The position numbers were made by a program, and so were the translations under genes. Under the pieces are notes generated by a model. The model was not told the DNA's origin. It saw only the letters and a program-made list of their open reading frames with translations, and did no database searches. A DNA stretch of 34,775 nt from Lachnospiraceae bacterium (lineage in GTDB: Bacteria > Bacillota > Clostridia > Lachnospirales > Lachnospiraceae), in the NCBI GenBank assembly GCA_024694965.1, contig JAILJC010000018.1:1-34775 (forward strand). The letters run 5' to 3'. Shown piece by piece: positions 1 through 34,775 of the stretch; position 1 is the first letter of the stretch, and each line of letters begins with the position of its first letter.

Positions 1-167
1 TTACGCTTCCTTGCAGCTTCGGATTTCTTCTTCCGCTTAACGCTAGGCTTCTCGTAATGCTCTCTCTTACGGATTTCCTGCTGGATACCGGCCTTGGCAC
101 AGTTCCTCTTGAAACGACGAAGAGCGCTATCTAATGTTTCATTCTCTTTTACGATCACGTTTGACAT
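1..167 (-). CDS. rpsU: 30S ribosomal protein S21 (3' end cut by window edge)
   Basis: Small basic ribosomal protein of the 30S subunit. The reading frame starts with ATG at 165-167 and gives 55 residues before the window ends: [20 protein letters not shown], then a Lys/Arg-rich tail with KRKKK. This is the usual S21 pattern; S21 is normally about 58 residues, so only the last few residues and the stop are missing. A GGGGAGG ribosome-binding site lies about 8 nt upstream of the start. It is transcribed away from alaS in the same direction, but has its own sigma-A promoter just downstream of the alaS stop codon. It was too short and truncated for simple ORF calling; identity is clear from sequence pattern. 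Confidence 0.95.
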
Positions 168-245
168 GCTTCCCAACCTCCCCTCGTCTTAAATTATGCA
201 TCCGACATAGGGTTTTCGCCTTCTTCAGGCGCTGCACTAGATGTT

Positions 246-274
246 ATTATATACACGATACAGGTGATAGTCAA
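246..274 (-). promoter_or_regulatory. sigma-A promoter of rpsU
   Basis: On the minus strand TTGACT (269-274) and TATAAT (246-251) are separated by exactly 17 bp. The -10 box is perfect and the -35 box matches 5/6. The predicted transcript starts near 239, leaving a leader of about 70 nt before rpsU. That leader has a small 5-bp hairpin (CGCCT/AGGCG arms at 217-221 and 227-231). The promoter begins 11 bp past the alaS stop, so rpsU need not depend on alaS transcription. Confidence 0.85.
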
Positions 275-284
275 CATCTTTTTG

Positions 285-2936
285 TCACTTTAACTGACTT
301 TCAAGCACCGTAACGGCCTCCTTAAGTGCCGCATCTATTCCCGACGGATCCTTTCCTCCGGCCTGTGCCATATTGGGACGTCCGCCGCCGCCACCGCCTA
401 CCAGTGAAGCGATGCCTTTAATAAGGTTTCCGGCATGAGCACCCCTGCCCATAGCTCCGTCCGTTGCCATCGAAACCAGGTTGACTTTCCCGTCACTGTC
501 CGATGCAAGCAGGATGACACCGTCGCCCATCTTATCCTTAATCTGGTCGCCGAGTTCCCTCAAACCGTTCATATCCACACCCGGTACGCTTACCGCAAGG
601 AACTTTACACCGTTAACTTCGGTAACCTTATCCATCACATCACCCATTGCATCCTTGGCAGCCTTGCTCTTTAATGCATCAAGCTCGGATGTGAGTGACT
701 TTAGCTCGCCCTGAAGCTTTTCGATCTTATCCACTATGTCAAGGGAAGATGACTTAAGTGCCTTTGCCGCCTTCTCAAGAGTGTTCTCCACATCTTTATA
801 ATATGAAAGAACCCCGCTTCCCGTAAGACCCTCTATCCTTCTGACACCTGCCGCGATACCTGACTCTGACATTATCTTAAAGCAGCGGATATCTCCCGTT
901 GCCGCGACATGGGTACCGCCGCAAAGTTCCTTCGAAAAGTCACCCATCTTAACCACGCGCACCGTTTCACCGTATTTTTCGCCGAACAATGCCATGGCTC
1001 CCGATTTCATCGCATCATCAACCGACATTACATCTGTAATAACGGGAAGGTTTTCAACTATCTTTTCATTTACAAGAGCTTCAACCTTATCGGTTTCTTC
1101 CCGGGTAAGTGCCCTTGAGAATGAAAAGTCAAACCTCGTCCTTTCACCGTCCTGATATGAACCCTGCTGTTTAACCTCGTCACCCAGTACGGTCTGCAAT
1201 GCTTTCTGTAAAAGGTGAGTAGCAGAATGGTTCATGCAGGTCCTTTTTCTGTTATGAGGATCAACACTGAGCGTTACGGTATCACCTGTCTTAACCTTTC
1301 CGCTCTTTACGGTTCCCACGTGTCCGACCCTGTTTCCTTCTATCTTTACCGTATCCGTAACTTCAAATTCAAATGAGCCTGATCTTATCGTTCCGAAATC
1401 ACCCTTCTGTCCGCCCATTGTTGCGTAGAACGGAGTACTGTCGGTAATTATCGTGCAGGATATACCTTCGCCGGCTTCATCCAAAAGCTCGGTCGTGGCT
1501 ATGGCCGTAACCTTGCCTTCGTCAGTGATCTTTTCATATCCGGTAAACTGAGTGGTAAGGGATTCGTCAAGTTCCTTGAACACTTCGGGATCATTTGAAG
1601 TTTTTAACGAGAAGCTTGCATTGTCCCTTGCCTTCTGCTTCTGCTCTTCCATGGACTTTTTAAAGCCTTCCTCATCAACCCCAAGCCCCTTCTCTGCCGC
1701 CATCTCGACTGTAAGCTCGAGAGGGAACCCGAAAGTATCGTAAAGATAGAACGCATCCTTTCCGGAAATGCTCTTGCCCGAACCCTTAAGCGTCTGATCC
1801 TGGATCTTTATAAACTCCTTCATGCCGTTTTCAAGCGTTGCCGTGAAACGGTCGATCTCCTTCTTAAGCTCATTAAGAACAAACTCCCTGTTCTTAACAA
1901 GATTGGGATATGAATCGGAATAAACCTCGTCGATGAAAACCTTTGCGATCTCTATAAGCTGCTGCGTTGAAAGGCCAAGTATCCTTCCGTGCCTGACCGC
2001 GCGTCTTATGAGCCTTCGCAACACGTATCCGGCTCCTCCGTTTGAAGGTATAAGCCTTGCCTCATCACCTATGAGCATAACAGAGGTACGCAGATGATCG
2101 GAAAGCACCCTCATCGAACGGGTCTTATCATCTTCCGCATCATATTTAAAACCGGAAGCCTTTTCTATAAACGCTATAACAGATGAGAAAAGGTCTGTCT
2201 TATAAACATCCTTTGTACCGTTAAGGAATGCAAGGTTCCTCTCAAGTCCCCATCCCGTATCAACATTCTTTTTTGCAAGCGGTGTCAGATGTCCGTCCTT
2301 ATGCTTTTCATACTGCATGAACACATCGTTTCCAAGCTCTGTATACTTTCCGCATGAACAGCCGGGGCCGCATCCGGGACCGCAGTCCGGAACATCGGCT
2401 ATATAGAACATTTCGGAATCGGGACCGCAGGGCCCGTATTCTAGTCCCCACCAGTTGTCTTCCGCGGGAAGGTAATAAATATTCTCAGGCTTAAAACCGG
2501 AATCTATACGGCATTTTGCACCCTCTTCATCCCTGGGCGCGTTCTCGTCTCCCTCAAATACCGTTGCTGCAAGATGATCCCTGTCAAAGCCGAATACCCC
2601 GGTCAAAAGCTCATAACTCCACTTGCAGCGTTCCTCCTTGAAATAATCTCCAAGGCTCCAGCTTCCCATCATCTCAAAGAACGTCACATGCGATCTGTCG
2701 CCTACGGAATCTATATCGTTGGTCCTAACACAACCCTGCACATTACACAGCCTGACGCCCATGGGATGCTTCTGCCCAAGGAGATACGGCATTAACGGCT
2801 GCATGCCGGCAACGTTGAACATAACGCCCGTGGAACCGTCCGAAACAAGAGAAACGGCACCTACATCAACGTGACCCCTTTCCTTGTAGAACTCCTTCCA
2901 TGTATTTCTTAATTCCTTAGATGTGTACTGTTTCAT
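285..2936 (-). CDS. alaS: Alanine--tRNA ligase
   Basis: Charges tRNA-Ala with alanine in the cytoplasm and hydrolyses mischarged tRNA. 883 residues, the normal length for bacterial AlaRS. Visible parts: class II catalytic domain from the N-terminus (FFEMMGSWSLGDYFK, residues 87-101); a cysteine cluster at about 185-195 (DCGPGCGPGCSCG) that probably binds metal; the editing domain with an HxxxH motif (HSATH) and a downstream CGGTH; and a C-terminal coiled/oligomerisation domain ending in a Gly-rich segment (GGGGGGRPNMAQAGG). AAGGAG lies 6 nt before the ATG. It follows asnA by 60 nt with no terminator or promoter seen, so asnA-alaS are probably one transcript. No T-box leader is visible. Confidence 0.97.
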   Translation of the reverse strand: MKQYTSKELRNTWKEFYKERGHVDVGAVSLVSDGSTGVMFNVAGMQPLMPYLLGQKHPMGVRLCNVQGCVRTNDIDSVGDRSHVTFFEMMGSWSLGDYFKEERCKWSYELLTGVFGFDRDHLAATVFEGDENAPRDEEGAKCRIDSGFKPENIYYLPAEDNWWGLEYGPCGPDSEMFYIADVPDCGPGCGPGCSCGKYTELGNDVFMQYEKHKDGHLTPLAKKNVDTGWGLERNLAFLNGTKDVYKTDLFSSVIAFIEKASGFKYDAEDDKTRSMRVLSDHLRTSVMLIGDEARLIPSNGGAGYVLRRLIRRAVRHGRILGLSTQQLIEIAKVFIDEVYSDSYPNLVKNREFVLNELKKEIDRFTATLENGMKEFIKIQDQTLKGSGKSISGKDAFYLYDTFGFPLELTVEMAAEKGLGVDEEGFKKSMEEQKQKARDNASFSLKTSNDPEVFKELDESLTTQFTGYEKITDEGKVTAIATTELLDEAGEGISCTIITDSTPFYATMGGQKGDFGTIRSGSFEFEVTDTVKIEGNRVGHVGTVKSGKVKTGDTVTLSVDPHNRKRTCMNHSATHLLQKALQTVLGDEVKQQGSYQDGERTRFDFSFSRALTREETDKVEALVNEKIVENLPVITDVMSVDDAMKSGAMALFGEKYGETVRVVKMGDFSKELCGGTHVAATGDIRCFKIMSESGIAAGVRRIEGLTGSGVLSYYKDVENTLEKAAKALKSSSLDIVDKIEKLQGELKSLTSELDALKSKAAKDAMGDVMDKVTEVNGVKFLAVSVPGVDMNGLRELGDQIKDKMGDGVILLASDSDGKVNLVSMATDGAMGRGAHAGNLIKGIASLVGGGGGGRPNMAQAGGKDPSGIDAALKEAVTVLESQLK

Positions 2937-2996
2937 TTTTTCTCCTTACTTAACCTTTAATACGGATCGCTTAGTAAAATTCATATTCCTTAAGCA

Positions 2997-4007
2997 TCAT
3001 AACAGATGTACGCCCTTTGCCTCCGCTTCCTCGATCACGCCTTCGGGCCATATGGAACTCTGCACTTCGCCTATATGCGCACGTCTCATAAAGAACATGC
3101 ATATCCTTGACTGTCCTATGCCGCCGCCTATCGTATAAGGAAGTTCCTTATCAAGTATCGCCTTCTGGAACGGCAGTTTTGCCCTTTCGGGACATCCGGC
3201 TTTGTCAAGCTGTATAGCGAGTGATTCTTCATCAACCCTGATCCCCATACTGGACAATTCAAAGCCCCTGCCAAGTATGGGATAATAAACTATGATATCA
3301 CCGTTTAATTCCCAGTCATCGTAATCGGGTGCACGTCCGTCGTGCTTCTCACCCGACTTAAGAAGGTCGCCTATCTTCATAAGAAAGATCGCGCCGTACT
3401 CCTTTGATGCAAGGTCTTCCCTCTCCTTAGGAGTTTTATCCGGCCACCTGTCCTCAAGCTCCTGGGTCGTTATGAAAGTGATCTCATCGGGAAGTATCCT
3501 TGTGATCTCTGGATGCCTCGAATTAACGAAAACCTCTGTATTCTTGATCGCCTCATACACCTTGCGAACTATGGCTTTAAGTGTATCCTCGTTCCTTTCG
3601 TCCTTGTTTATGATACGTTCCCAGTCCCACTGGTCCACATACAATGAATGCAGGTTGTCCGTATCCTCATCCCTTCTTATCGCGGTCATATCGGTATATA
3701 AGCCTTCTCCGTGGAAAAATCCGTATTTTTTCAGTGCCATCCTCTTCCACTTGGCAAGGGAATGCACTATCTCAACCTCCTTGTCACCCTGTTCCTTAAT
3801 ACCGAAAGTTACCGGGCGCTCGACTCCGTTTAAGTTATCGTTAAGTCCGGATTCAGGCCATACGAACAAAGGTGCCGATACACGTGTAAGGTTAAGTTCC
3901 TTGGCCAGTGCTCTCTCAAAATAATCCTTTACTTCCTTTATAAGTACTTCAGTCTCTTTTATCGATTGCGGGCTCCTGTAACCCTCGGGAATAAATAATC
4001 CGTTCAT
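2997..4007 (-). CDS. asnA: Aspartate--ammonia ligase (asparagine synthetase A)
   Basis: Makes asparagine from aspartate, ammonia and ATP (AMP-forming); structurally related to class II aminoacyl-tRNA synthetases. 336 residues, close to the usual 330. The N-terminal FIPEGYRSP segment, the [20 protein letters not shown] region, the DQWDWE segment and the C-terminal [14 protein letters not shown] (catalytic-core Arg motif) are typical of AsnA. AAGGAG sits 6 nt before the ATG. It is transcribed from its own promoter and is followed by alaS, so two translation-supply enzymes share a unit. No T-box or other long leader: the predicted 5' UTR is only about 35-40 nt. Confidence 0.96.
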
Positions 4008-4050
4008 AAACCGCTCCTTGTCAAATAGTTATAAATGCTCAACAACAGCT

Positions 4051-4079
4051 ATTTTACCCTTGCATTGTCCGATTCGCAA
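4051..4079 (-). promoter_or_regulatory. sigma-A promoter of asnA-alaS
   Basis: Minus-strand TTGCGA (4074-4079), 17-bp spacer, TAAAAT (4051-4056). It begins 7 bp past the stop codon of the small gene at 4087-4263. No terminator separates that gene from this promoter, so read-through from the upstream exporter/c-di-GMP unit into asnA is possible. Confidence 0.7.
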
Positions 4080-4086
4080 GTATTTT

Positions 4087-4263
4087 TCACATCTGATGGC
4101 GCACCACCTTATACTCGTCCCCGTTCTGGTAATACGGACATCCTTTAAAATCACGCTCCATCAGCCTTGCGTAATCATCCTCGTCTATATCCATATCACA
4201 GATATAATCGTCATATTCCTCATCATAAAAATAATATGCACAGGTATCGCAGCTGTTACTCAT
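4087..4263 (-). CDS. Small cysteine-containing protein (DUF6472-like), function unknown
   Basis: 58 residues, starting MSNSCDTCAYYFYDEEYDDY. It has CxxC at residues 5-8 plus Cys22 and Cys42 (the latter in GCPYY), so four cysteines that could hold one zinc ion or form a thiol site. It is very acidic and tyrosine-rich in the first 30 residues and ends in YKVVRHQM. I recognise the pattern from small clostridial proteins of the DUF6472 type; this family name is from memory. A strong GAGGAGG lies 5 nt before the ATG, and the start is 9 nt past the stop of the ABC subunit gene, so it is the last gene of that operon. It was missed by ordinary ORF length cut-offs. Plus-strand ORFs across this stretch are shadows. 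Confidence 0.85.
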   Translation of the reverse strand: MSNSCDTCAYYFYDEEYDDYICDMDIDEDDYARLMERDFKGCPYYQNGDEYKVVRHQM

Positions 4264-4272
4264 TTTGCCTCC

Positions 4273-6015
4273 TCAAACAAACTGGCTGTTGTATAGTTCG
4301 TAGTAGAATCCCTTCTTTTTAAGCAGTGAACCGTGGCTTCCCTGCTCTATTATATTTCCTTCCTTCATGACCAGGATAAGGTCCGCATTTTTTATCGTTG
4401 ATAAACGGTGGGCGACTATGAAAGAGGTGCGCCCCTCCATCATCTTAAGGAAGGCATCCTGAATCTTTAACTCGGTTCTTGTATCAATTGATGAAGTAGC
4501 CTCGTCAAGTATTAGCATGGGCGGGAGGGCCATCATTACCCTTGTTATGCACAAAAGCTGCTTCTGTCCCTGAGAAAGGCTTCCGCCCTCTTCTCCAATG
4601 ACAGTGTCGTAACCGTCCTTTAAGCGGCGTATGAACGAATGCGAGTGCACTTCCTTTGCGGCTTTTATCATTTCCTCATCCGAAATGTCACGGCCCATCT
4701 TTAAGTTATCCCTTATCGTACCGTGCCTTAACCAGGTATCCTGCAGTACCATCCCGTATGAATTCCGAAGGCTTAGGCGGGTCATCGACCTTATATCCTT
4801 TCCGTCAACATTTATGCTTCCCGCATCAGCATCATAAAACCTCATAAGCAGGTTGATGACGGTTGTCTTGCCGCATCCTGTCGGACCTACGATCGCAACA
4901 TGATCACCGGGTTTAACATCTATGTTAAGGTTCTTTATAAGGCTCTTTTCCTTATCGTATGAAAAATCAACCGCCCTGCATTCCACATGCCCCGATACGT
5001 TATCTGCCGGCTGTTTAGCAGCAGGTGCATCATCACATTCCTCCTTCTCATCCATAAGCTCAAACACCCTTGCCGCACAGGCAAGTGCATTCTGCAGCTC
5101 GGTCAGGACGCCGGATATCTCGTTAAAGGGCTTGGTATACTGATTCGCATAGCTTAAAAAGCTTGCAAGTATCCCGACTGTCATTCCCCCGGAAAGGACA
5201 TTTATCGCACCGAAAAGAGCAACAAACGCATATACGACACTGTTTACAAACCTCGTTCCCGGATTTGTCAGCGACGAATAAAAGATCGCCTTCCTGGAAG
5301 CACCCTCGAGGCGCAGGTTTATCTCATCAAAACGTTCCATAGCTTTTTCTTCATATGAAAAGGCCTTTACCGTTTTTAAGTTTCCTATCATCTCATCGAT
5401 AAGTCCTGTCTGCTTACCCCTTATGCCGGACTGTGCGCCGAACATGTCATATGTATGTTTTGATATGAACCTCGCAACGAATAACGACAAAGGCGTAACG
5501 AACACCACGATAAGCGTGATCAGCGGATTCATCATAAACATAAATCCCAATGTTATAAGGATCGTCACAACGCCGGTAAACAGCTGGCTAAAGCCCATTA
5601 AAAGACCGTCGGCAAGCTGGTCGACATCAGCTGTTATCCTGCTTAAAATGTCGCCTGTGGGATGTGGATCAAGATAATCAAACGGAAGCCTGTGGAGCTT
5701 TAAGAATGCTTCGTTGCGCATGTCCCTTACGATACTGAATGTAAGCCTGTTATTTATCTCATTCATAAGCCATAAGGACAGGCCCGAAACCGCCATGGAA
5801 ATAACTGCGTTAAGAAGGATGAAACCCATCTTCCCATAGTCGGTTGCGCCGTAAACGATACAGTCGATCGCGCGCCCTATAAGGATCGGCACATACAATC
5901 CGGCTGATACGTTTAACAAAGCAAGGACAAGTGACAGTGCCGCCAATGTCCTGTATCGCCCGACATATCCCGTTATTCTCTTTACCGTTTTCTTCCTGTC
6001 AGTTTTCACTTTCAT
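4273..6015 (-). CDS. ABC exporter subunit with canonical Walker B/H-loop (heterodimer partner B)
   Basis: 580-residue half-transporter: six-helix membrane domain (about 25-310) followed by a nucleotide-binding domain (about 345-580). Walker A GPTGCGKT 377-384, Walker B MLILDE with catalytic Glu505, and H-loop His536 (IVAHR) are all intact. The signature motif is altered: LSQGQ (480-484) in place of LSGGQ. This altered signature is the hallmark of one subunit of asymmetric heterodimeric exporters of the TM287/288, BmrCD and LmrCD type, and its partner gene lies immediately upstream with a 4-bp ATGA overlap. Substrate is unknown; drugs, lipids or peptides are all possible. No peptidase C39 domain is present, so it is not a classical bacteriocin exporter. 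Confidence 0.93.
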   Translation of the reverse strand: MKVKTDRKKTVKRITGYVGRYRTLAALSLVLALLNVSAGLYVPILIGRAIDCIVYGATDYGKMGFILLNAVISMAVSGLSLWLMNEINNRLTFSIVRDMRNEAFLKLHRLPFDYLDPHPTGDILSRITADVDQLADGLLMGFSQLFTGVVTILITLGFMFMMNPLITLIVVFVTPLSLFVARFISKHTYDMFGAQSGIRGKQTGLIDEMIGNLKTVKAFSYEEKAMERFDEINLRLEGASRKAIFYSSLTNPGTRFVNSVVYAFVALFGAINVLSGGMTVGILASFLSYANQYTKPFNEISGVLTELQNALACAARVFELMDEKEECDDAPAAKQPADNVSGHVECRAVDFSYDKEKSLIKNLNIDVKPGDHVAIVGPTGCGKTTVINLLMRFYDADAGSINVDGKDIRSMTRLSLRNSYGMVLQDTWLRHGTIRDNLKMGRDISDEEMIKAAKEVHSHSFIRRLKDGYDTVIGEEGGSLSQGQKQLLCITRVMMALPPMLILDEATSSIDTRTELKIQDAFLKMMEGRTSFIVAHRLSTIKNADLILVMKEGNIIEQGSHGSLLKKKGFYYELYNSQFV

Positions 6016-7736
6016 CCCTCATGAAAGACAGAATCATATATCTCGCGGTAAACGCCGCAATCCTCAAGCAGCTCCTCATGCGTTCCGATACCCGCTATAC
6101 ATCCGTCCTCTAACACTACTATCCTGTCTGCATTCTGTACAGAAGAAGTACGCTGAGAAACAATGAACACGGTAGGATCGTAATCAAGTCCGCCGATTCC
6201 CTTCCTCAGTTTAAGGTCAGTCATGTTATCAAGAGCCGATGCAGAATCATCAAGTATCAGTATCCCGGGCTTTCGCACAAGAGCCCTTGCTATAGTGAGC
6301 CTCTGTTTCTGGCCACCGGATAAGTTTTTCCCCCCGGGCTCTATCATGCCGTCAAGACCTCCCTTTAGCTTTACGACATCCTCGCATACGGCAAGCCTTA
6401 CAGCCTCATTAAGCTCTTCATCACCGGCTTCCTCATTACCCAGCCTTAAATTTTCGGCTATGCTTCCCTCAAACAGAACTGCCTTCTGGGGTACCACGCC
6501 GATCATATTCCTTAATTCCTTAACGTCATAATCCCTTACATCCTTTCCGAACACCTTCACGCATCCGGAAGTCACGTCATAAAAGCGCGGGATAAGATTT
6601 ACCACCGATGATTTACCCGAACCTGTGCCGCCTATTATCCCAATGGTCTCTCCCTTCTTAACAGACAGATTTATATCGGTAAGAGCTTCGTCTCCGGTCT
6701 CACTGTACTTAAGTCCCACATGATAGAATCCTACGCTCTCTGCGGAAGCATCCTGAGGCTTATCACCTGCGCTCCTGCCTCCTTCTTCTATTGCCGGGGT
6801 TATCTTAAATACCTCATATATCCTGTCAGAGCTTGCGGCAGCCTTATTAAGCAGTACGATAAGATTGGCAAGCTTTATAAGTTCGACAAGTATCTGTGAC
6901 ATATAATTATACAGTGCGACTACCTGTCCTTTGGTAAGTATGCCTGCATCCACCTTGACGGCCCCGGTATAGATGAGCACAACTATCGCAAGGTTGATGA
7001 TAACAAATGTAGCGGGATTAAGGAGTGCCGAAAGATGTCCCGCCTTCTGCTGGCGGCTGTACAGTTCATCATTTGCACTGCCATATCCCTTTATCTCACT
7101 TTCTTCAAGTGTGAATGCCCTTATGACCCTAGCACCCGTAAGGTTTTCACGAGTCAGCAGGGTTATCCTGTCAAGCTTTTCCTGTACCGTTTTAAGAAGG
7201 GGGATGTTAAAATACATGACCGCTCCGACCACGGCAAAAAGTACTGCGATCACTACGACGAAGATCAGTGCCGCACGCACATTTATAGTAAACGCCATTA
7301 TCATCGCTCCGAAAACGATAAACGGTGAACGCAAAAAAAGACGCAGGAACATATTTACTCCTGTCTGCGCCTGGTTAACATCATTTGTCATCCTGGTTAT
7401 CATTGTGGAAGCGCCAAGCTCATCGATGTTTTTATATGACAGGCTGATGATGTGCTTAAACAGATCATGCCTTAAGCCGGTGGCAAATCCGACAGCGGCC
7501 CTGGCCGCCATATACTGAGCACTCACCGCACTTATAAGTCCCACGGCTCCAAGTGTTATCATGACCACGCAGCACTTAATGACATGTGCCTTATCGCCGC
7601 CTGCAATACCCTTGTCTATTATGCTTGCGACAACAAGCGGAACGAAGAGTTCAAAGACAGCTTCAAGCATCTTAAACAACGGTGCAAGAACGCATTCTCT
7701 TTTATATGATTTAAGATACTTAAGAAGATGTCTCAA
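6012..7736 (-). CDS. ABC exporter subunit with degenerate catalytic residues (heterodimer partner A)
   Basis: 574 residues: membrane domain (about 15-300) and nucleotide-binding domain (about 335-574). Walker A GGTGSGKS 369-376 and signature LSGGQ 472-476 are normal. The residue after Walker B is Asp497 (ILILDD) instead of the catalytic Glu, and the H-loop histidine is replaced by Gln528 (IVSQR). Paired with the LSQGQ signature of the partner subunit, its Walker A/B would form the degenerate, weakly hydrolysing ATP site, while the partner's Walker A/B with this subunit's LSGGQ forms the active site. This is the known architecture of asymmetric exporters. Its start overlaps the stop of the upstream EAL gene by 4 bp and its stop overlaps the start of the partner gene by 4 bp. 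Confidence 0.93.
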   Translation of the reverse strand: MRHLLKYLKSYKRECVLAPLFKMLEAVFELFVPLVVASIIDKGIAGGDKAHVIKCCVVMITLGAVGLISAVSAQYMAARAAVGFATGLRHDLFKHIISLSYKNIDELGASTMITRMTNDVNQAQTGVNMFLRLFLRSPFIVFGAMIMAFTINVRAALIFVVVIAVLFAVVGAVMYFNIPLLKTVQEKLDRITLLTRENLTGARVIRAFTLEESEIKGYGSANDELYSRQQKAGHLSALLNPATFVIINLAIVVLIYTGAVKVDAGILTKGQVVALYNYMSQILVELIKLANLIVLLNKAAASSDRIYEVFKITPAIEEGGRSAGDKPQDASAESVGFYHVGLKYSETGDEALTDINLSVKKGETIGIIGGTGSGKSSVVNLIPRFYDVTSGCVKVFGKDVRDYDVKELRNMIGVVPQKAVLFEGSIAENLRLGNEEAGDEELNEAVRLAVCEDVVKLKGGLDGMIEPGGKNLSGGQKQRLTIARALVRKPGILILDDSASALDNMTDLKLRKGIGGLDYDPTVFIVSQRTSSVQNADRIVVLEDGCIAGIGTHEELLEDCGVYREIYDSVFHEG

Positions 7737-9688
7737 CGTTGCACCTGCTTCTGCATGAATTCGATAAAGCTCCTCTCAGGCAGCGGCCGGCAGAAATAAT
7801 AACCCTGCAGATATTCACAGCCCTGGATATAATCGGCACCGAGATCGGTGAATTTCTGAACGACCTTTTCCTCCTCAACACCCTCGACCAGCACCTTCTT
7901 ACCCATCTGCTTAAGCATCTTTATAGTTTCCTGTACCATGATGCACATCTGGGGATCATCTATTCCGTCAACAAACGTCTTATCAAGCTTCACTATCTCT
8001 ACGGGAAGCGTTGTAACACGTCTTACATTTGAATAACCCGTCCCGTAATCATCCAGTGAAAAACGGACACCTATATCGCTCAGCCTGTTTATGTTCTGAT
8101 CAACCACGTCAGGATCGAAATCAACAGCCGATTCCGTGATCTCAAGACTTAACATGGAGGGATTGAGCTTGTACTTTTTAAGAAGCCTTTCAACCTTTTC
8201 GACAAGGTTCATCTCAATACACTGGGAAGTTGACATGTTAACTTCAATACACTCAAGACCCAGACCTATAAAGTCGTTCATGGATATAAAGCGGCAAACG
8301 TCATCCAGGATAAAATCACCTATCGTATGTATGGCACCGCTTATCTCAGCCGCAGTTATAAAAAGTCCCGGCGATATCATGCCGTAAACCTCATCTCTCA
8401 TCCTGACAAAGGCCTCAGCCGCAACAAACCTCTTCTCGGTTATCGAATAGATCGGCTGATAATACATCTCAAAGCTCCTGCTCTTTATCGCACGGTCGAT
8501 GATATCGTCAAGCTGGCTCTTGATCTTGAAATCCCTCTCGTTTACGTAGTCGGGATAATGCATTACTTCCTTGGTTTCCGGAAGGATCATATGGAACGAG
8601 CTGCAGAAGGTATAGAGTGTATTGTAATTATCAATGTCCTCCGGACATCCCAAAATGCACAGACGTACGTCGGCAAGGACCGAAAAGTTCTTATGCATGA
8701 TCTTATCGAGAAAATGATCCCTTATCTTCTGTGCATAAAGCCTCATACTGTCATAATCGCCCGTTTCACTTATAAGAGCGAACAGTCCGTCATCAAGATA
8801 GTACAGTTCGTCTCCCACCGATGACTGTCTTGCAAGCTGCCTTAATATCTCGGACTGCTCCTTTAAGAAATCATTAAGCTGCTCCTGCCCCAAGTACATC
8901 CTGATATTCATGTAGTTAACGAACTTGATGAGCAGTATATTGGTAGGTATTCCCGTTGACAGTACTTTTTTGACATGCTCATGTGCCGCACTGTATTTGC
9001 GCGCTCCGGTCACGGGATCCAGCAGTTCCTCCTCGCGCCTTATGATAAGGCTGAACAAAAGTAACGCGATGGATATCATGAACATCTCAATAAGATGATT
9101 GGGAAGCACCGCCTGAATACCTATACCCAGTGCCGATATAGGGAACAGAAGGACCATTACGATAAGCTTGTCACGCTTTATTATGGCCCTGAATTTATGA
9201 AGTATACCGATCTCATATATCATATATGAGACAGCGATAATGTAGAATATGATGATTCCGGACCGGCGCTGGTACTCCGCATTCTCTGTAACGTAAAACA
9301 CCCACGGATATGCGACATTCGAAAGAAGTACGACCGCATTTACCACCATCCCGGCTATCCACAGTCTCTTTAAGAGCTTGTTACGTACAAACTCATGCCA
9401 CATACCGATGTTCGAAAAGATAAACGGCAGATATACCGGAAGGATCAGGTTGTGGGTTCCGAAATATATATACTGCCACATGTATTCAGTGGTCCTGCTA
9501 ACCTCACCTGTAACACCCTGGTTCTGAATATAAGCCCCGAAAAAATCCGAAACGGAAGAAGCCATCATCATAAAAAGGAGCAGATAAAACAATCCGTTGG
9601 TCCTTCCGTGGTACATCTTCTTTAACAGGCAGGATAACAAAACCAGCGATATGATAAGGATGGCACATATGTCATAATACACTATCAT
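7733..9688 (-). CDS. Membrane EAL-domain protein (putative c-di-GMP phosphodiesterase) with catalytic-loop duplication
   Basis: 651 residues. Residues 1-216 contain about seven hydrophobic helices, 225-370 a degenerate GGDEF-like domain (YLDDGLFAL where GGDEF should be), 395-651 an EAL domain. EAL catalytic residues seem present: Glu425 (motif reads EAF, not EAL), Asn484, Glu516, Asp546/Asp547 (DDYGTGYSN), Lys567, Glu602. The usual DYxQGYYF stretch carries an extra six residues: GADYIQ (617-622) is followed by GCEYLQ (623-628) and GYYF, so the conserved Gln occurs twice. It is a paralogue of the next gene upstream, with the same length and layout. Starts and stops overlap both neighbours by 4 bp. 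Likely to degrade or sense c-di-GMP at the membrane; activity is uncertain given the insertion. Confidence 0.9.
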   Translation of the reverse strand: MIVYYDICAILIISLVLLSCLLKKMYHGRTNGLFYLLLFMMMASSVSDFFGAYIQNQGVTGEVSRTTEYMWQYIYFGTHNLILPVYLPFIFSNIGMWHEFVRNKLLKRLWIAGMVVNAVVLLSNVAYPWVFYVTENAEYQRRSGIIIFYIIAVSYMIYEIGILHKFRAIIKRDKLIVMVLLFPISALGIGIQAVLPNHLIEMFMISIALLLFSLIIRREEELLDPVTGARKYSAAHEHVKKVLSTGIPTNILLIKFVNYMNIRMYLGQEQLNDFLKEQSEILRQLARQSSVGDELYYLDDGLFALISETGDYDSMRLYAQKIRDHFLDKIMHKNFSVLADVRLCILGCPEDIDNYNTLYTFCSSFHMILPETKEVMHYPDYVNERDFKIKSQLDDIIDRAIKSRSFEMYYQPIYSITEKRFVAAEAFVRMRDEVYGMISPGLFITAAEISGAIHTIGDFILDDVCRFISMNDFIGLGLECIEVNMSTSQCIEMNLVEKVERLLKKYKLNPSMLSLEITESAVDFDPDVVDQNINRLSDIGVRFSLDDYGTGYSNVRRVTTLPVEIVKLDKTFVDGIDDPQMCIMVQETIKMLKQMGKKVLVEGVEEEKVVQKFTDLGADYIQGCEYLQGYYFCRPLPERSFIEFMQKQVQR

Positions 9689-11640
9689 AGATGCGATACC
9701 CTCCCGGAATTATGCTCGTTTACGAATTTAATGAATTCGGCCTGTTCAAGGGGCTTGGAAAAATAGAAGCCCTGTATATAATCACAGCCAAGATCTATGA
9801 AGCGGTCAAGCGTGCGCTTATCCTCGACACCCTCGACCAGTATCTTCTTGTTCATCCTCTTTAACATGTTCACGGTATTTACAATGGCTATCCACATCTT
9901 TGGATCGTCCATCTCATCAACAAAGCTCTTGTCAAACTTGACTATGTCAAACGGAAGCGATACGACCCTCTTGATATTAGAATATCCGGTACCGTAATCA
10001 TCAAGCGAAAACTTATATCCCATATTCCAGAGCCTGAAGATGTTTTCATCAGTGATCTTCGGATCATAATCAGCAGCCGTCTCGGTTATCTCAAGGTTTA
10101 TCTGCGATGGCTTTACACTGTATTTATCGGCAAGGCCTTTTATCTTGTCGGTGAGCCCCGGCTCGATGCACTGCGCTACCGAAAGGTTTATCTCGATATA
10201 CTTAAGTCCGCTTCCGGCAAAATCACCCCTGCGTATAAACCTTATAACATCCTCCAGGACAAAATCACCTATATCATGTATGGCGCCGCTGTTCTCTGCC
10301 GCAGGTATGAACAATGCGGGGGATATATATCCGTACTCCTCGTCAAACAGCCTTATGAGTGCTTCTCCCGAAACGAACTTATCATCTTTAACCGAATATA
10401 TCGGCTGATAGAACATGCGGAAACTGTTCTCTTCTATGCCTCTCTTTATTATATTATCTATCTCGCTCTTCATCCTGTAATCCTGGGAATCAAGGATCTC
10501 GGACAGGATGATGATCTTGTCCATCGGGGGGATCGTCCTGTGGAACATGTTAACAAAACTCATCAGCGAACTGTACGACTGGATATCATTGGGGGTCCTT
10601 GCAAGACACACCTTGGCATCAAGACGTATCTCAAGGTTGTTTATCGTAAAGCTTTCCTTCATATACGAAACAACAAGCCGTCCCATATCGAGTGTCTGAT
10701 CATACTTGTCCGCTTCCGTAACTATCGCAAAAACACCCCTTCCGTTGTAGTAAACATCGGTGTAGAGGTTGATTATCTTTCCCATCTGGATAAACTTGGC
10801 CCCCGTCCTCTGCAGGGCTGCATTGTAGATTTCAAGTCCAAGGTTAAGCCTTAAGGCTCTATGATTGGTTATCTTGACAAGGAGTAAGTTTGTAGGACGT
10901 CCTACAGCGTATGCCCGCCGCATGTCAATGAAGAATCCGTTCTGGCTCAAAGTGCCCACAACGGCATCAACAACTTCTTCAGGACGCTGTATGGCAGTTG
11001 CCGTCATGAATATGGTAAGTGCAAGGGCAAGTACCTCAACCCTCATTTCGGGCTTGATACGCTGGGCAATAACTGCGATCATATTAAATACGCCAAACGA
11101 AAGCAGCATCAGGAATTCCGCCTTGCGTACCGTATTTCTGTAATGTATGGTGATCGAAAAGATGACTGTTAAATAAATTGCCGCTATAACATAGATTATT
11201 ACGATGGCGGGGCCCCTGTGATATACGCCCCCGGCATCAACATAAAATATTAGGGGATGGAAACAGTTAACGATCATACCGATCGTCATTACCGTATAAG
11301 GAACAACCACAACCCAGAAATGAATGCCCTTGTTTTTTAAAAGATACCACACCCCGAAATACGAATACAGGAACAAAAGATATGCGGGAGTAGTAAGGTT
11401 CCTTATCAGATAAAAAAAGGTATTTGAAACAAACTGAACCGTCGCATTTGACGGAAGCTGTTCGACATAAGTACCGAACAGGCTGTCATATACATCCAAA
11501 AGACCCGATATGATCACCAATGCCGCGATAAGCAGTATGAGGCGGTTGGTACGTCCCTTTGTATACCTGCGTATAACCAGGTACAAAAGCACGGTAAGCG
11601 CCAGCACTATCGCACATATATCGAAATTAATAATACGCAT
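9685..11640 (-). CDS. Membrane EAL-domain protein (c-di-GMP phosphodiesterase)
   Basis: 651 residues with the same plan as its downstream neighbour: about seven hydrophobic helices (1-216), a degenerate GGDEF-like domain (225-375; YNGRGVFAI at the active-site position, so no cyclase activity expected), then EAL (397-651). The EAL signature is complete: Glu426-Ala-Leu, Asn485, Glu517, Asp547/Asp548 in DDYGTGYSN, Lys568, Glu603, Gln623 in GCDYIQGFYF. This is therefore the more likely active phosphodiesterase of the pair. GGAG lies 8 nt before the ATG, 11 nt past the stop of the GGDEF gene. The membrane part could sense an external or membrane signal; no known ligand-binding motif is apparent to me. 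Confidence 0.92.
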   Translation of the reverse strand: MRIINFDICAIVLALTVLLYLVIRRYTKGRTNRLILLIAALVIISGLLDVYDSLFGTYVEQLPSNATVQFVSNTFFYLIRNLTTPAYLLFLYSYFGVWYLLKNKGIHFWVVVVPYTVMTIGMIVNCFHPLIFYVDAGGVYHRGPAIVIIYVIAAIYLTVIFSITIHYRNTVRKAEFLMLLSFGVFNMIAVIAQRIKPEMRVEVLALALTIFMTATAIQRPEEVVDAVVGTLSQNGFFIDMRRAYAVGRPTNLLLVKITNHRALRLNLGLEIYNAALQRTGAKFIQMGKIINLYTDVYYNGRGVFAIVTEADKYDQTLDMGRLVVSYMKESFTINNLEIRLDAKVCLARTPNDIQSYSSLMSFVNMFHRTIPPMDKIIILSEILDSQDYRMKSEIDNIIKRGIEENSFRMFYQPIYSVKDDKFVSGEALIRLFDEEYGYISPALFIPAAENSGAIHDIGDFVLEDVIRFIRRGDFAGSGLKYIEINLSVAQCIEPGLTDKIKGLADKYSVKPSQINLEITETAADYDPKITDENIFRLWNMGYKFSLDDYGTGYSNIKRVVSLPFDIVKFDKSFVDEMDDPKMWIAIVNTVNMLKRMNKKILVEGVEDKRTLDRFIDLGCDYIQGFYFSKPLEQAEFIKFVNEHNSGRVSHL

Positions 11641-11651
11641 TTTACACTCCG

Positions 11652-13982
11652 TTAGCCTTTTTCGTCTTTGATGCGCAGGCTTCCTTTGGGGGTTAAACGC
11701 GGTTCCACGGCCCGTACCGCCGAACCTATAAGCCCCGATATATCAGATCCCTTATCGCATATGAATTCATATGCTTCGAGAGACATTTCAACATCAAAAG
11801 GATCCACGGAAGATCCGTTGTATTTCTCAAGCCTTCCGTTGACCGAATTCCTTATATTCTCAATCATATCATATTTATCGCAAAGTATCACGGAAATAAA
11901 TTCATCGTCACCTATGCGCCCGACGGGATTTTCCTCTCCCATAACGGTACTGAGTTCGCATGCCACTGCTTTTAAAGCCCTGTCGCCCGCTTCATGACCG
12001 TACTGTCCGTTGATCTTGCTTAAATAGCTCACATCGGCGAGTATGATATAAGCTTTCCGTCCGGCATTCTTTGAAATGATCGAAGCAAGGCGCTTTACAA
12101 ATCCGCAGCCGTTAAGTATACCTGTAAGATCGTCCCGCTCCGAAACATAATCAAGTACGTTTTCCGTCTCCTTAAGCTGCTCGATCGCATCCTGCGCCAT
12201 ATAACTCATATCCCTGAAATTAAACAGAGCGCCGATCTGCAGGGTACACATCATGGCAAAGAATATATCTTTTTTATCGATCTCATATAAGATGATACCG
12301 TACTGCCTGTTGCCCGAACATATGACAAATGCGGAATAATTGGCAAGCTCAGACGAATCAAGGACCGAACTTATACCGTTTTCCGTGTCAATATTTATTC
12401 CGTTCTGCCTAAGATAAACATTAAGGCCGTTTTTATCAAAACGTCCGGCGTAATGTATGGATGCGGGCTTCGGCGGAAGCTGGCCCGCCCTGTATACGAC
12501 CGGCTTGTGGAAGATAAATATATGCGCCGAGGCAACATTCATTCCGCGAAGCCTCCGCATTATATACGTGATAACATCAACTTCGGTTTTATTCGTCTCC
12601 AGAAGATCCTTCGTAAACAGGGGGATGAACCACAGCTGTTCCTTCCTCTGGTTTCCGACATCACGCATATGTGCGATCTCAGCCTCTTTAAGATGCTTCA
12701 TCGCATCTATCATTATGGATGTAAGCTTAGCCCTTTCCCTTCCGTGCGGGATCATATACATAATGTCTTCAAGTATCATGGTGGTCTTCTCTGTCACCAT
12801 CCTGTTTGAAATATACTTAAACTCAGTCAGCCGCATAATATGATCGGCAACAGCAGCGATCGTATCGTCAATATCCTCATACGGCGTTGTCAGCCTTGAA
12901 AGGATAAACGTAAACATTTCGGAATAAGCCCTCGCGAACTCGAACTTCTCACTTTCATACGGAAGGAAAGAAAAAATATCATTAACGGCAGCCGTCGTGT
13001 TTTTATCGAGATAACCCTTAACCTTAGCCAATACGGTGCCATCGGTTTTGCCGGGAACATTCTTTATACGGCCCGGAGTCCTTTTGTTTACACATCCGCA
13101 TGAACTGCGTTTTACCATTTTACATGGTATTTTTGAACCGCCTATCTTTAAGCCCTTTGCTATCTTAATGGCCTTCTTTACCGCCTCGCTCCCGAAGCCG
13201 TAGCTGTCATACATTACGCCCGTAAGTCCCGGAGTCATCGGATGTGAAAGCCCAAGGTCATCAAACCCTGTCACCGCAAGATCCTTGCCGATGACTATAC
13301 CCCTCTTGTTGCATGCCCTGTAAACGATCCTTGCATAAGAATCACAGCTGCAGACAAGCGCATCCATGTACGGAAAATCATCAAAGACCGCATTGATCCT
13401 GCGCTCTTCGTTATCTATCGAATCGCAGATGACGATCTGGTCAGACGTATATGTGAGTGCGTGCGCGTTCATGGTATCCTTGAAGGCACGCAGCCTTTCC
13501 TTGAAATCATATTCTTCCGGGTCACCCGAAACATATACGAGGAATGTACATCCGTGATCCACTATAAGATGCTCGACGCATTCGCACATCGCCTGATAGC
13601 TGTCTGCAACCTGATATGCTATGGACGGTTTTCCGGGAACCGTCTCAAGCACCAGCATGGGAATGTCCCTGTAGCGTTCGGTAAGTGCATTGATATCCGG
13701 AAGGATCCTCGAGCGTTTCATTGATCCGCTGACTATGATAAGAGAATCGGGCTTAATAAGTTCCGCATAATCAAACACAGAATCCAGCTGGTCGACATAC
13801 TCGCTGTCTATATCGTCACCCGTATAATACATCTCCTCTCCGGGGGACTGCGGCCCGAGAAGATACACCAGGTTTATGTTCTCTTCCCTGGCAGTATCAT
13901 ACATTCCGCTGTACATCGCCTCCGAAAAATCGGAATTTACATCGCGCATCATTACCGCGATCGTCATCCTTTTATCATCCAT
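11652..13982 (-). CDS. LacI-type ligand-binding domain fused to GGDEF domain (atypical GDDEF site)
   Basis: 776 residues. Residues about 5-290 look like a LacI/periplasmic-binding-protein-like sensor domain (TIAVMMRDVNSDFSEAMYSG at the start; VTGFDDLGLSHPMTPGLTGV at 237-256, a typical LacI-family segment), followed by an SCGC motif at 294-297. There is no helix-turn-helix, signal peptide or membrane helix, so it should be cytoplasmic. Residues 300-600 are helical/GAF-like linker of unclear fold. The C-terminus (610-776) is GGDEF-type: DDLTGILN, metal Asp650, nucleotide-binding Asn658 and Asp667 (YGHEAGD) kept, but the signature is RIGDDEF (689-695), second Gly replaced by Asp, and the usual DxD..K positions are altered. 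Cyclase activity is therefore uncertain. First gene after rimM, 18 nt away, with GAGAGG upstream of the ATG. Confidence 0.9.
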   Translation of the reverse strand: MDDKRMTIAVMMRDVNSDFSEAMYSGMYDTAREENINLVYLLGPQSPGEEMYYTGDDIDSEYVDQLDSVFDYAELIKPDSLIIVSGSMKRSRILPDINALTERYRDIPMLVLETVPGKPSIAYQVADSYQAMCECVEHLIVDHGCTFLVYVSGDPEEYDFKERLRAFKDTMNAHALTYTSDQIVICDSIDNEERRINAVFDDFPYMDALVCSCDSYARIVYRACNKRGIVIGKDLAVTGFDDLGLSHPMTPGLTGVMYDSYGFGSEAVKKAIKIAKGLKIGGSKIPCKMVKRSSCGCVNKRTPGRIKNVPGKTDGTVLAKVKGYLDKNTTAAVNDIFSFLPYESEKFEFARAYSEMFTFILSRLTTPYEDIDDTIAAVADHIMRLTEFKYISNRMVTEKTTMILEDIMYMIPHGRERAKLTSIMIDAMKHLKEAEIAHMRDVGNQRKEQLWFIPLFTKDLLETNKTEVDVITYIMRRLRGMNVASAHIFIFHKPVVYRAGQLPPKPASIHYAGRFDKNGLNVYLRQNGINIDTENGISSVLDSSELANYSAFVICSGNRQYGIILYEIDKKDIFFAMMCTLQIGALFNFRDMSYMAQDAIEQLKETENVLDYVSERDDLTGILNGCGFVKRLASIISKNAGRKAYIILADVSYLSKINGQYGHEAGDRALKAVACELSTVMGEENPVGRIGDDEFISVILCDKYDMIENIRNSVNGRLEKYNGSSVDPFDVEMSLEAYEFICDKGSDISGLIGSAVRAVEPRLTPKGSLRIKDEKG

Positions 13983-14000
13983 AACAACATATCCTCTCGC

Positions 14001-14504
14001 TTACAGCCCTTTAAGCACATGTACCTTCATAACGTTGTCTGCCGTATCTACCGACAGAATGCACTGCTTAATGGCAGGAAGGAGCAGTTCATCCCCTTCA
14101 TCGCGTTTTATAACATAAACATCATTGGCACCGGTTTCCATGACATCCTTAAGCTCACCTATCCTGCCTCCTTCTTCATCAACAACTTCCATCCCGATAA
14201 GATCGGCGATAAAGTATTCATCGGCACTTAGCTTAACGGCATTTTCCCTTGTCACATAGATACTCCTGCCCTTGTATTTTTCAATATCATTTATACTGTC
14301 ATAATCTTTAAACTTGACTATCACAAACTGCTTAAAAAACTTAACCCCTTCGATCGTAAGATCGATGAATCCGCTGCCGCTGTCCAAAAGCACGTTTTTA
14401 AGTTTTTTAAACCTCTTTGCATCATCTGTTGTCGGAAATACTTTCATCTCCCCGTGGACACCGTGTGTCGAACTGAGTATCCCGACCTGAAGCTTATCTT
14501 CCAT
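14001..14504 (-). CDS. rimM: Ribosome maturation factor RimM
   Basis: 16S rRNA processing factor that binds ribosomal protein S19 and helps 30S head maturation. I choose the ATG at 14502-14504 (MEDKLQVGILSSTHGVHGEM), giving 167 residues: AAGGGG lies 6 nt upstream, and the region before it holds the promoter, so the longer reading frame beginning at 14531 would start at or before the transcript's 5' end. N-terminal RimM barrel (THGVHGEMKVFPTTDD) and C-terminal PRC-barrel (IADLIGMEVVDEEGGRIGEL) are both visible. It is separated from khpA by a terminator and followed by the sensor-GGDEF gene instead of the usual trmD-rplS. Confidence 0.95.
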   Translation of the reverse strand: MEDKLQVGILSSTHGVHGEMKVFPTTDDAKRFKKLKNVLLDSGSGFIDLTIEGVKFFKQFVIVKFKDYDSINDIEKYKGRSIYVTRENAVKLSADEYFIADLIGMEVVDEEGGRIGELKDVMETGANDVYVIKRDEGDELLLPAIKQCILSVDTADNVMKVHVLKGL

Positions 14505-14535
14505 ATCCATCCCCTTAAAACAGACCATCACTTAT

Positions 14536-14564
14536 ACTATAACATTTATTGGATGTGATTTAAA
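14536..14564 (-). promoter_or_regulatory. Promoter of rimM and the c-di-GMP/ABC exporter genes
   Basis: Minus-strand TTTAAA (14559-14564), 17-bp spacer, TATAGT (14536-14541) with an extended -10 (TGTTATAGT). It begins just after the T-tract of the khpA terminator, so it restarts transcription for rimM and the six genes behind it. The -35 is weak (4/6); the extended -10 makes the call reasonable. Confidence 0.7.
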
Positions 14565-14565
14565 G

Positions 14566-14596
14566 AAAAAAAGGTCACGGGATTAAACCCGTGACC
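14566..14596 (-). terminator. Rho-independent terminator after khpA
   Basis: Minus strand: a perfect 9-bp stem GGTCACGGG / CCCGTGACC (arms at 14588-14596 and 14573-14581) with a 6-nt loop, followed by seven T. It lies 7 nt past the khpA stop codon. It ends the ylxM-ffh-rpsP-khpA transcript and insulates rimM. Confidence 0.92.
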
Positions 14597-14603
14597 CTTC
14601 AGA

Positions 14604-14846
14604 CTATTCCTGCGCGGTATCAACAATATCCACAATTACTTTCCGGCTTTCCTTCATCGATGCCGCTTTTACGACTGTCCTTAAAGCCTTCGCGATCCTG
14701 CCCTGCTTTCCGATCACCTTGCCCATATCGGACTGCGCAACCTTGAGCTCAACAACGATCGAGTTCGAATCCTCCTTTTGAGTGACCGTAACCTCATCCG
14801 GCTTCTCGACAAGAGACTTAGCGATTACTTCTACCAACTCTTTCAT
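14604..14846 (-). CDS. khpA: KH-domain RNA-binding protein KhpA
   Basis: 80-residue single KH-domain protein. The nucleic-acid-binding GxxG loop is GKQG at 46-49 within MGKVIGKQGR. In Firmicutes this protein pairs with KhpB/Jag and affects cell division, envelope growth and sRNA binding. GGAGG lies 6 nt before the ATG; it follows rpsP by 15 nt, its standard place in the ffh-rpsP-khpA-rimM cluster. Length and sequence are ordinary. Last gene of this transcript, closed by the strong terminator. Confidence 0.95.
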   Translation of the reverse strand: MKELVEVIAKSLVEKPDEVTVTQKEDSNSIVVELKVAQSDMGKVIGKQGRIAKALRTVVKAASMKESRKVIVDIVDTAQE

Positions 14847-14861
14847 GATCTACCTCCGAGA

Positions 14862-15107
14862 TTACTTTGATATTCCGGCATTCTTAAATATCCTGCTTAC
14901 GACCTCGGTAGGCTGTGCACCGTTTGCCAGCCACTTTTTAGCCAATTCTTCATTGACCTTGACTGTGCTGGGCTCAGTACTGGGATCATAGGTTCCGATC
15001 TCCTCGATGAACCTTCCGTCACGAGGGGACCTAGCATCAGCAACTATGATTCTATAGTAAGGTGCCTTCTTCTGTCCCATTCTTCTTAACCTGATCTTTA
15101 CTGCCAT
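14862..15107 (-). CDS. rpsP: 30S ribosomal protein S16
   Basis: 81 residues starting [20 protein letters not shown], unmistakable bS16. It binds 16S rRNA in the 30S body and is needed for assembly. GGAGGTG lies just before the ATG. It is 29 nt downstream of ffh and 15 nt upstream of khpA in one operon. Nothing unusual. Confidence 0.98.
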
Positions 15108-15136
15108 TTTTTCACCTCCGTTAAATTATTATTTAT

Positions 15137-16492
15137 CTAAAAGGGCATTCTGAACTTTCCCTTTTTACCCATTCCGTTCATCATTCCCGGCAGCTGTTTC
15201 ATCATCTTTCTTGACTGCTCAAACTGCTTGACAAGCCTGTTAACCTCGGAAATGTCTACACCTGCTCCCTTGGCTATCCTGTGCTTACGTGAAGGATTCA
15301 GTATATCCGGGTTCTGCCTTTCCTTCTTTGTCATAGAAAGGACGATCGCTTCGGTCCGTGCCATCTTCTTCTCGTCAATGGCATTTTCGATCTCCTGGGT
15401 TTTAATACCCATGCCAAGTCCCGGCATCATATTAAGAACACTTGAGAGTCCGCCCATCTTCTTCATCTGGTTCATGCTTTCAAGGTAATCTTCAAAATCG
15501 AATTTTCCCTTTTTAAGCTTGCGGGAAATCTCCTTCTCTTTATCCTCGTCGATATCAAGGTTTTCCTGTGCCTTTTCTATAAGAATCAGCACATCGCCCA
15601 TTCCGAGGATACGGCTCGCCATTCTGTCGGGATAGAACTGTTCAAGATCCGACAGCTTTTCACCCATGCCGACAAACAGTATCGGCTTGCCGGTCACGGC
15701 CTTTATCGAAAGGGCGGCTCCGCCTCGCGCATCCGAATCCATCTTTGAAAGGATAACTCCGTCGACGCCGATCTGCTCATTGAATGCGCTTGCCACGTTG
15801 ACTGCTTCCTGACCCGTCATCGCGTCGACCACAAGGAGTGTCTGGTTTACGCTTACACTCTCCTTTATATCCTGAAGCTCCTGCATCATCTCCTCATCTA
15901 TCTGGAGACGGCCGGCTGTATCTATCAGTACTATGTTATGTCCGTTTTTTCCGGCATGTTCGATCGCCGCTTTACAGATATCAACAGGCGAGTGTTTATC
16001 GCCTATCGAAAAAAAGTCAACCTCCTGCTTGCCGGCATTGAGTTCGAGCTGTTTAATGGCTGCGGGCCTGTAAACATCCGCCGCTACTAAAAGACACTTT
16101 TTACCCTTAAGCTTAAGCTTACCGGCGATCTTTGCCGCAGTGGTCGTCTTACCTGCACCCTGGAGGCCGCACATCATGATAACGGTCACAGCCTTACCCG
16201 GCTGGAGTGTGAGCTCCGTCGTCTCACTTCCCATAAGGGCGATCATTTCCTCATTGACGATCTTTATGACCATCTGCCCGGGGTTTAAGCCGTTCATTAC
16301 ATCCTGTCCGACAGCCCTCTCCTCAACGGACTTTACGAACTGTTTTACTACCCTGAAATTGACATCCGCCTCAAGCAGGGCAAGCTTTACTTCCTTAAGC
16401 GCCGCCTTAACGTCTTCCTCGGTAAGACGCCCCTTGCTCCTTAGTCCCTTGAATACATTCTGCAGTTTCTCGGTAAGGCTCTCAAATGCCAT
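15137..16492 (-). CDS. ffh: Signal recognition particle protein Ffh
   Basis: SRP54 GTPase that binds signal sequences and 4.5S/6S RNA and delivers ribosomes to FtsY, which is also in this window. 451 residues. N domain 1-90; G domain with P-loop GLQGAGKTT 109-117, DTAGR 191-195 and SKMD 249-252 (usually TKLD/TKMD); methionine-rich M domain from about 300, ending MMKQLPGMMNGMGKKGKFRM. Its ATG directly abuts the TAG of ylxM (no gap), so the two are translationally coupled. Normal length. Confidence 0.98.
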   Translation of the reverse strand: MAFESLTEKLQNVFKGLRSKGRLTEEDVKAALKEVKLALLEADVNFRVVKQFVKSVEERAVGQDVMNGLNPGQMVIKIVNEEMIALMGSETTELTLQPGKAVTVIMMCGLQGAGKTTTAAKIAGKLKLKGKKCLLVAADVYRPAAIKQLELNAGKQEVDFFSIGDKHSPVDICKAAIEHAGKNGHNIVLIDTAGRLQIDEEMMQELQDIKESVSVNQTLLVVDAMTGQEAVNVASAFNEQIGVDGVILSKMDSDARGGAALSIKAVTGKPILFVGMGEKLSDLEQFYPDRMASRILGMGDVLILIEKAQENLDIDEDKEKEISRKLKKGKFDFEDYLESMNQMKKMGGLSSVLNMMPGLGMGIKTQEIENAIDEKKMARTEAIVLSMTKKERQNPDILNPSRKHRIAKGAGVDISEVNRLVKQFEQSRKMMKQLPGMMNGMGKKGKFRMPF

Positions 16493-16825
16493 CTACAGTG
16501 TCTCCATAAGTTCCCTGCACAGGCTGCGGATCTTATCACCGCTGTCCGGCTTATTATCACCTGCCAGTGCATCTATCCTTCCGACCAGTTCCTTCACACT
16601 TTCAAACCTTGCGATCATGTGAAGCCTGTCCTCATAGCCCTGAAGTATCTTGTCGCACCGTTTTATGAGATCATGCACTCCCTGCCTTGTGATACCGTAT
16701 TCATCCGACAGTTCCTTTAAAGACAGGTCCTCATATACCGCGCTTTCATAAATGCGCCGCTGGTGCTCGGTAAGAAGCTCGCCGTAAAAATCATATAACA
16801 GGTTCTGCTCAACAATACGTTCCAT
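16493..16825 (-). CDS. ylxM: YlxM/p13-like putative SRP-associated HTH protein
   Basis: 110 residues if started at the ATG 16823-16825 (MERIVEQNLLYDFYGELLTE), which has AAGGAG 7 nt upstream. A start at 16846 is unlikely because it coincides with the predicted transcription start. The LTEHQRRIYE..YEDLSLKELSDEYGITRQGVHDLIKR segment is a sigma-70 region-4-like helix-turn-helix. The family always precedes ffh in Firmicutes; it has been proposed to act with SRP. First gene of the ylxM-ffh-rpsP-khpA operon. Confidence 0.94.
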   Translation of the reverse strand: MERIVEQNLLYDFYGELLTEHQRRIYESAVYEDLSLKELSDEYGITRQGVHDLIKRCDKILQGYEDRLHMIARFESVKELVGRIDALAGDNKPDSGDKIRSLCRELMETL

Positions 16826-16851
16826 ACCACCGCTCCTTACACACATGGACT

Positions 16852-16880
16852 AATATACACAAACAGAAAAGGGGTGTCAA
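16852..16880 (-). promoter_or_regulatory. sigma-A promoter of the ylxM-ffh operon, overlapping the ilvA terminator
   Basis: Minus-strand TTGACA (16875-16880), 17-bp spacer, TATATT (16852-16857). The perfect -35 box lies inside the 3' arm of the terminator stem of the preceding operon, so terminator and promoter share DNA. Confidence 0.85.
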
Positions 16881-16900
16881 GTATTTTTTCTTGACACCCC
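16871..16900 (-). terminator. Terminator closing the rnc-smc-ftsY-ilvA transcript
   Basis: Perfect 11-bp inverted repeat GGGGTGTCAAG / CTTGACACCCC (16871-16881 and 16890-16900) with an 8-nt A/T loop. On the minus strand it is followed by TTTTCTGTTT, a modest U-tract. On the plus strand it is followed by TTCTTTTT. It is 38 nt past the ilvA stop. Confidence 0.85.
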
Positions 16901-16938
16901 TTCTTTTTATCAAATATTACCTTTATATCATCGAAATC

Positions 16939-18150
16939 CTATATACTCGTGCGCACGATCTTGGGAAGATATTTACCGTCGGTAAGCGCATCTATTATCT
17001 GCTTCTTATGCTCGGTACCGAAAGCTTCAAGCGTTATCCTGAGTTCAACTGCGGCATTTCGGTTTGTCGATACGAACTGGTTGTGTTCGAGCTTTATTAC
17101 ATTTCCGTTCTGCTCCGCAATAAGAGCGGCCACCCTCGAGAGCTCTCCCGGCTTATCGGGAAGCAGTACCGATACGGTAAATATCCTGTCACGCATTATA
17201 AGTCCCTGCTGAACAACCGAAGACATGGTTATAACATCCATGTTTCCTCCGCTTAATATCGATACTATCTTTTTCCCTTTATCTTTAAGCTGCTTTAGAG
17301 CGGCCACAGTCAGCAGTCCCGAGTTTTCGACCACCATCTTGTGATTCTCTACCATATCAAGGAAGGAGACTATTATATCCTCATCGGGAACAGTAATGAT
17401 ATCATCGAGATTCTTCTGTACATAAGGGAAGATCTTTGCGCCCGGAGTTTTTACGGCAGTACCGTCGGCTATTGTATTAACACCGTCAAGAGTCACAACC
17501 TTGCCCGCCTCTATAGACGCCTTCATACACGCAGCCCCTGCGGGCTCAACGCCTATAACCTTTATCTTGGGATTCATAAGCTTTGCAAGTGTGGATACGC
17601 CTGCTGCCAGTCCGCCTCCTCCGATCGGTACAAGTATGTAATCAACAAGCGGAAGTTCCTTGAATATCTCCATCGCGATGGTTCCCTGCCCCGTGGCTAC
17701 CGCGGGATCGTCGAACGGATGGATGAAGGTATAGCCGTTTTCCTTTGCAAGGCGCAGAGCCTCAGTGCAGGCTTCGTCATAAACATCTCCGAACAATATG
17801 ACCTGGGCACCGTAATTCTTGGTCCTGTTTACCTTAATAAGGGGAGTTGTGGTCGGCATTACGATGACAGCCTTGCATCCGTACTCCTTTGCCGCATAGG
17901 CAACGCCCTGGGCATGATTACCGGCAGAGGCTGTAATGATGCCGCGCGACCTTTCGTCTTCGCTTAAGGTGCTCATCTTATAATATGCACCCCTTAACTT
18001 ATATGCGCCGGTCATCTGCATGTTCTCGGGCTTTAAATATACCTTGTTTCCTGTAAGCCTGCTTAAGTAACTGCTGTAAACAAGCTTTGTCTCAAGTGTG
18101 ACTTTTTTTACAAGTTCGCTCGCTTCCTCAAATTTCTCAAGTGTTAACAT
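16939..18150 (-). CDS. ilvA: Threonine ammonia-lyase with C-terminal ACT domain
   Basis: PLP enzyme turning threonine into 2-oxobutanoate and ammonia, first step to isoleucine or of threonine breakdown. Start chosen at ATG 18148-18150 (MLTLEKFEEASELV): GGAGG lies 6 nt upstream, inside the end of ftsY, so the genes overlap by 14 nt. 403 residues. PLP lysine Lys51 in MTGAYKLRGA, SAGNHAQG at 75-82, phosphate-binding GGGGLAAG 177-184, ACT regulatory domain 323-403 (PDKPGELSRVAALIAEQNGN). This is the short one-ACT type. The biosynthetic and catabolic roles cannot be separated from sequence alone; ilvA is the usual label. Being last in the SMC/FtsY operon is unusual for an amino-acid enzyme. Confidence 0.93.
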   Translation of the reverse strand: MLTLEKFEEASELVKKVTLETKLVYSSYLSRLTGNKVYLKPENMQMTGAYKLRGAYYKMSTLSEDERSRGIITASAGNHAQGVAYAAKEYGCKAVIVMPTTTPLIKVNRTKNYGAQVILFGDVYDEACTEALRLAKENGYTFIHPFDDPAVATGQGTIAMEIFKELPLVDYILVPIGGGGLAAGVSTLAKLMNPKIKVIGVEPAGAACMKASIEAGKVVTLDGVNTIADGTAVKTPGAKIFPYVQKNLDDIITVPDEDIIVSFLDMVENHKMVVENSGLLTVAALKQLKDKGKKIVSILSGGNMDVITMSSVVQQGLIMRDRIFTVSVLLPDKPGELSRVAALIAEQNGNVIKLEHNQFVSTNRNAAVELRITLEAFGTEHKKQIIDALTDGKYLPKIVRTSI

Positions 18151-19117
18151 CTTCATCCTCCGCATCTAAAGTCATATCATCAGCAGCCTCGTCTTCCGGA
18201 TCCTTGTTATCGGAAGCAAACAGCGCTTCCACAAATGCATCGGGATCAAACCGCTGAAGATCATCAAGTCCTTCGCCTACACCTATGAACTTAACGGGGA
18301 TGTTAAGCTCACTCTGTACTGCGATCGCTATCCCGCCCTTTGCCGTACCGTCAAGCTTTGTCATAATTATTCCGGTGGCATCGGCGGCCTCATGAAATTC
18401 CCTCGCCTGTATGAGTCCGTTCTGACCTGTGGTCCCGTCTATTACTACCAGGGTTTCCCGTAAAGCTTCGGGGTATTCCTTGTCGATTATCCTGTGTATC
18501 TTTTTAAGCTCCTCCATAAGGTTTTTCTTATTATGGAGCCTTCCCGCCGTATCGCATATCAGCATATCGGTATTCTTTGCCTTGGCCGAACGCAGGGCAT
18601 CGAAAACTACCGATGCGGGATCCTGGCCTTCGCTTCCCCTTACTATATCGACTCCGGCTCTGTTTGCCCATTCCGAGAGCTGTTCTCCGGCAGCTGCCCT
18701 GAATGTATCCGCCGCTGCCATCATTACCTTCTTTCCTTCCTTCTTATATATGGCAGCAAGCTTACCGATGCTCGTGGTTTTTCCGACTCCGTTAACTCCT
18801 ATGACAAGGATGACGGCCTTACCTTTTTCAAAATCATAAGCAGTCTCATCAAGGGTCATCTGCTCCTTGATCGAATCCATCAGGAACTTCCGGCTTTCAT
18901 CGGTGGTTTTTAAGTGCTCCGACTTCACTTTTTCCTTAAACTCATCAAGGATCACTCCTGTGGTGTTCACTCCGACATCACTCATTATAAGAAGCTCTTC
19001 GATCTCATCATAAAAATCGTCGTCTATCTCGCACGGAGTAAATACATTGTCGAAGCTTTTTGCTATATTATCCCTCGTCTTTGCGAGGCCGTTCTTCAGC
19101 TTATCAAATAATCCCAT
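18137..19117 (-). CDS. ftsY: SRP receptor GTPase FtsY
   Basis: Membrane-associated receptor for the SRP. 326 residues. N domain about 1-95 (MGLFDKLKNGLAKTRDNI), G domain with GVNGVGKTT 107-115, DTAGR 189-193 and TKLDG 253-257. The long acidic N-terminal A region of E. coli FtsY is absent, as in many Firmicutes. The C-terminus instead has an acidic tail of about 24 residues (DNKDPEDEAADDMTLDAEDE and after, 303-326), whose codons carry the ribosome-binding site and start of ilvA. It is 15 nt downstream of smc. Confidence 0.97.
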   Translation of the reverse strand: MGLFDKLKNGLAKTRDNIAKSFDNVFTPCEIDDDFYDEIEELLIMSDVGVNTTGVILDEFKEKVKSEHLKTTDESRKFLMDSIKEQMTLDETAYDFEKGKAVILVIGVNGVGKTTSIGKLAAIYKKEGKKVMMAAADTFRAAAGEQLSEWANRAGVDIVRGSEGQDPASVVFDALRSAKAKNTDMLICDTAGRLHNKKNLMEELKKIHRIIDKEYPEALRETLVVIDGTTGQNGLIQAREFHEAADATGIIMTKLDGTAKGGIAIAVQSELNIPVKFIGVGEGLDDLQRFDPDAFVEALFASDNKDPEDEAADDMTLDAEDEDVNT

Positions 19118-19132
19118 ATGTCCTCCGTAAGA

Positions 19133-22100
19133 TCAGTCGTCAAGATCTTTATCAATAAGGCTTACCGATACAAGTGTGGATACACCCTTCTCCTGCATGG
19201 TGATGCCGTAAAGCCTGTCTGCATGTTCCATCGTACCGCGTCTGTGTGTTATGACTATAAACTGCGTATGCTTTGTAAGCTTGTTAAGGTAGCCCGCAAA
19301 CCTTCCGACGTTAGATTCGTCAAGCGCAGCCTCGATCTCGTCGAGCAGACAGAACGGAGACGGCTTCAGGTTCTGGATGGCAAACAGGAGCGCTATTGCG
19401 GTGAGTGACTTTTCACCCCCGGAAAGCTGCATCATGTTCTGAAGCTTTTTACCGGGCGGCTGCGCCACAATGCTTATGCCGGCTTCAAGGATATCCTCGT
19501 CCTCCTGAAGCTTAAGGCTTCCCTTTCCTCCGCCGAACATTTCCTTGAATACCTTGTCAAACTCTTTCTCGATATCCTTAAACTTCTCGGTGAACTGTGT
19601 ACGCATTGCCTCGTCAAGCTCAGCCACTATGCCCTCAAGAGTCTTCTCGGCTTCAACCAGATCGTCATGCTGTCCCTTTAAGAATTCGTACTCCTCCATA
19701 AGTGTTTTGAATTCTTCAATGGCATTTACATTGACATCCCCGAGCCCCTTTATCGCTTCCCTGAGCTCCCGTATCGTCTTCCTCATGGCAGCCGCATCGG
19801 TGTACTCTTCGTTTCTCATCTTTGCGGCGGCGCTTAAGGTTATCTCATATTCATTCCACATATATCCGATGCGCTTTTCCTGTTCCTCGTCAATACGCTC
19901 TTTCTGATTGGTAAGGCGCATCACTTCCTTCTCAAGTCCGTTTATGCGTTTGTTAAGTTCCTCAGTGGACTCAAAGAAGGTCTTCTGCTTACGTGTCAGT
20001 TCCTCCTTCTGTTCCACTGCTTTCTTTACAGCTTCCTCATCACTGTCCTTGCTGTCCGATGAAGCGGCAAGAGTTTTTTCGATCTCCAGTATGTTATTGT
20101 TCTGGAATTCTATTTCCTGTTCTTCCGCCTTTATCTTGACATCGACCTCTGCAATCTCCGCATTTATCCTGTCTATCTCCTGCTGTGCCCTTGTCACGTC
20201 GGAAGAGGCATGTTCAAGGTCCCTTTCAAGCGACGTCACCTTAAGATCAATGTCAGTTACATTTAATACATGGGCCGATTCCTTATCCCTTAATCCGTCA
20301 AGCTCTTTTCCGTAAACACCGATGAGCTCCTCCAGTTCCTTCTCGCTCTTTTCGGATTCGCTTAACTTAAGTGTGATCTCTTCCTTGCTGTTGTTGATCT
20401 CGTTAACCTGCTGTTCAACATCACGGTTATCATTTTCAAGCGCGATATAACCGTTCATTGTCTCGTTCTTTATCTCCATTGCACGGTCAACACTCATCTG
20501 TGCGGTGTTCTGCTTTATGTACTGCTCCTGAAGGCTTTCCTGAAGCTCTTCTATCTTCTTTCTTACTTCCCTTCTTTTTTCCTTGGTGTTTTCGATTCCG
20601 TCCATGATCTCTTCGATCTTTTTAAGAGATTTCTTTACGGACTCCTCAAGCTCCTCTATCTCCCTCTTCCTTCCGAGAAGATTGCTTCCATTCTTGAACG
20701 CTCCTCCGGCCAGTGCTCCTCCGGGCGTAAGGTATTCTCCTTCAAGAGTCACTATCCTTAAAAGGTAGTTATATTTCTTTGCCATCTTAAGGGCATTGTC
20801 AACATGATCCGCAACAACGATCGCACCGAGCAGCTGACCCACCACATCGGAATACTTCTTATCGGCATGAACAAGTTCCGATGCCATGCCTATGAAGCCC
20901 TTCTCGTCACGCACTTCACTTTTGTTAAAATCACCCCTGTCCTTAACGCTGGTAAGGGGCATAAAAGTCGCCCGGCCGCCTTTGGTCTCCTTAAGCATCC
21001 TTATCATCTTTTTGGCGACTTCTTCATTTTCCGTCACTATATTCTGGATGTTTCCTCCGAGTGCGGTTTCTATTGCGGTCTCATATTCGCGGTCAACAGT
21101 GATGATATCCGCCACAACGCCAAGGATGCCCTTATTCTTTTCCTTCTGTTCCATCACCCTCTTAATACTGCTCCCGTAGCCGTCATAACGTTCGGCCAAG
21201 TTCTTCATCGTATCGAGGCGTGATTTTTCCTTATGATATGCTATCTGGGCATCGGAAAGCTTACGGTCACTCTCCTCCAAGTTTGACTTAAACTCGGCAA
21301 GCTGTTCCTCCATTACCTCGCGTTCCTGATCTGTCTTTAATATGCCCGCGCATATCTCATTTAATTCATCATTAAGCCTTTTTAATTCATCCTCCTGCTC
21401 CTTTTCCTCGGATTTTACCCGAAGGAGCCTGCTCTGGACTTCGGCCCGGTGTATCTTGGCCTGCTCGAGCATGGTATCGAAACGTGTGAGATCCGCTTTG
21501 ATGGCCGCCCGCTCATTAAGCATGCCTATGATGGTATTTTTGTTTGATTCTATCCCTTTATTAAGTTCCTCTATCTTTGCATGAACTTCGTTTAATTCTT
21601 TTCTTGCTTCATCACGTACACCGATAAGCTCTTTTAAGCTTGCATCGATCGCATCCTTTTTGACGTCGAACGCACCCTTTTCCTCGGTCTGTGCCTTGAG
21701 CCTTTCGCTTAAGGATTCCCGCTGCTCTTCGTAATGCTCCCTGTTGCTTTTTGCGGAATTTATCTTCTCCTTGTTTATGTTTATCTGACTCTCAAGACGC
21801 TCCTTCATTACAGCGCCCTCCGACAGACGGGAACGCATCTGTTCTATCTGAGTATCAAGGGCACCAAGCTCCTCCTCGACACGTGTGAATTCCTCTTTTA
21901 GGTCACTGTACTTCTGATTGTTGTCTTCAAGGTCGGCTCCCGCTATTTTAAGTTTTTCATCAAGCTCATTAAGAGATGATGCCGCCTTATCCGAATCCAT
22001 TAAAAACAGATTTACGTCAAGTGCCTTAAGCTGCTCCTTCCTGCTTAAGTACTCCTTTGCGACCCTGCTCTGTTCTTCGAGCGGGCCAACTCTTTTTTCC

Positions 22101-22693
22101 TTCTCCGCAAGTATATCGTTTACCCTTACAAGGTTTGCCTGTTCGTCCGCAAGCTTTTTAAGAGCGGTCGCCTTACGCTTTTTGAACTTAACTATACCGG
22201 CGGCTTCGTCAAACAGTTCCCTGCGTTCCTCGGGTTTACCGCTTAAGATCCTGTCAATCTGACCCTGACCGATGATCGAGTAACCCTCCTTACCGATACC
22301 GGTATCATAAAACATTTCGTATACGTCTTTTAAACGGCAGGGGGTTCCGTTAATAAGGTATTCGCTCTCACCCGACCGGTAAACCCGCCTTGAAACAGTC
22401 ACTTCTTCAAAATCGACGCTTAACTTATGATCCGAATTGTCAAGTGTTATAGCCACATATGCGTAACCCATCGGCTTACGCATCTCGGTACCGGAAAAGA
22501 TAACGTCCTGCATGTTGGAGCCGCGAAGCTGCTTCGCGCTCTGTTCACCCAGTACCCACCTTACCGCATCAGCTACATTACTCTTTCCGCTTCCGTTAGG
22601 TCCCACTATCGCGGTTATACCGTTATGGAAGTTAAATGTAAGCTTATTTGCAAATGATTTGAATCCGTGTATTTCAACACTTTTTAAATACAT
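19133..22693 (-). CDS. smc: Chromosome segregation protein SMC
   Basis: Condensin ATPase that compacts and separates chromosomes. 1186 residues, normal. Walker A GPNGSGKSN 31-39; long coiled coil about 165-500; hinge about 500-690 (ILGVVADIITVDREYETAIE, then GG-rich GGALAGGAFKNGS); second coiled coil to about 1000; ABC signature LSGGEKS about 1090-1096; Walker B FCLLDE about 1114-1119 followed by the D-loop region ALDESN. Lies 14 nt downstream of rnc and 15 nt upstream of ftsY, the classic rnc-smc-ftsY order. Confidence 0.98.
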   Translation of the reverse strand: MYLKSVEIHGFKSFANKLTFNFHNGITAIVGPNGSGKSNVADAVRWVLGEQSAKQLRGSNMQDVIFSGTEMRKPMGYAYVAITLDNSDHKLSVDFEEVTVSRRVYRSGESEYLINGTPCRLKDVYEMFYDTGIGKEGYSIIGQGQIDRILSGKPEERRELFDEAAGIVKFKKRKATALKKLADEQANLVRVNDILAEKEKRVGPLEEQSRVAKEYLSRKEQLKALDVNLFLMDSDKAASSLNELDEKLKIAGADLEDNNQKYSDLKEEFTRVEEELGALDTQIEQMRSRLSEGAVMKERLESQININKEKINSAKSNREHYEEQRESLSERLKAQTEEKGAFDVKKDAIDASLKELIGVRDEARKELNEVHAKIEELNKGIESNKNTIIGMLNERAAIKADLTRFDTMLEQAKIHRAEVQSRLLRVKSEEKEQEDELKRLNDELNEICAGILKTDQEREVMEEQLAEFKSNLEESDRKLSDAQIAYHKEKSRLDTMKNLAERYDGYGSSIKRVMEQKEKNKGILGVVADIITVDREYETAIETALGGNIQNIVTENEEVAKKMIRMLKETKGGRATFMPLTSVKDRGDFNKSEVRDEKGFIGMASELVHADKKYSDVVGQLLGAIVVADHVDNALKMAKKYNYLLRIVTLEGEYLTPGGALAGGAFKNGSNLLGRKREIEELEESVKKSLKKIEEIMDGIENTKEKRREVRKKIEELQESLQEQYIKQNTAQMSVDRAMEIKNETMNGYIALENDNRDVEQQVNEINNSKEEITLKLSESEKSEKELEELIGVYGKELDGLRDKESAHVLNVTDIDLKVTSLERDLEHASSDVTRAQQEIDRINAEIAEVDVKIKAEEQEIEFQNNNILEIEKTLAASSDSKDSDEEAVKKAVEQKEELTRKQKTFFESTEELNKRINGLEKEVMRLTNQKERIDEEQEKRIGYMWNEYEITLSAAAKMRNEEYTDAAAMRKTIRELREAIKGLGDVNVNAIEEFKTLMEEYEFLKGQHDDLVEAEKTLEGIVAELDEAMRTQFTEKFKDIEKEFDKVFKEMFGGGKGSLKLQEDEDILEAGISIVAQPPGKKLQNMMQLSGGEKSLTAIALLFAIQNLKPSPFCLLDEIEAALDESNVGRFAGYLNKLTKHTQFIVITHRRGTMEHADRLYGITMQEKGVSTLVSVSLIDKDLDD

Positions 22694-22707
22694 AACCTGC
22701 TCCGTTC

Positions 22708-23391
22708 CTAACTTCTGTTATATCGTTTAAGGGCTTCGTAAGCCGCGTTCTGCTCAGCCCTCTTTTTGCTGCTCCCGGACCCGCTTCCCAAAACCTTTCC
22801 GTTTATCAGGACATCCACCGAATACTTCTTATTGTGGTCAGGCCCGGCCTCACCGCTTAATACGTATTCCATTTCATAACCCTTGTCCTGAACGTACTCC
22901 TGAAGAGTGGTCTTTGAATCCTTAAATTCTATCTTATTCCTGTAATCCGTCAGCACATATCTTTCCACAAATGCCCTGGCGGTCTCAAGCCCGCCGTCAA
23001 GATACAGCGATCCTATAATAGCTTCAAACACATCCGAGATTATCGATTCCCGGCCCCTGCCTCCTGTCTTTTCCTCGCCCCTTCCGAGCAGGATGAAATC
23101 GTTAAGTTTTAACTCCCGTGCGCAATATGCAAGTGTCGGTTCGCAGACAAGGGCTGCCCTCATCTTGGTCATGTCACCTTCGCGCATGCCGGGATTGTCA
23201 TTATATAAAAATTCACTTACGGTAAGCTCAAGCACGGCATCTCCCAAAAACTCCAGGCGTTCGTAATCATCCGCGTTGTGCTTTTCATTCCTGTAAGAGC
23301 TGTGTGTCAGGGCACGTATCAAAAGACTGCTGTCATTATACTCATGTCCTATAAGCTCCTGCAGCTTTAAGTAACCGTCGGTATTGTTCAT
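22708..23391 (-). CDS. rnc: Ribonuclease III
   Basis: Double-strand-specific endoribonuclease for rRNA, mRNA and sRNA processing. Start chosen at ATG 23389-23391 (MNNTDGYLKLQELIG), with GAGAGG 6 nt upstream; the frame's longer version would run through the terminator hairpin. 228 residues. Catalytic signature ERLEFLGDAVLEL (residues 44-56, Glu47 and Asp51), second acidic site in DVFEAIIGSLYLDGG, and C-terminal dsRNA-binding domain starting near TTLQEYVQDKGYEMEY and ending KKRAEQNAAYEALKRY. A terminator lies between it and acpP, so it is probably expressed by partial read-through; I see no separate promoter. Confidence 0.96.
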   Translation of the reverse strand: MNNTDGYLKLQELIGHEYNDSSLLIRALTHSSYRNEKHNADDYERLEFLGDAVLELTVSEFLYNDNPGMREGDMTKMRAALVCEPTLAYCARELKLNDFILLGRGEEKTGGRGRESIISDVFEAIIGSLYLDGGLETARAFVERYVLTDYRNKIEFKDSKTTLQEYVQDKGYEMEYVLSGEAGPDHNKKYSVDVLINGKVLGSGSGSSKKRAEQNAAYEALKRYNRS

Positions 23392-23406
23392 TGGTTCCTC
23401 TCCAAT

Positions 23407-23435
23407 AAAAAAATGTGCTGCAAGCACATTTTTTT
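23407..23435 (-). terminator. Terminator/attenuator between acpP and rnc
   Basis: Perfect 13-bp inverted repeat: AAAAAAATGTGCT (23407-23419), 3-nt loop, AGCACATTTTTTT (23423-23435). On the minus strand the 3' arm ends in seven T, giving a Rho-independent terminator starting 5 nt past the acpP stop. It ends only about 16 nt before the rnc start codon and about 2-3 nt before the rnc ribosome-binding region, so it can also lower rnc expression. Confidence 0.88.
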
Positions 23436-23440
23436 AATGC

Positions 23441-23671
23441 TTAACTTAATGCGTTTCTGATCTGCTCCACGACATCCCCGACGGTTACTATCTTCTCCGC
23501 ATCCTCATTTGAGATCTCCACATCAAAGGTTTCTTCGATACCCATAATTATCTGAAACACATCAAGTGAATCCGCCCCGAGATCATCGGTGAACCTTGTG
23601 TCTTCACTGATCTCGTTTTCGTCAACGTTAAGTACCTCGGCGATTATCTTTTTAAGCTTCTCCAGTTCCAT
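23441..23671 (-). CDS. acpP: Acyl carrier protein
   Basis: 76-residue carrier for fatty-acid chains. The phosphopantetheine-bearing serine is Ser35 in GADSLDVFQ. Strongly acidic, four-helix pattern, normal length. GGAGG lies 8 nt before the ATG; 22 nt downstream of plsX, with which it forms a lipid-precursor operon. Terminator follows directly. Confidence 0.97.
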   Translation of the reverse strand: MELEKLKKIIAEVLNVDENEISEDTRFTDDLGADSLDVFQIIMGIEETFDVEISNEDAEKIVTVGDVVEQIRNALS

Positions 23672-23693
23672 AGTAAACCCTCCGATAACTGTA

Positions 23694-24698
23694 CTAATTA
23701 TCGAGCATATTTATTGTCTCGTTTATCTTCTTGTTTATCTCCTGTTCCTTAAAGGTCACGCACTGAATGATGGATGTTGATATCTCCTTATGCGTTGCAT
23801 TGCCGTGAGTCTTAACGACAAGGCCCTTAAGCCCTAAAAGAGGTGCCCCGCCGTACTCGGTCGCATCAAACCTTTTAAGTGTCTTCTTAAGCGTGGGCTT
23901 TACCAGAAGATATGCAAGTTTTGTTAAGAATGACGTCGTGAACGTCTCCTTAAGAGCACCTATCATGGTTGATCCCACACCCTCATACATCTTAAGCGCA
24001 ACATTGCCCGCAAAAGCTTCGCACACAACAACATCAGCGCTGCCTTTTGGGATCTCCCTTGCTTCAACACTTCCTATAAAATTGATATCCGGGCAGTTCT
24101 TTAACAGAGGATAGGCTTCCTTTACCAGCATATTGCCCTTTTCCTCTTCCGTACCTATATTAAGGATACCGACCTTGGGATTCCTGACACCGAGAACATG
24201 CTCCATATATATCGAACCCATCTTTGCAAACTGTACAAGATGGGAAGCCCTCGCATCAACATTTGCCCCGCAGTCGATAAGCAGCGATATCCCGTTATCG
24301 GTCGGAAATACGGGTGCCAGGGGCGGACGCTCCACTCCCTTGATCCTTCCTACGATAACCTGGCCGCCAACCAGAATGGCTCCCGAACTGCCGGCTGAAA
24401 CGAATGCATCACACACTCCGTCCTTTACAAGATTAAGTCCCTTGACTATGGATGAATCCTTTTTCTTTCTGATCGCCATAACGGGAGGCTCGCCCGTTTC
24501 GATCACCTCGGTAGCATCCACTATCTTTATCCGGTCTTTTTCATACTGGTATTTATTAAGTTCGCCTTCGATAACATCCTTCCTGCCTACAAGATACACC
24601 CTGATATCATTACCGGATGCTATCGCCTTGACGGCGCCCTTGACGGGTTCGACAGGGGCGTTATCCCCACCCATTACATCCACAGCTACATTGACCAT
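23694..24698 (-). CDS. plsX: Phosphate acyltransferase PlsX
   Basis: Converts acyl-ACP to acyl-phosphate, the first step of Gram-positive phospholipid synthesis; works with the ACP encoded next to it. Start chosen at ATG 24696-24698 (MVNVAVDVMGGDNAPVEPVK) with GGGGTGG just upstream; 334 residues, the usual size. The VDVMGGDNAP start, SAGSSGAILVGG, DCGANVDARASHL and EAFAGNVALKMYEGVG segments are diagnostic. It has its own promoter. No FapR gene or recognisable FapR operator is next to it. Confidence 0.96.
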   Translation of the reverse strand: MVNVAVDVMGGDNAPVEPVKGAVKAIASGNDIRVYLVGRKDVIEGELNKYQYEKDRIKIVDATEVIETGEPPVMAIRKKKDSSIVKGLNLVKDGVCDAFVSAGSSGAILVGGQVIVGRIKGVERPPLAPVFPTDNGISLLIDCGANVDARASHLVQFAKMGSIYMEHVLGVRNPKVGILNIGTEEEKGNMLVKEAYPLLKNCPDINFIGSVEAREIPKGSADVVVCEAFAGNVALKMYEGVGSTMIGALKETFTTSFLTKLAYLLVKPTLKKTLKRFDATEYGGAPLLGLKGLVVKTHGNATHKEISTSIIQCVTFKEQEINKKINETINMLDN

Positions 24699-24738
24699 AA
24701 AACCACCCCTATAGCAATACAGATTTTTCACAAAAATA

Positions 24739-24767
24739 ACTATAACCAAGATTTATGTAAAAATCAA
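24739..24767 (-). promoter_or_regulatory. sigma-A promoter of plsX-acpP
   Basis: Minus-strand TTGATT (24762-24767), 17-bp spacer, TATAGT (24739-24744). It sits immediately downstream of the inverted-repeat element at 24774-24854. The predicted leader is about 35 nt. Confidence 0.8.
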
Positions 24768-24773
24768 GTAGGG

Positions 24774-24854
24774 CTCAAACCCACTAAGCTCAACAATACT
24801 TCGCCAAGTGGGTTCGAGTGGTTCGTACCAGGCTTGAAAAGCCCTCGCCAAGTG
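24774..24854 (-). repeat. Inverted/direct-repeat element of unknown nature between rpmF and plsX
   Basis: Two 12-nt arms (24774-24785 and 24807-24818) pair with one mismatch, which becomes a G-U wobble if the minus strand is transcribed; the loop is 21 nt. A second small hairpin GGCTT/AAGCC lies at 24831-24843. A 10-bp direct repeat TCGCCAAGTG occurs at 24801-24810 and 24845-24854. No reading frame covers it. It lies after the rpmF terminator and before the plsX -35 box. It could be a dispersed intergenic repeat, a regulator site or a small structured RNA; I cannot choose. Confidence 0.5.
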
Positions 24855-24862
24855 CTCTGCAC

Positions 24863-24895
24863 AAAAAAAACTTCGGAGACATCGCCTCCGAAGTT
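24863..24895 (-). terminator. Rho-independent terminator after rpmF
   Basis: Minus strand: 10-bp stem AACTTCGGAG / CTCCGAAGTT (arms 24869-24878 and 24886-24895), 7-nt loop, then a run of T (24863-24870). It begins 22 nt past the rpmF stop codon. Confidence 0.92.
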
Positions 24896-24917
24896 TTAAA
24901 TAAGCATTATCAAAAGA

Positions 24918-25097
24918 TCAATCCTGGGGGATGATCTCCTTTTTATTATATGAACCGCAAGCCTTACATACCCTGTGAGGCATCATCAGTTCACCGCACT
25001 TGCTGCACTTTACGAGTGCAGGAGCGCTCATCTTCCAGTTAGCCCTTCTCTGATCCCTGTGGCCTTTGGATGATTTATTCTTAGGACAGATAGACAT
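24918..25097 (-). CDS. rpmF: 50S ribosomal protein L32
   Basis: 59-residue zinc-ribbon ribosomal protein, starting MSICPKNKSSKGHRDQRRAN. The zinc cysteines are CSKC (31-34) and CKAC (44-47). GGAGGTG lies just upstream of the ATG at 25095-25097. It has its own near-ideal promoter and its own terminator, so it is a single-gene transcript. The DUF177/YceD gene that commonly precedes rpmF in bacteria is absent here; pta lies upstream instead. It was too short for the usual ORF cut-off. Confidence 0.95.
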   Translation of the reverse strand: MSICPKNKSSKGHRDQRRANWKMSAPALVKCSKCGELMMPHRVCKACGSYNKKEIIPQD

Positions 25098-25175
25098 CGT
25101 TACACCTCCTTACAAAACCGTAAATATATCACAAACGCTACCCAGTAACGATATGATCATTTCGACACTTGATAG

Positions 25176-25204
25176 ATTATACATATATGCACGGTATTTG
25201 TCAA
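25176..25204 (-). promoter_or_regulatory. Consensus sigma-A promoter of rpmF
   Basis: Minus-strand TTGACA (25199-25204), 17-bp spacer, TATAAT (25176-25181): a perfect match at both boxes. Predicted leader is about 70 nt. Confidence 0.92.
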
Positions 25205-25221
25205 CGATATTTTGATAATTC

Positions 25222-26223
25222 CTAAGATATCTGTGCCTGAACAGCCGTAAGAGCTACAACACCCACAATATCATCCGCTGTACATCCGCGTGAAAGATCG
25301 TTTACGGGCCTTGCAAGTCCCTGAAGCATCGGACCGTATGCCTCGGCTTTTGCAAGCCTCTCTACCAGCTTGTATCCTATATTTCCCGCATCAAGGTTGG
25401 GGAATATGAGAACATTTGCATGTCCCGCTATATCAGAGCCCGGTGCCTTGGCAGCCGCAACGGCCGGTACCAGTGCCGCATCTGTCTGAAGCTCACCTTC
25501 TATAGTAAGGTAAGGATATTTATCCTTTGCGATCTGCGTTGCTGTAACCACCTTATCAACAAGTTCATGCTTGGCACTACCCTTGGTGGAATGTGAAAGC
25601 ATCGCGATTATGGGTTTTGCTCCTACAAGGTTTGTAAAGCTCTTTGCGGATGAATTGGCTATAGCCGCGAGCTCTTCCGAATTGGGATCCTGATTAAGTC
25701 CGCAGTCGGCGAACAGAAATGTTCCGTTCTCACCGTACTCACAATTGGGTACATCAAGAATGAAGAAGCCGGATACGAGTTCAACTCCGGGCGCGGTCTT
25801 TAATACCTGCAGCGACGGACGCAGGACATCCGCAGTGGCATGGCATGCTCCCGCAACCATACCGTCGGCATCCTTCATCTTAACCATCATAACGCCGAAC
25901 ATAAGGTAGTCCGTAAGAAGCCTTTCCCTCGCCTTTTCAAGAGTCATGCCCTTGTTCTTTCTCAGCTCATAAAGCGTATTGGCATACTCGTCGAACTTAT
26001 CGGTATCCTCGGGATCTATAACCGATATCCTTGACAGATCAAGCTCCAGCCACTTCGCACCTTCCATTATCTTTTCTTCCTTACCGACCATTATTATGTC
26101 GGCAATGTTCTCCTTAAGTATCTTATGTGCGGCAATAAGTGTCCTTCTGTCATTGCTTTCGGGCATAACGATCTTCTTAACGTCCTGCTTTGCCCTTTCC
26201 TTTATCCTGTCTATAAAAGCCAT
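25222..26223 (-). CDS. pta: Phosphate acetyltransferase
   Basis: Interconverts acetyl-CoA and acetyl phosphate, half of the acetate-forming, ATP-yielding pathway. Start chosen at ATG 26221-26223 (MAFIDRIKERAKQDVKKIVM), with AAGGAAG upstream; 333 residues, the size of the single-domain PTA. PESNDRRTL, GACHATADVLRPSLQ, LFADCGLNQDPN, MLSHSTKGSA and the C-terminal LARPVNDLSRGC segment are typical. The usual partner acetate kinase gene is not next to it: rpmF with its own promoter follows. It is divergent from the histidine-kinase gene. Confidence 0.95.
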   Translation of the reverse strand: MAFIDRIKERAKQDVKKIVMPESNDRRTLIAAHKILKENIADIIMVGKEEKIMEGAKWLELDLSRISVIDPEDTDKFDEYANTLYELRKNKGMTLEKARERLLTDYLMFGVMMVKMKDADGMVAGACHATADVLRPSLQVLKTAPGVELVSGFFILDVPNCEYGENGTFLFADCGLNQDPNSEELAAIANSSAKSFTNLVGAKPIIAMLSHSTKGSAKHELVDKVVTATQIAKDKYPYLTIEGELQTDAALVPAVAAAKAPGSDIAGHANVLIFPNLDAGNIGYKLVERLAKAEAYGPMLQGLARPVNDLSRGCTADDIVGVVALTAVQAQIS

Positions 26224-26262
26224 TCGTGTCACTTCCTTCCGGATTAATATATTTATAAGTTT

Positions 26263-26291
26263 ATTACAATTCACTTTTATATACAAGTGAA
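26263..26291 (-). promoter_or_regulatory. Possible pta promoter with overlapping palindrome
   Basis: Minus-strand TTCACT (26286-26291), 17-bp spacer, TGTAAT (26263-26268). An inverted repeat with 8-bp arms (ATTCACTT at 26269-26276, AAGTGAAT at 26285-26292, 8-nt spacer) fills the space between the boxes and covers the -35, so it could be a repressor site. The boxes are 4/6 and 5/6 matches. Confidence 0.5.
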
Positions 26292-26309
26292 TGTGAGACC
26301 CTAAACCTC

Positions 26310-26338
26310 TTTTTTTTACGATGTTATTACGTTATAAT
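26310..26338 (+). promoter_or_regulatory. Possible promoter of the hybrid histidine kinase gene
   Basis: Plus strand: a perfect TATAAT at 26333-26338, about 30 nt before the ATG, but only a T-run (TTTTTT) at the -35 position 17 bp upstream. Weak or activator-dependent if real. Confidence 0.4.
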
Positions 26339-26367
26339 CAATATATAACAGATACACGGAGGAAGGC

Positions 26368-28578
26368 ATGCATATAAAGATAATATATATTGCAGTCTAT
26401 CTTATTGCCATACTGAGCCTAATCTTTATCATCCGCTCATTATACATCACCCCGGGCAAATACGCCCGGAGTCTTCGCATGGCAATGACATTTGCCATCC
26501 TTGCCATAATCGGAAACATTTTCATAGCTTTATCAAACAATGAACAGACGGCAGTCCTTTCCTACTGTATTTATTTTGCATCGATCGACTGGATAATCTT
26601 TTATCTTTTCGGTTTCGTTTTATCCTATACAGAGCACGAAAACATAAAGCAGAAACTCAAGCCCCCTGTGGCTGTGATAATGCTTTGCGACACGGTTTCC
26701 ATCTTCCTTAATTTTGCGTTCGGTCATCACTTCTATATATACCGCAACGAAACAGTACCGGGGACCGTCTTCTTCCAGACCGGATTCAGGACCGCTTATT
26801 ATTTTCATCTCGCCGTTGATTATGTTCTCATACTCGCCGCATTATGTTTTATCATAGTAAGGATAATAAGGAGCTACAGCCTGTACCGCATCAAATATAT
26901 ATTGATCCTCTCCGTACTTCTTCTGGTTGTAGGGCTCAATCTTATATATATGACTCTTTCCCTTCTACTTGATGCATCGGTTATATTTTATGCCGTTGCA
27001 GGAGGACTTATCTGCTTCAGCATAAAAACCTTTGTACCGAGGAACCTTATGACTTCATCCATCGCCCATGCCGTGGATGACATGACCGAGGGACTGATCA
27101 TCTTTGATATAAGCGACAACTGCATTTACGCCAACTCCTTTGCGATCAAGAACTTTGACATAAACGTTCCGACATATAACTATGATTGCGAGCCTGTAGC
27201 CAGTGCCATGAAAGAGATAAGTGCCGGCAGGTCCGAGGCTGACTATATAAAGGCGGTAAGCGAAGCGGGAAACAGCATCATAAAATATTATAAAGTCAAG
27301 TATAACCGGCTTATCGACAGGCACGAACGTCCGATAGGCTGCTACTTCTTAATAGAGGATACGACCGAATCCGTATTCTACATGAACGAGATCCAGGAAG
27401 CACGCGTAGCCGCGGACAAGGCAAACATCGCAAAAAGTACCTTCCTTGCAAACATGTCACATGAGATACGCACTCCCTTAAATTCCATCCTCGGAATGAA
27501 TGAACTGATCCTGCGTCTCGCCGATGACAGCATCGTAAGGGAATATTCACAGAACATAAGCGAAGCCGGCGAAGTACTCCTCGGTCTTATTAATGATGTC
27601 CTCGACTTTTCAAAGATCGAAGCGGGCAAAACCGAGATAGTCCCCGCCGAATACAATCCTTATAAGCTGCTGCGCGACTGCTATTATTTCTTTGATCAGG
27701 CAGTGCAGAAAAAGGATCTGTACCTTAATATCAAGTGCGATGAAGAGCTTCCCTCAAAACTTTATGGCGATTCCGCTCTTATCAGCCGTATGCTCACTAA
27801 TATTGTTTCAAATGCTGTCAAATATACTATGACAGGCGGCATCACAATGGAAATGACGTTCGACGAGACAGGCAATGATACGATCGATCTGATAATACGT
27901 GTAAGCGATACGGGCATAGGTATCAAGGCCGAAGATATCGATCATCTCTTTGATTCTTTCAAGCGTGTTGATGAGCAGCGTAATGCATCCATACAGGGTA
28001 CCGGTCTCGGACTTGCGATAACAAAGGAACTTGCCGTACTTATGAACGGTGATATTCTTGTTACCAGTGTTCCCGGTGAAGGCAGCACATTTACAATGAT
28101 ACTACCTCAGAAGATATTGAGCCGTACACCGGTCGGTCCGGTCACCAAGCCGAGGTCTTCCGAAATAAAGCCGCATAAGGAAAGCTTTACCGCTCCGGAT
28201 GCTTCAGTACTGATCGTAGATGACGTACGCGTCAATCTTTTGGTTGCTGCCGGACTTTTAAAGCCAACTAAAATGAACATTGATATTGCAATGAGCGGTG
28301 ACGAAGCAATAGAAAAATGTTCCCATACCAAATATGATCTAATACTACTCGACCACAGAATGCCGGTAAAAGACGGCATTGAAACATTTAATATCATATC
28401 CGCGCAGGGCATGAATACCGACACTCCGGTCATAATGCTTACCGCAAATGCAATAAGCGGCATGGAGGAGGAGTATCTTAAGCTGGGCTTTAAGGGTTAT
28501 CTCACAAAGCCCATAAGGATAGCAGACCTTGAATCTGCACTCCTTAATCTCCTTCCCGCCGATAAGGTTATCAGATGA
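26368..28578 (+). CDS. Hybrid sensor histidine kinase with 7-TM N-terminus and receiver domain
   Basis: 736 residues. About seven hydrophobic helices (5-222) resembling the histidine-kinase 7TM sensor region; a PAS-like segment (about 232-345); HisKA with phospho-accepting His365 (STFLANMSHEIRTPLNSILG); ATPase domain with N-box Asn482, DTGIGI 514-519 and GTGLGLAI 544-551; receiver domain from about 612 with Asp618/619, phospho-acceptor Asp662 (LLDHRMP), Thr692 and Lys714. No Hpt domain or DNA-binding output follows, so the phosphate path is unknown. GGAGGAAGG lies directly before the ATG. The next gene, tmcAL, starts 1 nt past its stop. Signal and target are unknown. Confidence 0.93.
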   Translation: MHIKIIYIAVYLIAILSLIFIIRSLYITPGKYARSLRMAMTFAILAIIGNIFIALSNNEQTAVLSYCIYFASIDWIIFYLFGFVLSYTEHENIKQKLKPPVAVIMLCDTVSIFLNFAFGHHFYIYRNETVPGTVFFQTGFRTAYYFHLAVDYVLILAALCFIIVRIIRSYSLYRIKYILILSVLLLVVGLNLIYMTLSLLLDASVIFYAVAGGLICFSIKTFVPRNLMTSSIAHAVDDMTEGLIIFDISDNCIYANSFAIKNFDINVPTYNYDCEPVASAMKEISAGRSEADYIKAVSEAGNSIIKYYKVKYNRLIDRHERPIGCYFLIEDTTESVFYMNEIQEARVAADKANIAKSTFLANMSHEIRTPLNSILGMNELILRLADDSIVREYSQNISEAGEVLLGLINDVLDFSKIEAGKTEIVPAEYNPYKLLRDCYYFFDQAVQKKDLYLNIKCDEELPSKLYGDSALISRMLTNIVSNAVKYTMTGGITMEMTFDETGNDTIDLIIRVSDTGIGIKAEDIDHLFDSFKRVDEQRNASIQGTGLGLAITKELAVLMNGDILVTSVPGEGSTFTMILPQKILSRTPVGPVTKPRSSEIKPHKESFTAPDASVLIVDDVRVNLLVAAGLLKPTKMNIDIAMSGDEAIEKCSHTKYDLILLDHRMPVKDGIETFNIISAQGMNTDTPVIMLTANAISGMEEEYLKLGFKGYLTKPIRIADLESALLNLLPADKVIR

Positions 28579-28579
28579 T

Positions 28580-29887
28580 ATGAAAATAACAGCCGTAATT
28601 TCAGAGTACAATCCATTACATAACGGTCATGTACATCATTTCGACAAAATCCGAAAAGAAACCGGGGCCGACTATTTAATAACGGTCATGTCCGGTGATT
28701 ATGTCCAACGGGGAGCTCCCGCCGTAATACCGAAACACGAACGCGCTAAAGCGGCACTTTTGTCAGGTGCGGATCTCGTCCTTGAACTTCCCCTGTATTA
28801 TTCAACAGGCAGCATTGAATACTTCAGCCGCGGCGCTGTTTCACTCATCGCAAAAACAGGGCTTTGCGACTGCATTTCCTTTGGCTCCGAATGCGGCGAC
28901 ATCAATCTTTTATGCGATGCGGCCGCTATGCTTAACGAATCTGAAAATCATGATAATAATGAAATACTTTCAGCTCTTTCCAGCGGACAAAGTTACGCTT
29001 CTGTTGTTAACCGGATCGGCCTCTCCGGCGATAACACCAGTATTCTTTTGAAGGAGCCTAATAACCTGCTTGCTGTTTACTATATAAGGGCTGCCTCTCA
29101 CTTAGGACTTGATATATCATTTCATACGGTAAAAAGATCGGGCGCCGGATATCACGATTCTTCCGCAGGTGCCCTTTCCTCTACTTCGATAAGGGAGGAA
29201 CTGAAGGCCATTTATCCGTCTCCCGGTTTTAATAATGACGGTCAAAAGACACCTGATAAGTTAACCCGCATTAAGGACCGTATGCCCGATAGTGTTTATG
29301 CATCGCTTTGTGAATACCTTAAGTCATACCCTCCGATGTTTGAGGATGACTTTTCAATGCTCTTGTATTACAAGCTTCATGAATGCTTTGGTACTCTTAA
29401 CGAAAACCTGACAAAATATCTTGATGTATCGGATAATATCGCCGGCAGGATCGAAAGTACATACAGGCATGCCAATTCTTTTTCGGGCCTTATTAATAAT
29501 ATCAAATCAAAGGACCTTGCATATACGAGGATAAGCCGGGCTCTTTTACATATACTTCTTGGCATTACACGTGATAATATGAACGAATACATCGCAGGCG
29601 GATACAACTACTATTTAAGGATACTGGGCTTTAGAAAGTCCGCCTCCGATCTTTTGCATGCCCTGAAACAAAGCTCATCGGTTCCTTTGATAACAAAATG
29701 TGCGGATCACGAATCGATCCTACGCGATCATTATCTGTCCGATAATTGGGATACATATGGACATGGTCTTGCTCTCAGGATGTTTAAGGAGGGTATCAAC
29801 GCATCGGAACTGTATAATAAAGCTGTCTGCGAAAAAGGCAGACAGCCGTTTATTTCGGAATATGAGCATCAGGTCGTGATAATATAG
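28580..29887 (+). CDS. tmcAL: tRNA(Met) cytidine acetate ligase TmcAL
   Basis: Uses acetate and ATP to form acetyl-AMP and acetylates the wobble C34 of elongator tRNA-Met (ac4C); the Firmicutes functional analogue of TmcA. Start chosen at ATG 28580-28582 (MKITAVISEYNPLHNGHVHH), which gives the exact family N-terminus; 435 residues. HNGH (14-17) is the nucleotidyltransferase motif, followed by ITVMSGDYVQRGAPA and ELPLYYSTGS. It lies 1 nt after the TGA of the kinase gene and has only a weak, distant AAGG, so translation is probably coupled. Converges on the PFL gene with a 5-nt gap. Confidence 0.94.
   Translation: MKITAVISEYNPLHNGHVHHFDKIRKETGADYLITVMSGDYVQRGAPAVIPKHERAKAALLSGADLVLELPLYYSTGSIEYFSRGAVSLIAKTGLCDCISFGSECGDINLLCDAAAMLNESENHDNNEILSALSSGQSYASVVNRIGLSGDNTSILLKEPNNLLAVYYIRAASHLGLDISFHTVKRSGAGYHDSSAGALSSTSIREELKAIYPSPGFNNDGQKTPDKLTRIKDRMPDSVYASLCEYLKSYPPMFEDDFSMLLYYKLHECFGTLNENLTKYLDVSDNIAGRIESTYRHANSFSGLINNIKSKDLAYTRISRALLHILLGITRDNMNEYIAGGYNYYLRILGFRKSASDLLHALKQSSSVPLITKCADHESILRDHYLSDNWDTYGHGLALRMFKEGINASELYNKAVCEKGRQPFISEYEHQVVII
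29822..29846. terminator. Hairpin inside the 3' end of tmcAL, possible bidirectional terminator
   Basis: 9-bp perfect stem GCTGTCTGC / GCAGACAGC (29822-29830 and 29838-29846), 7-nt loop. Minus-strand transcripts leaving the PFL gene would read the stem followed by TTTATTATA. Plus-strand read-out is CGTTTATTT. The 5-nt gap between the two convergent stop codons leaves no other room for a terminator. Confidence 0.5.
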
Positions 29888-29892
29888 AAAAA

Positions 29893-31257
29893 CTAATTCT
29901 TAAAGCTGTGAATCGGTGCGGGGATCCTTCCCTGCCTGTTAATGAACGCTTCACATGAGTAACCGTTCACCGGCATGATCGGTGCATATCCAAGCAGTCC
30001 GCCGAACTGTGCCTCATCTCCCACCGTCTTTCCTATTACGGGTATAACACGGACCGCAGTTGTCTTCTGGTTAACCATCCCGATAGCCATCTCATCTGCG
30101 ATTATGCCTGAAATGGTTGATGCCTTTGTATCACCCGGAATGGCTATCATATCAAGTCCCACCGAGCATACGCAGGTCATTGCTTCCAGCTTTTCAAGCG
30201 TAAGGCTTCCCGCGCTCACTGCATCTATCATGCCCCTGTCTTCACTTACCGGTATGAAGGCGCCGCTCAAGCCTCCGACATAAGAAGATGCCATTACGCC
30301 GCCCTTCTTTACCTGGTCATTAAGAAGTGCAAGTGCCGCTGTTGTTCCCGGAGCACCTGCATGCTCCAGTCCTATCTCGCACAGTATATCCGCTACACTG
30401 TCGCCGACTGCGGGCGTCGGGGCTAACGAAAGATCCACGATTCCGAAGGGCACTCCCATCATTTTCGATGCCTCACCTGCAACAAGCTGTCCTACCCTTG
30501 TAACCTTAAATGCTGTCTTCTTTATTGTCTCGCACAGAACTTCAAAGCCTTCGCCCCTTACTTTTTTAAGCGCCGTATTAACAACGCCGGGGCCGCTTAC
30601 ACCTACGTTTATTATTGCATCTGCCTCAGTCACTCCATGAAAGGCACCTGCCATGAACGGATTATCATCCGGGGCATTGCAGAACACTACCAGCTTGGCA
30701 CAGCCCAGAGAATCATTATCCTTCGTTGCTTCCGCAGTCTCCCTTATAATATGTCCCATAAGACGGACTGCATCCATATTGATCCCCGTCTTTGTAGACC
30801 CCAGGTTTACGGAGCTGCAAACCAGTTTTGTAGAGGACAACGCCTTCGGGATCGAACGGATAAGAGCCTCCTCGCCCGGTGTCATTCCTTTTGAAACAAG
30901 GGCCGAATATCCTCCGATAAAATTGACTCCAACCTTACCTGCAGCCTCATCGAGCGTCTTTGCGATCTCTACAAAGTCATCGCTGCTCTTGCAGGCGGAT
31001 GCCCCGATAAGTGCTATCGGTGTTACGGATATACGCTTATTGACGATAGGTATACCGTATTCCTTTTCGATAGCTTTTCCCGTGGCCACAAGATCTTTGG
31101 CCTTCGTCGTTATCTTATTATAGATATTTTCCTTTAATTTATTAAGATCATCCGTGATGCAATCGATGAGGCTGATGCCCAGCGTTATCGTACGGACATC
31201 AAGGTTTTCCTTCTCGATCATCTCATTTGTTTCGTTTACTTCAAATATATTGATCAT
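29893..31257 (-). CDS. UPF0210/PFL-family protein, function unknown
   Basis: 454 residues, the full length of the UPF0210 (DUF711) family, which has a fold related to pyruvate formate-lyase but no proven reaction. Typical segments: [20 protein letters not shown] at the start, [56 protein letters not shown] see no glycyl-radical RVxGY-type motif. GGCGGTG precedes the ATG. It lies 19 nt downstream of the ACT-protein gene, a pairing conserved in many Firmicutes that suggests the ACT domain regulates it, perhaps with an amino acid as ligand. Confidence 0.92.
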
Positions 31258-31276
31258 ATTTCACCGCCTAGTATTA

Positions 31277-31549
31277 TCACACTCTGTGCATGCTCTTGAA
31301 GATATCTTCCCTCTGGCATCGTATAACAACACCTATCTCCTCACCTATCTGGCGGAGCTCGTCTACTGCCTCATCAAAGGGCTTCGCAGAGTCATTCATA
31401 TCCACTATCATCATCATGTTAAAATAGTCCTGCACTATCGTCTGTGAAATATCCAGTATGTTTATCCTGTTGTTGGCAAGGTATGTACATACCTTGGCGA
31501 TTATGCCCACTGTATCCTTACCCACAACAGTGATTATCGTCTTTTTCAT
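31277..31549 (-). CDS. Stand-alone ACT-domain protein (UPF0237)
   Basis: 90 residues made up of one ACT domain: MKKTIITVVGKDTVGIIAKV start, then VCTYLANNRINILDISQTI and a D-rich MMIVDMND strand. Single ACT proteins bind small effectors, usually amino acids, at a dimer interface. A GGAGGAG ribosome-binding site overlaps the end of the upstream metallo-hydrolase gene (11-nt gap). Partner of the following UPF0210 gene. Confidence 0.93.
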   Translation of the reverse strand: MKKTIITVVGKDTVGIIAKVCTYLANNRINILDISQTIVQDYFNMMMIVDMNDSAKPFDEAVDELRQIGEEIGVVIRCQREDIFKSMHRV

Positions 31550-31560
31550 ATCTTCTCCTC

Positions 31561-32358
31561 CTATACCGCTACTGCTTCCGAACAGATGTCGCGCGGTGCC
31601 ACCTTTATCTTAAAATCTTCCGGCCTGTATTTGTTATCGCTCATCAATACTTCGAGCCTTACTGTCTCATAAGCCAGTTCCGCAAGATTGTTCTCCTGGC
31701 TTAAATGCCCAAGGAAAACATGTTTTAAATTATCATGCAGAAGGCGGCATAAAAGCCTGCCCGACGATTCGTTTGACAGATGTCCTTTATCTCCAAGGAT
31801 CCTGCATTTTAACTGGTACGGATATCTTCCGACCTGGAGCATGTTCACATCATGATTTGCCTCAAGCAGCAGTGCATCCACACCAAAGAAATTGTCAACT
31901 ATATAATCATTGTATTTACCCAGATCGCTTACCACTCCCACTGCTTTGCTGCCGTTCCCTATCCTGTAGGCTACGGGATCTGCCGCATCATGGCTTATAC
32001 GGACCGGGTTAACATTAAGGCCGTTTATATCAAATGGTTTATCAGCCTCGATCACCTCAAACAATTCACCGGGTATGTTTCCAAGCGACGGTATCTTTTT
32101 TATTGCATCAACCGTTCCCCTTGTAGCATACATCGGTATCCCGTAACGTCTTGCTATCACTCCCAGTCCGGATATATGATCCGAATGTTCATGGGTTATG
32201 AGAATACCGTCAAGTTCCCCGGTCTTTAAACCGATATGATTGAGTCCTTCCTCGATCTTCCTGCCGCTGATCCCGGCATCCACTATCACATGGGTGTTGT
32301 CCGTACCCACGTAAATACAATTACCGCTGCTCCCGCTCGCAATACTGCACAACCTCAT
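31561..32358 (-). CDS. Metallo-beta-lactamase-fold hydrolase, WalJ/YycJ-like
   Basis: 265 residues. Zinc/iron-binding HxHxDH motif is HEHSDH in GILITHEHSDHISG; the SIASGSSGNCIYV start is typical of the YycJ/WalJ group. Further metal residues include His in the RISHDAADPV segment and HLSN/HLSQENN near the C-terminus. Members are putative nucleases or phosphodiesterases; the WalJ link to the WalKR system applies to Bacilli and no WalKR genes are seen here. GGGGGAT precedes the ATG; 13 nt from the FtsA-like gene upstream. Confidence 0.93.
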   Translation of the reverse strand: MRLCSIASGSSGNCIYVGTDNTHVIVDAGISGRKIEEGLNHIGLKTGELDGILITHEHSDHISGLGVIARRYGIPMYATRGTVDAIKKIPSLGNIPGELFEVIEADKPFDINGLNVNPVRISHDAADPVAYRIGNGSKAVGVVSDLGKYNDYIVDNFFGVDALLLEANHDVNMLQVGRYPYQLKCRILGDKGHLSNESSGRLLCRLLHDNLKHVFLGHLSQENNLAELAYETVRLEVLMSDNKYRPEDFKIKVAPRDICSEAVAV

Positions 32359-32371
32359 ATTATCCCCCTTA

Positions 32372-34657
32372 TTACTTTTCCCAGTAAATTTCTATTTCAT
32401 CCCCCGTGTTGATTATTTCATCAAAACGTGCCGACCGGCCGTTTAGTTTTGTAACAACCGCCCGGCCCTGCGGTTTTGAAAGATCAAAATCTATATGCTC
32501 AAAAACATCCACATATATATAATCCTTCTTACCCTTTAGTGTGATGTCCGAGCCGTTTACCTTTACGGTTATCTCGATACCCGTATCCTGTACGGCTTCG
32601 TCACTCTTTGCAGTTTCTTCATCCGGAACGCTTCCCGCTTCCTCTTCTTTTGCATCTCCGTTTCCGGGTTCCATGGCTTCCCTGACCTTCTTAAGCGCGT
32701 CAAGCGTATCCGCCATCATCGCATCTAAAATGTCATCTCCCGATGCCGCAGCGGAGGCAGAGTCATCGCCGCCTTCATTTTCTCCTTCATCGGCATCATC
32801 CTCATATCTGCCTTCTTCATCGGTATAACCTTCGTCCTCCTCATCATCCGGGAGTTCATCATAGCCCGCCGCTTCCTCTTTTTCAACATCCGATAAGCTA
32901 AGTTCTTCAAGCGTCCAGATTATTGAAAAGTTACTGTAAACGAGTGTGTTTTCATCGGAGAGCTTATTGTTGACATATATGTTCATACCATCTTTAAGCT
33001 TAACATCCATGAAATCGGCTATCTGTTTTACGGTATAATAATCAAGCAGCTTTATATTGTCGTTTTCTTCTATCTCGTAGTAACCCGACTGAAGTTCGCC
33101 GTTAACATCCGCATATTTCGGAAGTACCACCGGAGAATCATTAACGACTACTGTTATGGCAGCTTCATATTCCTTAAGCTTTCTTATCTGAGCACTTGCG
33201 GGAGCGCCTGCAGTCGATTCCTTCACAGTTATCTTATCACCGGCGCGGATCGATGAATTGATGCTTACCTCTTCGTCATTAACCTTGACTACGGCTGTCT
33301 CTCCGAGTTCACCCCTTATCATATGAGGTGTTCCGTTAAGCGTAAATTCCAAAGCCCTGCCCCTCTTCGGGAAAAGTCCCTCATTGGGGAATCCTGCCTG
33401 GATAGCCGCATCCACCACCATAAGATGTCCGTTATCATACAGCTTCACGCGTTCGCCGTTAAAGTTGACATATATGAAATTATTCTTGGAATCATAAAAG
33501 TTAAGGCATATGCCTATGGGAGTCACAAACATCGGATCAAGTATGGGATCCTTGATCTGATAATCGATCTCCTTTAACACTTCCTCGCCGCGAAGCGCAC
33601 ACCTCTGCCGGCTTATGCCAAGTTCATCCGCAAGCAGCTGTGAAAACAGCGGAAGCTTTCCTCCGCCCCCGACGATAAATACAGCGCTCACCGGTTCGCC
33701 GCCGTTTAGCTCCTTTATCTTATCGCTTATCTCTTTGGTCATGATACGGATAACGGGCTCAACGGTCTTATCGATCTCCTCACAGGTTATCTTCTGCTGG
33801 ATGCCCATTATATCATTATATTTGATGATCTTCTTACCGTAGGAGGTTTTGATGTTTTCGGCGGTGGCAAAATCAACAAGGCAGTGCTTTACAATGGCCT
33901 CGGTGATCTCATCTCCCGCCATAGGTATCATTCCGTATGCCACAATGCTTCCGTCGCGGGTTATCGAAATATCCGATGTGCCCGCGCCCACATCCACGAG
34001 CGCTATGTTAAGCATCCTGAAGCTTTCGGGTATTGCAACCTGGATCGCGGCAATGGGCTCAAGTGTAAGGTTGGCCACCTGAAGGTCCGCAACCTCAACA
34101 GCCCTGTATAGTCCGTCTACAACATCATCCGGAAGGAAGGTTGCTATAAGCTCCACGGAAATCTTCCTTGCCTTATGCTTAAGCAGTACGCTCATCTGGA
34201 TATCGTTCATATAATAACGTACTACGGTATAACCCACACAATAGAACCGTGTATCGGATGTATTATAAGACTGCAGCTCCTCAAACGCTTTTTCCACACC
34301 GAGCATTTCAACACTGTGTACGTCTTCGGCTTCCACTGATTTTTCCTCGGAGAAATAGAGTTCAGCAGTTGTCGTGACCGTCTTAAGGACACGTCCCGCG
34401 GCCGCGATGCACACTTCGTTAAGCTGCTTTCCTATCTGAGCTTCAAGCTTCTGTTTCACCTCAGATATGGAACGTCCTACGGTATTTATGTCATGAATCT
34501 GGCCGTCAAGCATTGACCTTGATTCATGTTCCCTTACACACTGGGCAACAACATGAAAGGTATTGCCTGTCATATACCCGACAGTTCCGACAAGGCTCCT
34601 GGTTCCAATATCAAGTCCGAATACAAGCTGACCGGGATTCTTCTTATCCTCTTCCAT
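32372..34657 (-). CDS. FtsA/actin-like ATPase with long C-terminal extension
   Basis: Start chosen at ATG 34655-34657 (MEEDKKNPGQLVFGLDIGTR), preceded by AAGGGGAG; an upstream TTG at 34681 is less likely. 761 residues against about 420 for true FtsA. Actin-fold core (about 8-370): FGLDIGTRSLVG, LVDVGAGTSDISI, VFIVGGGGKLPLF. From about 370 to 580 are segments each ending in a VNDE/VNGE..GDxI pattern that look like repeated beta-grasp modules; then a very acidic linker (about 585-690); then a final module (about 692-761) ending in GDEIEIYWEK. There is no C-terminal amphipathic membrane-anchor helix like that of FtsA. Downstream of coaE; probably a clostridial FtsA/PilM relative of unknown role. 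Confidence 0.85.
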   Translation of the reverse strand: MEEDKKNPGQLVFGLDIGTRSLVGTVGYMTGNTFHVVAQCVREHESRSMLDGQIHDINTVGRSISEVKQKLEAQIGKQLNEVCIAAAGRVLKTVTTTAELYFSEEKSVEAEDVHSVEMLGVEKAFEELQSYNTSDTRFYCVGYTVVRYYMNDIQMSVLLKHKARKISVELIATFLPDDVVDGLYRAVEVADLQVANLTLEPIAAIQVAIPESFRMLNIALVDVGAGTSDISITRDGSIVAYGMIPMAGDEITEAIVKHCLVDFATAENIKTSYGKKIIKYNDIMGIQQKITCEEIDKTVEPVIRIMTKEISDKIKELNGGEPVSAVFIVGGGGKLPLFSQLLADELGISRQRCALRGEEVLKEIDYQIKDPILDPMFVTPIGICLNFYDSKNNFIYVNFNGERVKLYDNGHLMVVDAAIQAGFPNEGLFPKRGRALEFTLNGTPHMIRGELGETAVVKVNDEEVSINSSIRAGDKITVKESTAGAPASAQIRKLKEYEAAITVVVNDSPVVLPKYADVNGELQSGYYEIEENDNIKLLDYYTVKQIADFMDVKLKDGMNIYVNNKLSDENTLVYSNFSIIWTLEELSLSDVEKEEAAGYDELPDDEEDEGYTDEEGRYEDDADEGENEGGDDSASAAASGDDILDAMMADTLDALKKVREAMEPGNGDAKEEEAGSVPDEETAKSDEAVQDTGIEITVKVNGSDITLKGKKDYIYVDVFEHIDFDLSKPQGRAVVTKLNGRSARFDEIINTGDEIEIYWEK

Positions 34658-34673
34658 ACGATTAGCACTCCCC

Positions 34674-34775
34674 TTAATCAATAGTCTTTAGCATGTTTTC
34701 AATATTCTCTCTGGTCTTATTAAGATCACCGTCGTTTATTATTACGCGGTCACAGTTTTCCCTGAATGTTTCATC
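34674..34775 (-). CDS. coaE: Dephospho-CoA kinase, C-terminal 33 residues only
   Basis: The window contains only the end of this gene: DETFRENCDRVIINDGDLNK, then the last 13 residues and TAA at 34674-34676. The CDxVIxNDGDLxKTRE pattern is the usual CoaE C-terminus (last step of CoA synthesis). It is 16 nt upstream of the FtsA-like gene, so the two are co-transcribed. The rest lies outside the window. Confidence 0.85.
   Translation of the reverse strand, partial: DETFRENCDRVIINDGDLNKTRENIENMLKTID

Follow-up and report, generated by a model that had tools for sequence, protein, structure and literature searches.

A predicted c-di-GMP phosphodiesterase module next to a heterodimeric ABC exporter in a clade of Lachnospiraceae

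Introduction

In the Caulobacter protein CC3396, a degenerate GGDEF domain binds GTP and activates the EAL domain, and LapD is a receptor without activity (both according to the available part of PMC3431978). The Lap system, with LapD-LapG and the export of the adhesin LapA, is described in its partial source as a case in which a c-di-GMP receptor acts with an exported product. In Pseudomonas, RimA and RimB regulate the ribosome-modifying enzyme RimK, and this RimABK system has a link to c-di-GMP (available portion of PMC4741518). Among the sensory domains of c-di-GMP proteins, the accessible section of PMC8846402 names Periplas_BP, the domain that LacI regulators also have.

We analysed a window of 34,775 nucleotides from a Lachnospiraceae contig in which genes for a LacI-type GGDEF protein, two EAL proteins and two ABC half-transporters stand together. 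In the literature searched, no published system with this gene set was found. By titles and the first parts of abstracts, the same literature held no published c-di-GMP signalling of such Lachnospiraceae, and the subject seems little described.

Organization of the locus

The original prediction had described a run of six genes, coding for a LacI-type sensor with GGDEF domain, two EAL proteins, two ABC proteins and a 58-aa protein. All six were located on the minus strand, and their Pfam domains agreed with these labels. The features of the region are, in transcription order:

14569..14600 (-): terminator-like 13-pair stem-loop and T tail in the khpA-rimM interval (sequence scan)
14536..14564 (-): promoter-like site before rimM, TTTAAA, 17 nt, TATAGT with TG (consensus match only)
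14001..14531 (-): rimM, probably the gene that opens the transcription unit (Pfam RimM/PRC, TIGR02273)
11652..13982 (-): LacI-GGDEF, 776 aa, LacI effector-binding fold without DNA-binding domain, middle region and degenerate GGDEF (GDDEF) (Pfam Peripla_BP_3 and GGDEF)
9685..11640 (-): EAL1, 651 aa, membrane part, signature-less GGDEF-like domain and EAL with intact catalytic residues (Pfam EAL)
7733..9688 (-): EAL2, 651 aa, in tandem with its paralogue EAL1 and likewise with catalytic residues (Pfam EAL)
6012..7736 (-): ABC1, 574 aa, TTG start, half-exporter, signature LSGGQ, Walker B ending LDD with the catalytic Glu replaced (Pfam ABC_membrane and ABC_tran)
4273..6015 (-): ABC2, 580 aa, half-exporter, signature LSQGQ, Walker B LDE with the catalytic Glu kept (Pfam ABC_membrane and ABC_tran)
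4087..4263 (-): DUF6472 small protein, 58 aa, four Cys (PF20076, E 2.6e-26)
2997..4007 (-): asnA, next gene after DUF6472, part of an older ABC1-ABC2-DUF6472-asnA-alaS neighbourhood
285..2936 (-): alaS, member of the older exporter neighbourhood (profile matches)

Other genes were labelled by BLAST to the proteins of the window or, for a part of the neighbours, by what we presume from sequence and gene order; the remaining labels come from profile and domain evidence. The junctions between the six genes measured 11 nt, −4, −4, −4 and 9 nt, exactly as predicted. The set has no boundary on either side, since the same strand carries rimM, 18 nt before the first of the six genes, and asnA, 79 nt after the last. 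Instead of one bounded cassette, the layout shows two modules. Module A comprises LacI-GGDEF, EAL1 and EAL2; module B comprises ABC1-ABC2-DUF6472 and continues into asnA-alaS.

Distribution of the two modules

Module A was joined to module B behind rimM in 12 of 37 same-genus genomes, here called block genomes. In each of these 12, rimM is followed by module A, and in each of the other 25 by trmD. The block genomes are species-level genomes that form one clade with a single origin in a four-marker tree. EAL1-EAL2 lie beside the exporter throughout the clade, even where full-length EAL1 has fallen to 63% identity, with five of the 12 seen partly across contig breaks. The adjacency of module A and exporter is thus real and retained in the clade, and the prediction that one probable operon unites c-di-GMP enzymes and an exporter with a LacI-type sensor of intracellular location is supported. 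Only G012 lacks the LacI-GGDEF gene; it keeps EAL1-EAL2 and the exporter, so that gating by LacI-GGDEF is not essential there.

Module A may have fallen behind rimM and beside the exporter cluster by chance, its co-transcription being tolerated and without regulatory meaning. The single origin of the block and the housekeeping genes that flank it would be in line with such hitchhiking, as would the richness of the window's own genome in GGDEF (40 matches, some within one protein) and EAL (16 matches). Relatives of the EAL pair elsewhere in Lachnospiraceae and in Treponema also adjoin unrelated housekeeping genes and lack the exporter; they were found beside polC, beside purB/purA/aspS/DUF4317 and, in Treponema, beside dUTPase/LptF/LptG/Tgt. 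However, the pair has stayed at the exporter throughout the clade despite the divergence of EAL1, the sensor gene has been lost from a single genome, and rimM is still joined to the block in G023 and G026, two genomes without khpA upstream in the sequence retrieved. We regard hitchhiking as unlikely, with an appreciable chance of being right all the same.

The retained position behind rimM, which is the upstream neighbour in all 12 genomes including G023 and G026, could also mean that rimM is the relevant partner and that the module ties the c-di-GMP level to ribosome assembly, loosely as in Pseudomonas RimABK. The association of RimK, RimA and RimB with c-di-GMP (available portion of PMC4741518) speaks for this. 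But RimM is not RimK, EAL1 and EAL2 reached only 63.7 and 52 bits with the RimA equivalog model against a cut-off of 430 bits, and outside the clade EAL1-EAL2 did not lie beside rimM in the loci seen. This explanation appears very improbable.

The exporter, too, occurs on its own. ABC1-ABC2 and DUF6472 were found together in 17 of the 25 same-genus genomes without the block, and the sequence retrieved there gave no match to module A. ABC2 adjoined ABC1 in all 29 inspected loci of other genera, none of which had module A within about 1.5 kb of the exporter pair. The claim that c-di-GMP turnover is dedicated to the exporter is not supported, as both modules exist apart. Of the two parts of the refutation set for the original prediction, the independent occurrence of exporter and EAL genes in related genomes was observed, whereas their adjacency, shared by 12 genomes, is not confined to the one in which it was first noticed.

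The original reading is that the c-di-GMP genes exist to control this exporter or its cargo, through an effect of local c-di-GMP on the exporter or on a product that it exports. It would fit the adjacency retained in 12 species-level genomes. It would also fit G021 and G036, where a second, canonical GGDEF gene with FHA domain is located between ABC1 and ABC2 and overlaps ABC2 by 4 nt, and G005 and G007, in which a GGDEF-EAL gene comes after another ABC pair. Against it stand the separate occurrences of exporter and EAL pair and the looseness of the junction between them: EAL2 and ABC1 overlap by 4 nt in just 3 of 12 block genomes, and a zf_Tbcl gene intervenes in 5 of 12. Moreover, G026 has an unrelated LigB-AMMECR1 gene upstream of ABC2, and Pfam found no c-di-GMP-binding domain on either exporter subunit. 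Taken together, we consider control of the exporter improbable.

The overlaps themselves are present in this genome, as had been predicted, but are partly private to it. That of EAL1 and EAL2 (−4) recurs in 7 of the 11 block genomes where it was measurable. Those of EAL2/ABC1 and ABC1/ABC2 are not conserved over the clade, the latter being −4 in this genome and G012 only (in G012 before start trimming). Given the varying spacing, the intervening zf_Tbcl gene and modules that exist apart, we reject a dedicated cassette of six genes whose coupling is conserved.

The LacI-GGDEF protein

Residues 1-300 of LacI-GGDEF have the LacI fold, the first strand of the binding fold starting at residue 7. 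The Pfam search found no DNA-binding helix-turn-helix family in the protein, which rules it out as a transcription factor or LacI-family regulator. Its GGDEF profile match is clear (PF00990, 63.2 bits; cut-off 23.8). The signature, however, is GDDEF and not GG(D/E)EF in all 11 genomes that have the gene. The C-terminal motifs SxG and AD..LY, which are usual in active GGDEF domains, were absent from all 11 cassette sequences, whereas GGDEF, SxG and AD..LY were all retained in 9 of 9 same-genus paralogues examined. This contrast is a new finding. The domain is probably a pseudo-cyclase that has lost its activity, to judge from these motifs. Some ligand residues remain (the first metal Asp, the IN Asn, GD and DEF), so that residual cyclase activity or nucleotide binding is possible. 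The c-di-GMP 'turnover' originally proposed is also doubtful with a sensor GGDEF of this kind.

LacI-GGDEF resembles the one-component Periplas_BP-GGDEF proteins, but the GGDEF domain of its orthologous group is degenerate. A further parallel is CC3396, which we take to be PdeA, where a degenerate GGDEF is an allosteric part of a phosphodiesterase. Unlike in CC3396, the one degenerate GGDEF is here carried by a separate LacI-sensor protein and would, hypothetically, act in trans. The spelling GDDEF also occurs in four published papers, PMC8846402 among them; in the parts available of PMC3431978 and PMC7314104 it looks like a misspelling of GGDEF.

The EAL1-EAL2 pair

Both EAL1 and EAL2 consist of an N-terminal membrane part, a middle GGDEF-like domain without signature and the EAL domain. 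Eight EAL positions (E, N, E, D, D, K, E, Q) have roles in metal binding and catalysis. All eight were kept in 29 of 29 EAL1-type proteins, and each was kept in 27-29 of 29 EAL2-type proteins. In the EAL2 lineage (n=33), 32 members have a whole or partial EAL1-type gene directly upstream and one lies at a contig end. Six EAL1-lineage paralogues have no EAL2 alongside, one of these at a contig end. The trees of EAL1 and EAL2 look alike in a comparison by eye, and the placement of the Treponema EAL1 proteins is tentative. By these sequence comparisons, EAL1 and EAL2 form an old tandem pair of fixed order in which both partners keep the catalytic residues, which is a new finding. The two are probably c-di-GMP phosphodiesterases working as one heteromer.

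Their best family, sequence or fold matches are the GGDEF-EAL phosphodiesterases PA0575 (5m3c), MorA (4rnh), DosP, BifA and DibA, with which they have the EAL catalytic residues in common. In contrast to these, EAL1 and EAL2 fall well short of the curated equivalog cut-offs in score, their GGDEF-like domain has no signature, and two distinct paralogues are kept in tandem.

The exporter and DUF6472

ABC1 and ABC2 are adjacent half-transporters, one with a degenerate (LDD, ABC1) and one with a consensus (LDE, ABC2) catalytic site. Both subunits match those of TM287/288 (PDB 3qf4) and of PDB 9x46 in the same A/B order, ABC1 and ABC2 giving E values of 2.8e-130 and 4.6e-161 with 9x46 and of 5.6e-129 and 1.2e-146 with 3qf4. 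The predicted asymmetric, heterodimeric exporter was supported by alignment to 9x46 and 3qf4 (the printed ABC2 alignments are to 9x46 and 9x4a): as in the known pairs, Asp replaces the catalytic Glu in ABC1 only, and ABC2 has LSQGQ. Unlike them, the exporter is here joined to c-di-GMP genes and DUF6472. An ABC exporter has a role in the Lap system as well, but the EAL domains of our locus look active, the exporter is a pair of half-transporters, and Pfam detected no protease (LapG) among the six proteins.

We rejected the idea that the exporter carries the 58-aa protein as a cargo peptide: the protein belongs to DUF6472, which is also found without this exporter beside it (L141, L142, L144, L147 and L150, two of them on short contigs).

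Proposed explanation

The explanation that we prefer, and to which we give about an even chance, is a c-di-GMP-degrading, ligand-gated module that belongs to a rimM-led operon and is expressed together with a general heterodimeric exporter. A single insertion, in the ancestor of one Lachnospiraceae clade, would have placed a c-di-GMP-lowering module behind rimM and ahead of an exporter-asnA-alaS cluster that was already old, and would have created an operon led by rimM. The sensor would be a cytosolic LacI-type protein whose GGDEF probably has no cyclase activity, and EAL1-EAL2 a membrane-bound phosphodiesterase pair, probably one heteromer. Binding of a small intracellular ligand to the LacI domain and contact of the pseudo-GGDEF with the signature-less GGDEF-like domains of EAL1 and EAL2 would set the rate of c-di-GMP degradation at the membrane. 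The TM287/288-type exporter and DUF6472 would be co-transcribed with module A, and phosphodiesterase, exporter and rimM would share a promoter, presumably a growth-linked one. The exporter is likely an operon neighbour of module A and at most a possible target of its signal. Gene order, conservation, the one origin on the tree, the kept and lost motifs and the tandem pairing are observations; the activities, the heteromer, gating, ligand and promoter, and any functional tie to the exporter, are proposed.

In a bolder version, which we find doubtful, EAL1-EAL2 would be an obligate heteromeric membrane phosphodiesterase common to Lachnospiraceae and Treponema. The clade would have gained a dedicated sugar-type LacI sensor in trans, with the former cyclase domain as a non-catalytic coupling, and the rimM-led operon would tie c-di-GMP removal to growth and export. 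The ordered pair of two different EAL proteins across two phyla would be a defined object for testing obligate EAL heteromers. A LacI sensor with a clade-wide pseudo-cyclase would show a cyclase domain turned into a coupling part, and if the link to the exporter is real, c-di-GMP would have an output in these bacteria.

Transcription signals

The genes from rimM through the exporter probably form one operon led by rimM. All minus-strand terminator-like sites found in the window by consensus scan were inside genes or before rimM, and the same scan gave no such site in the gaps from rimM to asnA, including the 79-nt gap before asnA. Promoters and terminators were scanned by consensus only, with 45 promoter-like sites over the region against 26.4 expected. 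Rfam at gathering scores gave 0 matches in the window, which rules out a known riboswitch.

Two block genomes have a terminator-like hairpin before asnA (in G027 after DUF6472; in G026 a weak one after ygjP), and read-through into asnA is therefore not general. A hairpin with a T run lies between khpA and rimM in 9 of the 10 block genomes that have khpA upstream of rimM. Inspection by eye showed hairpins at this position in several genomes lacking the block as well (e.g. G001, G006, G014, G015 and G029), so that the feature is not special to the block. The khpA/rimM survey that included these genomes served only for the rimM-trmD order and the by-eye hairpins, as its start-trimming rule gives negative intergenic lengths. 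AT-rich TGnTAT stretches resembling the promoter-like site before rimM were observed by eye in other block genomes.

The gene row and its extent

The six open reading frames at 4087-13982 (minus strand), their order and their junctions agreed exactly with the original prediction when the ORFs of the window were checked. Pfam assigned Peripla_BP_3 plus GGDEF to the first protein (LacI-GGDEF), EAL to the next two (EAL1, EAL2), ABC half-exporter domains to the fourth and fifth (ABC1, ABC2) and DUF6472 to the 58-aa cysteine-containing protein. The first three genes are called module A, and ABC1-ABC2-DUF6472, running on to asnA-alaS, module B. The row extends past these genes on the same strand: rimM, preceded by khpA, ends 18 nt upstream, and asnA follows after 79 nt downstream, then alaS. 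From order and sequence, we take the ORFs beyond khpA to be rpsP, ffh, ylxM, ftsY, smc, rnc, acpP and plsX. Between ftsY and ylxM, window 16939-18165 had BLAST matches at the same position in many same-genus genomes; judged by eye, this gene presumably resembles threonine ammonia-lyase. A terminator-like stem (13 pairs plus T tail) separates khpA from rimM, and the remaining terminator-like sites on the row's strand all fall within genes. An Rfam search of the window gave no match.

Distribution and origin of the join

The window's genome (G000; 88% complete, 228 contigs) was compared with 36 further genomes of its genus, 37 in all, using stretches around EAL1, DUF6472 and rimM matches that were searched by BLAST with the window proteins. 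The nearest relatives with a name are genomes of uncultured Lachnospiraceae, of which several carry a rumen label. Both modules joined behind rimM (the block) were found in 12 of the 37 (G000, G017, G003, G027, G023, G035, G021, G036, G026, G012, G009 and G032), pieced across contig breaks in five of these 12 (G035, G021, G036, G032, G026). LacI-GGDEF was present in 11, G012 being the exception. All 25 non-block genomes have trmD next after rimM, in the same orientation. The window's genome has its trmD on other contigs and in duplicate (L001 and L002, on contigs C113 and C169, at identical coordinates), which is probably redundant assembly.

ABC1-ABC2-DUF6472 occurred together by BLAST in 17 of the 25 non-block genomes, with asnA-alaS beyond in 12 of them; LacI-GGDEF, EAL1 and EAL2 had no BLAST match in the stretches fetched from these 17, some of which end near the genes. 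The arrangement was not seen in the stretches fetched from the other eight, and DUF6472 had no match in three of those (G002, G031, G034).

The block genomes form one clade in a four-marker tree (ffh, rimM, rpsP, khpA); its node carries no support value, and G023 and G026 are placed on rimM alone. The join therefore most likely arose once. In G023 and G026, rimM and the block adjoin different genes, possibly through assembly error. G026 also has a LigB-AMMECR1 two-domain gene (L138:6390-7835) directly upstream of ABC2, in the place expected for ABC1, at a contig end. In G003, DUF6472-asnA-alaS occurs again on a separate contig (L137:2308-3623), possibly through contamination or strain mixture.

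The adjacency of the modules is real and kept, and most likely single in origin, so that some benefit of co-expression is plausible. That module A merely hitchhikes is rather unlikely, and a ribosome link is highly improbable.

Junctions and the exporter

The predicted conservation of the block with the same overlaps held for the adjacency but not for the overlaps at EAL2/ABC1 and ABC1/ABC2. EAL1 and EAL2 overlap by 4 nt in seven of 11 measurable block genomes; the spacing in the other four is +2 (two genomes) or, with starts trimmed, about +4 (two genomes). The 4-nt EAL2/ABC1 overlap occurs only in G000, G017 and G003; in four other block genomes the two genes are 4 to 29 nt apart, and in the remaining five a zf_Tbcl gene intervenes. 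A similar gene precedes ABC1 in genomes free of module A (G016, G019, G024) and thus belongs to the exporter side. ABC1/ABC2 spacing is variable. Of the 10 block genomes in which khpA lies upstream, nine have the khpA-rimM hairpin with T run; hairpins there were also seen by eye in several block-free genomes. A hairpin before asnA in G027 (with T run) and G026 (weak) counts against read-through to asnA.

ABC1 carries LSGGQ and LDD, ABC2 LSQGQ and LDE, which is the classical exporter asymmetry; the closest solved structures are 9x46 A/B and TM287/288. ABC1 had a match (E <= 0.001, paralogues counted) in all 250 sampled family genomes (249 genera), the best of those listed at 50-65% identity over nearly full length, and in each of the best 29 loci from other genera ABC2 came next. 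This makes the exporter an old gene pair, general to the family. Within about 1.5 kb upstream of these 29 pairs, a BLAST comparison with module A gave no match (L321 shows no upstream gene).

The original proposal that c-di-GMP turnover is dedicated to the exporter is not supported: each module is found alone elsewhere, and junction coupling varies over the clade. In its favour, G021 and G036 carry an FHA-GGDEF gene (canonical RWGGDEF) between ABC1 and ABC2, overlapping ABC2 by 4 nt (L039:8147-9097, L139:1-774), and in G005/G007 another ABC pair is followed by a GGDEF-EAL gene. On balance we regard dedicated control as improbable. Two genomes carry a row made up of a typA-like gene, a distinct ABC exporter pair (37-41% identical) and a GGDEF-EAL gene (L066:1690-9121 and L067:1612-9227, the latter labelled by size and BLAST).

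Predicted sensor and phosphodiesterases of module A

In the predicted LacI-GGDEF structure (mean pLDDT 83, pTM 0.65), the N-terminal part is a LacI effector-binding fold (best matches RbsR and LacI) that lacks a DNA-binding domain. In all 11 genomes with the gene, GDDEF replaces GGDEF and the SxG and AD..LY motifs are absent; all three are kept in nine same-genus paralogues examined (22-25% identity). Every LacI-GGDEF sequence retains the first metal Asp, the Asn, the GD pair and DEF. Judged by these motifs, the protein is probably a pseudo-cyclase. Module A, with a pair of predicted phosphodiesterases but without an evident cyclase, would be a c-di-GMP sink. We consider it an evenly balanced proposition that it acts as a ligand-gated phosphodiesterase module within a rimM-led operon.

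EAL1 and EAL2 (37% identity) were compared in the window and at 33 further loci where EAL genes lie side by side. In 29 pairs (10 from the block clade, window counted, 12 from other Lachnospiraceae, seven from Treponema), an EAL1-type gene lies upstream of an EAL2-type gene at -38 to +10 nt; more distant types make up the five remaining pairs (L052, L056, L062, L256, L263). All 29 EAL1 proteins retain the core EAL residues, and each residue is present in 27-29/29 EAL2 proteins. The EAL2 sequences group in a single lineage (support 0.97) and those of Lachnospiraceae EAL1 in a second (0.89), with Treponema EAL1 proteins lacking a firm place; branching within both lineages is similar. A larger set of 174 ORFs, reduced to 146 by duplicate removal and joined by the window's two, was collected mainly by EAL1 search, so that lone EAL2 genes could escape. 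Of its 33 EAL2-lineage members, 32 directly follow a whole or partial EAL1-type gene and the other (L071) is at a contig end. Six of 29 EAL1-lineage members had no EAL2 alongside (L212 at a contig end); L037, of the EAL1 lineage, has its partner on another contig. Among 392 genomes of the order searched with EAL2, two reached at least 44% identity (the window's own and G258); in both the gene is paired. Neighbours elsewhere vary: polC, purB-purA-aspS-DUF4317, or, in Treponema, dUTPase-LptF-LptG-Tgt, the latter two rows assigned by Pfam at one locus each and otherwise by ORF sizes. The EAL2 model (mean pLDDT 85, pTM 0.58) combines a helical N-terminal part with GGDEF-like and EAL domains, and its best fold matches are the GGDEF-EAL proteins PA0575, MorA and DosP.

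A more distant tandem EAL pair (L052:8758-12623, with similar loci among L053-L064) occurs in many block-free genomes; at L052, TelA, HDOD and PriA genes surround it. L052:2274-4856 encodes an 860-aa protein in which GGDEF-EAL is fused to 4Fe-4S and iron-only hydrogenase large-subunit domains; it may be a c-di-GMP protein that senses hydrogen or redox state. In other genomes, the corresponding neighbourhood of L053-L058, L060, L062 and L063 holds ORFs of about this size that match EAL1, as judged by size and match only.
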